Notes under the pieces: generated by a model
Seen by the model: the letters and a program-made list of their open reading frames with translations, nothing else
What the model was told of the DNA's origin: nothing
Databases searched by the model: none
DNA from: a virus
DNA: 64,000 nucleotides
Reading direction: 5' to 3' (one strand)
Virus record (IMG/VR): IMGVR_UViG_3300021591_000021
Span: 1-64,000 of that record
Shown here: positions 1 to 64,000 of the stretch, in pieces
How the letters are laid out: each line of letters starts with the position of its first letter
Numbering within the stretch: the first letter of the stretch is position 1
Program-made: the position numbers and the translations under genes

Positions 1-1
1 A

Positions 2-223
2 GGCAACGAGCAACAGGATAGTGAAGATAACCGGAATAGCCTCGTGATCCGAAGGCGAGAGACTCCGTGGAGACTACGGCTAGTGTGGGAGCCGACGGAG
101 AGGCCCACACCGCTACCGGGGGAGCGGACCAGCCCCCTTCCCGTGAAACAGGGTGGTTCCGAGGACACCCTGGACCCACGTATCCTATTCCTCGGAGAAA
201 ACAAAAAGGGAGAATGTAAATGA
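2..223 (+). CDS. C-terminal end of an unknown protein, cut by the window edge
   Basis: A frame open from base 2 runs 73 codons to a TGA at 221-223, and that stop overlaps the ATG of the next gene, an arrangement common in this genome. The predicted peptide is rich in Arg, Pro and Glu with no recognisable domain. The DNA is clearly more GC-rich than the genes after it and contains three clean hairpins, so the open frame could be accidental over a structured RNA. The upstream sequence is needed to decide. Confidence 0.4.
   Translation, partial: GNEQQDSEDNRNSLVIRRRETPWRLRLVWEPTERPTPLPGERTSPLPVKQGGSEDTLDPRILFLGENKKGECK
83..172 (+). ncRNA. candidate structured RNA with three successive hairpins
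   Basis: Three perfect inverted repeats follow one another: GTGTGGG (83-89) with CCCACAC (104-110), GGGGG (118-122) with CCCCC (133-137), and CAGGGTG (149-155) with CACCCTG (166-172). The block is GC-rich compared with its neighbours. It could be an RNA element, the structured 3' end of a larger RNA entering from the left, or a structured mRNA end. No known RNA family was recognised. Confidence 0.3.
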
Positions 224-447
224 GTGACTTAAGCCCCGAAGAAAAGAGAAAATTGTTGGACGAAGCTCATCGTAAGATGGTCGAAATGATTGAAAAGGCT
301 AAGCGAGAATACGTCGAGACCAAGCGGAAGCTCTATCCCGAGCTATTTGCTCCGCCTCCAGCCGAAGCTGCAAAAATCATCGAAGAACAGCAAAGACGAA
401 TCAAGGAGCTTGAAGAAAAGCTCGCTCTGAAGGAGGGAGAGAAATGA
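220..447 (+). CDS. small charged coiled-coil protein
   Basis: This 75-residue protein is rich in Lys and Glu and is probably almost all helical. A central PPP breaks two heptad-like stretches, the second at about residues 50-73 (QQRRIKELEEKL). Its start overlaps the upstream stop (ATGA), and its own stop overlaps the next ATG, so the three genes look translationally coupled. Its place ahead of tail genes suggests a small virion or assembly protein. No family was recognised. Confidence 0.7.
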   Translation: MSDLSPEEKRKLLDEAHRKMVEMIEKAKREYVETKRKLYPELFAPPPAEAAKIIEEQQRRIKELEEKLALKEGEK

Positions 448-1067
448 TGAACGATGTCCTTGATAGGATGGGGAACAGCATTCTAAGCCTCATAGGGATA
501 AGCAGGAACCTTAGTTCGGACTATCGGAGACTAATTGAGTTACTGTCTGAGAATAGGTACTTCGAGAGCAAGGAGCCGATGCAAATAAGAGATAGACTTA
601 CAGCAGTTGTACGAACCAAAGATGGCAAGGTAAAGCTGGACGAATCCGGAAAGCCGATGATTAGGGACACAGGCTGGAGCATCAATGGTTTGACGAACAT
701 TGGACTCGCAGAAATAGCGGGATTACTACTTGCGGACGTCACTGAAGTAACAGCATTTGACTATATAGCAATCGGAACTGGAACCACGGCTTTCGACCCT
801 ACTCAGACCTCTCTAGTAACCGAAACTCATAGAGAAGCAGGAACAGGGACGAGAGTAACCACGACTGTCACTAACGACACAGCACAGCTCGTAAGAACCT
901 TCTCAGGCTACTCTGGAAGTGAAGACATAACTGAAAGTGGAGTCTTCAACGCAGCTACAGGCGGAATTATGCTCTGCAGACAAACCTTCTCAGCTCTCCC
1001 CATAGATTGGGATGCGGGGAACGCACTCCAGATCAGTTGGCGTATACAGTGCAAACAAGGAACATAA
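444..1067 (+). CDS. phage tail-fibre-type beta protein
   Basis: A 207-residue protein whose second half has the pattern found in many phage tail-fibre or appendage proteins: IAIGTGTTAFDPTQTSL, then THREAGTGTRV, VRTFSGYSGSEDITESGVF and LPIDWDAGNALQISW. This suggests a beta-sandwich domain at about residues 95-205, preceded by a helical N-terminus. The ribosome-binding site is AAGGAGGGAG. Two relatives lie at 20,252 and 20,816, so the window holds three copies. Assignment to this broad family is good; the exact virion position is inferred. Confidence 0.65.
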   Translation: MMNDVLDRMGNSILSLIGISRNLSSDYRRLIELLSENRYFESKEPMQIRDRLTAVVRTKDGKVKLDESGKPMIRDTGWSINGLTNIGLAEIAGLLLADVTEVTAFDYIAIGTGTTAFDPTQTSLVTETHREAGTGTRVTTTVTNDTAQLVRTFSGYSGSEDITESGVFNAATGGIMLCRQTFSALPIDWDAGNALQISWRIQCKQGT

Positions 1068-1076
1068 GTGAGATAG

Positions 1077-3545
1077 ATGGGCTGGCTGAGTGGCTGGAGC
1101 TACAGGAAGTCTCATACGATTAATGGGTCCACTGCAGGAGCTCAAACAAACTATCAGATACGGATTAAGGTTCATAGGTCAGTTGGAATAGACTCAGGAG
1201 AAGATGTTTACCTTGCAAAATATGATGTTGAGCAGGGAACTTGGACCGTCGATGGAAACACATATAACAACAGACTACTAATAACGGTAACTGAAAACAG
1301 CGGAACCGACCTTACAGACTACCAAGTAAGAGTAGTCGTAAACACAGAATGGCTTGTCTCCAAGGGATACGCCACCTCAACAGGCAACGAGGTTAGGTTC
1401 ACGGATTCTGATGGTTCCACCCTCTTGGACTTCTGGAGGGAAAACGCCTTTAACCAAGAGGAGACCATATACTGGGTTAAAGTTCCAAACATCCCAGCAT
1501 CGGGGAGCAAGGTTATCTATATGTATTTTGATCCAGACTTGACAGGCGTCTCAGACGCAAGCGACGCCGACTCAACCTTCATATTCTGCGATGACTTCTT
1601 AGGGGCATCCCTTGACCCTACAAAATGGTCGTTGAATGTTGCTGATATACCTATGCCTTGGGGAAACAACGACGCAGCATTCCAGCCAGCAAACGACAGG
1701 ATAAAACTATACGATGGTAAAAATTCAGGTGGAAACGCAAAGGTGTTGAGAAGCATAGACTACGGATTCTACATAAAATACAAGGCTCAGGCTACCGAGG
1801 AAGTCTTCCAACTATACTTCTTCCTCCTGGATAGCGACAATTACTGGGTTCTCGAATGGCGAGGCTACAAGACGGACGCCATCAGGCTGATAAAAAAGGA
1901 GAGTGCCACATCAACAGTTGTTGCATCCAAGTCAGGCTACGGAAGTGTAAACGGCGTCTTCGAAGTCTATGTAGCCCCAAACAGGATAGTCGCTTATTAC
2001 GCAGGAACAAAGGTGATAGACTACTCAGGAACAATCACTGCCTACGGCTCAAAGATGGGCTTCGCATCAGGAGGAGGAAGCGTAGGAACGTACGGATACC
2101 TCTACGCACCTCCAATCATCATCACAAAATATGTTGATCCAGAACCTTCAGTAACCGTAAAAACTCTTTACCGTTGCAGGACTGATTTTGGCGACATAAG
2201 ATTCACAAAGTCAGATAAAGTGACTCAATTAAACTATTGGATAGAGGAAAAAGTAGATGGAGACTATGCCATCTTTTGGGTTAAACTTGACAACATACCT
2301 GCAAGTCCAAACTCAGTAACCATATACCTTTACTACGGAAACCCAAGTGCAACGACAACAAGTAATGGAGACGATACTTTCATCTTCTTTGACGATTTTG
2401 AAGGCGGAACCCTCGAAAAGTGGACAGAAAAAAATGGCGAAGTCATAGACGATGGAACAGGCAATAAGGTATGTAGGTTAACTGCTGAAGTAAAAAATAG
2501 CATAAAAGCAACCGTTCCACACAGTAATGTCAGTTTAGAATTTAAATATCAAATGAAGTCCATAGGACCCAACGGACCCAGACTCGACGCAAGAATACGG
2601 ATGGTAACCTCTCGCTTCTACACGTCAACACAGGAAGTAGGCGCATATGACTATGGGCATAAAATAAGGAAATACGTTGACGGCGTATGGACAAAATTGG
2701 CTGATAACAATGTTAATTCTTATACTTTAGATGTCTGGTATAACAACTACATGCGTGCAAGTGGCACATCTTTATTCGCATTAGTTGCCCAAGGACCTTC
2801 CCTTTCTGCGACAGATTCAGAACTGTCCTCAGGTGACTACATCCAATTCGTAACTTGGGGCTCTGGTAACGTCCTTTGGTTAGATGATGTGCGTCTCAGA
2901 AAATACATTTATCCAGAGCCAAGTCACGGAGATTGGGGAAGCGAAGAAACACCCGCTGTTCAATACTATAAGACTTTAACCGAAGGTTTAGGTTTAGCTG
3001 ACACCGTTGTGAAGGCTCCTTCGACGGTTAAGTTCGAGAGCTTAGGCTTATCGGATGCAGTAACAGCCACGAGGCTACTTGTTAAGTCCCTAACTGAGCT
3101 TTTAGGGTTATCAGATGTTACGATTAAAAGTCCTTCCATAGTTAAGGCTGAAAGCCTTGGGCTATTAGATGTGTATTCACGAGTTTGGTCTGTTTACAGA
3201 ACATACTCCGAACTTCTAGGATTGGCTGATGTTGTGAAGAAGGAGCCGAGTAAAACGTTTTCCGAGTCTCTTGGCTTACTCGACTGTTTAACAAAGGCGT
3301 CGTTCTCGAGAAAGGAATTAATAGAACTCCTTACATTTCTCGACTTAGTTCAACTAATTCCAATCCATGTTGCAGTCATTACTATCTTAAAGCTTGCCGA
3401 GAAGTCGACTGCTTTATCTCTTACTGAGAAGAAGACTTTATTACAGCTTGCCGACTTCTCGACAGCCCTAACCCTTACTGAGAAGAAGAAAATCCTAGAG
3501 ATTGCCGAGAAGATTGGCATCTTGAAACTACGTAAGGAGGTGTAG
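1077..3545 (+). CDS. large tail/appendage protein with nested DUF2341-type modules
   Basis: An 822-residue protein beginning GWSYRKSHTINGSTAG, the start of a DUF2341-type beta module. That module is interrupted near residue 45 and resumes near residue 367 (YRCRTDFGDIRFT...NYWIEEKVDG...IYLYYGNP...FIFFDDFE). The intervening segment carries its own copy (VRFTDSDGSTLLDFW, YWVKVPNIPASG, FIFCDDFLG), so one module sits inside another. Both copies end in a Y-x-(D/Y)-PEPS motif. Residues from about 640 carry repeats with the core ESLGL(S/A/L)D, as in the proteins at 14,012 and 15,475. Probably an exposed adhesin-like virion protein. Confidence 0.65.
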   Translation: MGWLSGWSYRKSHTINGSTAGAQTNYQIRIKVHRSVGIDSGEDVYLAKYDVEQGTWTVDGNTYNNRLLITVTENSGTDLTDYQVRVVVNTEWLVSKGYATSTGNEVRFTDSDGSTLLDFWRENAFNQEETIYWVKVPNIPASGSKVIYMYFDPDLTGVSDASDADSTFIFCDDFLGASLDPTKWSLNVADIPMPWGNNDAAFQPANDRIKLYDGKNSGGNAKVLRSIDYGFYIKYKAQATEEVFQLYFFLLDSDNYWVLEWRGYKTDAIRLIKKESATSTVVASKSGYGSVNGVFEVYVAPNRIVAYYAGTKVIDYSGTITAYGSKMGFASGGGSVGTYGYLYAPPIIITKYVDPEPSVTVKTLYRCRTDFGDIRFTKSDKVTQLNYWIEEKVDGDYAIFWVKLDNIPASPNSVTIYLYYGNPSATTTSNGDDTFIFFDDFEGGTLEKWTEKNGEVIDDGTGNKVCRLTAEVKNSIKATVPHSNVSLEFKYQMKSIGPNGPRLDARIRMVTSRFYTSTQEVGAYDYGHKIRKYVDGVWTKLADNNVNSYTLDVWYNNYMRASGTSLFALVAQGPSLSATDSELSSGDYIQFVTWGSGNVLWLDDVRLRKYIYPEPSHGDWGSEETPAVQYYKTLTEGLGLADTVVKAPSTVKFESLGLSDAVTATRLLVKSLTELLGLSDVTIKSPSIVKAESLGLLDVYSRVWSVYRTYSELLGLADVVKKEPSKTFSESLGLLDCLTKASFSRKELIELLTFLDLVQLIPIHVAVITILKLAEKSTALSLTEKKTLLQLADFSTALTLTEKKKILEIAEKIGILKLRKEV

Positions 3546-3547
3546 AA

Positions 3548-3850
3548 ATGGTCTTTGAAATAGTTCGAGGGGATTACGGCCGCACTTACCGCGGGATCAT
3601 CAAGGGAGTTAACCTCTCCGATTGTACGGCTGTCATCTACGTCTGGGATAGACACGACAAAAAAGTGATCGACGGCAAAACTTGCTCTGTTTCCTACGTA
3701 CCTCCGGATACCTATGTAGATTTCACGATCGAACCTGGTGACTTCGATGTTGAACCTGGTGTCTACTATGGTCTAATAAAATTTATGAAGGAAGGTGTAG
3801 TCGAACGGACACTTCCCTTCACGTGGAAAGTTTATAGAAAGGAGCCGTGA
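3548..3850 (+). CDS. small BppU-like beta-sandwich tail protein
   Basis: This 100-residue protein follows a strong GGAGGTG site. Its pattern (a ligand-like polymer statement, a D-x-TVDFTIEPGDF-like strand, then GVYYGLIKF and a W near the end) resembles the N-terminal domain of phage upper baseplate proteins (BppU type). It is predicted to be all beta with no signal or membrane segment. It lies between two tail-associated genes. The family call rests on pattern alone. Confidence 0.45.
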   Translation: MVFEIVRGDYGRTYRGIIKGVNLSDCTAVIYVWDRHDKKVIDGKTCSVSYVPPDTYVDFTIEPGDFDVEPGVYYGLIKFMKEGVVERTLPFTWKVYRKEP

Positions 3851-3854
3851 GAAG

Positions 3855-4142
3855 TTGACTGATTCTACAATTCGTGAGCGCCTTTCGAAAGTCGAAACAG
3901 AAGTGAAGTTTCTCAGAGAGGGAATCGAAGAAGTCTCACAGAAGTTGTCGGACTTCAAGGGCGACATCTACCAGCGGTTTGAAGACATGAGCAACCACCT
4001 CTCGAAGATTCGAACAGAGCTTGTGGTTCTCCAACAGGCATTTGAGTCACATGGTTCTCTCAGTGGCAAAGAGAAAGCAAGTGTCATCGTTGCATTGATT
4101 AGTAGTATCTCAGCAATCATCGTCACAATACTAAGGCACTAG
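3855..4142 (+). CDS. coiled-coil protein with C-terminal membrane anchor
   Basis: A 95-residue protein starting at TTG. Residues 1-65 form a heptad-rich coiled coil; residues about 73-93 (ASVIVALISSISAIIVTI) form one membrane helix, followed by a short basic end. This XhlA-like layout occurs in phage proteins that work with holins or tail-anchored lysis proteins. No enzymatic motif is visible. Confidence 0.6.
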   Translation: MTDSTIRERLSKVETEVKFLREGIEEVSQKLSDFKGDIYQRFEDMSNHLSKIRTELVVLQQAFESHGSLSGKEKASVIVALISSISAIIVTILRH

Positions 4143-4180
4143 ACAAACATCCTACTTTACATATCAGAGTATGCTAAGAT

Positions 4181-4573
4181 TTGTCTGCAAAAATGTTTAT
4201 GCTAAGTAAGGGTTACCTTGCGTGTGCCTTTGAAACAAAAGGACGGATCAATCTCCGCGTGGACAAAGGCTACCTGTATCCGTACGTATCAATACGGAGC
4301 ACGAATAAACGTTGGCTCGAAAAGTTGAAAGAGATGTTCCCGAAGTTCCGCGGGCCGTCGTCTGTGTCAAAGTCAACCTATGGTCTTTTCATCTACAATC
4401 TCAACGATATGAAAGAATTCCTGGAATTAATTTATGATGACCTTACGGTTAGTAAGCCTGATGTCCAGCGTATCCTCGATTATATTGAGGCTAAGTCCAA
4501 TGGGGCTGGTACGCTCCGCTTACTTCAAATTCTCGAGGGAGAATCGAAGCCAAAGTTGAGAGTGGTAGCATGA
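4181..4573 (+). CDS. degenerate LAGLIDADG-like protein
   Basis: A 130-residue protein with GYLACAFETKGRINLRV near the start. It aligns by eye with the first motif of LAGLIDADG homing endonucleases (YLAGxxDxDGxIxV), seen intact in the intron proteins at 34,586 and 38,628. The acidic residue is Glu, the following DG is changed to KG, and no second motif is clear. The annotated start is TTG; the ATG at 4,193 is equally possible, and neither has a good ribosome-binding site. It may be a decayed or repurposed stand-alone endonuclease within the structural genes. Its stop overlaps the next start. Confidence 0.45.
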   Translation: MSAKMFMLSKGYLACAFETKGRINLRVDKGYLYPYVSIRSTNKRWLEKLKEMFPKFRGPSSVSKSTYGLFIYNLNDMKEFLELIYDDLTVSKPDVQRILDYIEAKSNGAGTLRLLQILEGESKPKLRVVA

Positions 4574-4974
4574 CAGTCACAATTTCAGACGTCAGGGAAT
4601 TCCTGAAGGATCTTCCAGCGGAATTCGTATCTGATGCTGCAGTCCAAAAGCAAATTGATCTTGCGCAGTTCATTGTCGATCATGAGAAGTCAGATAATGC
4701 GACAGCGGAGGAGGTTGATAAAGCGGTTTTGGTGTTAGCGTCGTATCATACGGCTGTAGCGTATGCTGCAGAACTTGAACGGTCACTTGGTGTACTTCCT
4801 CCGCAACTCGAGTCATGGTTGAGGATCCTTGAGTCAATGTCTGAGAAGGTCCTTCAATATGTGAAGAGTGGAGGGGCCGCACAAGCAGGAAAGATCTCCC
4901 TTAGTGAAATGATATGTAAACTTTCCGACACGATAATGGACTATGTGAGGAATGAGAACGTTGGGTTGGACTGA
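4570..4974 (+). CDS. head-tail connector (gp6/gp15-like adaptor)
   Basis: A mainly helical 134-residue protein beginning TVTISDVREFLKDLP. The fold pattern (an N-terminal short helix, a central VDKAVLVLASYHTAVAYA helix, a C-terminal amphipathic region) matches small phage head-tail adaptors of the HK97 gp6 / SPP1 gp15 kind. Position also fits: just before a tail-terminator-like gene and the tail tube. The start overlaps the preceding stop (ATGA). Confidence 0.55.
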   Translation: MTVTISDVREFLKDLPAEFVSDAAVQKQIDLAQFIVDHEKSDNATAEEVDKAVLVLASYHTAVAYAAELERSLGVLPPQLESWLRILESMSEKVLQYVKSGGAAQAGKISLSEMICKLSDTIMDYVRNENVGLD

Positions 4975-5386
4975 CACATTCAAACAAATACTATCTAAAT
5001 TGAAGAGCGACCTAAAGTCTCTTAAGATCGATGAAAATGCAGCCTTCGATGCAGTTTACATTGGACGCAAAGCAGCTCCAACGCAATTCCCGTGTGCGTT
5101 TATTTTTCCAAGACGCGTGAGAGAACGTCCAGCAACTGCTGGAACTTCCGTCTACGAGATACAATTCGAAATTCGAGTCGTGTCGAAGGCTGTTGGGGGA
5201 GAGGCCGGCTTGACTGATGCTCTCACAAGGATCGGTGCGGTTGAAAGTATGTTGATCGCCGACCGATCCTATGGTGGGCTCGTCGACAATTTGGAAGTTG
5301 ACGAGATCCAACCGGAGATTGAATTACCTCGCGTTAGGGAGAGACATGAAAGTGCTCTCCGAGTCACGTTCAGAAAACTAATGTAA
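4952..5386 (+). CDS. tail completion/terminator-like protein
   Basis: A 144-residue alpha/beta protein with an N-terminal helix, the strands FPCAFIFPRR and YEIQFEIRVVSK, and a C-terminal LRVTFRKLM strand. This is the usual layout of phage tail terminator (gpU-like) proteins, which cap the tail tube at the neck. The start overlaps the upstream gene by 23 nt. The tail tube gene follows directly, as in most siphoviruses. Confidence 0.5.
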   Translation: MRTLGWTDTFKQILSKLKSDLKSLKIDENAAFDAVYIGRKAAPTQFPCAFIFPRRVRERPATAGTSVYEIQFEIRVVSKAVGGEAGLTDALTRIGAVESMLIADRSYGGLVDNLEVDEIQPEIELPRVRERHESALRVTFRKLM

Positions 5387-5422
5387 CAAGGTTGAGATAT
5401 AAAGAGTAAAGGAGGAAGGAAG

Positions 5423-6409
5423 ATGGGAAAGAGATTCATTGGGATTGCCGAGGAGACCACTTACGGGACGGCCGTGAGTGCAACGGATTGGATCGACGTC
5501 GTCTCTGAGTCGATCACGTCCGAGCAAGGATTCATCGAAGTGGAAACTGCAGGTATGCGAGAACGAGTCAAGAGAGTGCCTGGACCGTACAACGTCGGCG
5601 GATCCTTCGATATGATTGTCAACGCTGATAACATCACGAAACTGTTGAAGTGGCTGTTAGGCGCTGCAGAAACGACCGATGACGGTTCTTCGCCGACTCC
5701 ACTGGCTTACAGACACGAATTCACTCCCTCGCAGACTCTGAAGTCCTTCACGATGGAAATCTGTCCGGACGTCGGGAATCAATCCCGTCAGGTCGTTGGC
5801 TGCATGGTCAGCAGCATCGCATTCGAGGCATCTGCGAGGGAACTGCTCACTGCATCTGTCGACGTCATCGGACAGAAGGATTCGCTAATCTCTCCGTCGA
5901 CTCCGACGTTCAGTACCTTACGTCCATTCATCTTCTTCGAAGGCGTCGTAAGTGACGGTGGAAATCCTATTTCGGATGTCGAGGCATTCAGAGTGACGAT
6001 TGAAAACGACATACCTGACGATGCGTACGTCCTTGGCGACAGGTTCCGTCCGGACTTAACCAAGAGAGTGCAGGGTATGACTGTTTCAGGCGACATGGAC
6101 ATAGCTTTCCTTGACTGGGATTACTTCAAGAAGTTCTATGGTTCTGCGACAGCAACGGAGCCACAGACGTCGATAACTCCGTTGGCGCTGAAACTGACGT
6201 TTACCGGTGAGTCCACTTCGAGCTCCGTTGAAGGTTTTGATAAGTTCCTCTTGGAGATCGACCTGCCGAAAGTTTACCTTGATACGTCTGAGGCGAACTT
6301 TGATCGAAGAGATCGCATTGTGCAATCACTGGGCTATACTGCTGTCTACGATGCTGTCGCCGGATACATTTGTAAGGTAACAGTGGTCAACGAGAACGAG
6401 TCTCCATAA
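5423..6409 (+). CDS. major tail tube protein
   Basis: A 328-residue protein preceded by AAGGAGGAAGG. It begins GKRFIGIAEETTYGTAV, a classic opening of long phage tail tube proteins, followed by a beta-rich body with SFTMEICPDVG, FRVTIENDIP and SLGYTAVYDA strands. Tail tube subunits polymerise into the hollow tube around the tape measure. Length and position between the terminator and the chaperones are as expected. Confidence 0.8.
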   Translation: MGKRFIGIAEETTYGTAVSATDWIDVVSESITSEQGFIEVETAGMRERVKRVPGPYNVGGSFDMIVNADNITKLLKWLLGAAETTDDGSSPTPLAYRHEFTPSQTLKSFTMEICPDVGNQSRQVVGCMVSSIAFEASARELLTASVDVIGQKDSLISPSTPTFSTLRPFIFFEGVVSDGGNPISDVEAFRVTIENDIPDDAYVLGDRFRPDLTKRVQGMTVSGDMDIAFLDWDYFKKFYGSATATEPQTSITPLALKLTFTGESTSSSVEGFDKFLLEIDLPKVYLDTSEANFDRRDRIVQSLGYTAVYDAVAGYICKVTVVNENESP

Positions 6410-6820
6410 GTGGTTAGGATGAGCTTCGAGGTCGACTCGGAGACCTTAAGGAAGGTCGCAGAGGAATTTGAGAAGGAGTTCGAAAAGGTTTCCAAGGAGT
6501 ACGATGAACTACTCGAAGAGGCTGTCGAGTGGACTGCTGAGGAGATGAAGAGACAGGCACCAGTTTACACCGGTCGACTTCGAGAATCCATCACCTGGTA
6601 CATGACTGAGGACTTCGCGTTCGTTGAAGTCTGGCATCCAGCTGTCTACTGGATTGAATTCGGTGCACTACCTTCCGTCGGAGCATTCCAACCACTCCTT
6701 GGACGTCGTCTGCGATATGGTCGACATCCAGGGACGCGACCGTCACACTTTCTATTGAGGACGTTCCTCGCACTTGACACATATCTCGAACGTCAACTTT
6801 ATCGGCTGTTTAGGAGGTGA
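6410..6820 (+). CDS. HK97 gp10-like neck protein
   Basis: A 136-residue protein with an N-terminal helix, then QAPVYTGRLRESI, the hallmark of the HK97 gp10 family (AP.dTGrLr.sI), and the later EFGALPS and HPGTRPSHFLLR segments typical of that family. Its role is head-tail joining. A GTG start at 6,410 or the ATG at 6,419 is possible. It sits after rather than before the tail tube gene, slightly out of the usual order. Confidence 0.75.
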   Translation: MVRMSFEVDSETLRKVAEEFEKEFEKVSKEYDELLEEAVEWTAEEMKRQAPVYTGRLRESITWYMTEDFAFVEVWHPAVYWIEFGALPSVGAFQPLLGRRLRYGRHPGTRPSHFLLRTFLALDTYLERQLYRLFRR

Positions 6821-6824
6821 GAAA

Positions 6825-7181
6825 GTGGTAACAATAGAGGAGTACAAGGCGAAACTGAAGAAGAAGGTGGTCGTTCCATCTGGTTTGGGGCTGACCATCC
6901 GTCGGATGCCGTTGAGAGTTGTTGTCAAGCTCTTTGAGATCATGCCGACAGTCACTCGTGGAAGGACTGCTGACGACCTAGCACGCGACCCAGAGTATCT
7001 TAGAAAGTTGCCTGAGCTCATTGAGTTAGTACTCCCGGAATGTGTCGAGGAGATCCCTGAGAAGTTGAGCGTCGATGAACTTCTACCAGATGATGCAATG
7101 GCACTTCTCGGCGAGATTTTTGACTTCAGCGGTCTCGGCGAGGAAGCTGCTCAGCGGAGAGAAAGGTTTCGCAGGGAGTGA
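6825..7181 (+). CDS. tail assembly chaperone (gpG-like)
   Basis: The GTG start at 6,825 follows a perfect AGGAGGTGAG site, giving 118 residues. The protein begins VTIEEYKAKLKKK and contains ARDPEYLRKLPELIELVLPECVEEI. Location (between the tail tube and the tape measure), size and helical content fit the first tail assembly chaperone. A second frame continues through its stop codon, so a longer frameshift product is likely, as in most long-tailed phages. Confidence 0.7.
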   Translation: MVTIEEYKAKLKKKVVVPSGLGLTIRRMPLRVVVKLFEIMPTVTRGRTADDLARDPEYLRKLPELIELVLPECVEEIPEKLSVDELLPDDAMALLGEIFDFSGLGEEAAQRRERFRRE

Positions 7182-7374
7182 CTTTGGCAAACTTGTAGGT
7201 TTCGTTGGGCAAACATTCGGTGTGCGTCCAAGTGAGATCCTCCGAATCGACGATGAGGTCGAGGCCATCTTACTGGACGCAGCGATCGCAACAGAGCTTT
7301 TCAAAGAAATGGCACCTCCAAAGTCCGTAAAGGATCGGATCCTGCGGAAGCGACGACAGCTAGGGTTGTTGTAA
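7180..7374 (+). CDS. frameshift extension of the tail chaperone (gpT-like)
   Basis: The +1 frame continues from GAC at 7,180 for 64 codons, starting DFGKLVGFVGQTFGVRP and ending at a TAA. At the end of the upstream gene the sequence reads AGG GAG TGA C. Reading GAG, skipping T and resuming at GAC would fuse both parts into about 182 residues. The purine-rich AGGGAG before the stop and the TGAC context resemble stop-linked +1 sites such as that of RF2. Independent initiation is the alternative. Confidence 0.55.
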   Translation, partial: DFGKLVGFVGQTFGVRPSEILRIDDEVEAILLDAAIATELFKEMAPPKSVKDRILRKRRQLGLL

Positions 7375-7420
7375 TGGTTGCGTCAGTCGACGAGTTTTGT
7401 CGAGGGAACTTGCCGAGCTC

Positions 7421-7430
7421 TTATATAATC
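7421..7430 (+). promoter_or_regulatory. possible TATA box before the tape measure gene
   Basis: TTATATAAT occurs in a short gap between chaperone and tape measure genes. A start about 25 nt downstream would fall just before the ATG at 7,453, giving an almost leaderless transcript. It may be chance. Confidence 0.3.
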
Positions 7431-7443
7431 ATCAAAGGAGAAC

Positions 7444-10400
7444 GTGAGTACCATGTCTGAATTAGAGAAACGTGCAAGAATAATCTTTGAGTATGTCAAG
7501 CCACGTACAGACATACCTAAGGCTATCACTACTGGTCTTCTTAGAATCTCTGAGGAACTCGACTATTTGAAGAAGAGACATAACATCGTCCTTGCATCAG
7601 GTGAGGAGTTATTTAAGACTCTCGAGAAAGGTACAGCATCTTACGCTGAAGTCTTCGAGAGGATGATGGGTGTTGCATCAGACATCGAGGAACAATACAA
7701 AACTTTAGCGAAAGAGAAGAAAATCCTCGCTTCAAAACGATGGGGTTCATCGATTCTTCAAGAGATCCTCCTTACCGATCAACTTGCTGAATCAACGAAG
7801 AACCTGATCGGTTACAAGGAAAGACGAATCGACGCGAAACAAGAGATGCTAAAAATCCTCGGAGAAGTCGGACAGAAGCTTGCGGACTATCTGAAACTCC
7901 TTGGATTAGAGCCAAAACTTGCTGAACAAGCTGTCAAGCGATACGACGCGTATTTAGATATCAATGCGAATCTCATTCGCCAAATTGCACTTTGGCGTCT
8001 TGAGTACAACAAGATTATCAACCTGGAAAAAGCACGTTATAGAGGATTAGGTCGCTGGATTTCGCGTTTATCCGAGGCTCAAAGAGCGGAGAAAGCTCAA
8101 CGCATCGAGGCACTTCGCGAACAGATCGCTTTTGAGACTGAAATTCAATTAGCAGAAGCCTACAGCAAAGCTTTGGTCAGGTCGTTGGACGCTGTTAAAA
8201 GGATTGCCGATCAATATAAGCTGACTAACAGACAGCGTGCACTCAGTGAACAGTGGGTGAGTCGTTGTATTGATGCTGAAAATCGCCTTACAGAACGACG
8301 AAAGTTCTACTACCAGACTGTCAACAACCTTCTCTACGGATACAATGCACTTCGCAAAGCCTTGATGAAATATCATAGTGGTCTCTCTAGGACTGATTCA
8401 TTAGTCAGAGAGGCTGATGAGACATTCACTGCAAACAAGAAGGCCGTCGATGCAGTTACAAAAACTGTCTGGAATGCAGCTGTCCAATGTTTTGGTTTGG
8501 AAGGTGCTCTGGAGAGACTTGGCAACAAAGCACTTTTCGCTTCTGAAGTATCCAGTTTGCTCGCCAGAGGTCTCAAAGTCGATTCTGCTGTTGTTCGCTA
8601 TACGCTGCCCCTTCTTGAGGAATTTTCTGCGAGAATTGACGATCTCCGCAAGGAGTTAGAAAAATCAACTGATGTGAAACTCGAAGCTCCAATGAAGTCT
8701 ACTGCGGAGTGGCTTGCAAAGGTTGCCGGTAAAACTGTAGATCTTACACGGAAGGACCGACAGAGACTCGCCGCATTACAACGACTGCTTGGAGCACAAC
8801 GCAAGACACTGAAGGACCTCGGCGACTACAGAGAGGCATTGGAACGCCAAGTCAACGCACAGGCTGCTTCGGAGAAAATCATTCTTTCGACATCTAGAGT
8901 CGTAGATGCAGCTGGAAGGATCTTCGAACAAACTAGTGAGCGGTGGAAATCTGGTGCGAGAACTGCATCGGAGAGACTTGACGCAGTTAGTGCGTCTCTT
9001 GAAGACAACCTTGAGACAATCATTCACACACTCTCACCGACAGGACGGGAAGCAGCCGATGTTCTCAACGCAATCTTCGAATACAGCGAGAAGTCTGGTG
9101 ATTCAATCGAGGGTGTCGCAGCTGCTCTCGCTGACATGTGCAACAAAGGGATTTATAAGAATCTCATTCCTGCAGGGACAGCTGCATCCGAAGCCATTAA
9201 ACTTCTCATTGGACATCTCGAGACTGGTGCGTCTCCTCCACTCCGAGGTGTGCTTGAGAGAATTGGAAGTTGGCTTAAGCGAGTCGCAAAAGATGCTTGG
9301 GTAACTCGTGTTTCGTGGTATCGCTATGGCGGAGCTGTCGATAAAGCCATCTACGAAAATGTGAAGTTTATTGCATCCACTGAACAACTAGAAAGAGAGA
9401 TAGACCAAATCATTCGTGACTCCCGTGATTTGATCGAATGCCTTCTCATAAACGAATTCGCTGAGCGAGGACTTACCCTTACTAGCGATCAGCTTGCTTT
9501 TGCTTTTGCTAGAGTCGCAGTAAGACTTCGTGAACAACTCAAAGCAACAGCCTTGGCGAAGCAACAGACCGACAGGTTTTCCGCGGCCCTCAAGCCGTGG
9601 CAAACTCGTCTGGCTCGTACGGGATATCGTCTCGGATGGTTCGGTTACAGGACGACTATCGTCGGCAGGATTCTCATGCGTTGGTGGCTTGCACCGATCC
9701 AAGATGCCATCCAAGCATTTGTTAACTGGCAGAAAGCTGTTGGACTGATGACATTAGCCATCGGTATGCTCGGCGCAACTGCACATCTTACTGGTCGGCG
9801 GTACGGCTTCCTTCTCGAAGGAGCCGAACGGATAATGGAGATCGGTCCAAAGTTTACTGCTGCGTGGATGTACATGTCAGCTGTCATGCTGCGACTGTCT
9901 CTTGAAGTCGCTGAACCGCTGATTCCGCTGTTCTACGAAATCGGTGATATGCTGATGGAGATCGCTCCAATTGTGCGTGATACTCTCGGGAATGCATTGA
10001 GAACCCTCGTCGGACTGGTCATCAACAACATGGACGTCATCAAGGAGTTCATCATCGCAATCCTACCTCCTCTTGCATCGGGATTCATCTGGGGTGCGAA
10101 GACTCTCATAGGACTGGTCAATGCCTTCGTCAATGCTTCAACTGTTCTCGGTCCGTTCCTAAATCTTGGCGTGAAACTCCTCGGTTTCTTCATGTCATTG
10201 TCGCCGTTACTCGTACCAGTTGGACTTGGTCTTTACCTGGTGAGCTCGGCGTTAACAGGCTTCGGAAATGTTCTCTTACCAGTAATGGGATATGTTGCGA
10301 AGTTTATTATCATGCTAGTGAACTGGCGTGCAACGCTCATTGGAGTCGCATTTAAGATCAGCGGATTCATAACGACTTTGATGTCGCTGAATCCGTGGAT

Positions 10401-10914
10401 TTTGGCGATTGTAGCGGCTGTCACTGCAGCAGTCATCATCTTCATTAAGTGGAAGGACATCGTTAAGTGGATAACGAATCTCTTGGAGAAACTTAAGAAA
10501 GTCCTCGGGGGTGTTGCTAAGTGGTTCAGCAACATCTTCGGTGGAGTCAAAAAGGCCACAGACTCCATGGAAGGAGCAGTCAATGCGACTGCCGAACTTG
10601 GAGAGAGCTTTGATGAAATTCAAGAAGACCTTCAAGGATTCTGTTTCAGACATATCGCTCCGGACATCCGTCGGTTTGCAGAGCAGATGTCCTACGCAAC
10701 GATTCAGTCGAGAAGACTTCACGAGGAGCTCACTGGACTGCAAGGAAATCTCGGAGGTATGCGTGGAGGAATGCCCGGAAGTTTCGGAGGTCCTCTGTCT
10801 CAGACAGTGTACGTAACTGTTGAAATTGGAACCGTAACTTCGGAGGTTGATCTCGATCAGATTGTTGATGCAGTCAGTCGAGGGATTGCAGAGTCACGGA
10901 GGCGTTTGGGTTGA
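7444..10914 (+). CDS. tape measure protein
   Basis: The longest protein in the window, 1,156 residues. Residues 1-760 are long helical and coiled-coil stretches. From about 770 hydrophobic segments follow (AVGLMTLAIGMLGATAH, LLVPVGLGLYLVSSALTG, LNPWILAIVAAVTAAVIIF), then a Gly-rich C-terminus. This is the standard tape measure layout: helical ruler plus membrane-active part used in DNA delivery. At about 0.15 nm per residue it implies a tail of roughly 170 nm (inference). A GTG at 7,444 or the ATG at 7,453 may be the start. Confidence 0.85.
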   Translation: MSTMSELEKRARIIFEYVKPRTDIPKAITTGLLRISEELDYLKKRHNIVLASGEELFKTLEKGTASYAEVFERMMGVASDIEEQYKTLAKEKKILASKRWGSSILQEILLTDQLAESTKNLIGYKERRIDAKQEMLKILGEVGQKLADYLKLLGLEPKLAEQAVKRYDAYLDINANLIRQIALWRLEYNKIINLEKARYRGLGRWISRLSEAQRAEKAQRIEALREQIAFETEIQLAEAYSKALVRSLDAVKRIADQYKLTNRQRALSEQWVSRCIDAENRLTERRKFYYQTVNNLLYGYNALRKALMKYHSGLSRTDSLVREADETFTANKKAVDAVTKTVWNAAVQCFGLEGALERLGNKALFASEVSSLLARGLKVDSAVVRYTLPLLEEFSARIDDLRKELEKSTDVKLEAPMKSTAEWLAKVAGKTVDLTRKDRQRLAALQRLLGAQRKTLKDLGDYREALERQVNAQAASEKIILSTSRVVDAAGRIFEQTSERWKSGARTASERLDAVSASLEDNLETIIHTLSPTGREAADVLNAIFEYSEKSGDSIEGVAAALADMCNKGIYKNLIPAGTAASEAIKLLIGHLETGASPPLRGVLERIGSWLKRVAKDAWVTRVSWYRYGGAVDKAIYENVKFIASTEQLEREIDQIIRDSRDLIECLLINEFAERGLTLTSDQLAFAFARVAVRLREQLKATALAKQQTDRFSAALKPWQTRLARTGYRLGWFGYRTTIVGRILMRWWLAPIQDAIQAFVNWQKAVGLMTLAIGMLGATAHLTGRRYGFLLEGAERIMEIGPKFTAAWMYMSAVMLRLSLEVAEPLIPLFYEIGDMLMEIAPIVRDTLGNALRTLVGLVINNMDVIKEFIIAILPPLASGFIWGAKTLIGLVNAFVNASTVLGPFLNLGVKLLGFFMSLSPLLVPVGLGLYLVSSALTGFGNVLLPVMGYVAKFIIMLVNWRATLIGVAFKISGFITTLMSLNPWILAIVAAVTAAVIIFIKWKDIVKWITNLLEKLKKVLGGVAKWFSNIFGGVKKATDSMEGAVNATAELGESFDEIQEDLQGFCFRHIAPDIRRFAEQMSYATIQSRRLHEELTGLQGNLGGMRGGMPGSFGGPLSQTVYVTVEIGTVTSEVDLDQIVDAVSRGIAESRRRLG

Positions 10915-10971
10915 AAGTTTCCTCCTTAAGAAGGAAAGAATTCAAAGAAATTTCCTCTGTGGTGAGTTTAC

Positions 10972-11373
10972 TTGTCGTGGATACTTGCTGAGATTGAATT
11001 GGACTCCTGGGAAGTCCCGAGAGTTGCAAGACGAAGATTAGCTCGAAAAATCGAACGAGTAGCAATGCTCCGAGGTGTGCCAGTATCCGTTGACCTTGGC
11101 CTTGAGAACGAATTGTTGACATTAGAGCTCTTCATCGATCCATTGAAGGCAGTTTCGTTGAAGGAACGCACTTACCAGTATCGTGTTTGGAGAATAGTCG
11201 CTCCGAAGTATAGTGGGTATTATTATGTTGAGTCTGCCGAAATTGGAGAGGATGCTGGTCGTCTTGCCGCAGTTGACGTCAGACTCATATTCGTGAAAGT
11301 CGGCTCGACTGCGACCCACGTCGAGTCGTATTATATAAGCACCTGGAAAGTTACGAACGACTGGGGAATATGA
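10972..11373 (+). CDS. distal tail / tail-tip protein
   Basis: A 133-residue protein starting at TTG five bases after GGTGAG. It is alpha/beta with LELFIDPLKAVSLKERTYQYRVWRI, YYYVESAEIGEDAG and AAVDVRLIFVKVG strands. Genes directly after the tape measure normally encode distal tail or tip adaptors, and size and beta content fit. No specific family is recognised. Confidence 0.55.
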   Translation: MSWILAEIELDSWEVPRVARRRLARKIERVAMLRGVPVSVDLGLENELLTLELFIDPLKAVSLKERTYQYRVWRIVAPKYSGYYYVESAEIGEDAGRLAAVDVRLIFVKVGSTATHVESYYISTWKVTNDWGI

Positions 11374-11382
11374 GGTGAGAAA

Positions 11383-13941
11383 ATGCCTGCGTATGAAATC
11401 GCACTGCCTGTAGGTGCTAAGAACATAAAGATAGAAGGAACCGACGTTACTCCATCCTTTTACAGATACTCCAAAGACGGAGCGATTCCGATAGTCGCCC
11501 TCTTCGGCGGAGACGAGTTCATCGGCGAGGTCCTCGAAGGACAGTGGAAAAAGGCGACGCTCTCGGGCTTTGATGACTTCGTCGCTAAACTATCAAGTGG
11601 TCGAGTTGAGTTATCGGGGAGTTCATCAGACGGCTCAGAGCGTTCCGCCTACATATCCTCGAGTCATCTGGCGCCGTTGTTAAGCGGGGTCGTTTTGACG
11701 GTAAACCTCAAGGTGCCTGCGGCGGTCTCAAGCGGCAAGATTGTTTCTCTGCGCCTTTACCTGTCTGACAGAGAGGACCTTGGAACCGCAAGCGACTACC
11801 TGAGAATTCAAATCCGCAACAATAATGGCACCTATCAATATCGCTTCGATGAGAACGAAGGCGCCCTAAAGGATTGGACGACTCTGACCAACGCGGAGGC
11901 GAACTTCCGCCTAACCTTTAGTGATGGACAAGTGAAACTTGAACTCGACGATGGTGCCTCAGGCGACTATACTCTCGTGGGCACCTACACACACCACTTA
12001 AACATCTCAAAGGGCTACATAGGGCTCATGATTGTGTCAAACGACACCGTAAGCCACGCTGTTTCCAGCGACTTCGTCCGCGTCACCTATCCAGACTTCA
12101 CCGTCACCTACGACCTCGACGATGATGCTTATCAGGGAGAAGGAGAGGAACTGCTGAAGAAGGCGTGGGACACAAGCGGAAAGGGGAATCACGGAGAGGT
12201 TCACGGAGCGACATGGATAAGAGACGGCAAGGTCGGGAAAGCCCTCGAATATGACGGCGTAGGCGACTACGTGGAAATTCCCCACGATTCTTCGCTTCAT
12301 TCTTCTGAAATAACTTTAGTCGCAGATGTTAAACTTGACCATTTGCCAACTACCGATGAGGCATTCATAATAAGTAAGCAAAGTGAGTATTCTTTAGTCA
12401 TAGATGAGACGGGAAAATTTGGCTATCTTTTCTATTGGGAGGAGGGTTCTTATACTTTTGTTGCAGCGGCAGGGGGCGAAGTAACACCTGGAGTATGGAC
12501 TCATTTAGCAATAGTATATGACGGTTCTAATGTTATTGGCTACCAAGACGGGGAGATTGCTTTTGGTCCCACATCACTAAATAAGACAATCAAAGACAGT
12601 GGCTTAAGATTATGGATAGGGAGACGAGCATCAGCTTCAAACGAAGAACCAACGGATGGCATCATCGACGAAGTTCGCATCTACAACCGAGCCTTAAGCC
12701 CAGAAGAGATACAAACCCTCTACAACGGAGGCGAAGTAACTAATGGACTCGTCGGTGAGTGGAAGTTCGACGGCGGCAACAATCGAGGCGAAGTAATCGT
12801 CTGGGACACAATGGGCGAGACCGATGAGAGCCTATGGCAGAGGGTGCTCGACAAGGATCATGTGTTCATCGGAGACTGCATCATCGAAAATGGATTGGTG
12901 AGATTCAAAGTCGAATTGGAGACTGACGACTTCTGCCAGTGGGGCTTCTGGAACGGTAGCAGTTGGCAGATGTACAAGTTAGCCATGTCGGAGGGGTACA
13001 AGAAGGCGAGGGATTTCAAGATAAAGTCTCTAACTCCGGAAAGCGTTGTTGTCGAGTTCAAGAGCCTATTCTTTTATGCGACAGATAATGTAACCGAAGT
13101 TAAAGTCAAACGCGGTGAGCCGTTCGTTAGAATTTCTCTCGTCTCAGGTCTATCTAATAAAGACATGTTCTACAGTTATCCGTCTTGCCGGTTCTTTTAC
13201 GGTCAGCAGTCGGGTATTATAGATGATACCCTTCAAACAGGTTGGCAGAGCATATATCGAGGTTCTGACAATCTGATTCTAAGACTGAGTCACACACAAG
13301 AGTTCTTTATCGCTGAGGCCAGAATGAAGAACAAAGCGTCCCAAAAGAGTTCTCCCACTTATGGTACCGTCGTCCAGGTCGGAGTCGGCGAAGAGATCCA
13401 TATCGGAGTATCAGATTTCGATAAATATGCTAACCTCTTCAAGGAAGCCGAAGACGCGACAAGAAGTACAGGAGCAGAGATCGATACTACACAGACGGAT
13501 GACAGTGGCGACTCGGTAAAACTTGACGCTCAGGGAGAATACGTCGAATACACGTTCATCGGAGGAACCGACCTCCCAAAGGGCAGATACATCGCCTTCT
13601 TCCGGGCTAAAGACTCAGCACAGGTAGCGAATGACTTCCAGATCCACGTCTACGACGAGACAGTTGCAGGTGGTAAGTATCTTAACGAGGAGAATGGAGA
13701 CGTGCATAAGACTCTCACTGCATCATTTACTTACTACGGAATTGTCTTCGACATAACAGATGATGAGGACGGTCATACCATCCGCATAAGGGCGATGAAG
13801 GATACGACGTCGGCGAACAGCATCTGGGTGGACTACTTCCTCATCGTCCCCATCGGAAACGGCGAGTCGTGGCCCCAGGACCTCGCCCACAGTGCAATGA
13901 GAGGACTTTCGCAACGTTTCAACATCCTTAGGAGGTCATAG
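11383..13941 (+). CDS. tail tip protein with LamG-type module
   Basis: An 852-residue, beta-rich protein. N-terminal residues about 1-260 include a concanavalin-like stretch. Residues about 265-455 form a LamG module (AWDTSGKGNHGEVHGATW, GVGDYVEIPHD, GVWTHLAIVYDGSNVIGYQDG, IDEVRIYNRALSPEEIQTLYNG). Residues 455-700 continue with GNNRGEVIVWDTMGE and a tail-like beta domain. Residues 700-845 look like a carbohydrate-binding jelly roll (EYVEYTFIGG...GRYIAFFRAKD). The modules suggest glycan or surface-layer binding. The ribosome-binding site is GAGGTGAGAAA. Confidence 0.65.
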   Translation: MPAYEIALPVGAKNIKIEGTDVTPSFYRYSKDGAIPIVALFGGDEFIGEVLEGQWKKATLSGFDDFVAKLSSGRVELSGSSSDGSERSAYISSSHLAPLLSGVVLTVNLKVPAAVSSGKIVSLRLYLSDREDLGTASDYLRIQIRNNNGTYQYRFDENEGALKDWTTLTNAEANFRLTFSDGQVKLELDDGASGDYTLVGTYTHHLNISKGYIGLMIVSNDTVSHAVSSDFVRVTYPDFTVTYDLDDDAYQGEGEELLKKAWDTSGKGNHGEVHGATWIRDGKVGKALEYDGVGDYVEIPHDSSLHSSEITLVADVKLDHLPTTDEAFIISKQSEYSLVIDETGKFGYLFYWEEGSYTFVAAAGGEVTPGVWTHLAIVYDGSNVIGYQDGEIAFGPTSLNKTIKDSGLRLWIGRRASASNEEPTDGIIDEVRIYNRALSPEEIQTLYNGGEVTNGLVGEWKFDGGNNRGEVIVWDTMGETDESLWQRVLDKDHVFIGDCIIENGLVRFKVELETDDFCQWGFWNGSSWQMYKLAMSEGYKKARDFKIKSLTPESVVVEFKSLFFYATDNVTEVKVKRGEPFVRISLVSGLSNKDMFYSYPSCRFFYGQQSGIIDDTLQTGWQSIYRGSDNLILRLSHTQEFFIAEARMKNKASQKSSPTYGTVVQVGVGEEIHIGVSDFDKYANLFKEAEDATRSTGAEIDTTQTDDSGDSVKLDAQGEYVEYTFIGGTDLPKGRYIAFFRAKDSAQVANDFQIHVYDETVAGGKYLNEENGDVHKTLTASFTYYGIVFDITDDEDGHTIRIRAMKDTTSANSIWVDYFLIVPIGNGESWPQDLAHSAMRGLSQRFNILRRS

Positions 13942-13942
13942 A

Positions 13943-14002
13943 ATGTTGCGACAGCCGTCAGGGAAAGTACGCAATCAAGGTTTTCGTCAAAGGAGTACAT
14001 GA
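13943..14002 (+). CDS. possible 19-residue micro-ORF between tail genes
   Basis: AGGAGGTCATAGA precedes an ATG whose frame runs 19 codons (MLRQPSGKVRNQGF start) to a TGA just before the next gene's ribosome-binding site. The strong site is the only support; it may instead belong to a relic or leader peptide. Confidence 0.25.
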   Translation: MLRQPSGKVRNQGFRQRST

Positions 14003-14011
14003 GGTGATAGA

Positions 14012-15478
14012 ATGTCTTATGAAGTGTATGTAGACAACAAGCCACTTGGTTACCTTAGTTACATTCTCGAAGAATTGAATGGGCACGAGGAAGCAGTCAT
14101 AATACTTGAAAACAACGAAACTAACAGAGCATTGGTCCAAGAGAATGTCTCAGTAACTATCAAATACTGTGGAAAGACAATCTTCACTGGGACTCTCTTT
14201 GGAGTGAAATACTCTCCAGAGAAGCTTGAATGCATGGTGTATAACGATGTCTACGATAAACTAAAGAACTCCATAATCGAAAAAGAATATCCTGATCCAA
14301 CTAGTCCATCGACAATTCTCTCTGACATTGCTTCAGCAGCAGGAGTAACAGCAGGAGAATGTCCATCAACACCTACAGTCTCTGTGAGATTCGACAAGAC
14401 GGTCTGCATGGACGCAGTGAAGTTCCTTTGTGACCTATGCGATAAGGACTTCTATACAACTGATGGAACTACTATTAACATTGGCACAAGAGGCTCATCA
14501 AAGGGAGAAATCGAAATTCTGTCCTATCCTAGTAAACGTACGATTGATCGTTCGTCAGTAAAGAACCATGTTATCATTCGAGGAGTTGACAAAGATGGCA
14601 ATGTCATCTACGGTGAAGCCCAAACAGGAGCCGGCGATAGAGTTGTCGTCTTTGTTGAAAAGAAGGCTTCTGATGTTGCGACACTCAACAAACTTGCACA
14701 GAGGAAACTCGCCGAATTACAGAAAGAGACAGTTGGTTCGAAACTCATTGTCGAGAACACTGTCGGTATGAATCTTGAAGTCGGCGATACGATTACTGTC
14801 ATCAAGGAGGATCTTGGCTTTGATGGCGACTATCGCATCTATCGAATCAAACGGAAGGAAGAGCAAACGGAAATTGAAATCGATCGTCCTGAAGTCGTTC
14901 TTGAACAATTCCTCGTTGAGTTGAAAAACCTCGAGGAGCTTGGAATCTATCCAGGTCCTGTAATTCCGGTAGGGACGGAAGTAGAAGAGAAACAACTTCC
15001 GGTGTTCGACCCGTCACAGTTCTCTGCGAGTTTTTCTACTGTCGGTGCCTCTGCTTGGTATCAAGGTACAATATTTAAGTTACAAGCTCACGAGGATGGC
15101 TATTGGCGCCTAAAGGAAGTTGCGTTCGAAGCCAAGAGAACACTGAGTTCTACCGCTGGTAAAGTTGAGATAAAAGTTGAATGCAGTTTCGATTCCGGTG
15201 TATCGTGGACTCAGTATGGAAACATTCAAAGTGTCGAGACGGATACTTGGACAGAGTGCACTATCGCACAAGACATTGTGGGCAGCTACGGCCAACCGCT
15301 ATGGGTAAAATTCAGTTTCAGAATTATTGTTACGGAGGCAGGTGAGGTCACTGGATACCTTCGCGATTGTGAATTGAGAAGGTGGTCTTTGTATACCACA
15401 AGTGCTAGTGAGAGACCAAAAATTGTCAAGAAAGTCTTGGACACAATGTCCTTTTCCGACGCTGCTACAAAGACGTGA
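14012..15478 (+). CDS. tail hub / baseplate protein
   Basis: A 488-residue protein with GAGGTGATAGA before its ATG. Residues 1-310 resemble phage tail hub proteins of the gp27/gpD type: VYVDNKPLGYLSYILEEL, the SVTIKYCGKTIFTGTLFGV strand pair, EKEYPDPTSPSTILSDIASAAGV, and a late LEVGDTITVIKEDLGFDGDYRI beta module. After a Pro-rich linker, residues 330-470 form a separate beta domain. It ends with VLDTMSFSDAATKT, a single copy of the L-S-x-x-D repeat seen in the next gene. Confidence 0.65.
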   Translation: MSYEVYVDNKPLGYLSYILEELNGHEEAVIILENNETNRALVQENVSVTIKYCGKTIFTGTLFGVKYSPEKLECMVYNDVYDKLKNSIIEKEYPDPTSPSTILSDIASAAGVTAGECPSTPTVSVRFDKTVCMDAVKFLCDLCDKDFYTTDGTTINIGTRGSSKGEIEILSYPSKRTIDRSSVKNHVIIRGVDKDGNVIYGEAQTGAGDRVVVFVEKKASDVATLNKLAQRKLAELQKETVGSKLIVENTVGMNLEVGDTITVIKEDLGFDGDYRIYRIKRKEEQTEIEIDRPEVVLEQFLVELKNLEELGIYPGPVIPVGTEVEEKQLPVFDPSQFSASFSTVGASAWYQGTIFKLQAHEDGYWRLKEVAFEAKRTLSSTAGKVEIKVECSFDSGVSWTQYGNIQSVETDTWTECTIAQDIVGSYGQPLWVKFSFRIIVTEAGEVTGYLRDCELRRWSLYTTSASERPKIVKKVLDTMSFSDAATKT

Positions 15479-17658
15479 TAGTGATGAGTAGGATTATTTC
15501 GCGAGTTGGCGAGAAACTTCTTTGGCTCAAAGGGAAGGGATTGGTAATTGTTAGTTTGCTTTCTCGAAGTATAGACGACGTTTTGACTTTGATGGATGAG
15601 ATAACAACAAAAGTAATTCCAAAACCTTCAGATGTTCTTGTTTTTGTAGACAGTTTGATTTGTTTCTTCTCCAGAATCGTAGGCGACACTCTTTGCCTCG
15701 TTGACGATATCATTTCAAGGGTTTTCAGAACGATGAAATTAGAAGTCCTGAATTTAAACGACGTGCTCTTTAGGAAGTTCATAATTAAAGTTGCGGATGC
15801 AGTTTCGTTCATAGACACTGTATCGAATTATTTCTCTCGACTTCTGACTGAAACACTTAGTCTGTCAGATATCTGGACTGGTTTTTTCAGAACGATGAAG
15901 GCTGAGATCTTAAATCTTACTGATGTACTCTATAGGAAGTTCATCCTTGTAGTCTCAGATATGTTCTCTTTTTCGGATTCGGTAGCTCGGCAATTTGAAC
16001 GGACTTTAATTGAATCACTTAGACTGGCCGACCAGTGGGTTGCGAAATTCACATCAACAATAGCTGAAGTACTGTCGTTGGTAGACACGGTTTTCAAAAA
16101 GTACATCGTAGAAGCAACAGATTCCTTCTCAGTCTTTGATTCGATAAAAGGTTTTATGAAAACTGCCAAGACGGAAATACTATCACTGGTAGATTCTATA
16201 GGCAAAAAGTTCTTAACTTTCAAGGAGGAGACTTTGTCTCTCGCGGATCAAGCCTTCTTAGGACTTAACGGAATTCCAACAGATGCACTTTCTCTCTTAG
16301 ATGACGTAACAGGAACAAAAGTAGGTCCTCATTCAGACATACCCCATTCAGAAGTTGCACATTCAGATATTGAGCACTCAGACAGTTACTCCGATGTAGA
16401 ACATTCAGACATAGATCACGAAGACTATTCTGAATATCATGAGGTACCACATTCGGAAGTTGAACATTCAGAAACCGCTCATTCCGATATTGATCATAGC
16501 GATTATTATGTGGGATATAACGAAGTACCACATTCTGATATTCCACATTCAGAAACTACTCATTCTGACGCTCACAGTGATTATTATGTAGGCTATAACG
16601 AAGTTCCACATTCAGATTCACATTCAGATACTCATTCCGATAGTCATGATGATTACTATGTAGGATATAACGAAGTACCACATTCGGATGTAGAACATTC
16701 AGATATTGAACATTCAGAAGTTTCTCATTCTAATTGGTACGGTTATGACGACATCCCACACTCCGATTCACATTCAGATATTTCCCATTCAGAGGTTTCA
16801 CATGAAGACTATTCTCCCCATGACGATGTTCCACATTCTGACTCATATTCAGATATCCCACACTCCGATCAATCTCATGAAGATTATTACGTAGCGTATC
16901 AGGATGTACCGCATTCTGAAATTGAGCATTCCGATTATTCCCCAGTACATTCAGACGTTGATCATGAAGACTACTGGGTTTTTGGAGATCATGATGACAT
17001 TGCTCATTCGGATGTTTCTCATTCCGATATTGCACATTCAGATGTTCCCCATACAGACTACTCTCCTCATGACGATATCCCTCATTCCGATATAGCAGGA
17101 TATAGTGATCATTCCGATGTCTCGCATTCGGACTATTCTACACATAATGACGTTCCTCATTCAGATATTCCATATTCAGATACTCCGCATTCCGATCAAT
17201 CTCATGATGATTACTGGGTTGGACATGGTGATAGACCTTACTCAGACATTCCACACTCAGAGATCGCTCATTCAGAGATTTCACACACAGACTACTCACC
17301 ACATGACGACACGCCCCATTCAGACTCTCATTCCGATGTTCACTCAGATGTTTCCCATGTGGACTATATTCCTTACAATGACGTGCCTCATTCAGACTCA
17401 CACTCTGATATTGCACATTCAGAGGTGTCACATATCGACTACACTCCTCATGAAGACATTCCTCATTCAGATTCACATTCGGATATTGCTCATTCAGATA
17501 TTTCACACGTTGATTATTCTTCCCACAACGAAGTTCAACATTCCGAAGTAGCAACTTATAATGATCATTCTGAAGTCCCTCATTCCGATGTAGCACATTC
17601 AGAAGTAGAACATTCTGATGCTATGCATTCAGAAATAGTCCACACGGATGTGAGTTAG
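15475..17658 (+). CDS. receptor-facing fibre with LSLxD and HSD repeats
   Basis: A 727-residue protein in two parts. Residues about 1-280 carry repeats of about 17-20 residues with the core (T/E)xLSLxD and aromatic/basic spacers (FRTMK, RKF). Residues about 284-727 are a low-complexity array with about 50 copies of HSD or HSE spaced mostly five residues apart, grouped into larger units ending DY-x-PHDDVPHSD or DYYVGYNEVPHSD. The repeat part lacks Cys, Lys and Leu. Dense His and Asp suggest metal binding. The start overlaps the upstream stop. It is probably a tail fibre; repeat function is inferred. Confidence 0.6.
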   Translation: MIVMSRIISRVGEKLLWLKGKGLVIVSLLSRSIDDVLTLMDEITTKVIPKPSDVLVFVDSLICFFSRIVGDTLCLVDDIISRVFRTMKLEVLNLNDVLFRKFIIKVADAVSFIDTVSNYFSRLLTETLSLSDIWTGFFRTMKAEILNLTDVLYRKFILVVSDMFSFSDSVARQFERTLIESLRLADQWVAKFTSTIAEVLSLVDTVFKKYIVEATDSFSVFDSIKGFMKTAKTEILSLVDSIGKKFLTFKEETLSLADQAFLGLNGIPTDALSLLDDVTGTKVGPHSDIPHSEVAHSDIEHSDSYSDVEHSDIDHEDYSEYHEVPHSEVEHSETAHSDIDHSDYYVGYNEVPHSDIPHSETTHSDAHSDYYVGYNEVPHSDSHSDTHSDSHDDYYVGYNEVPHSDVEHSDIEHSEVSHSNWYGYDDIPHSDSHSDISHSEVSHEDYSPHDDVPHSDSYSDIPHSDQSHEDYYVAYQDVPHSEIEHSDYSPVHSDVDHEDYWVFGDHDDIAHSDVSHSDIAHSDVPHTDYSPHDDIPHSDIAGYSDHSDVSHSDYSTHNDVPHSDIPYSDTPHSDQSHDDYWVGHGDRPYSDIPHSEIAHSEISHTDYSPHDDTPHSDSHSDVHSDVSHVDYIPYNDVPHSDSHSDIAHSEVSHIDYTPHEDIPHSDSHSDIAHSDISHVDYSSHNEVQHSEVATYNDHSEVPHSDVAHSEVEHSDAMHSEIVHTDVS
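16327..17658 (+). repeat. degenerate coding tandem repeat (HSD array)
   Basis: A coding array of about 15-base units with the recurring core CATTCAGAT or CATTCCGAT, encoding x-HSD-x pentads, with irregular inserts encoding DYYVGYNEV or DYSPHDDV. Third positions vary freely while His, Ser and Asp stay fixed, so the protein rather than the DNA repeat is conserved. This argues against recent slippage as the sole cause. Confidence 0.85.
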
Positions 17659-17660
17659 CA

Positions 17661-18368
17661 ATGTTTGAGTATGAAAAGAAAGACGTTATAGAGCTCATAC
17701 AGAGGCTACTTCCAGAAGGTTCTGAGATCCTTTGCTTGTCTCTAACTGGAAGTAGAGCATTTGGATGGGGAGGAAAATACTACGACATCGATGTTAAGGG
17801 AGTATTTGCCTTCAAAGATTGGTGGGAAACTCTTCACTGGGGTAAAAGACTATACGATATCAACTTGGAAGAACTCTATCATGCCTTCACTTCTATTGAA
17901 CGTAAGTCCTGGACTTTCTACGAAGATCTTTCAAGACCCTTCTACCTGCATCCAGACTTCGACTATGAGACAATGTACACCTTCTGCACAGCTGAGAATG
18001 TTAAACAACATATGGCTACAATCAAGATGCAACAGAAGCGTCTAGAAGTCTGGAAAAATCCCAGGACTGCTCTTCATTGTTATAGATTACTTCTAGTACC
18101 ACTAAACTTCTTGAGGACTGGGGTGATAGAGATAGACGTTCTTAAGATCAATGAAGAGTTTGGTTACGAGGAATTATCTGCCATAGCAGAAGCCTACAAG
18201 GAGAGAAGATCTTACGATGTTAAATGGGATAACGTTTATAAAGACCTAGATGAACTGATGAAGATGCTAGAAAGTGAGCTAGAAGAGAGAAAGGACATGT
18301 TGGATAAAGAAAGATATAAGGAATGGAAGAAGAAAACTAGCTTGAGATTTTACGGTGAGGAGATATGA
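17661..18368 (+). CDS. predicted nucleotidyltransferase (RlaP/PF10127-like)
   Basis: A 235-residue protein with LTGSRAFGWGGKYYDIDVKG, the G-S-R-x-F-G ... D-x-D core of pol-beta-type nucleotidyltransferases. The rest is helical with a very charged C-terminus. The family transfers nucleotides to unknown targets. It starts two bases after the HSD-repeat gene, and its stop overlaps the radical SAM start, so the genes are coupled. Frequent AGA/AGG and CTA codons differ from the tail genes, suggesting acquisition with the next two genes. Target unknown; the previous gene's product is one candidate. Confidence 0.7.
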   Translation: MFEYEKKDVIELIQRLLPEGSEILCLSLTGSRAFGWGGKYYDIDVKGVFAFKDWWETLHWGKRLYDINLEELYHAFTSIERKSWTFYEDLSRPFYLHPDFDYETMYTFCTAENVKQHMATIKMQQKRLEVWKNPRTALHCYRLLLVPLNFLRTGVIEIDVLKINEEFGYEELSAIAEAYKERRSYDVKWDNVYKDLDELMKMLESELEERKDMLDKERYKEWKKKTSLRFYGEEI

Positions 18369-19447
18369 CCATTCTAGTTGATGGTAGCTTGCTCTGTAAC
18401 CTGAACTGCAAGTACTGCTATAACAAATACCTAAGACAGCAAGCAGTAAAGGAGGAGATCATAGACATAGAAGCCATCAAGAGATCCATGAGGTATCTAG
18501 TTGAAGATCTCAAATGCAGTAGAGAAATTACTATGCACGGAGGAGAACCAACCTTCTGGGACAGAGAAATGCTAGAGGAACTACTCTCTTACAGTTACAA
18601 ACTAACAGGGAAGAGTAGTGTACAGACAAATGGAACACTTATTGACGATGAGCTGATCGAGATGTTCAAGAAGTACAAGACTTCAGTAGGTGTAAGCATT
18701 GACGGTCCTGGAAAACTGAATAGGTTCAGATGCAACGAGGCACTAACCAGAAAAATAATAGACAACATCTACTCACTGAAGAGAAACGGGATCAGTACTG
18801 GGATAATCATCGTTGTTCACAAGGCAAATGGACTTCCTCCAGAAAGAGAGATCTTGAAGGACTTTGTTAAGGAGATGTCCAGTATAGGGATTACTGGTAG
18901 GATGAATCTTTGCCTCTATCCAGAATCTGACGGGGTTCAGCTAAGTGTCCAAGAAGCTAAGGAGTTCTATCTTGACATGGCTAAGTTCCTAGAAGACGAA
19001 GGGATCTGGGGATGGTCTCCTTTCAAGGATATGATCAACTCTCTTCTAGGAAGGAGAGATGTAGTCTGTATCTTCAACGGATGTGATCCCTATGCAAGTA
19101 ATGGAGGAATTGCCATCACCTCTACAGGAAAGCTTACTCCCTGTCACAAGTTCTATACTGAAGAACTGGAATACACCTTTCCTCAAACCAGTCTCAGGGA
19201 TTATATTCTACAGAATACGGACTGTAAGGGCTGTAGGTACTTTCCCTACTGTCATGGAGGTTGTCCAGCTAATGCAAGAGACGGAGACTGGAGAAATAAA
19301 ACACAGTGGTGTCCTGTCTGGAAAACTCTCTGGGAGTACTTCGAGAAGCGTCTTAGGTTCATGGGCTTTAAGCCAGTGGAGAAAAGCTGTAAGAGAACTG
19401 ATCAGACTCGTAATCGTCCGCATGGAGATCACTGGGAGAGGATTTAA
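18365..19447 (+). CDS. radical SAM-SPASM protein maturase
   Basis: A 360-residue enzyme with the radical SAM cluster motif CNLNCKYC (residues about 12-19), the MHGGEPTFW SAM-binding segment, and a C-terminal SPASM region with spaced cysteines (CKGCRYFPYCHGGCPANARDG, then WCPVW). Such enzymes use a 4Fe-4S cluster and S-adenosylmethionine to modify peptides or proteins (sulfatase maturases, RiPP enzymes). Its place two genes after an HSD-repeat protein recalls repeat-peptide systems such as His-Xaa-Ser. Enzyme class is secure, substrate inferred. Start and stop both overlap neighbours. Confidence 0.85.
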   Translation: MTILVDGSLLCNLNCKYCYNKYLRQQAVKEEIIDIEAIKRSMRYLVEDLKCSREITMHGGEPTFWDREMLEELLSYSYKLTGKSSVQTNGTLIDDELIEMFKKYKTSVGVSIDGPGKLNRFRCNEALTRKIIDNIYSLKRNGISTGIIIVVHKANGLPPEREILKDFVKEMSSIGITGRMNLCLYPESDGVQLSVQEAKEFYLDMAKFLEDEGIWGWSPFKDMINSLLGRRDVVCIFNGCDPYASNGGIAITSTGKLTPCHKFYTEELEYTFPQTSLRDYILQNTDCKGCRYFPYCHGGCPANARDGDWRNKTQWCPVWKTLWEYFEKRLRFMGFKPVEKSCKRTDQTRNRPHGDHWERI

Positions 19448-20235
19448 TGTACGAATTTGATGTCATGCCGGTTTCAAGAGTGGTCTGGAAACTGAAGACT
19501 GATCTAGATCGGAAGATCTTTGACGAGATCAGGAGAGACTGCTGGCTCTCTGAACTGAAAACAGTCTCAGAGGGGTACAGGAAGTGTGCTACCACACATC
19601 TTAGAAGCGAGAGTGTGAAAGAAGACCTTGAGTTTCTAGAAAGCCTAGACTTGTACTTTCTGCCGATCAGGAAGTGCAGAAGAGTTCAGGGCTTTGCTCA
19701 CAGGTTCTACGATCCAAAGCCTAATGAGCCTTATGATGTGTATGGCGTTGTGAGTAGAGATTTAAGATACGCAAGAGAGTTCAAGAGAGCCAGTCAACCA
19801 CCTATTGACAACTCTGTAATCGGTAGACTTCTAGGATATCCAAAATGCTGTATTAAGTTCTTCAACGAAGTCTGGTACAGGAGCTACGATCCCATTTGGG
19901 TGATAGCAGAGAGAACGAGGGGAAGACTCAAGAAAGGCAACGAGATCTACATCAAGGACTTCTACCCTGAAGCTAACATTCTCCTGAGGTACTTTGGAGT
20001 CAGAGCTGTACCTCATCTAGTTTGTAGCTTCAGATGTAAGAAGAGTAAACAGTTCTCAAGGAACTTCCTACAGTTCGTTAAGCATAAAAAGATACTGATG
20101 GAGATCCTATCCTCTCCAATGATCTGGGACTGTTACAAGGGAGTTGCAATTGTTACTACGAACTGGTTTGTAGGAATAGCAAATTCGATGCCTTACGCTC
20201 AGAAAAGAAAGGTATATCTAGGAGAGAGGATATGA
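19447..20235 (+). CDS. GYPxCC-motif protein (DUF483-like)
   Basis: A 262-residue protein with IGRLLGYPKCCIKFFNEVW at about residues 130-148. The GYPxCC motif followed by an aromatic pair is characteristic of the archaeal DUF483 family, whose function is unknown. Other cysteines lie near 192 and 196. The start shares its first base region with the preceding stop, so this is the third gene of a coupled cassette with the nucleotidyltransferase and the radical SAM enzyme. Confidence 0.55.
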   Translation: MYEFDVMPVSRVVWKLKTDLDRKIFDEIRRDCWLSELKTVSEGYRKCATTHLRSESVKEDLEFLESLDLYFLPIRKCRRVQGFAHRFYDPKPNEPYDVYGVVSRDLRYAREFKRASQPPIDNSVIGRLLGYPKCCIKFFNEVWYRSYDPIWVIAERTRGRLKKGNEIYIKDFYPEANILLRYFGVRAVPHLVCSFRCKKSKQFSRNFLQFVKHKKILMEILSSPMIWDCYKGVAIVTTNWFVGIANSMPYAQKRKVYLGERI

Positions 20236-20251
20236 CATAGGAGGTGAGAAA

Positions 20252-20806
20252 ATGAACTGTGTAAAGTGCAAGTTGCGAAACTGGTACTACAGGCTGCTAG
20301 GAAAACTGATGTTTCCCGTACGGAGTCTTTCGGGTGGACTCTACATAACTGATCAGGTTGTCGCGACGCTTTACAACCCAGAAACTGGCGAAGTACTAAG
20401 GCGTATAGTGGGTCCGAAGATGCATAACAAGTGGTGGCATGAATACGGACTACATACAATAGGTAAACTTTTACGATACGGTGCGGCAGCTGCAGGCGCT
20501 GGAAAAGTGGTGCAAATGCGACTTGGTTCACAATGCAGCGACTCGTCATTTACGTTTATAACTGGGACAGAAGTAAATACTACGAACTCACACGTAATGA
20601 CAGGTACTTCCACAAAAGTAACATTCACTGCAGAATGGGGTGCCTCTGGAGCAATATCCAACATTTGCCAGGCATTGATTCGAATAAACGAGTACGACGC
20701 AAGTGGTGCGTTCGATGCTGCCTGCTACAACTTCGGAACTCCATTCAACAAGCCAGACGGAGTTTCTTTGAAGATCGAGTGGACTACGTCACTAAGCTCG
20801 TCATGA
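20252..20806 (+). CDS. tail-fibre-type beta protein, copy 2
   Basis: A 184-residue protein with AGGAGGTGAGAAA before its ATG. It has an N-terminal CxxC (VKCKL), a domain VVATLYNPETGEVLRR, then GAGKVVQMRLGSQCSDSS and a C-terminal PDGVSLKIEWTTS strand. The C-terminal half follows the same plan as the proteins at 444 and 20,816. Its position after the radical SAM cassette returns to ordinary virion genes. Confidence 0.55.
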   Translation: MNCVKCKLRNWYYRLLGKLMFPVRSLSGGLYITDQVVATLYNPETGEVLRRIVGPKMHNKWWHEYGLHTIGKLLRYGAAAAGAGKVVQMRLGSQCSDSSFTFITGTEVNTTNSHVMTGTSTKVTFTAEWGASGAISNICQALIRINEYDASGAFDAACYNFGTPFNKPDGVSLKIEWTTSLSSS

Positions 20807-20815
20807 GGTGAGTCT

Positions 20816-21229
20816 ATGTCAGAAAACGGTTTGAAAGATAAGGTCGGCTTTCGTGACTCAGTGAAAATTACACTGAAGAAGGACGGCAAGATCATAAAAC
20901 AATGGAAAGAAGAACATAACACGTGGATAACGTTTGGCAAACAGAAAATCCGGGATGCTCTTGCTGACGGTGGTTTCACGAAGATTGGATACATGTACTG
21001 TACCGCTACGACTGGCTCTTCAGAGCAGCCCACAACGAATTCTAAGCCTGCTAACGACAAAGCGCAGTTTGTAGCTACTTGGCCAGCTGCTGGTGCAATT
21101 ACTGGCATAACAAAGTTCAGTATTAGGCAGACGACTGGTGGACCAGATCTTGCGGAGATATCAGTTACTTCTTTCGACAAACCCGATGGTATCTCGTTAG
21201 AAGTGACTTGGCAAACGACCGTAAGCTAA
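20816..21229 (+). CDS. tail-fibre-type beta protein, copy 3
   Basis: A 137-residue protein after GAGGTGAGTCT. It has DSVKITLKKDGKIIKQW, GYMYCTATTGSSEQP, QFVATWPAAGAITGITKF and the ending KPDGISLEVTWQTTVS. It shares the end pattern (DKPDGISLxxxW) and overall plan with copy 2, so the two are adjacent duplicates. It is the last gene of the rightward module. Confidence 0.55.
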   Translation: MSENGLKDKVGFRDSVKITLKKDGKIIKQWKEEHNTWITFGKQKIRDALADGGFTKIGYMYCTATTGSSEQPTTNSKPANDKAQFVATWPAAGAITGITKFSIRQTTGGPDLAEISVTSFDKPDGISLEVTWQTTVS

Positions 21230-21428
21230 CGTTTCCTAAGTCGACGGACGTTCAGCAGCATCGCTGAGGGCTTCCTTGAATACAGTTGCTGGATCTGACG
21301 GACCGATTGCTGACAGTATGACTGTAGCTAATGCCAGCGATGCTCTAACACCCAACGTATCAACTTTTTTCTCTGTCACTGACAAACTTAAGTTACTCTT
21401 GGCAATATAATATAAGGAAAAAACAATT
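21230..21428. other. convergent intergenic region with gene fragment
   Basis: About 200 bp between the last rightward gene and the first leftward gene. One + frame is open from stop to stop (about 55 codons, ending TDKLKLLLAI) without a proper start, and looks like a short decayed piece of an S-D-rich repeat protein. An ACTTTTTT run at about 21,364 could end the rightward transcript. No promoter is evident. Confidence 0.4.
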
Positions 21429-21647
21429 CTAAACTTTCACAGTCCTCTTTATCAATCCGTAGGTCTGCAGGATGCCGAGGAACACTGGGATGGCCCAGTT
21501 CAACACTTCCTTGAAGACTGTTGAGGGCTCCGTCGAATTCAGCGCTATGTAGACATGTGAGACAACGAGTACAACGTAGACAATCAATGCAATCAATGCT
21601 CCGATGTTCACGACGTCTGCCTTGTCAAGCCACTTTTCCAAATCCAT
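21429..21647 (-). CDS. holin-like two-helix membrane protein
   Basis: A 72-residue protein: a short charged N-terminus (MDLEKWLDKADV), one hydrophobic helix (NIGALIALIVYVVLVVSHVYI), a loop, then a second helix (VLNWAIPVFLGILQTYGLI) and a basic end. Size and layout are holin-like. It follows AGGTGATAAG. With its neighbours it may form a lysis module. Confidence 0.6.
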   Translation of the reverse strand: MDLEKWLDKADVVNIGALIALIVYVVLVVSHVYIALNSTEPSTVFKEVLNWAIPVFLGILQTYGLIKRTVKV

Positions 21648-21651
21648 CTTA

Positions 21652-21891
21652 TCACCTCCTCAGAGCTATTAGTAACTGTACAGTCCACCCAATCATCATT
21701 CCGAATACGAATTCCGCGATGTCGCCGGATGTCTCAGCAACGTCTTCACCATCGAAGACATCTAGAATTTGTTTCACGAGAAAAATCACGGTTAGTAGCC
21801 ACTCCTGACGGAAAAGTACTGCTAGGTGCCCACAGATCACATGGACAACTGAGCCGAGATCCATCCGTACAACTGTCCTTAGGGATTGCAT
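21652..21891 (-). CDS. small membrane protein, possible second holin
   Basis: Up to 79 residues, with two hydrophobic segments (about residues 28-42 and 62-78) and an acidic loop DGEDVAETSGD between them. An internal ATG at 21,864 would give a 70-residue form. The first ATG overlaps the end of the protease gene. The pair of tiny membrane proteins next to a protease recalls holin/antiholin sets; this is inference. Confidence 0.5.
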   Translation of the reverse strand: MQSLRTVVRMDLGSVVHVICGHLAVLFRQEWLLTVIFLVKQILDVFDGEDVAETSGDIAEFVFGMMIGWTVQLLIALRR

Positions 21892-22886
21892 ATCACTTCG
21901 ACCTCTCCGACTCTCTCAATATTTGAAAGTTTACAGAAGATCGTATGTGTGTCGCTTCCAGCAAATAGCAATCCAAGGACCTTCGATTTCGCTTCGTCTG
22001 TTACGATTCCACTAGAACTGTCGCCACCAGCAGAGAAACCAACCTTACGGATTATCGCACAGTCCGTGAACCAGACTTCTCCGCGTCCATACTGTACACT
22101 TCCAGACCAGTGGACTCCGATGACGTTTCCTCCACGGGTCAACCCAGTGGTTCTGCCACACTTCTTGACTACATCACCGACTTCCGGATCTCGTTTACCG
22201 TACACCTTTCCGATGTTTAGAATCTCCAGTCTCGGAGTCGATACGAGCGATCCGACGATTCCTAAGTCGACGATGTTCTCCGGCGGATCTCGCTTCCTCC
22301 ACCAGTTCCTCAATCCGAAGACCGACCGGAATGGGCAGCGATACGATGCGTATCTTAGTGGAACAAATCTCTTCAATTTGCCGATCTTATCGCTCATTGT
22401 CCCTCCGTCATGGGGACTCGGTTGGAGGTAAGCTTCGCCGATTTTCGCGGTATTTTCTCGTGCGACACAGTGATTGTTTGCAAGGATGACAAGCTCACCG
22501 TCGGTCTTATCCTTCGCGAACCATCCGAGAGTGCATGCCGTTCCCTTGTAGTTCATTGCCGAGACTCCTGCGAGAAAGGGCCGATACTTCTTCTTCGGGT
22601 CCAATCCAGATGCAGCGGCGGATCCGGGAAGTTCAGTGCAGCTTAACGCTCGAATTTCTCCGATCTCAACGACATCCGTCGGAATTCCTTCGATTTCCTC
22701 AGGTACAATATCCTTCAATGCCAAGGAAGTCCTCGGTTCTTTCTTTGTCACATACACTCGTATGACTTTCTCATCCGGATAGAATTTCTTGTGCCGTTCA
22801 CGAGGAACTAACTCCTCTTCGATGCCTACTACGTTCTTCTTTCTTCTTACCTTTTTCCGGATTTTCTTCCAGAAATCCTTCTCCAT
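21879..22886 (-). CDS. trypsin-like serine protease
   Basis: A 335-residue protein from the ATG at 22,886, which follows AGGAGGTGAG. The catalytic triad of the chymotrypsin fold is visible: His in ANNHCVA, Asp in VDLGIVGS, Ser in AGGDSSSGIV. An N-terminal basic region of about 40 residues has no signal peptide. Possible roles are virion maturation or cleavage of the host protein surface layer during lysis; adjacency to two holin-like genes favours lysis. Confidence 0.75.
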   Translation of the reverse strand: MEKDFWKKIRKKVRRKKNVVGIEEELVPRERHKKFYPDEKVIRVYVTKKEPRTSLALKDIVPEEIEGIPTDVVEIGEIRALSCTELPGSAAASGLDPKKKYRPFLAGVSAMNYKGTACTLGWFAKDKTDGELVILANNHCVARENTAKIGEAYLQPSPHDGGTMSDKIGKLKRFVPLRYASYRCPFRSVFGLRNWWRKRDPPENIVDLGIVGSLVSTPRLEILNIGKVYGKRDPEVGDVVKKCGRTTGLTRGGNVIGVHWSGSVQYGRGEVWFTDCAIIRKVGFSAGGDSSSGIVTDEAKSKVLGLLFAGSDTHTIFCKLSNIERVGEVEVICNP

Positions 22887-23361
22887 CGTTCTCACCTCCT
22901 TTTGGTTTATAGAGACCTAATGCTTTGAGAACACCTTTATACTTCTCAATCGCACATCGAATGTCTTTAAGAGCTTGCTTTTTATTCGCACGACGACGGA
23001 TTACATCCGTTACACGTCCTTCAACAATATTATATAAAGTTATTTCATAATAATCAAAATCACCAATGTAGCAGTAGATGTTCAGTTGCATATTCGCATA
23101 CGCGATGAGGTAGCCTTTCTCCTCTTGTGTGCGATACGTCTTCAAATCGCCTACGTAGTCTTCTCCGATCAGATCAGGGACTCCGCGGACATTCCATCCA
23201 TCGACAATCTTCTGCAACATTGTCTGATTCGTAAAGCCGAGTTCTCGATGAATTCTAGCACCTGTACTGCCGTATGAACGTCTAGGAAACAACACTCTCG
23301 CCGGGTCGAGATTTAATAACACTATCTGTGTCACAGATATCGAACGAATTGGATCGTCCAA
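22798..23361 (-). CDS. PD-(D/E)XK nuclease, RecB/Cas4-like
   Basis: A TTG at 23,361 follows AGGAGGTGA and gives 187 residues. The active-site pattern is visible: GVPDLIGEDYVGDLKTYR (PD...DxK) at about residues 60-77, with a preceding GARIHRELGF helix. The C-terminal tail is highly charged and overlaps the protease gene by 89 nt. It probably acts in recombination or DNA processing. Confidence 0.65.
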   Translation of the reverse strand: MDDPIRSISVTQIVLLNLDPARVLFPRRSYGSTGARIHRELGFTNQTMLQKIVDGWNVRGVPDLIGEDYVGDLKTYRTQEEKGYLIAYANMQLNIYCYIGDFDYYEITLYNIVEGRVTDVIRRRANKKQALKDIRCAIEKYKGVLKALGLYKPKGGENDGEGFLEENPEKGKKKEERSRHRRGVSSS

Positions 23362-23365
23362 ATAT

Positions 23366-24031
23366 TCACCTCCTATACTCGGTTGGATCGGGGATGCCAG
23401 CATCAATAAACGCTCGCTTACGCTCGATGCATGAACTGCAGCGTCCGCAGTGAATAGACTCTCCCTTGTAACAACTCCACGTGAGCTCGTACGGTACTCC
23501 GAGGTTCGCTCCAATTTTGACGATTTCCGATTTATCTAAGAAGATGAACGGCGCCAGAACCCTAAAGGACGGGACGTCTACGGCCAGCCTTATTGTATGT
23601 TCAATGGATCTCACAAAGACGTCTCTACAGTCCGGATAAACTCCTCGGTCGCTCCAGTGCGCAGCATAAGCAACGGCATCAAATCCCAGACTAACAGCGT
23701 ATCCAGCCGCGATACTCAACAAAATCATATTCCGATTCGGGACAACTGTCGTCTTTAAAGTCTCATAATGTTCTGCCGTCTCTGGGACTTCAGGGACCTC
23801 GATATCTTCATGAGTCAACGCTGAAGATAACACCTCTCTCAATGGAGTCAGATCCAGTATCTTATGATACACGCCACATCGTTTTGCGATCTCCTTCGCC
23901 GCATTGACTTCCCTTCGCTGCTTTTGACCGTAGAGAATTGTTAGCGCTACGACATCTTCATGGTAATGTTTCAACCAGTAGAGCAACGTGCTACTATCGA
24001 TTCCACCGGAGAGGAGACCGACTACCTTCAT
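23366..24031 (-). CDS. queC: 7-cyano-7-deazaguanine synthase
   Basis: A 221-residue enzyme beginning KVVGLLSGGIDSSTLLYWL, the PP-loop (SGGxDS) of ATP pyrophosphatases. It ends with the QueC zinc motif C-x8-CGRCSSC. QueC converts 7-carboxy-7-deazaguanine to preQ0. The gene overlaps folE by four bases and lies in a five-gene preQ0 operon. GGAGGAAGATGCT precedes the start. Confidence 0.93.
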   Translation of the reverse strand: MKVVGLLSGGIDSSTLLYWLKHYHEDVVALTILYGQKQRREVNAAKEIAKRCGVYHKILDLTPLREVLSSALTHEDIEVPEVPETAEHYETLKTTVVPNRNMILLSIAAGYAVSLGFDAVAYAAHWSDRGVYPDCRDVFVRSIEHTIRLAVDVPSFRVLAPFIFLDKSEIVKIGANLGVPYELTWSCYKGESIHCGRCSSCIERKRAFIDAGIPDPTEYRR

Positions 24032-24615
24032 AGCATCTTCCTCCGGTTTTGCTCTCGGAGTGACATGAACTCAGAACGCGGTGCAGCGTTCCACAGGAAT
24101 ACTCCCCGACAAGCACTGCAGACGTACATTGTCGGAGAATGTCCTTCGATTATCTTGCAGGTATGCAGTGCTTCGGTCACTACGATCACTCCATGTGGCT
24201 CAAGAGTCTCCCAGAGTTCATTGGCAATCTGATCAGTCATTCTTTCCTGAATTTGGAAGCGCAATGCGTACTTCTGTACTAACTTGTCGAGCTTAGACAA
24301 GCCAGTTACATTCTTCCTTGGAATGTAACCGATGTCAACATAACCTACAAAGGGCATCAGATGATGCTCGCATAGGCTTAAAAACGGGATCCCGAAGTTT
24401 GCAACAAGATTGGATCTCTCAGTGTACGTCCTCTTCAGTTTCACCTTTCGGCCATACCCTTCAGTGAACTTCAAGAGTGTTGCCGCAACTCTTATCGGCG
24501 TCCGACGCAACCCCTCGGAGTTTACGTCTAATCCAAGGACGTTAAGTATTTCCCTCACATGATCTGCAATTTCCTTTGCCTTCGGGTGCTTCTCATATCT
24601 CTCAAACTTATTCAC
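24028..24615 (-). CDS. folE: GTP cyclohydrolase I
   Basis: A 195-residue enzyme with the canonical SLCEHHLMPFVG and GLSKLDKLV motifs and a late Cys/His pair (ALHTCKIIEGHSP) for zinc. It makes dihydroneopterin triphosphate from GTP, the first step to 7-deazaguanines. The start is GTG after GGGAGGTGAGA. The C-terminus adds an AAPRSEFMSLREQNRRK tail. Archaea often use other GTP cyclohydrolases, so a bacterial-type FolE suggests transfer. Confidence 0.92.
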   Translation of the reverse strand: MNKFERYEKHPKAKEIADHVREILNVLGLDVNSEGLRRTPIRVAATLLKFTEGYGRKVKLKRTYTERSNLVANFGIPFLSLCEHHLMPFVGYVDIGYIPRKNVTGLSKLDKLVQKYALRFQIQERMTDQIANELWETLEPHGVIVVTEALHTCKIIEGHSPTMYVCSACRGVFLWNAAPRSEFMSLREQNRRKML

Positions 24616-24619
24616 TCTC

Positions 24620-25303
24620 TCACCTCCCTCGCTTTCCTCTCCACATCAAAAAATGAAGTTGGGGTAGGACTCGGTAAGGTCTATCGACGACCTTACTAGT
24701 CCAAGTATAGATGTGCCTTAGTCCTTTGGCATAGTCATCCCAGTAGAGGTGCACCTCTGGTTGGAAAATCACTTCTAGATCCGGACGGTTGGCGTGCGTC
24801 AAACTCTCGATGAATTCATTCGCTTCAATGACATCGTCTTTCTTTTGAATGACGAACTTCAACTGGACTTCCGTAGCATAGTCAATGATATCATCAACAA
24901 CGTCTGGACTGAGGTACTTCTCCATTCCGGAGTTGGAAAGCTTTGGTGAGACCGTCCAGACAGTTATCGTATCGTAGAGACATACTTGAGGATATATCGT
25001 TCCGTTGGTCTCGATGTGAAGTACGTACTTCCTATAGTCGAGTTCATCAGTCAGCCGATACAGCTCGTCTTGATCTTGTACGAGAGGTTCTCCGCCTGTG
25101 ATGCAAACGTGCTTACATCCAAGCGACTTTACTCGCTTGATGATATTTATGCACGACATCGGTGTCCCTTCTGTCAGTGCATACTTCGTATCGCAGTAAT
25201 AACATCGAAGATTACATCCGGAAAAACGGATGAAGGTCATCGGAGTACCGATGTAGAAGCCTTCTCCTTGGACGGATTTGAAGATTTCTGTTACTTTCAT
25301 CAT
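24620..25303 (-). CDS. queE: 7-carboxy-7-deazaguanine synthase
   Basis: A 227-residue radical SAM enzyme. SVQGEGFYIGTPMTFIRF is the QueE opening, and CNLRCYYCDTKYAL is the CxxxCxxC cluster site, followed by VCITGGEPLVQ. It rearranges 6-carboxytetrahydropterin to CDG. It lies between folE and a transporter gene, in the same operon. Confidence 0.92.
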   Translation of the reverse strand: MMKVTEIFKSVQGEGFYIGTPMTFIRFSGCNLRCYYCDTKYALTEGTPMSCINIIKRVKSLGCKHVCITGGEPLVQDQDELYRLTDELDYRKYVLHIETNGTIYPQVCLYDTITVWTVSPKLSNSGMEKYLSPDVVDDIIDYATEVQLKFVIQKKDDVIEANEFIESLTHANRPDLEVIFQPEVHLYWDDYAKGLRHIYTWTSKVVDRPYRVLPQLHFLMWRGKRGR

Positions 25304-25947
25304 AGTTCAGCAACCTCTGGCATTGTCGGGAGGATCTTCTGAATGCCCTTAAGGATTATTGCGGAGACTACCCCCGCGATGACTCGTTCCATAATCGACA
25401 CTGGTGCGATGAAAGTCCAGAGGACTGCCGGGAGATTCAACAGTACTAAACTTCCGATGTTCATTCCGACATTCTCACATATTGCTGTTGTGAAGGTCAA
25501 CGCAACTTTCCCTCTTTCGGTGACGCAATAGATCACAGCAATCATCACTCCGATGGTATAATGGATCAGCCAGAGACCCGTTGCCTGGAAGTTGTACCAG
25601 AGGATATACATAATGCCCTGACCGAAAATGTACGCTGCGGGTATCCACGCATACTTTCGATAGTGGAATGCAATGGATCCAAGGAGTGTGGTCGACGCAG
25701 TGATATAGATACAGAAGCCTGGAAAGACTGTCGCAAGTCCGATGCCAAACAAGGAAATTCCGATGCCTCCGATGATTCCAGCAATCAACGCATACAACGG
25801 AGTCAGTAACGCTGCGATCACTGGTAGGATCGTCACTCCAGCGGTTACAAATCCTGCGCCACCAATGAATTTCGAGAATGGCAGGAAGTTAGCTACAACG
25901 TATATCGATCCAAACAATGCCGAGAGAGCCAAGGATCTCGTCTTCAC
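25300..25947 (-). CDS. ECF-type substrate-binding membrane protein, likely queuosine-precursor transporter
   Basis: A 215-residue membrane protein with about six hydrophobic helices and the substrate-loop pattern of ECF S-components (FLPFSKFIGGAGFVTAGVTILP). The GTG start follows AGGAGGTGAGATA. In a preQ0 operon it probably imports a queuine or preQ0-type precursor, like QueT-class proteins, but the ligand is inferred from context. Confidence 0.7.
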   Translation of the reverse strand: MKTRSLALSALFGSIYVVANFLPFSKFIGGAGFVTAGVTILPVIAALLTPLYALIAGIIGGIGISLFGIGLATVFPGFCIYITASTTLLGSIAFHYRKYAWIPAAYIFGQGIMYILWYNFQATGLWLIHYTIGVMIAVIYCVTERGKVALTFTTAICENVGMNIGSLVLLNLPAVLWTFIAPVSIMERVIAGVVSAIILKGIQKILPTMPEVAEL

Positions 25948-26399
25948 TCTATCTCACCTCCTAATGGACTCGCTGTACTGCTGCAATATCCCTCGAGGAT
26001 TACAGCATTTTCCAATCCCTCATAGAGTTCGAATGTGCAGTCCACTCCAAAGATCGTCTTGATGAAGCGTTGGATGTACTTTGCAAGGGCCTCTACAGAA
26101 GTCTGCTCGACACAAACCAACTTCAGTCCGATGCCTCGCTGATAGAGCGACGTTCTGATGTTATCCCAGAAGGCGTAGTCTTCCTTCGGGATAAAAAATG
26201 CATGGTCGAAGTGCTCAAGCAGCGTTTGACGGACAGTCCCGAAGTCAATGGTGATGCCTTTGTCATCCGTCTTGACATCAGACACATCGAGTGTAAGGTC
26301 ACTGATCACATAGGTATGCCCATGGATGTTACTGCACTTCTCATGATACTTTATATAGTGGGCTGCTTCGAACTCAATGTCTCCTAATTTCAGTTTCAT
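25944..26399 (-). CDS. queD: 6-carboxytetrahydropterin synthase
   Basis: A 151-residue QueD/PTPS-fold enzyme. Zinc-binding His residues are visible in FEAAHYI and SNIHGHTY, with a DFDH-like LLEHFDHAFF motif and a VEQTSVEALA segment. It converts dihydroneopterin triphosphate to CPH4. A strong AGGAGGTGAGGAAG site precedes it. It is the promoter-proximal gene of the preQ0 block. Confidence 0.92.
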   Translation of the reverse strand: MKLKLGDIEFEAAHYIKYHEKCSNIHGHTYVISDLTLDVSDVKTDDKGITIDFGTVRQTLLEHFDHAFFIPKEDYAFWDNIRTSLYQRGIGLKLVCVEQTSVEALAKYIQRFIKTIFGVDCTFELYEGLENAVILEGYCSSTASPLGGEIE

Positions 26400-26661
26400 T
26401 CTTCCTCACCTCCTCGTTCCAATAGTACGGACAGGAATCAAACTCTACTCTGTCCTCAAGATCTAAGATACATCCATATCCTGGAAAATTGAACTTGCAC
26501 TTCCTCGGACACGATCGGACAGTCACTTCGGTGACTTCCGTAATTATATCTTCGTCAATCCAATCGGTGTCCGAGAGAACTCTCTCGATTGCTTCCTTAG
26601 CACTGTCTGCAACTAAACTGATCTCAGTATTCACTTTCACATAATAAAATTTCTTCGACAA
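26374..26661 (-). CDS. Cys-rich hypothetical protein
   Basis: A 95-residue protein with a TTG start seven bases after GGAGGTGAG. Four or more cysteines (SCPRKCKFNFPGYGC, then SCPYYW) suggest a zinc or iron-sulfur site near residues 50-80. It overlaps queD and the upstream winged-helix gene. Function unknown. Confidence 0.6.
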   Translation of the reverse strand: MSKKFYYVKVNTEISLVADSAKEAIERVLSDTDWIDEDIITEVTEVTVRSCPRKCKFNFPGYGCILDLEDRVEFDSCPYYWNEEVRKNETEIRRH

Positions 26662-27007
26662 ATTTTCTCACCTCCTCGAGGGGCAATCGCTTCAATAGTG
26701 ACGGATGGACGACCCAACGGCACCGATCCCCTTTACGAATTAAGGTTAACAAACGTTTGTCGCCAAGGATATGCAATCTATGTCGCAGCGACGACGGACT
26801 CTTTGGTATTAATTCCCTCATCAAATTTATTGTAATCGGTAAACCCACGATTTGGATTGCTACACACCACCGCAAGCAGTCAATCGCACTTTGGTGAAGT
26901 CGTTTGATCTGTAGTTCTTTTGCGGCAGATCTGATTGCTAACGGTGGGATTTTCTCGTAGACTCTCGTAAGTAGTTCCTTCAGTTCTTCGAGTGTATAGT
27001 CTTTCAT
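26624..27007 (-). CDS. winged-helix DNA-binding protein
   Basis: A 127-residue helical protein with a helix-turn-helix-like stretch (INLMRELIPKSPSSLRHRLHILGDKRLLTLI) and a following wing (RKGDRCRWVVHPSLL). It overlaps the AAA+ gene by four bases. It may be a regulator or a replication-initiation partner of the AAA+ protein. Confidence 0.55.
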   Translation of the reverse strand: MKDYTLEELKELLTRVYEKIPPLAIRSAAKELQIKRLHQSAIDCLRWCVAIQIVGLPITINLMRELIPKSPSSLRHRLHILGDKRLLTLIRKGDRCRWVVHPSLLKRLPLEEVRKFVEEILLCESEY

Positions 27008-28188
27008 ACAACGGCACCTCCAGTGGGTCTCTTAATTTTCTTCGCTAAAGCCGGATTTAACTTCACAGTATTTCCAGTCATCCTAATAAATCCAATCCTA
27101 CTCATATCATAGAGAAGTTGCGTGGACTGATCCCAGTCTAACCCTAGGTAGAGGAGTCTTTCCTTCAATGCAACTTGATCCATCTCACCGTTATTCTCCC
27201 GTAACATGATGACAACTTGTGTGAATTGGGCTCCTCTACCAGTTTCCTTCCTGAATCGGTATCCTTCCCTTATTAGTCTGGTTGCTTCCGGATCAAGTGT
27301 GATTTTGAGCTCTTTGGAGAAGTCTCCTTTCATGATGCGGTACCCAATGAGCAGTCTCTCAAACAGCGGTTCCTCGTAGTGAATCATTCCGAGGTCATCA
27401 AACAAACGGAATACTTCTTCATCAAAGGATATCTCGTCGATTTCATTAACTCTCTGCTTCAGTTTGCGAACTTCTTTTCTGATCAAGTCTGTACGGACAG
27501 GATTATATCGAATTCCCTTAGCGCGTCGACGAGCATACTTGAGAGTTTCGAAGTCCTTCTTTGTCGGAATGAATAGTACGAAGAACAATCTCCTACCAAG
27601 ACCTGAACTTAGATCAAATCGTGCTGGTTGTACTCCTGTTTGGAGCGTTACATTCGTCTGATAACTTATTTCACCAGCTGCTAGTCTCTTATAGACATAA
27701 CCGCTGTCCAATGCACCTAACAGTGCGACGTCCAGCGTCCTCGCATACTGCATCTTAATCATCTCCGATAGCGCTGAAAACTCCTCGATTCCCAAGATTG
27801 CATTTCTGTAGATGTATGCAGCTCCCTCCTTTGTTATCGGCTCGCCATCAACGAACTTCGTCGTCCCCACGAATCCCGCCTCAGTCATACTTCCTTCGAA
27901 CCCGATATCAATGCCGCTGCGATAGAAAATTGCATGTTCCCCTCGGAGGAATTGACTCAGCCAAAACGTCTTCTCGAATCCAGGCGGAGCAACCATCAAA
28001 ATATGCAATCTCGTATCGACGACCCTTCCTGCTTCGAAATAAACGTACCGCCGTTTATTCATTAAGTTGAAAAGGTGCGCGCCGGCACTGACTATGAAAA
28101 ACGGAGCAAATCGCCGCGTATGTGCGCACCTTCTTTCTTCCAATTCTTGAAGTATCATCTCATAGAGGTTTGTCATCTTCTTTTCCAA
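27004..28188 (-). CDS. MCM-like AAA+ ATPase (putative replicative helicase)
   Basis: A 394-residue protein with a Walker A variant APPGFEKTFWL (about residues 67-77), Walker B ILGIEEFSALSEM, an arginine-rich LSSGLGRRLFFV sensor-like segment, and a C-terminal winged-helix region. The plan fits the ATPase core of MCM helicases or the related phage DUF3987-type helicases, without the MCM N-terminal domain. TTG 28,188 or ATG 28,176 may be the start. It lies between an XPF-type nuclease and a winged-helix gene. Confidence 0.65.
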   Translation of the reverse strand: MEKKMTNLYEMILQELEERRCAHTRRFAPFFIVSAGAHLFNLMNKRRYVYFEAGRVVDTRLHILMVAPPGFEKTFWLSQFLRGEHAIFYRSGIDIGFEGSMTEAGFVGTTKFVDGEPITKEGAAYIYRNAILGIEEFSALSEMIKMQYARTLDVALLGALDSGYVYKRLAAGEISYQTNVTLQTGVQPARFDLSSGLGRRLFFVLFIPTKKDFETLKYARRRAKGIRYNPVRTDLIRKEVRKLKQRVNEIDEISFDEEVFRLFDDLGMIHYEEPLFERLLIGYRIMKGDFSKELKITLDPEATRLIREGYRFRKETGRGAQFTQVVIMLRENNGEMDQVALKERLLYLGLDWDQSTQLLYDMSRIGFIRMTGNTVKLNPALAKKIKRPTGGAVV

Positions 28189-28843
28189 GGAGTGCCTTTA
28201 TTCTTGCGAGAGTCACCGGACCGATGCCTTCGACTGCAAGGAGCTCTTGGTCCGATGCCAACAGCACTCCATACAACCCCCCAAACTTCTTGTAGAGTCT
28301 CTCGGCAACCTTTGGACCGACTCTAAGGACGTTCGCAATGTGTGCGATCCTCTTGTTACGATGGACTCTTCTGAACGACTTACGATGAGGAAGCCCCAAC
28401 TTTCCCTCGTGAACCTTCGTAGCAATTTTTAACATAACTTCAACAAGCTCAGCGTCTCCGCGACACTGGACCACATTGATTCCATAACGGACGACGATCG
28501 AAGCGATAGCACCGTAGATTGCACTTAAGTTTACCTCTCGGCCAAACTTCGCAAAGATTTCCTCGAGATCTGCTAGTTCGCCAGAAATCATCAAAAACGG
28601 AATTTTGTTATTCTCCTCGCAGTATTCCATTAGAGCATCCATTTGATCAAAGATCCTTCCTCCAACTCTCATCGAATTTCCACGGATCGACTGAACGAAG
28701 TCCATGAGTGTCTTTCTTTCAAAGACACACTCTCCTATTTCGTAGTCTCCAGCATCGAGCTTTCTGACTACAAACGGAATCTTCAACGCCCGTAGGATTC
28801 TTCGCATCTTAGGAGGTTCGCGACTATCAACTATGAGCTCCAA
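28160..28843 (-). CDS. XPF/ERCC4-type structure-specific nuclease
   Basis: A 227-residue protein with the ERCC4 nuclease motif in parts: LIVDSREPP, LDAGDYEIGECVFERKTLMDF (GDY...ERKxxxDF), and C-terminal tandem helix-hairpin-helix motifs (LRVGPKVAERLYKKFGG, VEGIGPVTLARIKALLG). This is the Hef/Mus81-like nuclease plus (HhH)2 layout without a helicase. The TTG start follows GGGAGAGAGAAACC. It probably cuts branched replication intermediates. Confidence 0.88.
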   Translation of the reverse strand: MELIVDSREPPKMRRILRALKIPFVVRKLDAGDYEIGECVFERKTLMDFVQSIRGNSMRVGGRIFDQMDALMEYCEENNKIPFLMISGELADLEEIFAKFGREVNLSAIYGAIASIVVRYGINVVQCRGDAELVEVMLKIATKVHEGKLGLPHRKSFRRVHRNKRIAHIANVLRVGPKVAERLYKKFGGLYGVLLASDQELLAVEGIGPVTLARIKALLGKEDDKPL

Positions 28844-28867
28844 GGTTTCTCTCTCCCTAATTTATTG

Positions 28868-28906
28868 GTGTCACTAATATTTAAAGGTTTTGTTTTCAAG
28901 TGACAC
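28868..28906 (-). promoter_or_regulatory. TATA promoter flanked by 8-bp inverted repeat
   Basis: Read leftward, a TTTAAATATT TATA box (28,877-28,886) lies about 35 nt before the nuclease start. It is bracketed by GTGTCACT (28,868-28,875) and AGTGACAC (28,899-28,906), a perfect inverted repeat. The right arm lies within the last codons of the upstream gene. A repressor dimer could block TBP here. Confidence 0.55.
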
Positions 28907-29606
28907 AAAACTCTTTGACAGGACAGAAGAAACACCAGAATCCCTCCTTCTTTGGATAGGAGTTTGTTTCAATACTTCTCCTGCACTCTTCGATTTTCTT
29001 CGACATTCTATTCAAAAGTCTCTCCGTGACGGATTCTGTCCAGTAGACGTTCCTCAGTGGATTATACACTCCAATCCTTCGTATATCCCAATCATGTAAC
29101 CTCGCTAGAAGTGTGTAGAATCCAAGCTCTTTCCTCAAGTCTGATAACCGGAATGCTGACTGACTGACTTTATATTCCAAGAGAATGTATCCATCTGTTG
29201 ACAACCGATCAATTCGATCGATCTTTCCAGTGAGTTTCAGCCGCGTATTCATTAGCGTCAGTTCAATTGCCTTCGGATAGTAGTATTCCCAAGGATCGTC
29301 GAAGAGTTCCTTACAAGCTTGCCAACGATTCGCTTCGAAGTTAACAAAATTAGCAATCGGGGTTCTCACCAACTTTGGGAATGCCGAGAGCACTTCGGAT
29401 AAGTAGAGTTCTCGATGACTCTTGTCCAAAAGCAAATCCATAGATTCTGGAGAACTCTGTTCAAAGAACGCATTCGCAAATTCGTGAAATACCAAACCGA
29501 CTTGCATTGGAACAGTTGTTTCAGTCTCAAGTCCGTCGATGAACCTTAACTTAAACTGGTATGGACAACGCATCCATGCGAGTAACTTCGACTTACTTAG
29601 GAAGAT
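28896..29606 (-). CDS. Cas4/RecB-like nuclease with Fe-S cysteines
   Basis: The core is a PD-(D/E)XK nuclease: GLVFHEFANAFF, TGKIDRIDRL and ILLEYKVSQ supply the His, Asp and ExK residues. A Cys in RCPYQFK and the C-terminal CFFCPVKEFC suggest a Cas4-type 4Fe-4S cluster. The first ATG (29,573) lies too far inside: the conserved opening FLSKSKLLAWMRCPYQF extends upstream, and a GGGGAGGT site points to an ATC at 29,604-29,606 as start. Likely in recombination. Confidence 0.72.
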   Translation of the reverse strand: MFLSKSKLLAWMRCPYQFKLRFIDGLETETTVPMQVGLVFHEFANAFFEQSSPESMDLLLDKSHRELYLSEVLSAFPKLVRTPIANFVNFEANRWQACKELFDDPWEYYYPKAIELTLMNTRLKLTGKIDRIDRLSTDGYILLEYKVSQSAFRLSDLRKELGFYTLLARLHDWDIRRIGVYNPLRNVYWTESVTERLLNRMSKKIEECRRSIETNSYPKKEGFWCFFCPVKEFCVT

Positions 29607-32600
29607 TCTAGGTACCTCCCCAGGGACTGTTGTTGAATTCCTTTTTCAATAACCGAGAAATCGTATCCAATCGATGCCAATAAACCCTCGAAGGGTTTCT
29701 TTATTGTGACTTCTCTCATTCTCTTCCAATCGACAATCACACCAGGAGGAAGCTCCGTGTCATCCTCTGTCAGACAAATCGCATGAGTTGGAGGCTTTCC
29801 GATAACTTGCTTGACATAAACCAACCGAGGTTTCTTATCTTCACGGAAGACCTTACCGAAATACTTCTCGGCATACTCCTTACCAACTATCCACGGATTC
29901 TTTACCTTATACACAGTCTTTTGCAATCCCTTCGGCACTGCTACTTTTTGAATCGGATACTTCGGTAGATTTTGCCAGACTTCTCGGACTAGTTTTATTG
30001 CTCCGTCGATATCCTCCTCAACGAGGACTTTCTCGAAGAACTTCTTCATAGTTGTTCGGGTGATCTCCGCTGTACTACTTCTCCGAGGTTCAAATCCAAT
30101 GATGTAAAGATTGCCTCTCTCGTCGACTCCGGCATACCTCTTCTTCGCAGACTTTCCCTTCTCACGAGTTTTGAAGAGAATTCTCTTGAACAACCTCTCG
30201 AACTTGATTACTGGTGGGTATTTTGCTCCATAAATTCTCGCAAACTGACGAAGTTCTTCGTTGAGAAGATACTCAACGACATTGACTTCCCGACGAAGTT
30301 TTGTCTTCATCTTAACAAACAGTGAATCAGTATTGTGCAAGACCAATTTTCCAACGCAAAATGTCTCAGATTCCGTAGAAAGATCGTACACACACGTCGG
30401 TTTTCCGACATTGAAAGGCGTCTTTGTCCAACGGAATTCATCAACGGATTTCACGCTTTTCACTTTCCCAGGAGGATAGCGTCTTGGACCCTTTCTCTTC
30501 TTATTTGGTGTGCGGAACCGTATTTGTATTCCTGTGTTTTGCTTGGACTTATAGATGTTCCACGACTGTCCTGTTAGGCGCTCTACAAGAAATGTCAAAC
30601 CAACAACGACACACGGATGCTTCGAGTCGACTGAGACATATTTGTAGCGATACTGAGTGTTAGTTTTACTAAAGTCTCCTTCGTAGAAGCCATCAAGGAA
30701 AGCACGAACTGCCTCAAGGGATGCGTTTAAGATCCGCCTTGGAATTTTCCTCCAACCCGTTTCTGTGTACGTGTCTTCGAATAGCTCATTATACGGACAT
30801 TGTCTGCTGATCACAAGTCGCCAAGTTTTCGACGAGTCTCTATAGTCATGTAGATACGTCTTGACTCCTAATTCAGCCAAAAGTCTCTTTGCTCGTCTAC
30901 AAACTTTTTCTGACCCATTAATCACATATTGATTTGCCTTAATGCGTGAGCCGTCCGCCGTAAACACACCTAAAATCCAAGCTAATCGACGATCGACGTC
31001 ACAGCGACATTGCACTCTAGGATATTCTTTAACCATAACGTAGTCCGCATCATAAGGCCTTACAGGATTCCCACTGGGGTCGACCAATGAATGATCGACG
31101 GTGCAGTTTACAAGCATTTCAGGAGTAACAACTGTAACGATGGGTTTTCGGACAGGTTTACGAATGACGTCTCTAACATGCGTCCAACCAGTGGCTGACC
31201 AGATGACTTCTCCAACATTTACTTCGCAAATCGGTATGATATCGATGAGACCGTCTCGTTGGACGAATATCGGCGTTTCCGGTGTTACACTGTCTTCGTA
31301 GATGACTTGATAGCCATTTTTCGCAAGCATCTTCTCGCAACGAGTGAGAGCAAGACGTCCGAGGTATGTGATTGCATTTGCAACCTCTGGATCAAACATA
31401 CGAAAATACCTATAGGCATTGACTCCGTAAATACTGCATGCTAAGAACTTATACAGTGTTTCGAGCTGTCGTACGCGATCGTGTTCTTTGCCAGTTAGCT
31501 TCTTTCGCAATGCACGAAGTCTTTCGCGCTCTTCCATATACTTACGAGTGACTTTCGGAATTATGCCCTCGGGCTCACGTTTGAATCGCCAATAATCTGT
31601 GACGAAGATCTCTCCCTTAGGGTCTTTGGTCTCAGCAGAAAGGTTGAAGGAAATTATAACTGACGGATAGATTGACTTCAGATCGAAACATGCTACATTC
31701 TCATGGACTCCAGGAGGTGGAAGTTTAACGATTGCCCCTTGGACTTCAGCGTCTTCCTGAGGCACCATTGTCGGTAACGGACGGTCGCTTTCTCGAAGAA
31801 TCTCTGTATCGATCAACTTTTTGTTAGATAGCGACCAACTGATCGGAACGCCAACGATTCTCCGAAGTCTATCGAAATGTTGGATGATACCTGTCTTCTC
31901 ATCGAGTAACTTCAATGCGTAGGCGTCGTTGATGCAATATTCTACCCATTCTTCTGGTGTTGTTCTCATCGCTTCTTCGACTCTATCTCCAAGATCCTCA
32001 TAGTAGAATCCTGCTTCAGCTGCACAGACCCGTTTGAAGTCAAAAGTCACACCAAATGGTTGGTCGGACTGCACTCCTTGACGTCCTGTGCCCCATTTGC
32101 GGTATGCGGCAAAGAAGTCGATGAAATCACGCCCTTTGATGTAGACATCCGAGAATCCTCTGTGAGCCTGGGCATTGACTGTTCCGAGAGGAGACATACC
32201 TTGCAGACTGATGCGTAGTCTTTCCGCTCGTCTTAGTAGATAAGGCATGTCAAAGAGAGACCCATTGTACGCAGTGAGAACATCAGGATCCTCCTGTTGA
32301 ACGAACTTAACAAAGGATAATAGTAATGGTCTATCATCATCAAACGGATGGAGATGTACTTCGTGACCATACTTTTCGAAGACTAAGTTTGATTCGACAT
32401 ATTTCTGAAGGTTTGGATTGTCAACTAGGAGGAATACATCAATCCTATCGTGATAATTTGAACTACACTGAATTGATGCAATAGGGAATCGAGGATCTGA
32501 TGGACGTGGGAATATGCCTGTTGGAGAAGTGACTTCGATATCAAAATACAGAACCTTTGGAGGTACTTCAAAATCATCTACTGGTACAATACTATCGACG

Positions 32601-32968
32601 TTGTGATCGACTAAGATACAGCGAATTCCTGTTTTAGAAATTTGCTCTTTGCCTCCTTGGACTTCAAAAGCGGAACGAACGTTCACATCAATCAAATACC
32701 TCAGGAAAAATTGGATGTCTGCCTCGTCGGAGAACGAATATTTTTGTCGTTCTTTCGGGACGTCGGAAGGTAATTCAGTGTAGACCTTCCTAACAGGTCG
32801 TCCAAAAATGTCGATAATATCTGATTGATCGTCAGGCACAAAAAAGTAAGGGCGGAAATTCTGGACGATGACAACAGTTCGCTCTCGATTTTTGTCTCTG
32901 GAGAAGAGAAAAATCACAGGCTTACGCCGATGTACTCTGTATGCTGCGTTCATCCAGACGTATGGCAT
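29597..32968 (-). CDS. polB: family B DNA polymerase (with intein)
   Basis: A 1,123-residue precursor, about 803 after intein removal. Exonuclease motifs: YFDIEVTSPTG (Exo I), LTAYNGSLFDMPYL (Exo II), YCINDAY (Exo III). Polymerase motifs: CFDLKSIYPSVI (A), KFLACSIYGVNAYR (B, with Cys for the usual Asn), and VIYED | TDSLFVKM (C) split by the intein. All catalytic Asp residues remain. GAGGTTGATGG precedes the ATG. It overlaps the DpdA-like gene. This is the replicative polymerase of the virus. Confidence 0.95.
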   Translation of the reverse strand: MPYVWMNAAYRVHRRKPVIFLFSRDKNRERTVVIVQNFRPYFFVPDDQSDIIDIFGRPVRKVYTELPSDVPKERQKYSFSDEADIQFFLRYLIDVNVRSAFEVQGGKEQISKTGIRCILVDHNVDSIVPVDDFEVPPKVLYFDIEVTSPTGIFPRPSDPRFPIASIQCSSNYHDRIDVFLLVDNPNLQKYVESNLVFEKYGHEVHLHPFDDDRPLLLSFVKFVQQEDPDVLTAYNGSLFDMPYLLRRAERLRISLQGMSPLGTVNAQAHRGFSDVYIKGRDFIDFFAAYRKWGTGRQGVQSDQPFGVTFDFKRVCAAEAGFYYEDLGDRVEEAMRTTPEEWVEYCINDAYALKLLDEKTGIIQHFDRLRRIVGVPISWSLSNKKLIDTEILRESDRPLPTMVPQEDAEVQGAIVKLPPPGVHENVACFDLKSIYPSVIISFNLSAETKDPKGEIFVTDYWRFKREPEGIIPKVTRKYMEERERLRALRKKLTGKEHDRVRQLETLYKFLACSIYGVNAYRYFRMFDPEVANAITYLGRLALTRCEKMLAKNGYQVIYEDSVTPETPIFVQRDGLIDIIPICEVNVGEVIWSATGWTHVRDVIRKPVRKPIVTVVTPEMLVNCTVDHSLVDPSGNPVRPYDADYVMVKEYPRVQCRCDVDRRLAWILGVFTADGSRIKANQYVINGSEKVCRRAKRLLAELGVKTYLHDYRDSSKTWRLVISRQCPYNELFEDTYTETGWRKIPRRILNASLEAVRAFLDGFYEGDFSKTNTQYRYKYVSVDSKHPCVVVGLTFLVERLTGQSWNIYKSKQNTGIQIRFRTPNKKRKGPRRYPPGKVKSVKSVDEFRWTKTPFNVGKPTCVYDLSTESETFCVGKLVLHNTDSLFVKMKTKLRREVNVVEYLLNEELRQFARIYGAKYPPVIKFERLFKRILFKTREKGKSAKKRYAGVDERGNLYIIGFEPRRSSTAEITRTTMKKFFEKVLVEEDIDGAIKLVREVWQNLPKYPIQKVAVPKGLQKTVYKVKNPWIVGKEYAEKYFGKVFREDKKPRLVYVKQVIGKPPTHAICLTEDDTELPPGVIVDWKRMREVTIKKPFEGLLASIGYDFSVIEKGIQQQSLGRYLESS
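30332..31291 (-). other. intein with LAGLIDADG endonuclease in polB motif C
   Basis: Residues about 560-879 of the precursor. The segment starts with Ser (DSVTPETPIFV) and ends LVLHN before Thr, meeting the intein rules (Ser1; terminal His-Asn; Thr +1). Block B is near NCTVDHSLVDP. Endonuclease motifs are LAWILGVFTADG and VRAFLDGFYEGDF. Removal joins YED to TDS, restoring polymerase motif C. It is the same site used by several Thermococcales polymerase inteins. Confidence 0.92.
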
Positions 32969-33651
32969 AGTTCCATCAACCTCTCGATATGATATCTTGC
33001 AAGAGAGAGGTTCTCGAGAGTCTCATCAAAGGAAATTCTTTCGAGTTCGTATCTCTTCGGTTTGATCCATCGTACGTTGTGCTTTGCTAAGGTAAACGGC
33101 AACGACGTATCGACGGACACTACATCGTCTTCATAGAGTAAAACCTCATAGGGGTTGTCCAAGCCTAGCAAGTGGAATTTTTTGTCTCGAATACGTCTCC
33201 GCACATATCGGTAGACTTCTGGGCGACAAGAAAACTTCTTCTCCAACCAAATCGGCAATGCAATGATATCCACTCGCTCGATCTCAGCGAATCGAAGACA
33301 GACGTCAATATAATCCTCTGGAGTCATCCCTTGTGGGACTACAACGACCTCAAAGTCTTCCGGTACGATGTTAAGAAAAAAGAGAGTTCGTTGGACTGTG
33401 AACGTTCGAGACTGCAACATGTCTGGTGCTACGATAGCATCGACATTGAGTTCTCTTGCTAGGTCAATCAAGGCGTCTTCGTCCAGCGGTCTACCGTATT
33501 CATACGATCCGTTGTCTAACATTTTGTAGCAGTTCAACCGACGGACTTCCTCTTTAGTCTCGTCGTTTATCAGTGGCGGTACGATGAACAATCCATCAGC
33601 GTGCTTAACTAGATTCAGATGTTTCCTTGGTGGAATTGTCAGATATCTCAT
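32950..33651 (-). CDS. dpdA: DpdA-like DNA 7-deazaguanine transglycosylase
   Basis: A 233-residue TIM-barrel-like protein from ATG 33,651 after GGAGGATTG. Segments MLDNGSYEYG, VDAIVAPDML, FEVVVVPQGMTPEDYI, VDIIALPIWL, FHLLGLDNPYE and DVVSVDTSLPF follow the TGT/DpdA pattern (Asp and Gly-rich strands of the base-exchange site). DpdA proteins swap G for preQ0 in DNA. With queC, folE, queE and queD in the same genome, viral DNA modification is the likely purpose. A tRNA TGT role is less likely given the small size. Confidence 0.72.
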   Translation of the reverse strand: MRYLTIPPRKHLNLVKHADGLFIVPPLINDETKEEVRRLNCYKMLDNGSYEYGRPLDEDALIDLARELNVDAIVAPDMLQSRTFTVQRTLFFLNIVPEDFEVVVVPQGMTPEDYIDVCLRFAEIERVDIIALPIWLEKKFSCRPEVYRYVRRRIRDKKFHLLGLDNPYEVLLYEDDVVSVDTSLPFTLAKHNVRWIKPKRYELERISFDETLENLSLARYHIERLMELCHTSG

Positions 33652-33904
33652 GTTCAATCCTCCAAATTGCCATACATGCGTAGACGACTACATCGCGTAG
33701 TTCCTCGATAGCAACTTTCGGATCAGTTGTGCCGGTTAATCGATGTGACTTGAACGCAATCATATGGAGGATATTCTTTATTGGCTGGGTCTTCCAGATG
33801 TCACCGAAAACTTTGTCCTTTCGTAGGAAAACGTCGAGACACTTCTCGAGGATGTCCCTCAGTTCATTATCCTCCGGCTGAGGATAGAGATAGAATCCTG
33901 TCAT
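33605..33904 (-). CDS. DUF1599/MazG-like small protein
   Basis: A 99-residue helical protein with RKDKVFGDIWKTQPIKNIL and a C-terminal VYACMAIWRIEHEI helix. The KDKxxGDxW pattern recalls nucleotide-modification-associated MazG-like proteins. A second such gene lies at 46,299. It overlaps both neighbours, between the DpdA-like gene and the Sak4-like gene, so a nucleotide-pool role is plausible. Confidence 0.5.
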   Translation of the reverse strand: MTGFYLYPQPEDNELRDILEKCLDVFLRKDKVFGDIWKTQPIKNILHMIAFKSHRLTGTTDPKVAIEELRDVVVYACMAIWRIEHEISDNSTKETSESS

Positions 33905-35233
33905 AGTTCTATCACCACACCAAGTTTTGTCTTCAGTGTCTCTACTAACTTATCGAAGGTCAGGTCTTCGATCTCGAGATTCAATCCGCGTTGCCAACGA
34001 CACTTAGTGACCGTTGAGATGTAGCGATAAATCCCACTGACTTTATCGTACTGTTTCTCCATATGGATTACCAAATCGACCATATGCTCGGTCTGTCGTT
34101 GAACTCTCGGCTCATCGGCTCCAACTCTCCGCCCACTTTCATCGTAGATCGGTCTTGGTTGACCGGTGAGTATTACGTGCACCTTCGGTTTCGCCATCAA
34201 TCTCAAAAGCAGCTTCCTGTACCGCATATTCGCTTTTGGGGCCGAAGATAGAGCAGCTGGGTAAGTCGAGGAATGGGACTTGAGCTACCGCCCCATCTTC
34301 GGTTTCCCCATTCGAATTGGTAAGGCCGTCCACTAGCGGTCCTTACGCTTGCGGTCACCTCCAGCCATGCGCCGAGCCATTGCCAGATGTCTGTAACACT
34401 GTCAATAACTACAGTTCCCTCGTTGATATCCTTCAAGAAACTGATCGCCTCTTCAACGGCCTCGATCGACTTGACAGGATCGATCTCGGCAGATTCCACA
34501 TTCAATTGAGCGGCTTCGAATACTCGAATGTCTTTATTCTTGAAGGGCTCTTTACATAGCAGTGGATACGTTCCGAATTCCCGGCCTATGTGCGCCGCCC
34601 GCGTCTATTAAGCTTCTTTACCTGATCGGCGATCTCTTTTTCCTTTGAAGTATATGGAAGGCGGTACCGTTGCAATCGTGAAGCGCAAAATTCATAGACA
34701 AGCTCCGCAACGTCTCGCTTCACGATGAGAAATGGTAAGATTTCTCCCAGCACTTGATAAACAGCTGTCAATCCTTGAATTGATAGGCGCCATTCCTCAT
34801 TCCAATTGCCTTTCGCAGGTCTATTCAGATATACGGTCCCAACTCCAATCTTTTCTCTAATTGTCTCGAGAAATTTCCGTGCATTTCGACTCGTGTTCGA
34901 GATTACTATTTCCGGCTTCAGGAAAGGGGTTCGATGAATGCTGACCAGACCGTCGCAGTCAATGACAGCAGCAACATACATTTTGTCACTCTGTTCCATG
35001 TTAGACACCGAACATTTTATCATTGATCGGATATTTAAACTTTGCGGCACACATAGACTTTCGGTATCGATCACGTGTATTGGCTCGGGCGCCGTCAGCG
35101 CAAAGTGTGTCTTCCCAACTTCAGGAGGCCCCCATACGAGAACCTTAATGCCAGACTTCTTGACGATGTACTCCGGCGATTTCCAGAAGTCCTCGTACTT
35201 CTTCTCAGACTCTTTCAGTAAGTTCCACGTCAT
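33901..35233 (-). CDS. Sak4-like RecA-family ATPase in three exons
   Basis: Exons 35,233-35,060, 34,577-34,304 and 34,235-33,901 join to 783 nt, a 260-residue protein. Exon 1 has Walker A (VLVWGPPEVGKTHFAL) and ends VIDTE; exon 2 continues FGTYPLLCKEPF and holds Walker B (TVVIDSVTDIWQW) up to FEWGK; exon 3 resumes ANMRYRKLLLRL and HVILTGQPRPIYD. Both junctions keep frame and give family-like sequence. Sak4 proteins are phage recombinases acting with single-strand binding proteins. The RPA-like gene is directly upstream. AGGAGGTGAGACG precedes the start. Confidence 0.82.
34236..34303 (-). other. BHB-type mini-intron (68 nt) in the Sak4-like gene
   Basis: Removal joins TGG GGA A to AA GCG AAT in frame. 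The exon-intron junction forms a 4-bp GGGG/CCCC central helix with 3-nt AAA bulges on both sides and an inner CCGAAGAT/ATCTTCGG helix. Cutting between the second and third bulge bases, as archaeal splicing endonuclease does, gives exactly the needed junction. The outer helix is imperfect. No ORF inside. Confidence 0.75.
34586..34999 (-). CDS. LAGLIDADG homing endonuclease in intron
   Basis: A 137-residue protein from ATG 34,999. MYVAAVIDCDGLVSIH is the single LAGLIDADG motif (xxxDCDG), implying a homodimer. WNEEWRLSIQGLTAVYQVL and a basic end (VKKLNRRGRRT) match its sister in the RFC gene. It would cut the intronless gene and copy the intron in. A TATA box 32-41 nt upstream, inside the intron, suggests its own near-leaderless transcript. 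Confidence 0.85.
   Translation of the reverse strand: MEQSDKMYVAAVIDCDGLVSIHRTPFLKPEIVISNTSRNARKFLETIREKIGVGTVYLNRPAKGNWNEEWRLSIQGLTAVYQVLGEILPFLIVKRDVAELVYEFCASRLQRYRLPYTSKEKEIADQVKKLNRRGRRT
35031..35040 (-). promoter_or_regulatory. intronic TATA box for the endonuclease
   Basis: Leftward GTTTAAATAT lies about 35 nt before the endonuclease ATG at 34,999. The RFC intron carries a near-identical element at the same place. Confidence 0.55.
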
Positions 35234-35263
35234 CGTCTCACCTCCTACAAAAATGTGGAGTTC

Positions 35264-36334
35264 CTATTGCAGGAACTCCGTTCCGATTACCGACTCTTCC
35301 TCAGGGGGCACACGATACTCGGGAATTGCATAGATTCCGAACGCATTGATGCCGATCCTTGTTCGCGTCCTGTCGATCTGCCTCGTTGTTGGATCCCATG
35401 CAGGCATCGCAACAGTCCGACCGACGACTATCACGCGACTTCCCGCACCAAAGTTCATCATTCCGAAGATCTCCGGATGCACCCAGACGGTGACTCCTTC
35501 AGCAGTCAGATCCAACATTGTCTCGTCCTCAACGACGAACATCGCATTACCAGTCCTTGTAGGCTCACGGCGTATGAAGACGACGTCTGCCTCAAGGAGG
35601 CATATCCTCGTATTTTCTGTTCTATGCTCCATGTGCCACTGACGTATTGTGCTACATGTCACCTTCAGTGAATCTGGTGCCTTCATCAGAATCTCGCAAG
35701 CTTTCCCTTCGTCGAGCGGCTCTGGAAACTCGGGCATGGAGATTGGCTCGTACTTCGTCGTCCGCAGCGAACTAAAGACATACTTATCTGGGAAGTCTGA
35801 CGTCTTCCGAAGCGAACACCTCACTGGCACCAACATTGGAGGCACGTTGTCTGCCTGCTCCATCCTATGGACGATTACACCAAGCTTTAAGTTCCCACCA
35901 GATGCCGGACGGAACAGCCCAACAGACTGGCGTAGATAGATTGGCTCCGAGATATCGATGACTCCGCCGGACGGTAACTTGAATATAGGCTTTCCGGTCT
36001 CATTCGTCCATCCTTCGTCGATCGCCTTCGCTGGATTACTCTTGAAGAGCGCAAGAGCCTGCTGACGCCGCCTTGCGAACACGTCCATCTTTGCGTTGTA
36101 CCCGAAGAAGACACCATCGTACACGCCGACGTTCGGATACCTCAGCATGGTTTTGACGTCACGATAGACGAAGAATCTTGCTCTTCTCTCGTACCAGTCC
36201 TCAGGCTTGTTTGGGACGGCAGCCTTCAGCTTCAGTAGCTGCTCCTGGAACTTCTTCTGTAGTTCCTCGACAGGCAACCCCAGTTTTTGTGCCCACTGCG
36301 CAAGTAAAGTAAGGGTTTTCTGTCTTTCACTCAT
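35264..36334 (-). CDS. RPA-like single-stranded DNA-binding protein
   Basis: A 356-residue protein following AGGAGGTGTAAG. The N-terminal 60 residues are helical; the centre is beta-rich, as expected of OB folds (ICLLEADVVFIRREP, VTVWVHPEIFG, GSRVIVVGRTVAMPAW); the C-terminus is acidic (PPEEESVIGTEFLQ), typical of SSB partners' docking tails. It precedes the Sak4-like recombinase. No zinc motif is seen. RPA is the best guess. Confidence 0.55.
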   Translation of the reverse strand: MSERQKTLTLLAQWAQKLGLPVEELQKKFQEQLLKLKAAVPNKPEDWYERRARFFVYRDVKTMLRYPNVGVYDGVFFGYNAKMDVFARRRQQALALFKSNPAKAIDEGWTNETGKPIFKLPSGGVIDISEPIYLRQSVGLFRPASGGNLKLGVIVHRMEQADNVPPMLVPVRCSLRKTSDFPDKYVFSSLRTTKYEPISMPEFPEPLDEGKACEILMKAPDSLKVTCSTIRQWHMEHRTENTRICLLEADVVFIRREPTRTGNAMFVVEDETMLDLTAEGVTVWVHPEIFGMMNFGAGSRVIVVGRTVAMPAWDPTTRQIDRTRTRIGINAFGIYAIPEYRVPPEEESVIGTEFLQ

Positions 36335-36353
36335 AACTTACACCTCCTATCCT

Positions 36354-36548
36354 TTATTGCTTACGTTGACGGGCGCGGTAGAACTTTACTTTGCCTTTCT
36401 TGCGCACTTCGAGATCGCCGGAATATTCTCCAATGCGAAGATATCGCCGCAATGTTGGGAGCTTTATACCAAGCTTCTCGGCAATTTCCTTTGCTGTCCA
36501 TGCTTGATCACCAAGGATTTCCGGCCAGTTGAACTCTTTGTACTTCAT
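36354..36548 (-). CDS. small helix-turn-helix protein
   Basis: A 64-residue protein with WTAKEIAEKLGIKLPTLRRYL, a clear helix-turn-helix, and a basic wing (VRKKGKVKFYRARQRKQ). It is probably a transcription regulator. It sits between a larger winged-helix gene and the RPA-like gene. Confidence 0.65.
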   Translation of the reverse strand: MKYKEFNWPEILGDQAWTAKEIAEKLGIKLPTLRRYLRIGEYSGDLEVRKKGKVKFYRARQRKQ

Positions 36549-36644
36549 ACTTCTACCGCGCCTCCCTCATTCCCCTAAAAAGCGGGTGGACCGATGCGGC
36601 GGACCGGATCCGTTTATGGATTGAGGTAGGCTCAGCTGCCAGGC

Positions 36645-36884
36645 TTACTTTTTTGCAATCCAGTAAGCCTTGGCACCAGAGTACCTAACCTCAACCTTGC
36701 CCTGCTGAAGGAGCCTACGGAGACGACCGTACGCACTCCCCTGCTTGACGCCCAGGAACTGAGCGACCTCAGCAGTTGTGCAGGCTTGCTCACTGAGGAA
36801 CTCAAGAAGCTCCTCGGTCTTCACACCAGCTGCAGGTGCCTTCTCCGTAGGCAGCTTCTCAAACTCTTCCTTGCTAATCGGCAT
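36645..36884 (-). CDS. winged-helix regulator
   Basis: A 79-residue protein with TTAEVAQFLGVKQGSAYGRL (helix-turn-helix) followed by LLQQGKVEVRYSGAKAYWI (wing). AAAGGAGGTGAAAACCG precedes the ATG and a strong TATA promoter lies upstream. Its first residues, MPISKEEF, nearly match those of the RFC-intron endonuclease (MPISKQEF). Confidence 0.7.
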   Translation of the reverse strand: MPISKEEFEKLPTEKAPAAGVKTEELLEFLSEQACTTAEVAQFLGVKQGSAYGRLRRLLQQGKVEVRYSGAKAYWIAKK

Positions 36885-36927
36885 CGGTTTTCACCTCCTT
36901 TTTAACTGTCATATATTTTATTTTCAA

Positions 36928-36940
36928 CCAATATATAAAT
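36928..36940 (-). promoter_or_regulatory. TATA promoter for the winged-helix gene
   Basis: Leftward TTTATATATTGG stands about 50 nt before the ATG at 36,884. It is the best TATA match in the replication region. The run into AT-rich AAAATAAAATATATG supports easy melting. Confidence 0.6.
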
Positions 36941-36950
36941 GTTTTGATTG

Positions 36951-37184
36951 TCAGTGGATATAGAATGATGGATCCGCAACTGGATCTCCATTCTTTGCAA
37001 CTGCCTTAGACATGATGAGGCTCTTTGCGATTTCAAGTAATCCGAGTTTGAGAAGTTCGTTGTTAAGGGATTCGACGAGATTTAGGATCGCAAAGAGAAT
37101 TGCGGGTTCTTTCTTTTCCGTTGGCAGTTTATCGACGAATGCAACGAGACACCTGACATGTTGCTCGAGCTCACGAACAGTCAT
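36951..37184 (-). CDS. small helical protein of unknown function
   Basis: A 77-residue, mostly helical protein (LPTEKKEPAILFAILNLVESLNNELLKLGLLEIAKSLI). GGAGGTGAATGA precedes the ATG, directly after the TBP stop. No motif recognised. Confidence 0.6.
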   Translation of the reverse strand: MTVRELEQHVRCLVAFVDKLPTEKKEPAILFAILNLVESLNNELLKLGLLEIAKSLIMSKAVAKNGDPVADPSFYIH

Positions 37185-37721
37185 TCATTCACCTCCCAAG
37201 ATTTCTTTGACGTAGTTGCACGCGAGCTTTAGCTCGCCCATTGAGCGGCATCCGAAGATCATGATACGACCTGTTGAGAAGACGTTAAATGATATCACTC
37301 TCGTTCCGAACTGTTTGCGAATGGTTGCCGCAGGAAACGTCTCAGGTTCGTAGACGACTTGTGTGGAGTGTTGAAGACGCTCGGCCAGCTCAATTAAGTC
37401 GATTGCTTGTTCGGCATCTACCATAGCAACCATATTTGACAGCCTCCAAAACTTACGGGAGAGCTCGATGCCGCGCTCTCTTAGAGAGTCTTCGAATGCC
37501 TGAATTAGCACTGGGATCTTCGAGAGATCCTTGATGCCGACGAGGACTACCTTGCCATTCGCGAAAATGTTTGCTGAGACTTCTGGTAATCTCCAACAGA
37601 CAGCTGAGAAAGACCATGGATCATATGTCGATCCCTTCGGTGCAACTTCGAAGAGTTTATCTAAATTAAATTCATTCTCGTAGTAGATAGTCACGACGAC
37701 ATTCTTTATCTGTAGCTTCAT
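37185..37721 (-). CDS. tbp: TATA-binding protein
   Basis: A 178-residue protein with the two-fold repeat of TBP. Repeat 1: IKNVVVTIYYENEFNLDKLF, ANIFANGKVVLVGIKD. Repeat 2: NMVAMVDAEQAIDLIELAE, VVYEPETFPAATIRKQFG, FNVFSTGRIMIFGCRSM. Length equals that of archaeal TBPs. Repeat 1 is more diverged (no clear YEPExFP). A viral TBP could favour viral TATA boxes or replace host TBP. It overlaps the RFC stop by four bases. Confidence 0.9.
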   Translation of the reverse strand: MKLQIKNVVVTIYYENEFNLDKLFEVAPKGSTYDPWSFSAVCWRLPEVSANIFANGKVVLVGIKDLSKIPVLIQAFEDSLRERGIELSRKFWRLSNMVAMVDAEQAIDLIELAERLQHSTQVVYEPETFPAATIRKQFGTRVISFNVFSTGRIMIFGCRSMGELKLACNYVKEILGGE

Positions 37722-39284
37722 GCTCTCACCTCACGTATTACTTTTGCAATAATACTTATCAATCTATGTTCGTCTGTCGCTCCTGGAATTGTTCCGATCG
37801 CTTCGAGGAGGATCAAACGTTGATCGTCCGTTATCCCTGGAATTGTTCCTCGGAGAGCTCCGAAGTAGATGGTGTTGATGATAGCCGTCGGATTCTGTGC
37901 GTCTTCGTCAAGGAGCTTCTGTACTAAGTCAAATGCGTCCATTCGACCTTGGAGCATCCTATGCACCAAATGATATGCATGATCAGGCGTGATCTCACCG
38001 ACAAGTTCACGAACGTCCTCGGCAGACGGTTTGTCGATTGTTAACATCGCTTCGAGGATATTCAACGCCATCCGGGCGTCTCCTCGAGAGACTCTTACAA
38101 TTTCTTGTAAGGTCGAGTCACTGATCCACGCCCCTTCAGCAGTTGCTACACGTTTGAGCAACTTCAACATATTACTTGAGTGCAGTCCTCTGAATCGGAA
38201 CACCGCACATCTCGAGACGATTGCAGGTATTAGTCGTCCGAGGGCATTCACAGTTAATATGAACCTCACAGTTCTATAGTATTGCTCCATGATCCTTCGA
38301 AGTGCCATTTGAGCTTGCTTAGTCAATGCATCGGCCTCATCAAGTAGCAGAATTTTGAAGGGCACCGACACCGGGCTTTGGACCTTCGCGAAGTTCTTGA
38401 CCTTCTGACGGATCGTGTCAATGCCTCTCTAACGGTCTATTGAATTTCAATAGACTTTCGTCAGAGGCATTGAGTTCCATGAATGACGTGCGATCGCAGC
38501 CGAATTCACTCTTCAGCGCGTAAGCGCAGGCAGTTCTAGGGCACACAGAAGTAGGTGGCCACGGACGTAGGGATGGCAGAGCGGACGCCTACTTCTGTAT
38601 GTTTCCCCGTGCCTGGTGTCGGGGTTATTAACGCCCACGTTTATTTAAGAGACGTATTCTCTCGATCAATTTCTTTTCGTGATCGGTATACTTCTTCGTG
38701 GTAGGGCCTCCGGTTTTACTCAGGCGAGATTCGCAATAACTGATTAAGAGCTGCGCTTGCTCCTTTTTCAGGACTAGAAACGGTGCTACTTGCTTTAGAA
38801 CAGCATACACATTTCGCAAACCTGTCAAACGGTATTGCCACGTTTCATTCCATGTTCCGTGTGCTCTAGCCGAAAGTCGTACATTGCCTGCACCTATAAT
38901 TTTCAGGAAGTGTTCAACGAACTGTTTGGCTTTTCCATGTCGAGCGCTCGAGATTGCGATGTACGGACAGATTCCACTAGGTTGTACGAAAACACTTATC
39001 GTTCCGTCGCAGTCCAATACACCTGCGAGGTAGGCGGCTTCTACATCTGTTAGCATTCGAACTTTTGACATTCGGGTTCTACAGCATTCAAATTCTTGCT
39101 TACTTATCGGCATGAAAACTTTTTGGGGTGTTCCTATATTTAAACTTGTGGGGTTAATAACTTTCCCGCAGAAGAGCAAATTCGGCATTTCTTTCTTCGC
39201 AACATAGCCTCGGAGGATCGTTACGATTCGTCGTTGGCCAATTACCTCATCTAGCGATCGAGGCCTATACTTCTCCGCTAGCAA
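37718..39284 (-). CDS. rfcS: replication factor C small subunit in four exons
   Basis: Exons 39,284-39,163, 38,617-38,603 (15 nt), 38,535-38,457 and 38,428-37,718 join to 927 nt, 308 residues. The spliced protein reads LAEKYRPRSLDEVIGQ, NLLFCGKPGTGKTACAYAL (Walker A across both first junctions), FMELNASDERGIDTIR (third junction), KILLLDEADALTK (Walker B) and an SRC motif (PAIVSRCAVFRF). All three junctions keep frame. The TTG at 39,284 follows GGAGGTGAGAAAC. It loads the sliding clamp; no PCNA gene is seen here, so it may load the host's. Confidence 0.88.
38429..38456 (-). other. 28-nt BHB-type mini-intron in rfcS
   Basis: Between GAC GAA and AGA GGC (phase 0). It is almost entirely a perfect hairpin, GTCTATTGAA with TTCAATAGAC around one A. 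With flanking exons it forms a GACG/CGTT central helix, a 3-nt AAA bulge and a 3-nt AGA bulge, and an exon helix GCCTC/GAGGC. Cutting after the second bulge base on both sides restores the conserved NASDERGID sequence. Confidence 0.8.
38536..38602 (-). other. 67-nt BHB-type mini-intron in rfcS
   Basis: Between GGG AA and A ACT (phase 2, in the Walker A lysine codon). A 14-bp inner helix with two G-U pairs (CATACAGAAGTAGG with CCTACTTCTGTGTG), a GGGG/CCCT central helix and AAA and AGA bulges are visible. Cutting after the second bulge base restores GTGKTACAYAL. Confidence 0.78.
38628..39113 (-). CDS. LAGLIDADG homing endonuclease in rfcS intron
   Basis: A 161-residue protein from ATG 39,113, though the frame is also open from exon 1. 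AAYLAGVLDCDGTISVF is the single LAGLIDADG motif; WNETWQYRLTGLRNVYAVL and the basic end KKLIERIRLLNKRGR match its relative at 34,586. The two are clearly related, so one intron family seems to have invaded two replication genes. Confidence 0.85.
   Translation of the reverse strand: MPISKQEFECCRTRMSKVRMLTDVEAAYLAGVLDCDGTISVFVQPSGICPYIAISSARHGKAKQFVEHFLKIIGAGNVRLSARAHGTWNETWQYRLTGLRNVYAVLKQVAPFLVLKKEQAQLLISYCESRLSKTGGPTTKKYTDHEKKLIERIRLLNKRGR
39136..39146 (-). promoter_or_regulatory. intronic TATA box for the endonuclease
   Basis: Leftward GTTTAAATATA about 25-30 nt before ATG 39,113, so the transcript would be essentially leaderless. It matches the element in the Sak4 intron. Confidence 0.55.
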
Positions 39285-39289
39285 GTTTC

Positions 39290-39811
39290 TCACCTCCTAT
39301 TCCAATTGTCCTGTAAGATCGCTTCTAATTGACGTTGGAACGCCCAGACCAACTCAGGATTATCCTCAAAAGTAATCGGTATATCCGTCCCCTCGTAATA
39401 CTCTCCGGGATGGTACACCACCCAGTTTACGAGGTCACTGATTGACACTTCATCCTCGCATTCGGACTCGATAACGTCGGCAAGTCTCGGTAAGTATCCG
39501 TCCTTTGGTCCAACCCTAAGCGTAAAGTAGCCATTGTCTATAGCTCTGCTTAGGAACTCGATGTCAACGCCATCAGTATTATAGGCTATCCAGAAAGATC
39601 TTGAAAACTTCCGTCGTGCAAAGCAAATTGCAGAGTAGCATTTTGGACTCGTCTCGAGGATATAGATTTTTGGTAGATGCTCCGGAAGTGCTGAAAGTGA
39701 AGTCAACCGGAGGTTTTCCTTGACTTGTTTCAGAGAACTCTCATCGAAGTCCCAGATGATAATATGTTTACCAGACCTCAGTTTACTTGTCACTCCAAAT
39801 GTTGACACCAC
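39290..39811 (-). CDS. hypothetical protein with WDFD motif
   Basis: The GTG at 39,811 follows AGGAGGTGAGACC, giving 173 residues. Features: HIIIWDFDESSL, a KIYILETSPKCYSAICFARR core and YFTLRVGPKDGYLPRL. The alternation of strands with an acidic WDFD recalls archaeo-eukaryotic primase-like folds, but no full catalytic motif could be confirmed. It directly precedes rfcS, so a replication role is likely. Confidence 0.55.
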   Translation of the reverse strand: MVSTFGVTSKLRSGKHIIIWDFDESSLKQVKENLRLTSLSALPEHLPKIYILETSPKCYSAICFARRKFSRSFWIAYNTDGVDIEFLSRAIDNGYFTLRVGPKDGYLPRLADVIESECEDEVSISDLVNWVVYHPGEYYEGTDIPITFEDNPELVWAFQRQLEAILQDNWNRR

Positions 39812-39815
39812 GGTC

Positions 39816-39980
39816 TCACCTCCTAATCCACTTCTTCTCAAGGACGAAGAATTTGGTTAGCACATCGAGAGTCTCAATTACTGACTTCGGATCACCTTCC
39901 AAGTGAACTCTCACTTTCGCAGGAACTGGATATCCGATCCAGTTCAGTTCCGACTCTACAAACTCAACCTCTACTTCCAT
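39816..39980 (-). CDS. small hypothetical protein
   Basis: A 54-residue protein (MEVEVEFVESELNWIGYPV start, KFFVLEKKWIRR end) with TAGGTGATAAG before the ATG. Probably a small alpha/beta fold. Its stop lies in the next gene's ribosome-binding region. Confidence 0.55.
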   Translation of the reverse strand: MEVEVEFVESELNWIGYPVPAKVRVHLEGDPKSVIETLDVLTKFFVLEKKWIRR

Positions 39981-39991
39981 CTTATCACCTA

Positions 39992-40288
39992 CTACACTCC
40001 TATGATGTGCTTATCAAAACGACTGAAATACACAGGTCTACCGAAGAGTGTAAAGAGTAGTATTCCGTCGGGCACATCCTCAGGTACTTCTTTAAACCAA
40101 GTTTCGTCAATTATGAAGACTTCAGGACGTTCACCACGTTTTCGAATCTCGGTCCATTTCCTCGTCAAAATTTCTTCGAGTTCTTGTGGATTCGTGATCT
40201 CTAAGACAGTTGCCTTCGCCTCGTAAGTACCTTCTTCAACTGCCGTAACACCCGTACATACCATGAGTTTCTTAGGTACCTTAGTCAT
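39992..40288 (-). CDS. hypothetical alpha/beta protein
   Basis: A 98-residue protein: KLMVCTGVTAVEEGTYEAKATVLEI, then ILTRKWTEIRKRGERPEVFIIDETWFKEV. AGGAGGTGAGAAC precedes it. No known family; one cysteine only. Confidence 0.6.
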   Translation of the reverse strand: MTKVPKKLMVCTGVTAVEEGTYEAKATVLEITNPQELEEILTRKWTEIRKRGERPEVFIIDETWFKEVPEDVPDGILLFTLFGRPVYFSRFDKHIIGV

Positions 40289-40299
40289 GTTCTCACCTC

Positions 40300-40596
40300 C
40301 TACATTAGTTCTATATCAAACGTGAACTTGTCGATCTCCTCTCTCGATCGGCTATTCAGCAACTTCCACTTGAGTCTAATGGCTTCCCGTAGATCAAGAA
40401 ACTCACCAACAACCTCGACAACTTCGCAGGATTCTTTAAGGACTTTTAGTAGCTTGTAATGCCTGTGATAATGCTTCTCACAGAGGTACCTCCCGTCTTT
40501 CGTCTCCCAGCAGTTCTCAGACAGAGTTATCACCTCGTTACAAATCACACAACGGACGATATGTCCATCTGAATCTCTCCTCAATAATCCAGACAA
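40300..40596 (-). CDS. zinc-finger hypothetical protein
   Basis: A 98-residue protein with RCVICNEVITLSENCWETKDGRYLCEKHYHRHY, a C-x2-C ... C-x2-H type site in the first 45 residues, followed by a helix and an acidic end. The start follows AGGAGGTGATAAG. It may bind nucleic acid or protein. Confidence 0.6.
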   Translation of the reverse strand: MSGLLRRDSDGHIVRCVICNEVITLSENCWETKDGRYLCEKHYHRHYKLLKVLKESCEVVEVVGEFLDLREAIRLKWKLLNSRSREEIDKFTFDIELM

Positions 40597-40608
40597 CTTA
40601 TCACCTCC

Positions 40609-40899
40609 TTATCTCACCCATGGACGGTTAACTTTCCCATCAGTCGCATAGTCTTCTGTGGCATGCCACATCTTCTTGCAGTGCCAGCAACGAATGTTCT
40701 TACCGACGGCAACAACTACTCTCTTTCCACAAGTGCAAATGAACACCCGAAGTTTCTCCCGTTCTCTTCGGACTTTCGGGACGAACTCAATTGGCAGTGC
40801 CTTACAGATTTTATGTCTCTCTTCGTCACAGAGATAGTACCGTTTACACCTTCCGTCCTTCCTCTTCATCCAATTTGGTAAAATCGGACATTTGCTCAT
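40609..40899 (-). CDS. zinc-ribbon hypothetical protein
   Basis: A 96-residue protein with several cysteines, including CTCGKRVVV and RCWHCKKMWH (C-x-C ... C-x2-C). The N-terminus (CPILPNWMKRKDGRCKRYYLC) adds a second possible site. Probably a nucleic acid-binding ribbon. Confidence 0.6.
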   Translation of the reverse strand: MSKCPILPNWMKRKDGRCKRYYLCDEERHKICKALPIEFVPKVRREREKLRVFICTCGKRVVVAVGKNIRCWHCKKMWHATEDYATDGKVNRPWVR

Positions 40900-40900
40900 T

Positions 40901-41404
40901 CTACATCACCACACTTTGGGCTTTCTGCCAAGCTAACTCACACAACCTCCTTATCTCTGCTTCTGGCAACATATAGTTCCGTCGGATTGCCTCTCGTTTA
41001 GCAATCTCGACCATAGTTTCGAAATCGGATGTAGATCGTGCAAGAATCTCAAGCCATTCATCGAAAGGTAGGAGTAACTCCTCCTCGTAAGTCTTAGGAA
41101 TCTCAACAGGTTTAGATCCTAACTTCTCCTTAATTACTGTAACGATGTGATCTTCACAAACATTCTTCCCGAGAATATGGACGATCGCTCTCTTCGTGCA
41201 GTATTCACACTCTAAATACGAATCAGATGGCAGTGGAGTGACCGACTTTACCTTAGGTACTTCAAGCCTTTCCTGTACTGGCTCTTCAGCCACTCTTTCT
41301 GGCATATGTCCTTCAAAGAAATATCGCTTGCACCTCGGACAACTTCTCGGATTCTTTACCTTCGGTTTCCACACATATCCGCAATATGGGCATTTCAAAC
41401 CCAA
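40901..41404 (-). CDS. two-zinc-site protein, first gene of a promoter
   Basis: A 167-residue protein starting at TTG after GGTGAGGTAAC. The first ribbon is LKCPYCGYVW...SCPRCKRYF; the second site is ECEYCTKRAIV...NVCEDHI. The C-terminal half is helical. A TATA box lies about 55 nt upstream, so this gene probably leads the following leftward operon. Confidence 0.65.
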   Translation of the reverse strand: MGLKCPYCGYVWKPKVKNPRSCPRCKRYFFEGHMPERVAEEPVQERLEVPKVKSVTPLPSDSYLECEYCTKRAIVHILGKNVCEDHIVTVIKEKLGSKPVEIPKTYEEELLLPFDEWLEILARSTSDFETMVEIAKREAIRRNYMLPEAEIRRLCELAWQKAQSVVM

Positions 41405-41454
41405 GTTACCTCACCTGAGTTCTCTTACTTTGATGATGATTATGAATATGATGA

Positions 41455-41468
41455 ACTTATATTTAAAG
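41455..41468 (-). promoter_or_regulatory. TATA promoter before the zinc-protein operon
   Basis: Leftward ACTTTAAATATAAG, the same TTTAAATAT core as other promoters here, within the 3' end of the upstream gene and about 25 nt before a likely start site. Confidence 0.55.
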
Positions 41469-41717
41469 TTTGTTCTCACCACGACGTTCCAGAAAGTCGA
41501 GGAGACTCGTTTGATTAGTTGACGGAGATTTCCGTCGTCTGGTTCTACCTTTAGACTTTCGTACAGTCGACCGAGGGGCTTTCTTTGATGATCCCGTTAG
41601 AGAAACATACCCGAGGGACTCAAGGAACCTAAGCTCGACTTCAATTGTGCGTAGCGACAGTCCAAGCGCTGATGCCAGTTGACCGGAATCGTCTACTCCG
41701 GACTCAATGAGCTGCAA
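41463..41717 (-). CDS. winged-helix protein with basic tail
   Basis: At least 84 residues. GQLASALGLSLRTIEVELRFL forms a helix-turn-helix, followed by LGYVSLTGSSKK and a very basic stretch (RKSKGRTRRRKS). The frame is open further upstream (KKVTERLTRRNRRIL), so the true start may lie near 41,757; TTG at 41,717 is the first candidate here. Probably a transcription regulator. Confidence 0.5.
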   Translation of the reverse strand: MQLIESGVDDSGQLASALGLSLRTIEVELRFLESLGYVSLTGSSKKAPRSTVRKSKGRTRRRKSPSTNQTSLLDFLERRGENKL

Positions 41718-41757
41718 AATCCGACGGTTTCGTCGCGTTAGTCGTTCAGTAACTTTC

Positions 41758-42387
41758 TTAGAGGTTCTCTTTGCTTTCGTCTTTCTTCACCTCCTTCCAG
41801 AGGTAGATGACTCGACCGCCCCTCGTGATGATATGCGTATCTTCTCCAGCGATGACTAAAGCCTTCGGACGGATTCCATCGCGGCGAACCAAATGTGCGA
41901 CGTAGTCGTTCACAGTGCGAATTCGGATGATGTCGCCGCAAACAACGCATCGAACGAAGCCTAAGTATGCAAGATCTTCTCCAAGCTCATAAGCCCTCAC
42001 AATGAGGTAGGACACCTTCTCCTTCACCCACTTCCATTCAGCTTCGGTTCCCTCTTTCGCAAGAATGAGTTGATGCTTCCGTTCATCTCCCATGAGATTC
42101 TTGGCATGGTCCTCTCTCGTGTAGTTCCGGATGACAACAGTCAATTCCACAGAGTCTTTCACGAACTTAGGCAGTATGCTTGCTAAGAAAGATCTTGCGT
42201 AGCGCAGTGACCCTCTCGTAATCGGAAATACCCAATCTGACGGTTTGTCTCTCGGACTCACCCAGATGTTGATGGCTCCACCTGTGCGGGAGTCAAATAG
42301 TCCTCCTTTGTTGATGTCCTCCTCCTTTGCTACTTTATGCATGTTGAAGTACACCCATCGAGGGACAGTCGCGAATTTCTTAACCAT
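41758..42387 (-). CDS. hypothetical protein with Cys pair
   Basis: The ATG at 42,387 follows AGGAGGCTAGAA, giving 209 residues. The C-terminal part contains RCVVCGDIIRIRTVND (C-x2-C) and GGRVIYLWKEV. The centre is alpha/beta with LTVVIRNYTREDHAKN. Not recognised. Confidence 0.6.
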   Translation of the reverse strand: MVKKFATVPRWVYFNMHKVAKEEDINKGGLFDSRTGGAINIWVSPRDKPSDWVFPITRGSLRYARSFLASILPKFVKDSVELTVVIRNYTREDHAKNLMGDERKHQLILAKEGTEAEWKWVKEKVSYLIVRAYELGEDLAYLGFVRCVVCGDIIRIRTVNDYVAHLVRRDGIRPKALVIAGEDTHIITRGGRVIYLWKEVKKDESKENL

Positions 42388-42400
42388 GAATTCTAGCCTC

Positions 42401-42661
42401 CTACAGTAGTTCGAAATCCTCCATGAAGGACTCTCCCTCTGGACCGAGACCCTTGTCGCCAAATGGAGAGACTATGACTCCAACAGCCAATCCGATGAGG
42501 AATGCCATCGCCGCGTGAATTCCGGCATCGATGAAATACTTGATCAACGACGGATCAACGACGACCAAGGTCAGTATGGCTACTGCCGTCCACTCAAGGA
42601 GTTTCTTGGCTGCTTTTTTCTCCGGAGACTCTGGCGACTTCCGCGGTCTCTTCCTCTTCAC
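42401..42661 (-). CDS. small membrane protein
   Basis: An 86-residue protein with a basic N-terminus (KRKRPRKSPESPEKKAAKK), then two hydrophobic helices (WTAVAILTLVVV and AAMAFLIGLAVGVIV) and an acidic end. It overlaps the next gene upstream by 68 nt. Confidence 0.6.
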   Translation of the reverse strand: MKRKRPRKSPESPEKKAAKKLLEWTAVAILTLVVVDPSLIKYFIDAGIHAAMAFLIGLAVGVIVSPFGDKGLGPEGESFMEDFELL

Positions 42662-42851
42662 TTTCTCTCACCTCCTCAACAGCCGCTACAGCTAATGCCG
42701 CGTAATGATAGAGGATCTCTTCGTGAATTTGCTTCAGGAGGTCACCAGCAGCATAAGGGCGTGCTTCACCGTCGATCAAGAAGTAGTACGAATCGATTAG
42801 TTGCCGAAGTTTGCGTTTGTTCATCCGAATCCACTCCCAGCCTTGATTCAA
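42594..42851 (-). CDS. helical hypothetical protein
   Basis: The TTG at 42,851 follows GGAGGTGATCGCC; 85 residues. A helix-rich core (RKLRQLIDSYYFL, LLKQIHEEILYHYAALAVAAV) ends in a Glu-rich tail. No family recognised. Confidence 0.5.
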   Translation of the reverse strand: MNQGWEWIRMNKRKLRQLIDSYYFLIDGEARPYAAGDLLKQIHEEILYHYAALAVAAVEEVRESEEEETAEVARVSGEKSSQETP

Positions 42852-42856
42852 GGCGA

Positions 42857-42964
42857 TCACCTCCTCGCAAACAACTTGTGAATCTTCTGAGCAATCTTGC
42901 CCTCCATCAAAATGTCCAAAATCGTAAAAGTTCCGAAGATACACGCAAGCAACTCCGCTATCAT
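42857..42964 (-). CDS. 35-residue membrane miniprotein
   Basis: ATG 42,964 follows GGAGGTGATTGA. The peptide MIAELLACIFGTFTILDIL... has one hydrophobic helix and a basic end (KIHKLFARR). Confidence 0.5.
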   Translation of the reverse strand: MIAELLACIFGTFTILDILMEGKIAQKIHKLFARR

Positions 42965-42968
42965 TCAA

Positions 42969-43073
42969 TCACCTCCGAAGCCTCTCTGCTATCATATCCA
43001 TGAACAGACCTATGAGAACACCTAGTAGAATTCCGCAACAGAAAAGCAAAGCGAAGTTCATCCCTTTGATCAT
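42969..43073 (-). CDS. 34-residue membrane miniprotein
   Basis: ATG 43,073 follows TGGAGGTGATAGA. One helix, FALLFCCGILLGVLIGLFM, then AERLRR. It is adjacent to and similar in build to the previous miniprotein. Confidence 0.5.
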   Translation of the reverse strand: MIKGMNFALLFCCGILLGVLIGLFMDMIAERLRR

Positions 43074-43291
43074 TCTATCACCTCCAATGCTCCAAGTATT
43101 CCTAAACGGGTATAACACTCGACTACTATCTTAAACATAGTTATGATGATTTCACCTGCTCTCTCAGGATCTCGTCGCTCAACAGTGAAACAGAGCGAAT
43201 TCGCTAGTGTTTGGAGTCGCTGACCTTCCTCGAGTAGTCTATCCCAGAGAGTTTCAACTGCCTCTTGACGCGTGATCTTCTCCACTGACAT
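43070..43291 (-). CDS. helical hypothetical protein
   Basis: A 73-residue protein after AAGGAGGTGAGGAG: ETLWDRLLEEGQRLQTLANS and ECYTRLGILGALEVIE helices. Its stop overlaps the next start. Confidence 0.55.
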   Translation of the reverse strand: MSVEKITRQEAVETLWDRLLEEGQRLQTLANSLCFTVERRDPERAGEIIITMFKIVVECYTRLGILGALEVIE

Positions 43292-43451
43292 GACTCCTCA
43301 CCTCCTTCATGGCATACACTTGGATCAGTCGAGTTAACAACCGCAACTCTCGCAGAGCTTCCTCGAATTTTTCTGTCAGTTCATCCAGACGTTTTTCGTG
43401 CTCCGTCAATGTATGGATGATGAAATCCAACGTATCGATCTTCTCACTCAT
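43254..43451 (-). CDS. coiled-coil protein
   Basis: ATG 43,451 is the likely start; 65 residues, nearly one coiled coil (IHTLTEHEKRLDELTEKFEE) ending in charged residues. A GGTGGAG lies 11 nt upstream. Confidence 0.5.
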   Translation of the reverse strand: MSEKIDTLDFIIHTLTEHEKRLDELTEKFEEALRELRLLTRLIQVYAMKEVRSHVSGEDHASRGS

Positions 43452-43869
43452 GGTTATTAATCTCCACCAGACATTGCATACAGAGAACTTCACCTGTTCG
43501 AATATGCCATGCAAATGGCTCGAACCTTCCGATCTCTTTACCACACTTCGAACAGTGCGTTATGACGTCCTCGAACTTCCATCCACGTTCCTCGAGCTTC
43601 TTTCGGACGATTGGCTCGAATTTTCGTCCGTCATTGTCGAGGTGCGCACAGTAGAACGTCAAGTAGCTCGTTCCCTTGCCACAGACCTCTGCGATCACTT
43701 CGCCCCACGCACGGAAGGACGCAGAAATCTTACGTCCGCTAGGCAACGTCATCTCCCTGTTTGCAAAGAGTGTCCAGAGTCCCTTACCTTCCTCGATAGT
43801 CATGTCTGGGAAGGCTTCCTTTAGTTCTTCGATGACTTCTTTGAAGTAGTCCCTTGAGACGTCTCGCAT
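43444..43869 (-). CDS. zinc-site hypothetical protein
   Basis: A 141-residue protein after CGAGGAGGTGAAATC. N-terminal alpha/beta domain; C-terminal HCSKCGKEIGRF...HIRTGEVLCMQC forms a C-x2-C ... C-x2-C zinc site. Function unknown. Confidence 0.6.
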   Translation of the reverse strand: MRDVSRDYFKEVIEELKEAFPDMTIEEGKGLWTLFANREMTLPSGRKISASFRAWGEVIAEVCGKGTSYLTFYCAHLDNDGRKFEPIVRKKLEERGWKFEDVITHCSKCGKEIGRFEPFAWHIRTGEVLCMQCLVEINNHE

Positions 43870-44237
43870 GATTTCACCTCCTCGAGTCTCTCTGGAATGA
43901 CAAGACTCGACTCTATACTCTTCTTCAAAGACTTCAAGAAGGACGCAAGTTCCTTATCAAAGTTCCTCTCCGTTCCTCCGATTGTCGGTAGTGTGATGAA
44001 TCGGACCTTCGACTTATTGTATGGGAAATTGCGCAAGAACTCAAAGAAGCAGTCCCACGAGCAGAATTCTCTGTCAAGTGTATCGAGTTCGTCGCCTTTC
44101 CAGAAGATTATCACTTCGATGCGAACGTTTTTGTCGATCCGTCTCTGACAGAGGTCACAGAACCTCGCTTCAACAGCTGGTACAAGCACCGATCCGCAAC
44201 ATTCGCAGACTCTCGCAGGCTTTATTACTCTCCTCAT
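43821..44237 (-). CDS. zinc-site hypothetical protein
   Basis: A 138-residue protein with CECCGSVLVPAVEARFCDLC (treble-clef-like C-x-C-C ... C-x2-C) at the N-terminus, and FCSWDCFFEF (C-x3-C) later, as in FLZ/MYM-like fingers. The Ser/Lys-rich tail is disordered. Probable protein-protein or DNA contacts. Confidence 0.6.
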   Translation of the reverse strand: MRRVIKPARVCECCGSVLVPAVEARFCDLCQRRIDKNVRIEVIIFWKGDELDTLDREFCSWDCFFEFLRNFPYNKSKVRFITLPTIGGTERNFDKELASFLKSLKKSIESSLVIPERLEEVKSCETSQGTTSKKSSKN

Positions 44238-44258
44238 TTCTCTCTCACCTTTGAGTGC

Positions 44259-44564
44259 TTACTCTTGTCGGAATGGACCTCGCAGGTATAGTTCGATGGC
44301 TTCTCGATAGACTTGTATTGCGAGAGGACCAAATAGCGATTGAGTAGTCGTCGCAACAGATGCCGTATAGAGATGTAGGATCTCCTCAGGATTCTTCGAA
44401 GCTATAAGATGACGCCTTACGAGTAAGTAGGTTAAGTATCCTAGAGCACTGATGGCTTCAATCGGCGAGAGACTCTCGAGATAGTCGAGGTAAGCCCTAT
44501 CAGACTCATCCAGTTCCTTCTTTACCTCCTCGTAACCTCTCATCAGATCTTCCATTCTTTTCAC
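44259..44564 (-). CDS. helical hypothetical protein
   Basis: A 101-residue, wholly helical protein (DYLESLSPIEAISALGYLTY, LFGPLAIQVYREAIELYLRG). AGGAGGTGAAAAG precedes the ATG. No motif recognised. Confidence 0.55.
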   Translation of the reverse strand: MKRMEDLMRGYEEVKKELDESDRAYLDYLESLSPIEAISALGYLTYLLVRRHLIASKNPEEILHLYTASVATTTQSLFGPLAIQVYREAIELYLRGPFRQE

Positions 44565-44567
44565 CTC

Positions 44568-44798
44568 CTATGGGTCTCTAAATTCTCGATGGAGAAGTCC
44601 TATCTCTTCCAGGAACCTAGCAAGCCTCAAAGTCTCTGATCGAGTGAAGTTCATCAGAACATCGTTCGACTGATCGTTTGGATTATAGAACCTTATACAG
44701 AGTCTTCCATCGCTGTTGTAACTTAGCTGCATCACAGGGACTTCCTCCCAATCGATCAGGGACTTATCGGCATCGATCTTTCTCTTCATCAACTCCAT
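44568..44798 (-). CDS. hypothetical protein
   Basis: A 76-residue protein after AGGAGGTGAGACT: PVMQLSYNSDGRLCIRFYNP strands followed by a TLRLARFLEEIGLL helix. Small alpha/beta fold, unknown role. Confidence 0.55.
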   Translation of the reverse strand: MELMKRKIDADKSLIDWEEVPVMQLSYNSDGRLCIRFYNPNDQSNDVLMNFTRSETLRLARFLEEIGLLHREFRDP

Positions 44799-44802
44799 AG
44801 TC

Positions 44803-45381
44803 TCACCTCCTACTTGACACTAAATCCGCAACATGTAGAACCGCTTCTAATAATGTATCTGGATAGACCGACGTTTGACTCCATCCGCCCATGTGACTAA
44901 GAATAGCAAACTTCACAGGTTTCGGAAGATCGTATCCTGTTATTTCGTAGAAATCCAAAAGTGGTTGTAACGAATGATCGTATCGTCGTTTTTCCGAATG
45001 AACCCAAGCCTTAGCTTCATGATCATATCGGTATTCTTGAATCTTCCCTACGTCGTGTAGCAGTGCCGCGGTTACGAAATAATCGATGCTTACATCCAAG
45101 CATAGTGCTTCGATAATCTGTAGCCCGATGTTACAAACTTCTACAGTATGCTGAAGCAGTCCTCCTTCCTCCGTATGATGATAGCGTATGCTTGCTGGAA
45201 TCGTACTAAACTCGTTCCAGTGATACTTCAGATATTTCCTCACTGCACATCGTAGTTTTTCATCCGCTATCTTTGCAAGCAACGGTTCGATCCACTTTTC
45301 AAACGATCTCGCCACTTGACTCTTCTTCCGAAGTCTGGAGCCGACGTTGACTCCAGGTATACCTCTCCGCATTTCGGACAT
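44803..45381 (-). CDS. HD-domain phosphohydrolase
   Basis: About 192 residues from ATG 45,381; start uncertain. HD-family metal ligands are visible: RYHHTEEGGLLQHTVEV, ALLHDVGKIQEY and LSHMGGW. Such proteins cleave nucleotides, cyclic nucleotides or RNA ends. The long overlap with the zinc-ribbon gene upstream suggests the start could be later. A nucleotide-pool or anti-signalling role is possible. Confidence 0.75.
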   Translation of the reverse strand: MSEMRRGIPGVNVGSRLRKKSQVARSFEKWIEPLLAKIADEKLRCAVRKYLKYHWNEFSTIPASIRYHHTEEGGLLQHTVEVCNIGLQIIEALCLDVSIDYFVTAALLHDVGKIQEYRYDHEAKAWVHSEKRRYDHSLQPLLDFYEITGYDLPKPVKFAILSHMGGWSQTSVYPDTLLEAVLHVADLVSSRR

Positions 45382-45494
45382 ATCAGTCTCATTCCCCTCG
45401 GATCCGTTGGATCCCGGATCATCTCGACTCCGCATTTCGGACACGGATTTTCCGCCTCATTCGAGTATTTTTCTATGAAACCTGCGAATTCCAT
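45267..45494 (-). CDS. zinc-ribbon protein
   Basis: A 75-residue protein with PCPKCGVEMIRDPTDPRGMRL then ICPKCGEVYLE, a C-x2-C ... C-x2-C ribbon. Its start overlaps the upstream stop, without a strong ribosome-binding site, so translation may be coupled. Confidence 0.55.
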   Translation of the reverse strand: MEFAGFIEKYSNEAENPCPKCGVEMIRDPTDPRGMRLICPKCGEVYLESTSAPDFGRRVKWRDRLKSGSNRCLQR

Positions 45495-45900
45495 CGATCA
45501 TAGATATTACGTCCGCCCATTCAGCCCTCAGTTCATCTCGAGTACCACCGCAAGTCGCTACCAAAAGCTCCGTAGCTTTCTCAATCAACTTCCTGATTTG
45601 ATACTGAAGGCATCTCCAATACCCCGGAACGTAGCCCGGACAAGATCGATCACATCTAAATGGCTTAGTGAGCCTAGGCCAATCCTTCTTTAAGAACTGT
45701 CGTCCTGTCAGGAACTCGGCATCGTCGTTCGCGATGAGAGTTTCGGATACATAGAGATCCCTGCCGTCTATGAAGAATTGCTGAATACAGTCGCCGAGAA
45801 GACGAAGTGCTAAAGCGTAATCTGCGCTATATGTTCGAACTATTCGGAAGGGCGGACGTCGAGTGATATCGTAATGAATCGAGATATATACTCTGGTCAT
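45457..45900 (-). CDS. hypothetical protein
   Basis: ATG 45,900 follows AGGAGGTGAGAGA; 147 residues beginning MTRVYISIHYDITRRPP. Cysteines near RCDRSCPGYVPGYWRC suggest a metal or disulfide site. C-terminal helix DELRAEWADVISMIDGI. Confidence 0.55.
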   Translation of the reverse strand: MTRVYISIHYDITRRPPFRIVRTYSADYALALRLLGDCIQQFFIDGRDLYVSETLIANDDAEFLTGRQFLKKDWPRLTKPFRCDRSCPGYVPGYWRCLQYQIRKLIEKATELLVATCGGTRDELRAEWADVISMIDGIRRFHRKILE

Positions 45901-45911
45901 TCTCTCACCTC

Positions 45912-46130
45912 CTATTTGATATCGTGATAACCTCCCTGGTAAGCTCCGCAAACAGCACAATAGAAGTCAACGCAATGCTTCTTCGTCTTCGGATCAAGAG
46001 TCTTGACGATATACATCAACGGACTTCCACAGGCGTAACAGTAGTGGACTCTCTCTCCTTCATCGTTCTTTTCGAAGTCAGTAAAGTCGATTACGTCGAA
46101 AACACGCTTAACTCGCACGTTGATTTCCAT
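45912..46130 (-). CDS. zinc-ribbon protein
   Basis: ATG 46,130 follows TGGAGGTGAGACTT; 72 residues. YCYACGSPLMYIV...CVDFYCAVCGAYQGG gives two C-x2-C pairs. Confidence 0.6.
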   Translation of the reverse strand: MEINVRVKRVFDVIDFTDFEKNDEGERVHYCYACGSPLMYIVKTLDPKTKKHCVDFYCAVCGAYQGGYHDIK

Positions 46131-46314
46131 AAGTCTCACCTCCATCAGTTCGATTGTCGGCAACCGTCAATGTCAACTCGATGAGGTTGCCAGGCGCTCG
46201 AACGTTAATATTGACTTCCCTTACATTTTGAAGTATCTCATCCTTGTAATAGACAGACGTCGCATAATTTTCGAACTTAATTGTAAAGTCTCCAATCTTT
46301 ACGATCCCGGACAA
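46108..46314 (-). CDS. small beta-rich hypothetical protein
   Basis: TTG 46,314 follows GGAGGAGGTGAGACC; 68 residues with alternating strands (VKIGDFTIKFENYATSVYY, VNINVRAPGNLIELTLTVA). Possibly a metal-dependent-hydrolase-like beta protein; not recognised. Confidence 0.5.
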   Translation of the reverse strand: MSGIVKIGDFTIKFENYATSVYYKDEILQNVREVNINVRAPGNLIELTLTVADNRTDGGETYGNQRAS

Positions 46315-46610
46315 GGTCTCACCTCCTCCAAGAGTATGATACAAATCAACGAATAGACTGCTAGATCAAGCAACGTATCTCGTAGCTTTTCATCTCCAAC
46401 ATCTTCCTTTCCAGCGAGGTTGACAATTCTCCTCCACTTGTCACTCATCCTTACGAGGACTCCTTTCCACGCAGGAATTCCGAGCTTCTCGCTTTCCATG
46501 AAGTTGGAAAGTGGAACTTCGCCGGAGTACGCTCTGTCCTTCATCGAGTAAAGCCCTCGCATTTCCTCGAGGAGCTTAAAGAATTTCGGATGACCATACA
46601 TCTCGTTCAT
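46299..46610 (-). CDS. DUF1599/MazG-like protein
   Basis: A 103-residue protein with MKDRAYSGEVPLSNFMES and GVLVRMSDKWRRIVNLAG, then TLLDLAVYSLICIILLEE. This matches the phage nucleotide-modification-associated (DUF1599-type) pattern, MazG-like all-alpha NTP pyrophosphatase relatives. It fits with the preQ0/DpdA modification system. Overlaps both neighbours. Confidence 0.65.
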   Translation of the reverse strand: MNEMYGHPKFFKLLEEMRGLYSMKDRAYSGEVPLSNFMESEKLGIPAWKGVLVRMSDKWRRIVNLAGKEDVGDEKLRDTLLDLAVYSLICIILLEEVRPCPGS

Positions 46611-46810
46611 CTCGGGTCCTCACTCAGCTTTTCGCTTTCATACTCCCTCAATTCGCTCACATGGACAAAATCATGATCGCAGGGCGGAGAGCATTTTGCT
46701 CCGAAGGTCTCCATCAGTGCTAGGAACACAGCGAGTCTGAATGGTGTACGACATTTTTGGCAAACCGCGTTCTCGAGATCCTCCAATGCCCTTTTCGAGA
46801 TATTCATCAT
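46607..46810 (-). CDS. small Cys-containing protein
   Basis: ATG 46,810 follows CGAGGAGGTGAG; 67 residues. C-x2-C in VCQKCRTPFR and C-x3-C in KCSPPCDHDF suggest a zinc knuckle. Confidence 0.55.
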   Translation of the reverse strand: MMNISKRALEDLENAVCQKCRTPFRLAVFLALMETFGAKCSPPCDHDFVHVSELREYESEKLSEDPR

Positions 46811-46833
46811 CTCACCTCCTCGATAGTCTCTAA

Positions 46834-46929
46834 CTATTTCTCGACTCTTCGGCAATACTGCTTAACTGCCTCTCGGATGTTTACTCTCCGACAGTATTTC
46901 CTTACGCACTCTCTTAGGGTCACTTCCAT
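46834..46929 (-). CDS. 31-residue internally repeated peptide
   Basis: ATG 46,929 lies beside AGGAGGCG. The peptide has two similar halves, RECVRKYCRRVN and REAVKQYCRRVE, a small basic Cys-containing helix pair. Confidence 0.4.
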   Translation of the reverse strand: MEVTLRECVRKYCRRVNIREAVKQYCRRVEK

Positions 46930-47267
46930 CGCCTCCTAAGATTTTCAATCAGTTTCCTCGTCGGATGTTTGCATACGAGACATTGCTCCCAACATGGATC
47001 CTTGATTGGGCAGTCTCTACAGCGTTTCTTCACTACCCAATCTCCGAGGTCCTTGTCGTAGACGATCAACGGTCGATCGGCTATATTCCCTTCAACGAAA
47101 AATGGAGTCGTACAGATCGGCGGCTCTTCGAGGAGTCTAATTGCCTCCATCAGGTCACTGACTGCTTCAGTTACACTGTCACCCTGTCCAATCGCTCCAC
47201 TTCGTTCGAGACAACGAGCTATGAAACCGTCAGGTTCCTCAGTTACAATAATCGTGTATTTTCTCAT
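46920..47267 (-). CDS. HicB-like protein with Cys motif
   Basis: A 115-residue protein. Residues 1-50 (KYTIIVTEEPDGFIARCLE, GDSVTEAVSDLMEAIRLL) follow the HicB antitoxin fold. The C-terminus has CRDCPIKDPCWEQCLVC, a dense Cys cluster. No HicA toxin is adjacent. It overlaps the next HicB-like gene by four bases. Confidence 0.6.
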   Translation of the reverse strand: MRKYTIIVTEEPDGFIARCLERSGAIGQGDSVTEAVSDLMEAIRLLEEPPICTTPFFVEGNIADRPLIVYDKDLGDWVVKKRCRDCPIKDPCWEQCLVCKHPTRKLIENLRRRWK

Positions 47268-47779
47268 TCACTCACCTCCAGAAAGATCTGTGATGGATCG
47301 TATCCCTCCTCACGAAGGATAATCATCAAAGCCGAGAAGATTGTATCACTTGCGTTCCTCCATTCTACGACTGGCCTCTCGGCCCATGATGTTGGTCGAA
47401 GTTCGATTGCCTTCTTGAGGACCTCGATCCAATTGATCTTCGCAAGGAATTCCGTCAGAGTTTCGGTTTCCTCTTCTTCGAGTCGTTCATGCAGTTCGAT
47501 GCTTTCCATTAACGATGCAACAGCATCCGCCTTTGTCGGTCCAGTTCCAACTGCATATTCGTACTCATCACAGAATGCAACGAACTTTCCCCTGTCACGT
47601 CTAACTTCGATGTGGTAACGCTTTGTGTTTCGGTTGACTTTGCCTCTGTTCTCATCCCATATCCCTCGACAATTCAAGCACTTCAACGTAACCCAAATGA
47701 TACCGTCGTTATCAATATGCATTCCGCATTCTTTAAATTCCTTGGATCCGCAGTATGGACATTCACTTTGTTCGTTCAC
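47264..47779 (-). CDS. zinc ribbon plus HicB-like protein
   Basis: A 171-residue protein. N-terminal ribbon CPYCGSKEF...LKCLNCRGIW; residues about 53-95 (RYHIEVRRDRGKFVAFCDEY, KADAVASLMESIELHERL) are HicB-like. The GTG start sits in the end of the previous gene. It forms a tandem with the HicB-like protein downstream. Confidence 0.55.
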   Translation of the reverse strand: MNEQSECPYCGSKEFKECGMHIDNDGIIWVTLKCLNCRGIWDENRGKVNRNTKRYHIEVRRDRGKFVAFCDEYEYAVGTGPTKADAVASLMESIELHERLEEEETETLTEFLAKINWIEVLKKAIELRPTSWAERPVVEWRNASDTIFSALMIILREEGYDPSQIFLEVSE

Positions 47780-48263
47780 CTTCTTTTACCTCCTCCATTA
47801 CAAAGACATATCCCAATATTGCAGTTTCGAAAGATGCAAGAAAACACTGAAACCGTTCGGATAGCGGAAAAGGTTCGATGAACCACTTATCTTCATCGGG
47901 ATTGTAAGTCGGGATGTATACTTGACTTAACCATCCGACAGCTTCTTTGAGGTACCGCAGACGCTCAAGAAGCGATAATTTCTTCTTAGTAAACTTCATC
48001 TCTTTCCATCTCTCGGCCAATTTTCTCACACACTCCTCACAGTATCCTTGAGTTAAGGCCCAGTTCCAATACGAGATTTTCTTTCCACAATGATAACACG
48101 GTTGGTCGGGCAAATCTAAGGACTTGACCTTCCTCTCGATTACCTCCCAAAGTTCGTCGACTTCACCTATGGTAGCTGCCACATGCAACGCTCTCATCAG
48201 AAGTTCAGCTAACTCCAAAGCCCGTTCTCTATACCATTCGTCGTAATCAAAGCCTTCCTTCAT
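47763..48263 (-). CDS. hypothetical protein with zinc site
   Basis: A 166-residue helical protein with PCYHCGKKISYWNWALTQGYCEECVRKL (C-x2-C ... C-x2-C). GTGGAGGGACTTGA precedes the ATG. Not recognised. Confidence 0.55.
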   Translation of the reverse strand: MKEGFDYDEWYRERALELAELLMRALHVAATIGEVDELWEVIERKVKSLDLPDQPCYHCGKKISYWNWALTQGYCEECVRKLAERWKEMKFTKKKLSLLERLRYLKEAVGWLSQVYIPTYNPDEDKWFIEPFPLSERFQCFLASFETAILGYVFVMEEVKEGERTK

Positions 48264-48724
48264 TCAAGTCCCTCCACGTAGGTCCTTACGGAGACGATTA
48301 TCTTCCATACCTCCTTACCCAACGTCTTAGCATAGTTCAACGTCCAAGTTCCACCGGAATATGCACCATCTCCTCCACAGAAACGACAGATCAAATCTCC
48401 GATTTTGCCTTCACCTCGACAATGGTGGCACGATCGAGGTGGCTCGATATCGTAGATGATGTCACAAGCCTCCGCTATCTTTACGTTTCGTTCTTTATAA
48501 AATCGCCAAGCATTCCGTCTCGGTCTGAATAATACTACAGGAATCTCCAGCTCCTTTGCTACTTCCTCTGCCCAGAGGTCCACACCTCCGAGAGGGCAAT
48601 GACCCGAAATGAGTATCGGATCGTCATACTTCGTGAGGATGTGGCGAATAATACACTTGACTAACTCCGGATCATTCTCCGTCCATTTCCGTCCATCTGC
48701 ACCGACTATCGCGATATTCGTCAC
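48260..48724 (-). CDS. SLOG/DprA-like Rossmann protein with zinc insert
   Basis: A 154-residue protein: IAIVGADGRKW, LISGHCPLGGVDLWAEEVA (SLOG-type GxxxGxD), IPVVLFRPRRNAW and ACDIIYDIEPP. Inserted near residues 98-120 is SCHHCRGEGKIGDLICRFC, a DnaJ-like CxxC pair. SLOG proteins bind nucleotides or nucleotide-derived signals; the zinc insert is unusual. GTG start after GGAGGTGAATAA. Confidence 0.6.
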   Translation of the reverse strand: MTNIAIVGADGRKWTENDPELVKCIIRHILTKYDDPILISGHCPLGGVDLWAEEVAKELEIPVVLFRPRRNAWRFYKERNVKIAEACDIIYDIEPPRSCHHCRGEGKIGDLICRFCGGDGAYSGGTWTLNYAKTLGKEVWKIIVSVRTYVEGLE

Positions 48725-48876
48725 TTATTCACCTCCACGACCGGAATGATGCCAACTATCTCTATTAGTCCCACAGATTCCATCTCACGGTAGAGACTGA
48801 TAGCTCTCCGTGGGATGACTTCAAGAAGATCTTCGCCAGATCTTCTATCGCGATACAATATCGTTACTTCTTGCAT
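48721..48876 (-). CDS. small hypothetical protein
   Basis: ATG 48,876 follows AGGAGGTGAGTCG; 51 residues (MQEVTILYRDRRSGEDLLEV start). Ends at the next gene's start. Probably a small alpha/beta protein. Confidence 0.5.
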   Translation of the reverse strand: MQEVTILYRDRRSGEDLLEVIPRRAISLYREMESVGLIEIVGIIPVVEVNK

Positions 48877-48892
48877 CGACTCACCTCCTTCA

Positions 48893-49297
48893 TCAAGAGA
48901 TCCTCCTGATTACTCTTCCTATTGGATTCTCATACACTTCTGATAGGGGTTTACCATCTAAAAATACTCCATACCACACCCTGTCTGTCTGTTCATCCCA
49001 AGACATGGCCATTACCTCCGTTCCGAATTCTTTAGAAAGGATTTTGGCAAAGTCGCTTACTCCTGTTGCATACGCACTGGATTCCCATAACCATCCGTTA
49101 GAAACCCCTGCTAGAACTACGTAGCTTCCCTTGTACATTCTAAGCTCTCTGCTTAGACAGTGATCAAGATCGAAATAATAGATTTCCTTCTCCTCTAGGA
49201 TCTTCGCTATTCTTTGCTTGAGATTGTCAAGATCCACTGGACCAGAAAAGACTCCTCCTGTTCTTATTCCTATGATCACATCAATATAATATCCCAT
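48893..49297 (-). CDS. hypothetical protein
   Basis: ATG 49,297 follows AAAGGAGGTGAAGAT; 134 residues beginning MGYYIDVIIGIRTGGVFSG. Codon use (AGG, CTA) leans toward that of the 17.7-20.2 kb cassette. Not recognised. Confidence 0.55.
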   Translation of the reverse strand: MGYYIDVIIGIRTGGVFSGPVDLDNLKQRIAKILEEKEIYYFDLDHCLSRELRMYKGSYVVLAGVSNGWLWESSAYATGVSDFAKILSKEFGTEVMAMSWDEQTDRVWYGVFLDGKPLSEVYENPIGRVIRRIS

Positions 49298-49301
49298 ATC
49301 T

Positions 49302-49667
49302 TCACCTCCTTTTGAGCTCACTATCGAGAAGTGCACCTGCAAGATTCTTCTCTCGAGGAATCCAGACGAATTCGACGTCCAGACCTCTCTGAGAGATCAA
49401 CTCCCTCACTCTCCGATGGAGTTTTCGTAAACGTACATTCTTCACAGAATACTCGCCGTTCAGTTGCCTAACGACTAGTTGGGAGTCGCTGTAGATCGTC
49501 ACGAACTCATACGTTGAGATCATCTCCAATGCGTAGATAATCGCCCAGTATTCTGCTTCGTTGTGCGTCTTCGCGGGAGTCATTACTGTGAAGTATTTCT
49601 TCTCCGTTGCTACACAGATTCGACCGATACCACTACCGTCAACATAAACTTCGATTCGTCTAACCAC
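49302..49667 (-). CDS. RNase H-like protein
   Basis: A 121-residue RNase HI-fold protein: EVYVDGSGIG (first Asp), THNEAEYWAIIYALE (Glu), VTIYSDSQLVV (second Asp), EFVWIPREKNLAG (C-terminal region). The usual final Asp (AD) is Gly here, so activity may be altered. Such proteins remove RNA primers or R-loops. Confidence 0.8.
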   Translation of the reverse strand: MVRRIEVYVDGSGIGRICVATEKKYFTVMTPAKTHNEAEYWAIIYALEMISTYEFVTIYSDSQLVVRQLNGEYSVKNVRLRKLHRRVRELISQRGLDVEFVWIPREKNLAGALLDSELKRR

Positions 49668-49697
49668 GGTGCCTCACCTCTCCTCAGCCTCCCATAC

Positions 49698-49925
49698 TCA
49701 TAGGCTTTCACCTAACCACATAGCGAGTCCAACGACTCCCAGGAATACTGTTAACGGTATGCCGATGAGGGTTGTTATGAGGAACATAATGAGGTTTCCA
49801 AGTATAGGTCCCCACAAAGAACCGGCACCAACTAGTCTAAGCCAAAACTGATATGGAAGGAAGTACCAGTAGGAAACGATACCAAGGAAGCATAGCAAAC
49901 CAACAAGAAACTCTCCTATACTCAT
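49698..49925 (-). CDS. small two-helix membrane protein
   Basis: A 75-residue protein with hydrophobic segments FLVGLLCFLGIVSYWYFLPY and NLIMFLITTLIGIPLTVFLG. Unknown role; could be a second holin or envelope-stress protein. Confidence 0.55.
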   Translation of the reverse strand: MSIGEFLVGLLCFLGIVSYWYFLPYQFWLRLVGAGSLWGPILGNLIMFLITTLIGIPLTVFLGVVGLAMWLGESL

Positions 49926-49932
49926 CTTCTCC

Positions 49933-50286
49933 TCAGCCTCCTCCGACCATATGTGGATGGCACTCCGTAGGATTCCTCGGAACAGACGTTATCCACGTTG
50001 CACCGTCGTAGGTTGCTACGAAGATAACCTTGGTCTTTGTCCATGCATAGACCGCATGACATTCTGGAGCTCCGTATCCGGCGTCGAATTCATAATCGAG
50101 TAGTTCCTTCGCTTCATTCCATGAAAGAACTACTCCACGTTTCTCCCAAGGTATTTGTTTTGGACATTTCTCTTCTTCATAACCTTGCTTGTACCATCCA
50201 TCGCACCAACCGAATTCACCGATGACTACTCCAAGGATCTCTTCACCTTCTGCCTCTTCTTCGATCCACTTTGCTAGATTTCCCAT
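49933..50286 (-). CDS. hypothetical protein
   Basis: A 117-residue protein after GAGGTGAAAAG. W- and Y-rich, with EILGVVIGEFGWCDGWYKQG and ECHAVYAWTKTKVIFVATYDG. Cysteines are not paired. Not recognised. Confidence 0.55.
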   Translation of the reverse strand: MGNLAKWIEEEAEGEEILGVVIGEFGWCDGWYKQGYEEEKCPKQIPWEKRGVVLSWNEAKELLDYEFDAGYGAPECHAVYAWTKTKVIFVATYDGATWITSVPRNPTECHPHMVGGG

Positions 50287-50290
50287 CTTT

Positions 50291-50512
50291 TCACCTCCTT
50301 AATCTTCCAACTATCTGCACTATGTCATTAAAAAGGATTTTGAGTACCCACTTAAAGGTTATAGAGTCATTTTCATCAAATTCTCTTTTAAGTATATCTC
50401 GAAGTGTTTCTCTTATTCGTTCCTCTAAATTCATATAGATCAAGTCTTTAACTCGTTCAGCTATTTCCCTGACTACTTCATCAAATTCTTCTTCACTTAG
50501 ATCAAGTTTCAT
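50291..50512 (-). CDS. helical hypothetical protein
   Basis: A 73-residue, entirely helical, highly charged protein (EEEFDEVVREIAERVKDLI). AAGGAGGGAAAGAA precedes the ATG. Coupled with the membrane miniprotein upstream. Confidence 0.5.
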   Translation of the reverse strand: MKLDLSEEEFDEVVREIAERVKDLIYMNLEERIRETLRDILKREFDENDSITFKWVLKILFNDIVQIVGRLRR

Positions 50513-50627
50513 TTCTTTCCCTCCTTTCTTTTAAGTCATGTAAGATCATATATGCTAAGAGAAATAAGAAGTAGAGCCAGAGGAGAAGAATCAGGATTAG
50601 CACTTCACATTTGGTCCAGCACATCAT
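50502..50627 (-). CDS. 41-residue membrane miniprotein
   Basis: ATG 50,627 follows GGAAGGAAGACTG. One long hydrophobic helix (EVLILILLLWLYFLFLAYMI) and a basic end. Its stop lies in the start of the next gene. Confidence 0.5.
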   Translation of the reverse strand: MMCWTKCEVLILILLLWLYFLFLLAYMILHDLKERRERNET

Positions 50628-50654
50628 CAGTCTTCCTTCCGCTTAACTTTCTTC

Positions 50655-50990
50655 CTAGCAGTCTCGTCTTGCATCAAATACTCTTGTGTCGTGCCAGTCG
50701 CTTTCACTGGTTGTTCCAGTTATTGGCACCAGGTATTCTTTTACTCCTTTCTTCCTTAGCCTCCACATATGGATTCTCTCCTTGATTGCCTTGGGCAGGA
50801 TCATCAAGGTTCCAAGTAGGAAAATAGCTAAGTTCGTCTTACCACGTCTCTCGAACCACTCCTTAGTTACTATGAACAACTTGTCTCCTCTCTTCTCGAT
50901 CTCTAGCCTCCCGTGATACTTTATCCCGAGCCTCAAGGGAATGACTTCCTCATCGACATACTGAGGAAGGACTACGAGACAAGGCCTCAT
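50655..50990 (-). CDS. membrane-associated hypothetical protein
   Basis: A 111-residue protein: N-terminal alpha/beta region, one hydrophobic helix (TNLAIFLLGTLMILPKAI) near residues 52-69, basic C-terminus. Not recognised. Confidence 0.5.
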   Translation of the reverse strand: MRPCLVVLPQYVDEEVIPLRLGIKYHGRLEIEKRGDKLFIVTKEWFERRGKTNLAIFLLGTLMILPKAIKERIHMWRLRKKGVKEYLVPITGTTSESDWHDTRVFDARRDC

Positions 50991-51292
50991 TACTTCTCAG
51001 TCTCCTTCAACCTAACAACCTTCACTAACTTGTAGATAGCCCTGAAGACATGGTGGTTATCACATTCCCAGAGTTCTTCGAAGGTGTAGTCTCCAAAGTT
51101 GTCTAACTCTGCTCTGCAAAACAGTTGAGCTCCGCAGACTGGACACGTCTCAGGGAACTCAACCGGTTGAAACTCTACGATCGCATAGGTACATTTCGAG
51201 TATGTTCCGTCTGGATACCAAACGATACATCGAGCCTCTGCAGTAGTATCGGCGAACGGACACTTCTCTAGCTGACATCGGACTCTTAACAA
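50990..51292 (-). CDS. zinc-site hypothetical protein
   Basis: A 100-residue protein; TTG start after GGAGGTGGAGTAG. Contains CPVCGAQLFCRAE and earlier CQLEKCPF, CTYAIV; late WECDNHH. Likely a zinc fold. Confidence 0.55.
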   Translation of the reverse strand: MLRVRCQLEKCPFADTTAEARCIVWYPDGTYSKCTYAIVEFQPVEFPETCPVCGAQLFCRAELDNFGDYTFEELWECDNHHVFRAIYKLVKVVRLKETEK

Positions 51293-51316
51293 CTACTCCA
51301 CCTCTCCCGGAGGTTT

Positions 51317-51628
51317 TCAAAGTGCGCCCATCCTCCAGAGTTTGTATGCCAAGCAAAGTTTTCCTAGATTTTCCACTAGCGCATCGAGGATTTCCTTCGC
51401 ACGATTCACATCGCCATCTGTCACGTACATTAACATCGTCGAAAGTTCCGTTGCAATATGCGACTTAACGTCGATTGTCCATCCCTTTTCGTTCACTAAG
51501 TCACAAAGTATCATCGAGTGAAGGATCCCAGCGGACTTTAGACGTTCCTTCAAATCCTGAGTCTGAAGCCACTCATTGAAGGTCTGCATCGCTTCAGGGA
51601 AATCTGTGATGTCAAACTTAGCTGCCAT
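51317..51628 (-). CDS. helical hypothetical protein
   Basis: A 103-residue, all-helical protein after AGGAGGTGAGAGA (HSMILCDLVNEKGWTIDVKS, VNRAKEILDALVENLGKL). No motif known. Confidence 0.55.
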   Translation of the reverse strand: MAAKFDITDFPEAMQTFNEWLQTQDLKERLKSAGILHSMILCDLVNEKGWTIDVKSHIATELSTMLMYVTDGDVNRAKEILDALVENLGKLCLAYKLWRMGAL

Positions 51629-51632
51629 TCTC

Positions 51633-51968
51633 TCACCTCCTAAGGAGCTTAATGATATGAATCAACGCCTGTGCAAGTACAGCATGCTGATAGTATCCGC
51701 TATTCGCAACGTTCTCGAGGTTAACCATCAACGCCTCATCCGGATCATTCACTATTCTCTTCGGATCCATGACGATGTAGTTCCTCGCTACATGCTTCAC
51801 ATAGCCGATAACGGTATCATTCACCTGAATGCTCAACGGAGACTCCTTATCGAAAAGTATCACACGTCCATCAGTGTATCGTCCGACGATCGTCCCGTCT
51901 TTTCCTGCCTTAGCTATAGTTACCAGCTGCATTCCAGGCGCAACTGGAATCAGAGGACGTTCATCCAT
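51633..51968 (-). CDS. TRAM-like small protein
   Basis: ATG 51,968 (six bases after GGAGGGATGTGT; ATG 51,974 also possible), 111 residues. ESPLSIQVNDTVIGYVKHVA and RNYIVMDPKRI follow the TRAM beta-barrel pattern. TRAM proteins in archaea bind RNA, sometimes as cold-shock-like chaperones. A strong TATA box lies upstream. Confidence 0.55.
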   Translation of the reverse strand: MDERPLIPVAPGMQLVTIAKAGKDGTIVGRYTDGRVILFDKESPLSIQVNDTVIGYVKHVARNYIVMDPKRIVNDPDEALMVNLENVANSGYYQHAVLAQALIHIIKLLRR

Positions 51969-52004
51969 ACACATCCCTCCTTTACTTACGATTAAATATA
52001 CATT

Positions 52005-52017
52005 TTACCAATATTTA
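52005..52017 (-). promoter_or_regulatory. TATA promoter before the TRAM-like gene
   Basis: Leftward GTTTAAATATTGG, about 40 nt before the start, identical in core to other promoters in the window. Confidence 0.6.
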
Positions 52018-52038
52018 AACATTTTGAACGTTTGACGG

Positions 52039-52203
52039 TCATTTCTTGGCATACTCCTTGACAATACGCCTCCAAATAAGGATTCTTGGGAGACGCTTTT
52101 TCTCAGGCAATCCTTTGCGTTTACGACGCAACCTCTCTTTCTTCCGACGAGTTAGAGGTCCTCGATGTTTATGCTTCCGTCTATTTCCAGGTTTCCTCGT
52201 CAT
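52039..52203 (-). CDS. 54-residue very basic protein
   Basis: ATG 52,203 follows TGGAGGGAGAAT. About half the residues are Lys, Arg or His (KPGNRRKHKHRGPLTRRKK, ERLRRKRKGL). A C-terminal helix follows (RILIWRRIVKEYAKK). It likely coats or bridges nucleic acid, or mimics a small ribosomal protein. Confidence 0.55.
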   Translation of the reverse strand: MTRKPGNRRKHKHRGPLTRRKKERLRRKRKGLPEKKRLPRILIWRRIVKEYAKK

Positions 52204-52414
52204 ATTCTCCCTCCATTAGTTTTGTTGACTCTTTGTGACTTTTACTAATAGTAAAAGTGACTTTGTTCTCCCTTGAGGATTTTATACAGTATGCTGGTGC
52301 CAACTGACGTCTGAGGACACTCCCGCAATACTTGCAGACACTCGGGAAGTCCTCGGAGTACGGCATAAGGTTCAACAACCTATACGGACAATTCTTGTTT
52401 GGACAGATCCACAT
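52181..52414 (-). CDS. zinc-ribbon protein
   Basis: ATG 52,414 follows GAGGTGAGAAGT; 77 residues. WICPNKNCPYRL and SVCKYCGSVLRR form two Cys pairs. Overlaps the basic protein gene. Confidence 0.55.
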   Translation of the reverse strand: MWICPNKNCPYRLLNLMPYSEDFPSVCKYCGSVLRRQLAPAYCIKSSRENKVTFTISKSHKESTKLMEGEYDEETWK

Positions 52415-52419
52415 ACTTC

Positions 52420-52842
52420 TCACCTCTTACGTTGCAGTTGACTACGAGGAATCTTAACGACTAACGGGTATGCTGCCGAGGGAAGCTCCACGGAAAGGTA
52501 ATCGTCCGCAACGACCTTCACGATTCCGGTGAGACCCTTGAATGGTCCTGCAATAACCTCAACCTCCTCGCCAACTTCATATTTCACCGGCTCCGGTGCA
52601 AGGTATTTCTGAAGCTCCTCGACCGAAACTTGTCCTGGGAGGACTTTCCTGCAGAATCTCGATCCCTTCACAAGATTCCGAACCGTCCAAAGGTCAGCTG
52701 CCTCGATGAAGATGTAACCTTTAACAGTGTCAGAAGACATCATCGCGAATACCTTCGCTGAAGTTTCCTCGGCTCGCCATTGTATCTCTTCGATTGCTTG
52801 CTTTTCTCTCCCTCCAACCACCTTCACAACGAATATCGGCAT
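52420..52842 (-). CDS. spt5: Spt5-like transcription elongation factor
   Basis: A 140-residue protein with an N-terminal NGN domain (FVVKVVGGREKQAIEEIQW, SDTVKGYIFIEAADLWTV) and a C-terminal KOW motif (YEVGEEVEVIAGPFKGLTG). This is the full archaeal Spt5 (NusG) layout and size. Host Spt5 pairs with Spt4 and RNA polymerase; a viral copy could redirect elongation. The next gene may partner it. Confidence 0.85.
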   Translation of the reverse strand: MPIFVVKVVGGREKQAIEEIQWRAEETSAKVFAMMSSDTVKGYIFIEAADLWTVRNLVKGSRFCRKVLPGQVSVEELQKYLAPEPVKYEVGEEVEVIAGPFKGLTGIVKVVADDYLSVELPSAAYPLVVKIPRSQLQRKR

Positions 52843-53120
52843 TAGTCCCCCTCCATCTGTCTCCGCATGTTTTCTGCCAGAAGCATAACGAAGAGATCTT
52901 TCGTGAAGCTGGGCCTGTCCATCAGTGACCTTGCTAGTGCCTGGAGCAGAGTCATTCTCGGACCGTAAATCAGAGTATATGCATCGAATGTCTCTCCTTT
53001 ATCCTTCACAAGGACAAGGAAGGCTCCTGAGATTTCCAAATCTTTAAGGTCTTCGACTCTCTGCTTTATTTCCTCTACGTCTTCTGCTTCAACATCCAAA
53101 TCAAACTGTATTCGGACCAT
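52842..53120 (-). CDS. hypothetical protein next to Spt5
   Basis: A 92-residue protein after AGGAGGTGATAGA: IQFDLDVEAEDVEEIKQRVE, ISGAFLVLVKDKGETFDAYT, then helices. No zinc site, so it is not Spt4. One-base overlap with spt5. Confidence 0.55.
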   Translation of the reverse strand: MVRIQFDLDVEAEDVEEIKQRVEDLKDLEISGAFLVLVKDKGETFDAYTLIYGPRMTLLQALARSLMDRPSFTKDLFVMLLAENMRRQMEGD

Positions 53121-53131
53121 TCTATCACCTC

Positions 53132-53515
53132 CTAAACATTTTCAAGTGGATGCCGTGAAAGCTCACATCCACACTTCGGGCAACTATATACGACGTACAG
53201 CGAAGTCTGCTTACCATCGTTTACAGCAATGGCCTCTCTCACTGGCTCGCGATAGTAACTCACACAGTACGGACAGAGCTCACACTCCATCCAATCGTCA
53301 GGTGGCTGAGGAAATCGATAGAGGTCTCTCTCGCCTGTTGGCTTCTTCACCAGTTCACTTATCGAAGGCTCGCCGAGCGCTTTCCAGAGATTGTAGTGAT
53401 ACTCGCATAGGTTGCCTCCTCGAACCTTGTTGACTCCATCGTAAACGACCTTTCTCCAACCGTTCTTCTTCTCAGCAACACATACCGTGCACCTAGGAAT
53501 GAGTTTCTTCTTCAA
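53132..53515 (-). CDS. two-zinc-site protein
   Basis: A 127-residue protein; TTG start after AAGGTGAAGGAAA. RCTVCVAEKKNGW...NLCEYHY forms one site; CELCPYCVSYY and SCPKCGCELSRH form others. Probably a nucleic acid-binding fold. Confidence 0.6.
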   Translation of the reverse strand: MKKKLIPRCTVCVAEKKNGWRKVVYDGVNKVRGGNLCEYHYNLWKALGEPSISELVKKPTGERDLYRFPQPPDDWMECELCPYCVSYYREPVREAIAVNDGKQTSLYVVYSCPKCGCELSRHPLENV

Positions 53516-53693
53516 TTTCCTTCACCTTCTTTGTTACCGTTCCATAGAGCAGACTCACTCGATATCCTCTCCGACGAAGTTCCTCGGCTGCTTTCCTCTG
53601 GTCGTATGTGATATACCCGCCAGGTTTGTTCGCTCCTCGACCGACAATTCGGATGAGCTCCTCGTCAGACATCTCCCTCCATTTCGTCTTCAT
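53493..53693 (-). CDS. small helical basic protein
   Basis: A 66-residue protein: WREMSDEELIRIVGRGANKP (a common small helical motif in phage proteins), AAEELRRRGYRVSLLYG. Starts after TAGGTGATCTAG. Confidence 0.55.
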   Translation of the reverse strand: MKTKWREMSDEELIRIVGRGANKPGGYITYDQRKAAEELRRRGYRVSLLYGTVTKKVKEIEEETHS

Positions 53694-53710
53694 CTAGATC
53701 ACCTACGGGT

Positions 53711-53977
53711 TCATCCCTCGAAGTGGTACTCGTCCCATCTAAGCCACTCGTATGCTCCTGCAATAATCTTGTCAGCCTCCTCCTTTGACATATCCAAAGT
53801 CACCTCGGCTCCGCAATCCTGACATTCGATAGACGTATATTTGATCTCTGGGTGCTCATCATAAGAATCATCCACGTGCACAGTTCCCTCAGCATCAACG
53901 CTATCGAAGAGATAGTGCGTTAACGTACCTCTCGCGTAGAACTTATCATTTCCACAGATTTTGCACTTCAGGTCCAT
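53711..53977 (-). CDS. zinc-ribbon protein
   Basis: ATG 53,977 follows TGGGAGGTGATTGT; 88 residues. LKCKICGNDKFY and IECQDCGAEVTLD are ribbon knuckles. AT-rich promoter-like sequence (AAATTTAATTAAAG) lies just upstream. Confidence 0.6.
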   Translation of the reverse strand: MDLKCKICGNDKFYARGTLTHYLFDSVDAEGTVHVDDSYDEHPEIKYTSIECQDCGAEVTLDMSKEEADKIIAGAYEWLRWDEYHFEG

Positions 53978-53992
53978 ACAATCACCTCCCAC

Positions 53993-54034
53993 CTCTGAGT
54001 TAAATTAAATTTTCTTTAATTAAATTTTTCGACA
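53993..54034 (-). promoter_or_regulatory. AT-rich promoter region
   Basis: Leftward GTCGAAAAATTTAATTAAAG then AAAATTTAATTTAAC precedes the zinc-ribbon gene. Similar (C/G)TCgAAAATTTAAA elements precede the genes at 58,645 and 59,030, each after a short inverted repeat based on GACTG/CAGTC. Confidence 0.4.
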
Positions 54035-54240
54035 GACGCAGTCTGCCAAAGCTTCTCGAGTTTATCGATGATCACCGGAGTATCCTCCTCGAGGACATCT
54101 ACTTCTAGTGGCACTGAACCTCTATGCTTCATCAAGTCACACATCTCGTCGGTTTCATCGTCAGTCCGTTCGACTTTCTTGTACAGTGAGATGAATCGTT
54201 CCATATGTCTGACGATTCTTTCTAACCTGTAACTGCTCAA
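54016..54240 (-). CDS. small acidic helical protein
   Basis: TTG 54,240 follows TGGAGGTGATAAGC; 74 residues, helical with SLYKKVERTDDETDEMCDLM. Begins 18 nt after the tRNA 3' end. Confidence 0.5.
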   Translation of the reverse strand: MSSYRLERIVRHMERFISLYKKVERTDDETDEMCDLMKHRGSVPLEVDVLEEDTPVIIDKLEKLWQTASVEKFN

Positions 54241-54258
54241 GCTTATCACCTCCAACTA

Positions 54259-54334
54259 TGCTCCGGCCGGGATTTGAACCCGGGATCAATGGCTCGAAAG
54301 GCCATTATGCTTGTCCGGACTGCACCACCGGAGC
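54259..54334 (-). tRNA. tRNA-Glu (anticodon TTC)
   Basis: Full cloverleaf: acceptor GCTCCGG/CCGGAGC, D stem GTGC/GCAT, anticodon stem ATGGC/GCCAT with loop CTTTCGA (anticodon TTC, Glu GAA), T arm CCGGG TTCAAAT CCCGG, discriminator A. CCA is not encoded. The G-rich acceptor and T arm look archaeal. It overlaps the 3' end of the upstream winged-helix gene by 30 nt. GAA is a frequent codon here, so a supplementary role is plausible; an attachment-site origin is the alternative. Confidence 0.95.
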
Positions 54335-54742
54335 TCTACGGAGATAGACATTTCGAAGCCTCTCAAACAGTGACTTAGGCAGATTTCGTCTCAAGTAGCG
54401 GGTCAACTGACTCTTCCTCCGATGTGGAAGATTCTTTGAGAGCGAAAGCTCCCTCATCAAGAAGTTGAGAGCGGCGTCCTCATCAACATAGTAATAGTAC
54501 CGCGCACGTCCGGGACATGCAGCGAGACCGTTGAAGAGGTCCGTTGCTCGTCCACGTATGCTACCTCGACCTGACCCTATGACCAGTTGGAACCTACGTA
54601 TTGCTCCTTTGTCTATAAGCGATTTTAGTCGCACGTTACGTAAATACCCTCTCTCGTAACCCGTTAGAGATGCTAGTTTATTCGTGGTAACTACGCCTTC
54701 TCTCCGAATCAGTTCGATGAGTTGTTCATCCGTGTACCTCAT
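54305..54742 (-). CDS. winged-helix-like protein
   Basis: A 145-residue protein: EQLIELIRREGVVTTNKLAS and GYLRNVRLKSLIDKGAIRRF (winged helix), then ARYYYYVDEDAALNFLMREL. Strongly basic C-terminus (RRNLPKSLFERLRNVYLRR). Its last ten codons lie inside the tRNA-Glu gene. Confidence 0.6.
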   Translation of the reverse strand: MRYTDEQLIELIRREGVVTTNKLASLTGYERGYLRNVRLKSLIDKGAIRRFQLVIGSGRGSIRGRATDLFNGLAACPGRARYYYYVDEDAALNFLMRELSLSKNLPHRRKSQLTRYLRRNLPKSLFERLRNVYLRRAPVVQSGQA

Positions 54743-54921
54743 CGTCCATCATCCTCAATTCGAGCGAGTTCATTGAGCTTACGCCAGACTTCAAATGGTA
54801 TTCCTGCGGCCTCACATCGGATCGGATCGAGTGTTTGGTTGTCCATCACCCATTTCCAATACTCATAGGGAATTCCCATGGCTTCCGCCTCATATGGATC
54901 GATGTAGATTCGATAGGTCAT
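54739..54921 (-). CDS. 60-residue protein with internal repeat
   Basis: ATG 54,921 lies downstream of GGAGGAGATGG. Two units, YEAEAMGIPYEYWKWV and RCEAAGIPFEVWRKL, share the pattern xEAxGIPxExWxxx. Not recognised. Confidence 0.5.
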   Translation of the reverse strand: MTYRIYIDPYEAEAMGIPYEYWKWVMDNQTLDPIRCEAAGIPFEVWRKLNELARIEDDGR

Positions 54922-55106
54922 GTTGCTCCATCTCCTCCTGCCCTCTTCTCGAGCCAAGCCTCTAACTTACTTGGCAAAGGCAGTCTATGCCAGACCTCAC
55001 CGTCAATAATCACTTCCGCTTGATAACAGTAATCCAGTATCCTCCTGGCTTGCTCTGGTGTCAAATCGGCTACTCGAAGGATGGTGATTACCTCATCCTG
55101 CTTCAT
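54918..55106 (-). CDS. small hypothetical protein
   Basis: A 62-residue protein: VITILRVADLTPEQARRILD then EVWHRLPLPSKLEAWLE. Helical; overlaps the next gene. Confidence 0.5.
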   Translation of the reverse strand: MKQDEVITILRVADLTPEQARRILDYCYQAEVIIDGEVWHRLPLPSKLEAWLEKRAGGDGAT

Positions 55107-55113
55107 CTACGCC

Positions 55114-55275
55114 TCACCTCCCTCCTTCGATATCCTCGATTTCAAGATCGATGAATATCTCAACCAAGGCGTTGTGCACCTCACAGAGGTCCTTAGCAGG
55201 ACACTTCTCACAGGATGTTGCCTCACAGAAGATATCTACCATCTCTTCATAGAGGCTAACGAAAGATTCGGTCAT
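55114..55275 (-). CDS. small Cys-cluster protein
   Basis: ATG 55,275 follows GGGAGGTGAGGACC; 53 residues with FCEATSCEKCPAKDLCEVH, four closely spaced Cys that could hold zinc or an Fe-S cluster. Confidence 0.5.
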   Translation of the reverse strand: MTESFVSLYEEMVDIFCEATSCEKCPAKDLCEVHNALVEIFIDLEIEDIEGGR

Positions 55276-55332
55276 GGTCCTCACCTCCCTTAGGTTTCTT
55301 TCGGTAGACGCTACAGGAAAGAGAGATTTCGC

Positions 55333-55557
55333 TCAACGTTTTTTACCTTCTAAGAGTTCTACGGTGATTTTGATTCTTACCGTCTTCAACGGGGGAATTT
55401 TCAGTTTCTCAATAATCCAATCATCGAGTTTAGGATAGAAATACGATTCCCACTCCGATACTCCCTCTAACTTTGCTTTTGAGAAAAATCGAGGGACCCC
55501 CTGAACATGGTAGGCGGAGGTCTTGATCTCCCAAACCGAGGAAACTTTCTTATTCAT
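55333..55557 (-). CDS. hypothetical protein
   Basis: ATG 55,557 follows GGAGGAGGTGGCCAAAT; 74 residues. Strand-rich ends (SVWEIKTSAYHVQGV, VRIKITVELLEG). Not recognised. Confidence 0.5.
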   Translation of the reverse strand: MNKKVSSVWEIKTSAYHVQGVPRFFSKAKLEGVSEWESYFYPKLDDWIIEKLKIPPLKTVRIKITVELLEGKKR

Positions 55558-55596
55558 ATTTGGCCACCTCCTCCAGGCTGGAGACATCAGCATAGG

Positions 55597-55710
55597 TCAT
55601 GCCTTCACAGCCTCCCGACATCTTTTACATAGCCATGTCTCACCCCAAAAGGGATGACGACCGACGTATTTAAGTATCACATCAGATCGTCCACACTTAA
55701 AGCACTTCAC
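55597..55710 (-). CDS. 37-residue zinc-knuckle protein
   Basis: GTG 55,710 follows AGGAGGCGGTGAAGC. KCFKCGRSDVIL...WLCKRCREA gives C-x2-C twice. Confidence 0.5.
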   Translation of the reverse strand: MKCFKCGRSDVILKYVGRHPFWGETWLCKRCREAVKA

Positions 55711-55723
55711 GCTTCACCGCCTC

Positions 55724-56140
55724 CTAAAAGAGGAGAATATTTGGCTCTTTTCCTCCTGTTGCAAACTTGAAGTTTCGTCTATACTCATCGATTTCGTCTG
55801 TATTCACGCATATTTTTTCCAGCTCCACGCTCAATCTTCGTCCTTCTTCAGTTCTTGCAATTATCATATGTGGCCTGTATCCTCTTCTTTCCAGATATTT
55901 TTTACTCACTATGTTTATACCCTTCTCCTCGATCAGTCTGTTAAAAGCCTCCTCTAAAATCTCCTTTGCTTTTTTCTTTGCTGTGCATATGTATATTCGC
56001 CCCGCTTCCACTGGTCTTACTATCACGTCGCCTTCTTTTATCGCATAGGATAGGCGTCTTAACCCCCCTTTTCTTGTCCTATACTTTTGTAAGTATTTTT
56101 CCAGAACGTCCTTCCACATTCTCTCCTTTTGTGGCCTCAC
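55724..56140 (-). CDS. hypothetical protein
   Basis: A 138-residue protein (GTG 56,140 after GGCGGTGAGGC). Basic helical N-terminus, then GDVIVRPVEAGRIYICTAKK and AKEILEEAFNRLIEEKGINI. Not recognised. Confidence 0.55.
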   Translation of the reverse strand: MRPQKERMWKDVLEKYLQKYRTRKGGLRRLSYAIKEGDVIVRPVEAGRIYICTAKKKAKEILEEAFNRLIEEKGINIVSKKYLERRGYRPHMIIARTEEGRRLSVELEKICVNTDEIDEYRRNFKFATGGKEPNILLF

Positions 56141-56188
56141 GCCTCACCGCCTCCCTGATGCTTGCCATGAAAAGGAGTGGCAACAGGG

Positions 56189-56512
56189 TTAAGGGTCTAG
56201 CGCTCTTCGAATCCTCTCGTTCTCCCTTTCTATCTCTTGCCTATCCTCCCATGATAAGTCTCCGGCATCTGTAAGATACCATTTTTGTAAGCACCGACAG
56301 CACCGAAGGAAGCGGACGTAACTTAGCTCGCTTTCAACCACGTGTAGGGAATACTTCCCGCACTTAGGGCATGTCCAAAACTCAACGTTCATGCCAGTAT
56401 CCGCTTTTACGATGATTGAAACCAAGTTGTGAGTGCCCATGCCATATGGCAGTACAACTTCACGCTTACCGAGATGAATGGAATTTTTAACTTTAAGTCC
56501 TGACACTTCCAC
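56189..56512 (-). CDS. zinc-ribbon protein
   Basis: GTG 56,512 follows AGGAGGGCGAT; 107 residues. FWTCPKCGKYSLHV and LRCCRCLQKWYLT form a ribbon; helical acidic end. Confidence 0.55.
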   Translation of the reverse strand: MEVSGLKVKNSIHLGKREVVLPYGMGTHNLVSIIVKADTGMNVEFWTCPKCGKYSLHVVESELSYVRFLRCCRCLQKWYLTDAGDLSWEDRQEIERENERIRRALDP

Positions 56513-56765
56513 ATCGCCCTCCTTTCGTTTCACCTCTCTTCTTGAGGAGGACCCAGAAGCCCTCGTAGGCTTCGAGCCACTCCTCATCCGAGGAGCAGTA
56601 TGGGCACCCGATGATATAGGTGCCCAAGACCTGCCTCCCACACTCACACTCAAGCTGGTAGCCCCCTATAGGCCCTCCGCACTGGATACACTCGTATCCA
56701 GGAAGAGCCTTCACGAGCCTCCAGCGAAAGCCCGTGTGGTGACCGGGCATACATCTCTCAGTCAT
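56493..56765 (-). CDS. multi-zinc-ribbon protein
   Basis: A 90-residue protein after AGGAGGTGAGATGAA. YECIQCGGPIGG, LECECGRQVLG and IGCPYCSSDEE are three Cys knuckles, consistent with double ribbons. Confidence 0.6.
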   Translation of the reverse strand: MTERCMPGHHTGFRWRLVKALPGYECIQCGGPIGGYQLECECGRQVLGTYIIGCPYCSSDEEWLEAYEGFWVLLKKRGETKGGRCGSVRT

Positions 56766-56794
56766 TTCATCTCACCTCCTATCCAGCATCTTAC

Positions 56795-57040
56795 TCATTT
56801 GGTTTTTACGACCTCAAGACAACCTTCCTTCAAACGAAGCGTCTTGGGTAGATCGAACCAGAAGTGTACGGAATACCAGCTCACACTGACTCCATCTATA
56901 GGGGTAGCATAAGCATCGACTCTCCGAATCCCTTCGAATTCAGCGATCGTTTTTACGTCATTGTCTTCGAGGTGTACTTCCAAGCCACCCTTCTCTAGCC
57001 AAATATGTACGGCCCGAACATTCTCGAATACCTCCTCCAT
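56795..57040 (-). CDS. hypothetical protein, paralog of 61,535 gene
   Basis: An 81-residue beta-rich protein: VRAVHIWLEKGGLEVHLE, EGIRRVDAYATPIDGVSVSW, SVHFWFDLPKTLRLKEGCLE. The last part (SVHFWF...LRLxEGxLEV) is shared almost word for word with the protein at 61,535. Small barrel likely. Not recognised. Confidence 0.6.
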   Translation of the reverse strand: MEEVFENVRAVHIWLEKGGLEVHLEDNDVKTIAEFEGIRRVDAYATPIDGVSVSWYSVHFWFDLPKTLRLKEGCLEVVKTK

Positions 57041-57051
57041 TTTCTCACCTC

Positions 57052-57534
57052 CTATCCTGCAATCTCAATCCACCAGTCGAAAGCGGCCTCGTCAATCAAT
57101 GCGACGAGGAACTCCTCGACTGTCTCGTAATCGTACTCCTCCTTGAGTCTTTCAACGACCTCAGCCAGTTTACGTGGCAACGTGACAGTATACTTTACTC
57201 CCTCTTGTCCTTTGATGACTTCTATGGGAGTTCGACAAACCCAAGAACCCCACTCGTCTTCGCCGACTATGAAACTCAACCAGAACACTTTGTTGTCTAA
57301 CGGATTAACCGTCTTACTCGATACCTTCTTCTCTCGTAGATCCACAACGTACCAGTCACCATTTTTCTTCTGTGCATATCCGTAGCCACGGAAAGTTCTG
57401 ATGAGTCGTTTGAATCCGAGTCTTTCCAGCCAGTCCGGTGGTGTCACAATATCAACAGTAACTTCGCTTACTTCGTACCGACGAACCTTAACGGAGTCTT
57501 CTCCTACGACGATCTCGAATTTAGTCGTATCCAT
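57052..57534 (-). CDS. protein with shared C-terminal helical module
   Basis: A 160-residue protein. N-terminal beta domain; C-terminal YTVTLPRKLAEVVERLKEEY and TVEEFLVALIDEAAFDWWIE resemble ribbon-helix-helix-like modules. The same module ends the proteins at 57,546 and 58,259. Confidence 0.55.
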   Translation of the reverse strand: MDTTKFEIVVGEDSVKVRRYEVSEVTVDIVTPPDWLERLGFKRLIRTFRGYGYAQKKNGDWYVVDLREKKVSSKTVNPLDNKVFWLSFIVGEDEWGSWVCRTPIEVIKGQEGVKYTVTLPRKLAEVVERLKEEYDYETVEEFLVALIDEAAFDWWIEIAG

Positions 57535-57545
57535 TCTTTCACCTC

Positions 57546-57917
57546 CTAATCAAGGATTGCATGCAGCCAAACTTCAGCAGCATCCTCGATCAATGCGACA
57601 AGTAGCTCCTCGATAGTTTTGTGATGGTACTCCCTCTTGAGTCTTTCGACAATCCGGTTGAGTCTATGCGGCAATTTGATGATGTATCTCGCTCCCTCAG
57701 GTGTATACTCCGGAGAGTCCATTATTGATTCCATAAGGTAGCTGATATCACGATGCGACCAGCCGAGCTCTTTCAGTTCATGGTAAGCGTAGGAGATGAA
57801 CGCTGCAACAGTATCCGCAGCCTTTCCCTTAGCCCATTCCTCAAGACACTCTTCGTGCACGTATCCATCCTTCGTTTTGATAGTCGCTCCGTCTCCATGA
57901 CAGATGATACATTCCAT
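57546..57917 (-). CDS. zinc finger plus shared C-terminal module
   Basis: ATG 57,917 follows AGGAGGTGAGAGA; 123 residues. CIICHGDGATIKTKDGYVHE (C-x2-C ... H-x2-C) at the N-terminus, then YIIKLPHRLNRIVERLKREY and IEELLVALIEDAAEVWL. Paralog of the gene at 58,259. Confidence 0.6.
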   Translation of the reverse strand: MECIICHGDGATIKTKDGYVHEECLEEWAKGKAADTVAAFISYAYHELKELGWSHRDISYLMESIMDSPEYTPEGARYIIKLPHRLNRIVERLKREYHHKTIEELLVALIEDAAEVWLHAILD

Positions 57918-57928
57918 TCTCTCACCTC

Positions 57929-58246
57929 CTATGGTGGAAAGTAGCAAACGCCGTTGCCTTGGCGTAGGAATTCTTTCTCTTCATCGGCTAGCTCTCCAAA
58001 CTTCACCTCGTATACTTCGAGATGAAGATATTGCACCGCTGTCTTTGTTGCCTCCTCAACCGTCTCAGCGACGACATAGACGCATTCATCACAATAATCT
58101 TCGTCTTGCGAGATGATAAAGACCTTTGCATCATCTGGGATGTCTTGGACTTGCTCAAGGATGTTAGTGATTACCTCTTCGACATCGTTGTAGTCTCCAC
58201 TCTTCAGAAGCTGGATTTGTTCTGCGGTGAGCTTAATCGTATACAT
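57929..58246 (-). CDS. hypothetical protein
   Basis: ATG 58,246 follows GGGAGTGAGAACA; 105 residues, acidic. MYTIKLTAEQIQLLKSGDY and DDAKVFIISQDEDYCDEC suggest a stress- or RNA-related fold, but none is assigned. Confidence 0.5.
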   Translation of the reverse strand: MYTIKLTAEQIQLLKSGDYNDVEEVITNILEQVQDIPDDAKVFIISQDEDYCDECVYVVAETVEEATKTAVQYLHLEVYEVKFGELADEEKEFLRQGNGVCYFPP

Positions 58247-58258
58247 TGTTCTCACTCC

Positions 58259-58645
58259 CTAGGTTTCATCCGCTTTATCTATCCAGACATCGACAGCGTC
58301 ATCGATCAACATCACGAGCAATTCCTCGATGTTTTGAATCTTGTACAGAGCTGCGCATTCTTTTACTCTCGCATCTAGGTCTTGGTTGAGACGAAGTACA
58401 TATCGCTTTCTACCTCGTACGAACGTTGGTGTAGTCGCTGCAGACTTTAGCAGCATCTTAGCATCGAACTGGCTGAGTCCAAGATCACACAACTCATGGT
58501 ATGCGTACGTTGCATACGATAGAATACTCTCTGCTATCTTCGCTCGAATCCACTTTCCAAGACATTCCTGGTGTATGTAGCCATCTTCTGTCCTGATGTT
58601 TGCTCCTTCATCACCACACCAGATACACTTCATAGTATTATCCAT
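58259..58645 (-). CDS. zinc finger plus shared C-terminal module, paralog
   Basis: A 128-residue paralog of the 57,546 product: CIWCGDEGANIRTEDGYIHQ and YVLRLNQDLDARVKECAALY, NIEELLVMLIDDAVDVWID. The start follows AGAGGTGGAAAT. About half the residues match the paralog. Confidence 0.6.
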   Translation of the reverse strand: MDNTMKCIWCGDEGANIRTEDGYIHQECLGKWIRAKIAESILSYATYAYHELCDLGLSQFDAKMLLKSAATTPTFVRGRKRYVLRLNQDLDARVKECAALYKIQNIEELLVMLIDDAVDVWIDKADET

Positions 58646-58706
58646 ATTTCCACCTCTTTATTTAATTTTTTAATTTTTTCATTTAAAATTTTCGACTGAT
58701 CCAGTC

Positions 58707-59030
58707 TCAGAGAACGTCTTTCTCCTCTGATATGTTCCACGCAATGTATGCCAGACAGTCAACGATAGCCGATATTTCTATTGGTGTCAATGGACCGAAC
58801 ATCATGTCAGACTCCAAAATATACTCGAGTCCGAGGTCAATGATGTGTCTTGTCTTCTCATCTCTCGGCAGAAACTTCTTTAATATCTCCGTATTACAGT
58901 CAGGTTCTTGTCCTCGAACATCCTTCAGGACCTTACGGTATTCATCGATGAGATTCTTGAAGTATGGATCAGACATACGTCTGTCGTAGATTTCCTTGAC
59001 TTTGTCGATCCACTTTTCAAGGTTATCCAT
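58707..59030 (-). CDS. helical hypothetical protein
   Basis: ATG 59,030 follows AGGAGGTGACGCAT; 107 residues, helical (KWIDKVKEIYDRRMSDPYFK, IEISAIVDCLAYIAWNISEE). A TATA-like TTTAAATAAAGG lies about 55-65 nt upstream. Confidence 0.55.
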   Translation of the reverse strand: MDNLEKWIDKVKEIYDRRMSDPYFKNLIDEYRKVLKDVRGQEPDCNTEILKKFLPRDEKTRHIIDLGLEYILESDMMFGPLTPIEISAIVDCLAYIAWNISEEKDVL

Positions 59031-59137
59031 ATGCGTCACCTCCTATGTTTTCTACTACTACTACTTTGAATTTATTTTTTTCCTTTATTTAAATTTTTGA
59101 CTGGTACAGGCAGGTCCTCAGTCTCGTTAGACTCTTA

Positions 59138-59215
59138 GTCTCCGTTGAGGACGTCTTGCTAGTCTCCCTTGAGGATTTCCTTGTCAACCGTCATTTCTTC
59201 GGTCTCCTTTGAGGA
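59138..59215. repeat. three short direct repeats
   Basis: GTCTCC(G/C/T)TTGAGGA occurs at 59,138-59,151, 59,162-59,175 and 59,202-59,215. CCTTGTCAAC follows the second and third. They overlap the 3' end of a doubtful leftward ORF and lie upstream of the 59,030 gene's promoter, so they may be regulator sites. Confidence 0.55.
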
Positions 59216-59456
59216 AAACCTTGTCAACAATCGTTCCCTCGCCAAACTCCCAGAGGACGGCACAGTCGCTGCTTGGGCGGTTTGCTCCACATTCCACTTT
59301 CCGTTGATGATGACGATGACCTTGCGGTTTGTTTTGTCTGACAGTTTGTCTTTCACTTTTCAAGGAAAACACCAACGAATCCGCTGATGGAGATTTTCCT
59401 TGATATGTGAATTTACTGTCAGTTTGAGGTTTTGATGATGATGAGGATGAAGACAT
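59184..59456 (-). CDS. doubtful low-complexity ORF
   Basis: ATG 59,456 follows GGGAGTGTACC and lies downstream of a TATA box; 90 residues with a Ser run, then Lys/Arg/His-rich sequence. Codon use is unlike neighbours and another frame overlaps it. It may be a real small gene or an expressed non-coding region. Confidence 0.35.
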   Translation of the reverse strand: MSSSSSSSKPQTDSKFTYQGKSPSADSLVFSLKSERQTVRQNKPQGHRHHQRKVECGANRPSSDCAVLWEFGEGTIVDKVFLKGDRRNDG

Positions 59457-59495
59457 GGTACACTCCCACAATTGTATTACGATTTATCATCATAC

Positions 59496-59513
59496 AATTT
59501 TAAATATTGGTTC
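59496..59513. promoter_or_regulatory. possible bidirectional TATA element
   Basis: CAATTTTAAATATTGG is near-palindromic, so it can be read as a TATA box both ways: leftward toward 59,456 and rightward toward 59,529. It marks the only strand switch in the right 40 kb. Confidence 0.45.
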
Positions 59514-59528
59514 ACCTACATTAAACTC

Positions 59529-59648
59529 ATGAAACCTACCAAACAGAGACACCATGCGATGTGTGCCCATAGTGTTAATGGGCTCGCGCCCCTGCCGACG
59601 GATGGTGACTGTGCATGGTTCGTAGAGGAAAACCAGGTGCACCGCTGA
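59529..59648 (+). CDS. possible leaderless 39-residue ORF
   Basis: ATG 59,529 is about 25 nt after the TATA element, as in leaderless transcripts. The 39-codon frame (MKPTKQRHHAMCAHSVNG start) overlaps the next ORF in another frame. Weak support. Confidence 0.3.
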   Translation: MKPTKQRHHAMCAHSVNGLAPLPTDGDCAWFVEENQVHR

Positions 59649-59899
59649 GGCGCTGGCGGGCTGCCACGATTTACAACCTGACGGTCAAGGATGGACCCGT
59701 CGAGTTTACTGTTCGCCTCGCCTACTGCCAGAACTGCTGGACTGTCACGGCCATCCGAGTGGACCGCCCACACTGTTGCTCTGCCTGCAAGGTTCCGTGG
59801 GACCACATCGATACGATCTACATTCGCCTAACACGCAGCCATGGCACTTGGTCAGTTGAAGTCAAGGAGGTCGATGTGCCCGTCCCGCATATCCTTTGA
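59615..59899 (+). CDS. rightward zinc-ribbon protein
   Basis: A 94-residue protein, the only well-supported + gene in the right part. AYCQNCWTVTAIRVDRPHCC then SACKVPWDH gives a C-x2-C ... C-x2-C ribbon. No clear ribosome-binding site. The DNA is more GC-rich than nearby genes, suggesting a different origin. Confidence 0.55.
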   Translation: MVRRGKPGAPLRRWRAATIYNLTVKDGPVEFTVRLAYCQNCWTVTAIRVDRPHCCSACKVPWDHIDTIYIRLTRSHGTWSVEVKEVDVPVPHIL

Positions 59900-60164
59900 C
59901 AGGTTAGTGTCACAGCCCCGAAAACTATATCGGCAACATATTTAAAGGACAGGCATTACCGATAGGACAGCGACCCGACGGTCCTGTTGCTGGTCTCCGC
60001 TCGCCACCCAGGCCCCACCCCCCCACTCCTCTCTCAATAGTTTCTCCGTGTATTGCTCCGCGTTGTTTCGTGTATTTGCTCCGCGAGAATCCATGAGGAC
60101 CGAAAAAAAGAAGAACGACAAAAACGTGGATACTCCGTTGTTGCTAGGGTCAGAGCCCTGGACG
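59900..60164. other. gene-free region with hairpin and G-quadruplex potential
   Basis: About 260 bp without a credible gene. It has an ATATTTAAAGG element (59,938-59,948), a hairpin with AGGAC/GTCCT ends near 59,968-59,992, and at about 60,004-60,032 a leftward-strand G-rich run (GTGGGGGGGTGGGGCC, then GGGTGG) able to form a G-quadruplex. It adjoins the strand switch and could be a regulatory or origin region. Confidence 0.4.
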
Positions 60165-60491
60165 TTACTCCGTCTTCTTCTCGGCTGGGAGGAAGATGTA
60201 CAGCGTCGGATAGAAGGTGTCATCCTCGTAGACGTCGACAGTTGGATCGTCGACGAGCCTCTTGAGCATCCTCTGGATCTGTGGGGAGTAAATCGTCTTC
60301 TCAGGAGTAGCGTCGAACTGCTTCATGACGTCCTCGAGCACAGCTCGAGTAACGCCCTTGCCTTGTTTGCCGAGGTTGATGAGGTACTGCTTGATCTTCT
60401 CGTAGTCGAAGCGTCTACGTCGTCTGCCCTTGCCCGGAGTGTACTTCTTGAGTCTCTTCCTGAGCTCGTTCAGGTCGATTTTGTCACCCAT
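60165..60491 (-). CDS. basic winged-helix-like protein
   Basis: A 108-residue protein after AGGAGGTGAGAAATCGCG: very basic N-terminus (LRKRLKKYTPGKGRRRRRF), then FDYEKIKQYLINLGKQGKGV and a winged-helix-like part. Likely DNA-binding. Confidence 0.55.
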   Translation of the reverse strand: MGDKIDLNELRKRLKKYTPGKGRRRRRFDYEKIKQYLINLGKQGKGVTRAVLEDVMKQFDATPEKTIYSPQIQRMLKRLVDDPTVDVYEDDTFYPTLYIFLPAEKKTE

Positions 60492-61143
60492 CGCGATTTC
60501 TCACCTCCTGTCCGTTCTGTGAAGACGGACCATGACTTAATTCCATCAATTTAATCCATTCTCTCAAATATTTTATAAATTCTTCTTTAGTCAGTTGAAC
60601 GGTAGGATAGGCATCAAACAACGCATTGACGAATGGCTTTAGTCTCTTTAGTTCGAGTAGCGAAACTCTCTGTCCGTCAAGTTCGATGTACCTCGAGACT
60701 TTCGTATCATCGTGTCCATCAGCCTCTATGATGATCTCTGCAGACTTGAATCCGAGTTCTACTAGTAACTCTGCGTTCTTCTTCAGAAGTCTCTTTGCTT
60801 GCTTCTCGAATTTCCGGTTCTCCTTGAGGATCTTCCGACGTAATTGTCTCCACTTGTTCCTGAGGAATAGTCCCTCCTGATATTCTGCGAATCTCTGATC
60901 GAGTAACTTCCTTCGTTCTAGTGCTTTCCGTTTGAGCTCTCTCAGTCTCCGGCGTCGTTCTTCCTTTGCCTTCTTGACATCGATCGGCTTCGGCTTCTCG
61001 ATCGGTATGAGACAACCTGGATGAGGGATTCCTTCGATGTTCAACGTGACCTTCTTGAGCTTGGATTTGAAGTCCTTGTCCTTGTACGTTACAATTGCCT
61101 TCGGATTCTTCGGCCTCCCTCGTCTCCGATGTCTCACGAACAT
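60484..61143 (-). CDS. large basic coiled-coil protein
   Basis: A 219-residue protein. Basic N-terminus (RHRRRGRPKNPKAI), then a long Arg/Lys/Glu coiled coil (residues about 55-130, AKEERRRRLRELKRKALERR), then an alpha/beta end. Could be a nucleoid or scaffold protein. The ATG starts within the next gene's stop region. Confidence 0.6.
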   Translation of the reverse strand: MFVRHRRRGRPKNPKAIVTYKDKDFKSKLKKVTLNIEGIPHPGCLIPIEKPKPIDVKKAKEERRRRLRELKRKALERRKLLDQRFAEYQEGLFLRNKWRQLRRKILKENRKFEKQAKRLLKKNAELLVELGFKSAEIIIEADGHDDTKVSRYIELDGQRVSLLELKRLKPFVNALFDAYPTVQLTKEEFIKYLREWIKLMELSHGPSSQNGQEVRNRDG

Positions 61144-61274
61144 TTCTCGAGCACCTGTTGGAGTTTCTTGATGAGTGAGTTAGTCGTCTTCAGTTCATGT
61201 TGCTGTTGACGGCCTCTTTCGAGCAGCATCACGAGCAGTATCTGTGCTTCTTCCTTCGTAATTTCCACTTTCAT
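61134..61274 (-). CDS. 46-residue helical protein
   Basis: ATG 61,274 follows GGGGGTGATAGAT. MKVEITKEEAQILLVMLLER then a Gln-rich helix. Coupled to the coiled-coil gene. Confidence 0.5.
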   Translation of the reverse strand: MKVEITKEEAQILLVMLLERGRQQQHELKTTNSLIKKLQQVLEKCS

Positions 61275-61279
61275 ATCTA

Positions 61280-61462
61280 TCACCCCCTAATTATTATTTT
61301 CATACGTCTTCGGAGAAACGACGACCTCCTCGGATGGAAGCCATCGACGTAGTGTCCAGGGAACTGAATCTCGCAAGGGACGAACGTTACCTTCCTCTTC
61401 CACCGACGATGCTTCCTCTTGTACGTCGGTATTCGCATCCGAGGTTTCTTCTTCTTACTCAT
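61280..61462 (-). CDS. 60-residue basic protein
   Basis: ATG 61,462 follows GGGTGATGTAAA. SKKKKPRMRIPTYKRKHRRW and the C-terminal RRSSFLRRRMKIIIRG make it strongly basic. Similar in character to the 52,039 product. Confidence 0.5.
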   Translation of the reverse strand: MSKKKKPRMRIPTYKRKHRRWKRKVTFVPCEIQFPGHYVDGFHPRRSSFLRRRMKIIIRG

Positions 61463-61534
61463 TTTACATCACCCAATCCATTTCTTTTTCAACTGCCATC
61501 TGGACACGACGTCATGTGTATGCAAAAAGAAGAG

Positions 61535-61771
61535 TCATCGAATGACTTCGAGACGTCCCTCTCTCAGCCGCAACGTCTGATGAGGTTCGAACCAGAAGTG
61601 AACAGAATCCTGATCAATAGCGATGCCGTTTAATTGCGTAGCGTACGCTACAATTCTCTTTACTCCTTTGAGTTCCACCGTCTTCGTTCCTCCTCTAGGT
61701 CCGAGATAAACATTCCACTCTTCGAAGAAAATATGGACGTCCCAGACATCTTTGAAGACTTTTTCATCCAT
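61535..61771 (-). CDS. hypothetical protein, paralog of 56,795 gene
   Basis: ATG 61,771 follows TTGGAGATAAT; 78 residues. VWDVHIFFEEWNVYLGPRGG, GVKRIVAYATQLNGIAID and SVHFWFEPHQTLRLREGRLE match the product at 56,795 in order. Function unknown. Confidence 0.6.
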   Translation of the reverse strand: MDEKVFKDVWDVHIFFEEWNVYLGPRGGTKTVELKGVKRIVAYATQLNGIAIDQDSVHFWFEPHQTLRLREGRLEVIR

Positions 61772-61838
61772 ATTATCTCCAATCAACATAATCTTTCATT
61801 CGTCAACGGATCCATACAGAGCAGAAAAAGAGAGAAAC

Positions 61839-62321
61839 TCACGATCGACTGCCTTGATAGAAGTAGTGACGGAAGGATAAGCACCAATACTTACCGATGG
61901 GTAGATACGCATCGATCCACCACTCCCAGACTTCATGGAACGATCCTGCAAGACCAACGGCAGTGTTACCATAGTCGTCAGAAATGTACACTCGACAGCC
62001 CAACCTCAGGAGGTCATTGACGAGTTTGTCCCAAAAGTCTGGCACTTCTCCCTCGACTACCTTTCCTCGACGGGAACCCTCCCCTGGATGATAGTCCTCA
62101 ACCTTCCTCTGAGTTAAACCCATCCGGAAGCCGATGTACTTGTGGATGGTCTCGATAGTCCTCAGTATACGCTTTAGGTTCTCCGGTGTCAATGACCTAT
62201 GTTCACCAATCCACGTTCGGAGGTTGTCAATCTCCACGGACACCTCTAGAGGCAATCCAGGATATCTCTCCTCGAGATACTCTCGATACTCGTCACTTAA
62301 CCAAGATGTTATTTCATTCAT
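61839..62321 (-). CDS. hypothetical protein
   Basis: ATG 62,321 follows TTGGTGATGAT; 160 residues. Helical N-terminus with EEVSVEIDNLRTWIGE-like segment, C-terminal FWDKLVNDLLRLGCRVYISD. W-rich end. Not recognised. Confidence 0.55.
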   Translation of the reverse strand: MNEITSWLSDEYREYLEERYPGLPLEVSVEIDNLRTWIGEHRSLTPENLKRILRTIETIHKYIGFRMGLTQRKVEDYHPGEGSRRGKVVEGEVPDFWDKLVNDLLRLGCRVYISDDYGNTAVGLAGSFHEVWEWWIDAYLPIGKYWCLSFRHYFYQGSRS

Positions 62322-62371
62322 ATCATCACCAATCACAACAATTCATTTAGCCCCGAAAAAGAGAGAAGACG

Positions 62372-62668
62372 TCAAAGTATGCCGAGAATTCCCGCACCCT
62401 TGCCGAAATTTCGTGGGACCTTGCCCGTCTTCACGATGTAGCTGACCCTGTTGTACAGCACTATGCCCGTCTCCGGACAGATGACGTACCAGTAATCCTT
62501 GCCGTCCTCCGTCACATCGAAGTCGATGCACCACTTCAGTGGCCTTTCGTCGCACTTTCTGCACCTGAGACAGATGCTCCTTGCTGCAGATAGTACGTCT
62601 CTTACGACGTACTCATTCGACGACTCCGTTGTCAATCCGATTGATTGAAAGATATTCTTCTTTTCCAT
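62372..62668 (-). CDS. Cys-rich protein, ordinary-codon paralog
   Basis: ATG 62,668 follows AAGGAGTGATTAAA; 98 residues. YVVRDVLSAARSICLRCRKC, LKWCIDFDV, WYVICPETGIVLYNRVS. Paralog of the product at 63,193, which is written almost without cytosine. A zinc site of C-x2-C-x2-C type is likely. Confidence 0.65.
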   Translation of the reverse strand: MEKKNIFQSIGLTTESSNEYVVRDVLSAARSICLRCRKCDERPLKWCIDFDVTEDGKDYWYVICPETGIVLYNRVSYIVKTGKVPRNFGKGAGILGIL

Positions 62669-62680
62669 TTTAATCACTCC

Positions 62681-62869
62681 TTAAATTTCTTTTTCAAGGT
62701 AAACCGCCCAGCAGTTGCATGCACATTCCGGACAGACTCCGACGCCTAACTCCGTGATGACGTACCTTGGAGACTTTTGCAGCTCTGCGATCTTTTCCAT
62801 CTCATGGATGGGACATAAGACGTATCTCTCCAACTTTCCCTCGAGATATTCCTCATATGCACTTTTCAT
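62681..62869 (-). CDS. small Cys-containing protein
   Basis: A 62-residue protein after AGGTGATGTAGA-like site: YVLCPIHEMEKIAELQKSPR and VGVCPECACNCWAV, a dense Cys end. Normal base composition. Confidence 0.55.
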   Translation of the reverse strand: MKSAYEEYLEGKLERYVLCPIHEMEKIAELQKSPRYVITELGVGVCPECACNCWAVYLEKEI

Positions 62870-62894
62870 TCTACATCACCGTCCTAAAAAATTT

Positions 62895-63002
62895 TTAATT
62901 CTCGAAGATGCTCCGCCGTCTCAATGCCATCTTGACTACCGCCTCAATGAGGATACAAAGTAGGATGACGGATAAGCAGAACAGCATTTCAACTATCTTC
63001 AT
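62895..63002 (-). CDS. 35-residue membrane miniprotein at the composition boundary
   Basis: ATG 63,002 follows GGTAGAG. MLFCLSVILLCILIEAVVKM is a membrane helix, then a basic end. Its coding strand has normal cytosine content almost to its start; cytosine nearly vanishes immediately upstream. Confidence 0.5.
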   Translation of the reverse strand: MKIVEMLFCLSVILLCILIEAVVKMALRRRSIFEN

Positions 63003-63023
63003 CTCTACCACTCTCAAAAAAAA

Positions 63024-63161
63024 TTATTCTTCAGACTCTTCAAAATCAAACGTCACTTCCACCCTAATCCAATCCTCACCACACTTAATTTTAACAAACT
63101 TACCTCTTTCAATCACATCCTTTAACTCCTCTAACTTTTCAATTATCTTCTTTACTTCCAT
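63024..63161 (-). CDS. C-depleted small protein
   Basis: ATG 63,161 lies six bases after GGTGA (ATG 63,164 also in frame); 45 residues. Helix EVKKIIEKLEELKDVIERGK, then strand KFVKIKCGEDWIRVEVTFDF, acidic end. Only two cytosines (one Thr and one Ser codon) occur in the gene. Small alpha/beta fold. Confidence 0.6.
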   Translation of the reverse strand: MEVKKIIEKLEELKDVIERGKFVKIKCGEDWIRVEVTFDFEESEE

Positions 63162-63192
63162 CATTCATCACCATTCCAAAAAATTTTTTTAA

Positions 63193-63495
63193 TTAAACTC
63201 TATACCTATTAAACTCATTATACCATCCTATCCTCCCACTTACTAATCCCTTCAATCTCCCACTAACTCTATTATACAACCTTAAACCTCTTTCCCTACA
63301 CTCAACAAACCACACATCTAATCCCTCATCATTCACCTCAACTCCAACTCTCCACTTTAATTCTCCACTACACTTCCTACAATTCAAACACTCCCTTCTC
63401 ATACTACTTAATACATCCCTAACAACCCTCTCTTCAATCTCTCCTTCCTTAACTTCTATCCCCAAACTTTCCCATATACTTCTCTTCTCTTCCAT
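63193..63495 (-). CDS. C-free paralog of the 62,372 protein
   Basis: ATG 63,495 lies six bases after GGTGA; 100 residues encoded with no cytosine at all. The product therefore has no Ala, Pro, Thr, His or Gln. It keeps the shared core: RVVRDVLSSMRRECLNCRKC, ELKWRVGVEV, WFVECRERGLRLYNRVS. So it is a genuine protein under constraint, not a composition artefact. Confidence 0.75.
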   Translation of the reverse strand: MEEKRSIWESLGIEVKEGEIEERVVRDVLSSMRRECLNCRKCSGELKWRVGVEVNDEGLDVWFVECRERGLRLYNRVSGRLKGLVSGRIGWYNEFNRYRV

Positions 63496-63521
63496 TTTCA
63501 TTCACCATCCAAAAAAATTTT

Positions 63522-63680
63522 TTATTCCAAACCCCACAACTCACTTAAATACATCTCCAACCTTACCAAATCCCTCCATAACAACTTCACATCCTCCTCC
63601 AATTCCAACACCATATCTCTCACAATATTTCTCAATATAAATCTCTTCTCTTCCACATTCTCTACAAATTCTTCATCCAT
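63522..63680 (-). CDS. C-free helical protein
   Basis: ATG 63,680 six bases after GGTGA; 52 residues, helical (EKRFILRNIVRDMVLELEED). No cytosine, no Ala/Pro/Thr/His/Gln. Confidence 0.6.
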   Translation of the reverse strand: MDEEFVENVEEKRFILRNIVRDMVLELEEDVKLLWRDLVRLEMYLSELWGLE

Positions 63681-63700
63681 TTTCATTCACCCATCAAAAT

Positions 63701-63862
63701 TCATCTCAAAACTACACATCCTTCACATCCATCAACAAAATCATAAAACACAATCTCCCTCAATCCTTCTTCATCATACACCTCCTCACATACACAACCT
63801 ACAACCTCCCTTACCACACTCACATATCCCAAATCATCAATTTCTACAAACTCTTCATTCAT
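63701..63862 (-). CDS. C-free acidic Cys-containing protein
   Basis: ATG 63,862 six bases after GGTGA; 53 residues, acidic (EIDDLGYVSVVREVVGCVCE, DFVDGCEGCVVLR), with two Cys pairs (C-x-C and C-x2-C) that could bind zinc. No cytosine in the gene. Confidence 0.6.
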   Translation of the reverse strand: MNEEFVEIDDLGYVSVVREVVGCVCEEVYDEEGLREIVFYDFVDGCEGCVVLR

Positions 63863-63903
63863 TTTCATTCACCATCCAATAATTTATTTTTTAACCCTTC
63901 CCT

Positions 63904-63921
63904 AACAATATATAACCCCCG
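63904..63921 (-). promoter_or_regulatory. TATA promoter of the C-free operon
   Basis: Leftward GGGGGTTATATATTG about 45 nt before ATG 63,862. The single cytosine of the last 948 bases lies at 63,921, just upstream of this box, next to the G run that could serve as a BRE. Confidence 0.6.
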
Positions 63922-63958
63922 CCTACCAACTCTTCATACAACTCTCAAAAAAATTAAA

Positions 63959-64000
63959 TTAACTCTCTACCACACCATTCTCAACAACCCACTTAACACA
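63959..64000 (-). CDS. C-terminal end of another C-free gene
   Basis: The last 13 codons (ending KWVVENGVVES) run to a TAA at 63,959-63,961, entering from beyond the right edge and also without cytosine, so the tract and its gene style continue. Confidence 0.5.
   Translation of the reverse strand, partial: CVKWVVENGVVES

Follow-up and report, generated by a model that had tools for sequence, protein, structure and literature searches.

Predicted bulge-helix-bulge introns, one with a homing-endonuclease gene, interrupt the sak4 gene of an archaeal tailed virus

The 76.9-kb IMG/VR record IMGVR_UViG_3300021591_000021 contains genes for a tape measure and tail proteins, and terminase-like and capsid-like ORFs were recognized by eye; it represents a tailed virus, presumably with a thermophilic archaeal host. 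The record carries genes for a family B polymerase, a clamp loader, Sak4, and archaeosine-type QueC and QueD, and its closest described polymerase relatives are those of haloarchaeal tailed viruses. We analyzed its first 64,000 nt (the window), in which sak4 and the clamp-loader gene rfcS lie on the minus strand. Elsewhere in the window, a block of deazapurine-pathway genes on the minus strand (23366-26399) comprises QueC and QueD homologues together with a radical-SAM ORF judged QueE-like by eye; this pathway may modify the viral DNA. A 727-aa protein encoded at 15475-17658 (plus strand) contains an extended tract of HSD/HSE repeats (SDIPHSDSHSD...) and may be a tail or fibre protein that binds metal.

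The sak4 gene comprises three stretches, 35233-35060, 34577-34304, and 34235-33901 (174, 274, and 335 nt), the last of which includes the stop codon. They join in frame to 260 codons plus the stop, so that the coordinates, frame, and length given in the preliminary description were all correct. Exon 1 (58 codons) contains the Walker A motif GPPEVGKT. The predicted junctions are ..ACCGAA|TTCGGAAC.. between exons 1 and 2 and ..TGGGGAA|AAGCGAAT.. between exons 2 and 3. The RecA-fold/Sak4 identity suggested earlier was borne out by the profile search that had been proposed as a check: residues 23-250 of the joined protein matched PHROG 124, the Sak4 family (77.3 bits; E 2.8e-21), and Pfam AAA_24 was matched at E 1.7e-18. 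The first open frame with the intron retained reached only 24.7 bits against PHROG 124. Since the joined protein has both the profile match and the Walker A motif, the predicted product is a Sak4-like RecA-fold ATPase, with a putative role in ssDNA annealing/recombination.

Both interruptions of sak4 were scored by the archaeal bulge-helix-bulge (BHB) rule, in which a 4-bp helix lies between two 3-nt bulges and the cuts fall after the second bulge base (PMC6379350, PMC2738675). Introns of this type are ordinarily excised by archaea from tRNA and rRNA. Intron 2 (34236-34303, minus strand; 68 nt) has a canonical BHB with the flanks ..GGGG-AA^A-CCGAAGATGGGGC...GCTCTATCTTCGG-CCCC-AA^A-A.., i.e., a 4-bp GGGG/CCCC central helix and AAA bulges on both sides, followed by a 16-pair inner helix. 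Its minimum-energy fold is exactly the BHB structure; sequence and folding together thus confirmed the perfect helix noticed earlier. Intron 1 (34578-35059, minus strand; 482 nt) has AAA and AAT bulges and a 15-bp inner helix. Its central helix (ACCG/CGGG) has three of the four pairs, all standard, and an outer A-G mismatch, and its outer helices are weak. The previous assignment of both introns to the BHB type therefore stands, except that intron 1 is relaxed rather than canonical.

The rfcS gene (37718-39293, minus strand) is interrupted three times, each time with a canonical BHB. Exon 1 (39163-39293) is followed by intron 1 (38618-39162; 545 nt; central helix CGGG/CCCG). Exon 2 (38603-38617) is a micro-exon of 15 nt, ACCAGGCACGGGGAA, that falls in the Walker A motif; it separates intron 1 from intron 2 (38536-38602; 67 nt), which has a GGGG/CCCU central helix and a 14-pair inner helix. 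Between exon 3 (38457-38535) and exon 4 (37718-38428) lies intron 3 (38429-38456; 28 nt), which has in addition an outer exon-exon helix, AATGCCTCT/AGAGGCATT. Removal of the introns restores ..LLFCGKPGTGKTACAYALKSEFGC..NASDERGIDTIRQ.., and the joined protein of 311 aa contains the motifs GKPGTGKT and NASDERGID and matches the clamp-loader PHROG 168 at E 2.9e-58. With all three rfcS introns located and the frame restored, the two genes contain the five predicted mRNA introns that had been counted before.

The largest intron of each gene contains an ORF for a LAGLIDADG endonuclease. The ORF in sak4 intron 1, which the preliminary description had not mentioned, encodes 137 aa from an ATG at 34999 (34586-34999, minus strand); the product is I-CreI-like and falls just below the cut-off of Pfam LAGLIDADG_3. 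The ORF in rfcS intron 1 encodes 161 aa from an ATG at 39113 (minus strand) and matches I-CreI and I-MsoI. The two products are paralogues, 39% identical to each other, with a single LAGLIDADG motif each. Both reading frames also continue without a stop from the preceding exon, and both stop codons, TAG in sak4 and TAA in rfcS, lie inside the 3' inner helix. Sak4 intron 1 is thus predicted to be a relaxed BHB intron with a homing-endonuclease gene. Upstream of each ATG we found the BRE/TATA-like element AAGTTTAAATA, at 35032-35042 in sak4 intron 1 and at the same relative place, 39137-39147, in rfcS intron 1 (both minus strand). The window contains no further exact copy of the element. Each of the two lies approximately 20 nt into its intron and 24-33 nt before an ATG; the spacing in the rfcS intron fits a leaderless transcript. 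The element looks like an autonomous promoter of the endonuclease genes. When the sak4-intron ORF was used alone as a query in viral contigs, no relatives were found. An alignment of the two ORFs retrieved ten distant relatives from viral contigs; around these there was no convincing frame-matched BHB, and they are apparently not located in BHB introns.

Profile searches provided three relatives of graded distance. Two are close kin: G001 (IMGVR_UViG_3300021591_000018), with a sak4 75% identical to that of the window virus, and G002, whose contig 1 (QMRG01000001) belongs to a MAG labelled Thermoprotei archaeon B69_G16 and whose sak4 is 53% identical. The window virus and these two have in common the gene order SSB-like ORF - sak4 - 99-aa ORF - 235-aa ORF - polB. 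The third, L004, is more distant (38% identity in sak4), with a similar gene order. The preliminary description had proposed a comparison with intronless relatives, and indeed sak4 is uninterrupted across both window junctions in all three (..IHVIDTEFGVAPLL.., ..FEWGKANLRYRRL.. in G001/G002). The joined window Sak4 aligns to these uninterrupted relatives without an insert. Sak4 fragments as separate genes, which had been named as the observation that would speak against introns, were looked for in G001, G002, and L004 and not found.

L004 sak4 has no inserts, and the two closer relatives have inserts of their own. G001 sak4 is interrupted by 269 nt at PPE^VGK, with a canonical BHB (CCGG/CCGG; 11-pair inner helix), and G002 sak4 by 69 nt at VGK^T, with an in-frame stop and likewise a canonical BHB (CGGG/CCCG; 11-pair inner helix). 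At both places the P-loop of the window sak4 is unbroken, and no intron position is common to any two relatives. Each virus is intronless where the others carry introns, and each therefore serves as a control for the others. Judged from the sequences, this mutual control is the strongest single argument for the predicted introns. Searches of viral contigs for the exact spliced or empty junction sequences and for a near-identical empty sak4 allele gave no match, and none of 60 MAG-related genomes yielded a sak4 homologue. The rfcS gene was not found in the G001 record, either at the syntenic place or elsewhere; it was either gained by the window virus or lost by its kin.

Several other features emerged from these comparisons. 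The G001 sak4 intron (L006 10080-10400) has no obvious endonuclease ORF, is packed with nested hairpins, and has in its interior a further sequence, GGTGATGAGGA, that perfectly matches its 3' stem; it is possibly a remnant of nested insertions. In the window PolB gene (29597-32968, minus strand), the DTDSLF motif is immediately preceded by an in-frame insert that contains a LAGLIDADG_3 domain. The polymerases of G001 and G002 lack this insert (gap of about 940 nt), which is an apparent intein, the only one seen and a third kind of invader in the module. At 68.7-73.0 kb of the record (L015 4814-9152), a metallo-hydrolase-like and a ligase-like ORF, both judged by eye, overlap and correspond to one 1360-aa ORF in G001, pointing to gene fission or fusion without a BHB. 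The interruption at 70785-71024 was tried as a sixth intron, had no good BHB, and was read as gene fission. Finally, the homologue of window ORF 27004-28188 in the MAG contig (L007 about 19300; G002:C1 25750-25854) has a single-base frameshift near its start, perhaps a sequencing error.

Counting central plus inner pairs, sak4 introns 1 and 2 have 3 + 15 and 4 + 16, and rfcS introns 1, 2, and 3 have 4 + 9, 4 + 14, and 4 + 9. We compared these with 4000 random placements of the same length, with a slide of ±9 nt at both ends and the frame kept. For each sak4 intron, none of the placements scored as well (0/4000); for rfcS introns 1, 2, and 3, the fractions of the 4000 that did were 0.00225, 0.00075, and 0.001. 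Folding alone recovered the BHBs, with z values of -3.9 for sak4 intron 2, -4.1 for rfcS intron 2, and -6.6 for rfcS intron 3 among the short introns of the window, and of -2.6 for the intron of G002. Furthermore, all seven upstream exons (five in the window, one in G001, one in G002) end in GAA, a triplet that makes up 3% of trinucleotides on the minus strand. A scan of the whole window returned 91 canonical-looking hairpins with an inner helix of at least 8 pairs. Given so many such hairpins, the BHB motif by itself is no evidence, and it is frame restoration and the relatives that carry the case.

Could sak4 and rfcS instead be dead or fragmented by insertions, with the pieces being pseudogenes or separate small genes? 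Each exon is in a different frame, and another gene nearby in the record (G000 about 70785-71024) does look truly split, into two overlapping ORFs with no BHB. However, the nucleotide differences between the window and G001 sak4 at codon positions 1/2/3 were 10/3/38 in exon 1, 22/10/55 in exon 2, and 38/15/68 in exon 3. The third-position excess in all three indicates that the pieces evolve as one constrained protein, and purifying selection is apparent across the whole set of exons. Exons 2 and 3 of sak4 also show no domain-level independence, an exact frame-restoring BHB is present at 5/5 window introns, and the relatives have independent BHB inserts. We therefore consider gene decay improbable.

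Removal by another route is less probable still. Self-splicing group I or II introns that merely end in hairpins would fit the I-CreI-like LAGLIDADG genes, which are typical of group I introns and, in the rfcS intron, match I-CreI and I-MsoI. Yet no ribozyme core was recognized, Rfam giving no match at gathering or at E <= 5; the 28- to 69-nt inserts could not accommodate such a core, and a terminal BHB is present in 7/7 inserts. This makes ribozymes a very improbable explanation. The chance that the ribosome bypasses the short inserts, as it does the gap in T4 gene 60, appears slighter again: the 28- to 69-nt hairpin-rich inserts are similar in size to bypassed gaps, but the same anatomy is found in the 482- and 545-nt inserts, the geometry fits an EndA substrate to the nucleotide, and no take-off and landing codons matched by eye. 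The apparent intein in PolB of the same module might suggest removal at the protein level. This is ruled out by frame, leaving it a next to negligible probability: the inserts of 482, 68, 545, 67, 28, and 269 nt are not divisible by three, the 69-nt insert has an in-frame stop, the endonuclease ORFs terminate in stop codons, and the ends lack intein splice motifs.

We are thus highly confident that sak4 has two BHB introns which host enzymes would remove to give a 260-aa Sak4-type ATPase, and that the larger intron is probably mobile. In the transcript, each intron is predicted to form a hairpin with the BHB at its base. The host tRNA-splicing endonuclease (EndA) would cut between bulge nucleotides two and three, and the host ligase RtcB would join the exons to the mRNA for the RecA-fold protein. 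Searches of the virus records turned up neither EndA (PF01974) nor RtcB, and the virus very probably depends on the tRNA-splicing enzymes of its host to make Sak4. Both enzymes are encoded by the MAG holding G002, a candidate host linked to the virus by one contig, which may have been binned wrongly. The mismatch and weak outer helices of sak4 intron 1 would require a broad-specificity EndA, such as that of crenarchaea (PMC6379350).

The I-CreI-like endonuclease of the larger intron most likely spreads it by homing into intronless alleles. The enzyme may be produced under the control of its own TATA box, by translation of unspliced RNA as an in-frame continuation of exon 1, or in both ways. 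Consistent with homing introns, sak4 intron 1 and rfcS intron 1 encode LAGLIDADG proteins of putative activity, and presence/absence polymorphism, with empty sites in relatives, is seen at both sak4 junctions. At the empty sak4 site 1, the sequence CCGAA|TTCGG forms an imperfect palindrome about the junction, which hints at a homodimeric endonuclease; the rfcS site lacks such symmetry. For the short introns, the simplest view is that they are relics or satellites without an endonuclease gene. For the viral lineage as a whole, we give roughly even odds to a broader proposal, that it hosts mobile EndA-spliced mRNA introns repeatedly invading conserved ATP-binding and other sites of replication ATPases, in which the LAGLIDADG copies with their own promoter move and short endonuclease-less ones (28-69 nt) persist.

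One virus would thus carry five BHB introns in two genes, two of them encoding putative homing endonucleases, and its relatives others elsewhere. Archaeal mRNA splicing may be both more frequent and more mobile than assumed, and viruses may be its carriers; gene callers would miss essential viral genes interrupted this way. The locus also offers a concrete system for studying the gain of new BHB introns. No description of endonuclease-bearing BHB introns in the protein genes of viruses came to light in the searchable literature, which largely excludes subscription journals and preprints, leaving priority uncertain; several such introns per viral protein gene, some with homing endonucleases, appear to be unreported there.

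Up to 2020, the cbf5 intron was the sole BHB intron reported as located in archaeal mRNA, besides a case in a 5' UTR (PMC7714728). Like the introns described here, the cbf5 pre-mRNA intron of Crenarchaeota has a BHB within a protein-coding gene, is often relaxed, and is EndA-cleaved (Watanabe 2002; Yokobori 2009, PMC2738675). In contrast, cbf5 is a cellular gene with one intron, of 16-44 bp and too short to encode a nuclease (PMC2738675), whereas the viral operon has two to three introns per gene, two of them with a LAGLIDADG gene. The mRNA of Haloferax HVO_1309 is likewise processed by the splicing endonuclease, but its BHB lies in the 5' UTR (PMC7714728). Introns in archaeal virus genes have also been proposed by Peng et al.; as cited in PMC2738675, these are putative, 12 bp long, and frame-neutral, unlike the frame-breaking introns with full BHB and endonuclease described here. 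The combination of a BHB and a LAGLIDADG homing-endonuclease ORF is known from introns of archaeal rRNA genes (PMC2738675, PMC4496867). Here, the host gene is a viral one coding for protein, so that, unlike in the rRNA case, the intron must not disturb translation; the ORF continues the frame of exon 1, and its end lies in the 3' splice helix. Phage DNA-metabolism genes, e.g., T4 td and nrdB, harbor group I introns that encode homing endonucleases, and these are alike in being mobile introns at conserved sites of phage replication genes. They differ in using a ribozyme, where the viral introns have a BHB and would be spliced by host proteins. If the broader proposal is true, these introns are to archaeal viruses what group I introns are to T4-like phages, except that proteins splice them, and viral replication depends on the tRNA-splicing capacity of the host.

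Follow-up and report, generated by a model that had tools for sequence, protein, structure and literature searches.

The window analyzed here comprises 64,000 nucleotides, positions 1 to 64,000 of the 76,879-bp virus record IMGVR_UViG_3300021591_000021 (IMG/VR), and it ends in a stretch almost devoid of guanine on the + strand. Base counts confirmed what an earlier note on this DNA had described: positions 62985-64000 hold 3 G next to 356 C, and the last 948 bases a single G. Extension to the right, proposed there as a check, showed that the tract does not stop at 64000. It runs to position 64830 of the record with 3 G in 1,846 bases, located at 63034, 63052 and 63921. Beyond 64830, G returns at once to ~20%, and the edges of the tract are abrupt. 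Given the composition of the flanks, the depletion has a chance of ~10^-182 under an independence model, and no G-free run of 192 bases was found in 100 dinucleotide shuffles of the window. The compositional pattern is secure. A contig-end, chimeric or assembly artefact was ruled out, because the tract continues past 64000 and the same kind of tract recurs in a 97%-identical relative and in more distant relatives from other metagenomes. GC skew is maximal in the tract, which lies at the point of skew inversion, where gene direction flips. Potential hairpins at the tract edge were no better than those in shuffled sequences.

G-free runs are also known from chromosomes. In 393 genomes these are mostly repeats, and by the counts no single run can be longer than about 943 bases. 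The tract does not share the repetitive, low-complexity character of short-period G-free tandem repeats of chromosomes and contains distinct ORFs.

Genes inside and outside the tract

Six ORFs of 44-177 aa were identified in the tract (Table 1). All of them are directed leftward, so that their coding (-) strand lacks C and their template strand lacks G. Ala, Pro, His and Gln are absent from the products and Thr is absent but for one residue; apart from this residue, the earlier description of C-free genes missing five amino acids was correct. The accompanying claim of intact protein folds is only weakly borne out: the frames are open and one SLOG-type match was obtained, but the structure model of the SLOG-like protein was too poor to use. 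Three viruses carry, just outside the tract, a normal-composition paralogue of one of their C-free genes, as if the same function were required under two regimes of expression. The first gene begins 57-209 bp downstream of the tract start, which probably lies upstream of the transcription start site.

Table 1. Features of the window and of the adjoining part of the virus record
Feature	Position	Strand	Evidence or remark
QueC (preQ0 synthase)	23366..24031	-	PF06508 and PHROG matches
FolE-type GTP cyclohydrolase	24028..24615	-	Sequence match
QueE-like radical SAM enzyme	24620..25303	-	Sequence match
QueD-like 6-pyruvoyl-tetrahydropterin synthase	25944..26399	-	Sequence match
DpdA-like DNA-guanine transglycosylase, TGT-type TIM barrel	32950..33657	-	Structure model, Foldseek
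Virus TATA-binding protein (TBP)	37185..37721	-	Two TBP repeats; also in G002, not in G004 or G019
Virus Spt5, elongation factor	52420..52842	-	NGN and KOW; also in G002
Normal-composition paralogue just outside the tract	62372..62677	-	Homologous to the ORF at 63193..63501
Tract	62985..64000 (continues to 64830; total 1,846 bp)	G-free +, C-free coding (-)	Three exceptions
C-poor ORF, 46 aa, most distal tract gene	63024..63164	-	Two of the three exceptional C (63034, 63052)
C-free ORF, 102 aa, CxxC-type small protein	63193..63501	-	Homologue of the gene at 62372..62677
C-free ORF, 54 aa	63522..63686	-	No family match
C-free ORF, 55 aa	63701..63868	-	No family match
C-free ORF, 44 aa	63959..64000 (record 63959-64093)	-	Truncated at the window end
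C-free SLOG/YspA-like gene, 177 aa, first gene of the block	Record 64240-64773		PHROG 2.5e-13; Pfam below cut-off

The replication and transcription genes of these viruses (PolB, TBP, Spt5) are of archaeal type, and the tract-bearing family can be described as archaeal-type tailed viruses. A PolB with a LAGLIDADG domain is among the loci 29597-32968 (-), 34203-35233 (-), 38628-39293 (-) and L005 8831-11371. By eye, RadA-like and RFC-like genes and the terminase of G002 are also split by intein-like insertions. A 727-aa protein encoded at 15475-17658 (+) carries a long His-Ser-Asp repeat array (HSDIPHSE...) and is probably structural or metal-binding.

Conservation in related viruses

Relatives were collected via the large terminase (TerL), and all of them are metagenomic contigs. 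The same C-free style, for which the earlier note had recommended a search, was found in several of these. One tract per near-complete genome is located beside the packaging gene terS in the window virus (G000), in G002, in G004 and G005, and in G019; tracts were also present in the fragments L004 and G007. L004 (TerL 97% identity) is G-free over 907 bases, G002 (68%) has a tract of 1,163 bases, and G004 and G005 (36%) have one of 1,024 bases. In G019 (about 38%) the tract spans 75000-77086 (~2,087 bp) with one C as exception, and about 1 kb at its start is noncoding, yet C-free. Although terL of this virus lies 18 kb away, terS still adjoins the tract. The genes inside the G004 and G019 tracts are different. 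All four lineages whose tracts hold genes have the G-free strand as template. The conserved trait is a composition, the missing letter, and neither a sequence nor a set of genes. An amino acid, codon or tRNA cause was rejected because intergenic DNA and the noncoding DNA of G019 are C-free as well.

Tract-bearing lineages are spread over the family in the terminase tree, in which several deep forks are unsettled. G033 possesses TerS and TerL and no tract, although its record may be incomplete. A leftward block in G006 (L022 1176-2400; TerL 54%) at the place of the tract in others is merely C-poor (about 10%) and is perhaps an eroding or incipient tract. The G007 fragment ends in 351 C-free bases (L023 1-351) that hold no ORF and lie on the terS strand, in opposite orientation to the other tracts; they are followed by a G-poor CTCACGTCTCACATCTC repeat. 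The motif GAGACC is found exactly at the terS-side edge in the window virus (record 64831-64836), L004 (about 908) and G002 (about 57836), where flanking intergenic DNA has diverged, and it is a possible candidate recognition site. An ultraconserved tract in G004 and G005 was considered and rejected, since the identical block reaches beyond the tract and looks like the product of recombination. A search of genome contigs with TerL returned no relatives; with another conserved gene, one Archaeoglobales MAG contig from Guaymas was found, which represents a more distant relative.

The close relative L004 provided information on present-day constraint. Within the tract, 40 substitutions separate it from the window virus, and none of them is a gain of G, compared to about 14.5 expected (P about 5e-7); other types of exchange occur near the rates outside. 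Read from this alignment, the constraint against G is active now.

Genes for a probable guanine modification

The window virus encodes the preQ0 pathway enzymes FolE, QueD, QueE and QueC, as indicated by PF06508 and PHROG matches, together with a DpdA-like protein. The model of the latter (pLDDT 90) matched archaeosine TGT and DpdA in Foldseek, which gives a predicted activity; its identity to a CP220 protein is 28%. A DpdA-like gene and QueC/D/E were present in all four distinct near-complete tract-bearing viruses (G000, G002, G004, G019), and two relatives without Que and DpdA (G037, G038) have no tract. G033 is an exception, as it carries a DpdA-like gene and QueC and yet has no tract. These counts concern four related lineages only, a small number of independent ones. 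The gene content suggests that the DNA of the tract viruses probably carries 7-deazaguanine. Among the causes listed in the earlier note, strand-specific DNA modification is consequently the best supported.

Enterobacteria phage 9g, Campylobacter phage CP220 and Halovirus HVTV-1 have preQ0 synthesis genes, and several such viruses also possess a transglycosylase of the DpdA type by which preQ0 enters the DNA (Hutinet et al. 2019, PMC6884629). The tract viruses resemble these 7-deazaguanine viruses in preQ0 and DpdA-type genes. They differ in the tract itself: the records of CP220, HVTV-1, 9g and BSP7, which has a DpdA-like gene, contain no G-free run of 120 or more bases, and distant DpdA viruses likewise showed no G-free run. 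Hence the tract is not a general trait of DpdA viruses, as the link fails outside the family.

A proposed template cleared of guanine

We tentatively propose, with a probability of roughly 0.35, that transcription of the tract as a unit uses a template cleared of G, which the host RNA polymerase can read despite modified G elsewhere. FolE, QueD, QueE and QueC would provide preQ0, which the DpdA-like enzyme would exchange for G in the virus DNA, and the incoming genome would then be modified with 7-deazaguanine. Each modified G in the template may lower the chance of passage of an unadapted archaeal RNA polymerase, and such losses would multiply along a transcript. The genes expressed first would be selected for a template without G, i.e. 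an mRNA without C, whether coding or not. For genes outside the block, transcription could follow at a later time and use newly made, unmodified copies or viral factors such as the TBP and Spt5 of two viruses. At about 0.33 we rate the reading that the G-free template is kept for first-expressed genes because the virus' own genome-wide G modification blocks or slows transcription. The tract would then be a hard-coded, modification-proof reading window, and the absence of a base a conserved functional element. Directly observed support comes from composition, position, conservation across relatives, the strand relative to the ORFs, and the joint presence of DpdA and QueC/D/E. We infer three steps, namely modification of the DNA, its hindrance of transcription, and expression of the block ahead of other genes.

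Several observations count against a G-cleared template. 7-deazaguanine is usually read well by polymerases. G033 and the four phage records show that modification genes occur without a tract, and the C-free stretch of G007 is noncoding and in the opposite orientation. A pure transcript model does not need a tract that begins, as this one probably does, ahead of the start site. Viral TBP and Spt5 occur in only two of the four viruses and were therefore rejected as universal partners of the tract.

Alternative explanations

The transcript rather than the template may be under selection. A shortage of CTP in the host, a chain-terminating CTP analogue of the viperin type (ddhCTP), or host cleavage or editing of RNA at C would demand an early RNA free of C, which would protect the first viral messages. 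The zero tolerance of C in coding and noncoding DNA and the orientation of the template strand fit such an evasion equally well. It gives no reason for the co-occurrence with DpdA and Que genes, and viruses of this kind use the host RNA polymerase, which a C-directed host activity would also hurt. We consider it doubtful, though the strongest of the alternatives.

Somewhat more doubtful is mutational drift, in which the coding strand is single-stranded during origin displacement or transcription, heat or a deaminase converts its C to T until none is left, and the proteins adapt afterwards. Consistent with this are the location of the tract where gene direction and skew flip and the gradual distal edge of the G019 tract, as well as the frequency of T at fourfold (GTN/GGN third) positions, which is raised in G000 and G019. 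The same frequency is near the forbid-C value in G002 and low in G004, where 6 of 50 such sites have T (P about 1e-7 under C-to-T change). A single C-to-T step accounts for no more than 2 of the 51 replacements of A, P, T, H or Q in C-free homologues, the terS-side (proximal) edges are base-sharp in four of four genomes, and no PF00383-type deaminase, the only family searched, was matched in six records. Selection is the simpler reading, and the earlier judgement that a pure C-to-T decay is unlikely was right. AID/APOBEC hypermutation likewise removes C from a single strand, over the 1-2 kb that follow a promoter; the tract differs from it in that a matching pattern of replacements and gene decay are missing and T is not raised in G004.

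The earlier note had also considered a packaging or replication signal. For packaging, the terminase would need one strand without (modified) G over 1-2 kb at pac or the genome end. The position of the tract is in agreement with this part of the suggestion, as it always adjoins terS, even in G019, and lies at the flip of gene direction, with GAGACC at the terS-side edge in three cases. However, pac sites are normally short and do not need intact C-free genes, and G033 retains terS without a tract. Such a signal is unlikely. A replication origin of the R-loop or D-loop type, in which replication is primed by a G-rich, C-free RNA that remains paired with the G-free strand, would account for the skew peak and the location at the inversion point. 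GC-skewed R-loop regions and mitochondrial D-loops resemble the tract in that, close to a promoter or origin, G strongly exceeds C on the non-template strand, whereas the skew of the tract is absolute and its edges are sharp. R-loops do not require a complete absence of C. What speaks against them is that the runs of G from which R-loops start are depleted in all four tracts relative to shuffles of the same composition (27 vs 55, 24 vs 36, 8 vs 18, and 21 vs 35). We regard this origin as quite improbable.

Selection for mRNA without secondary structure, another earlier suggestion, is very improbable as the driver and not likely to be more than a consequence: the predicted folding energy of -3 to -8.5 kcal/mol per 100 nt (-18 to -22 downstream) follows automatically from the missing C, and a structural optimum would tolerate scattered C, whereas here gains are purged singly and the absence is absolute, extending also to the roughly 1 kb of the G019 tract that is noncoding.

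Conclusions

Laboratory constructs known as G-less or C-less cassettes omit one nucleotide from a transcribed stretch and thereby make the polymerase insensitive to a missing or blocked partner. The tract is likewise a transcribed stretch free of a single nucleotide, with the difference that it is natural, 1-2 kb long, protein-coding and conserved in a virus family. In the literature covered, searches for a conserved C-free gene block found no precedent, in line with the earlier note, and it seems that no one has described such a block before. What is conserved here, in real genes, is no sequence but the fact that one strand lacks one base altogether. Proteins in nature can thus make do with 15 amino acids and a code of three letters. 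Furthermore, the tract draws attention to a possible and testable conflict of transcription in archaeal viruses with DNA hypermodification, which is usually studied from the restriction side only.
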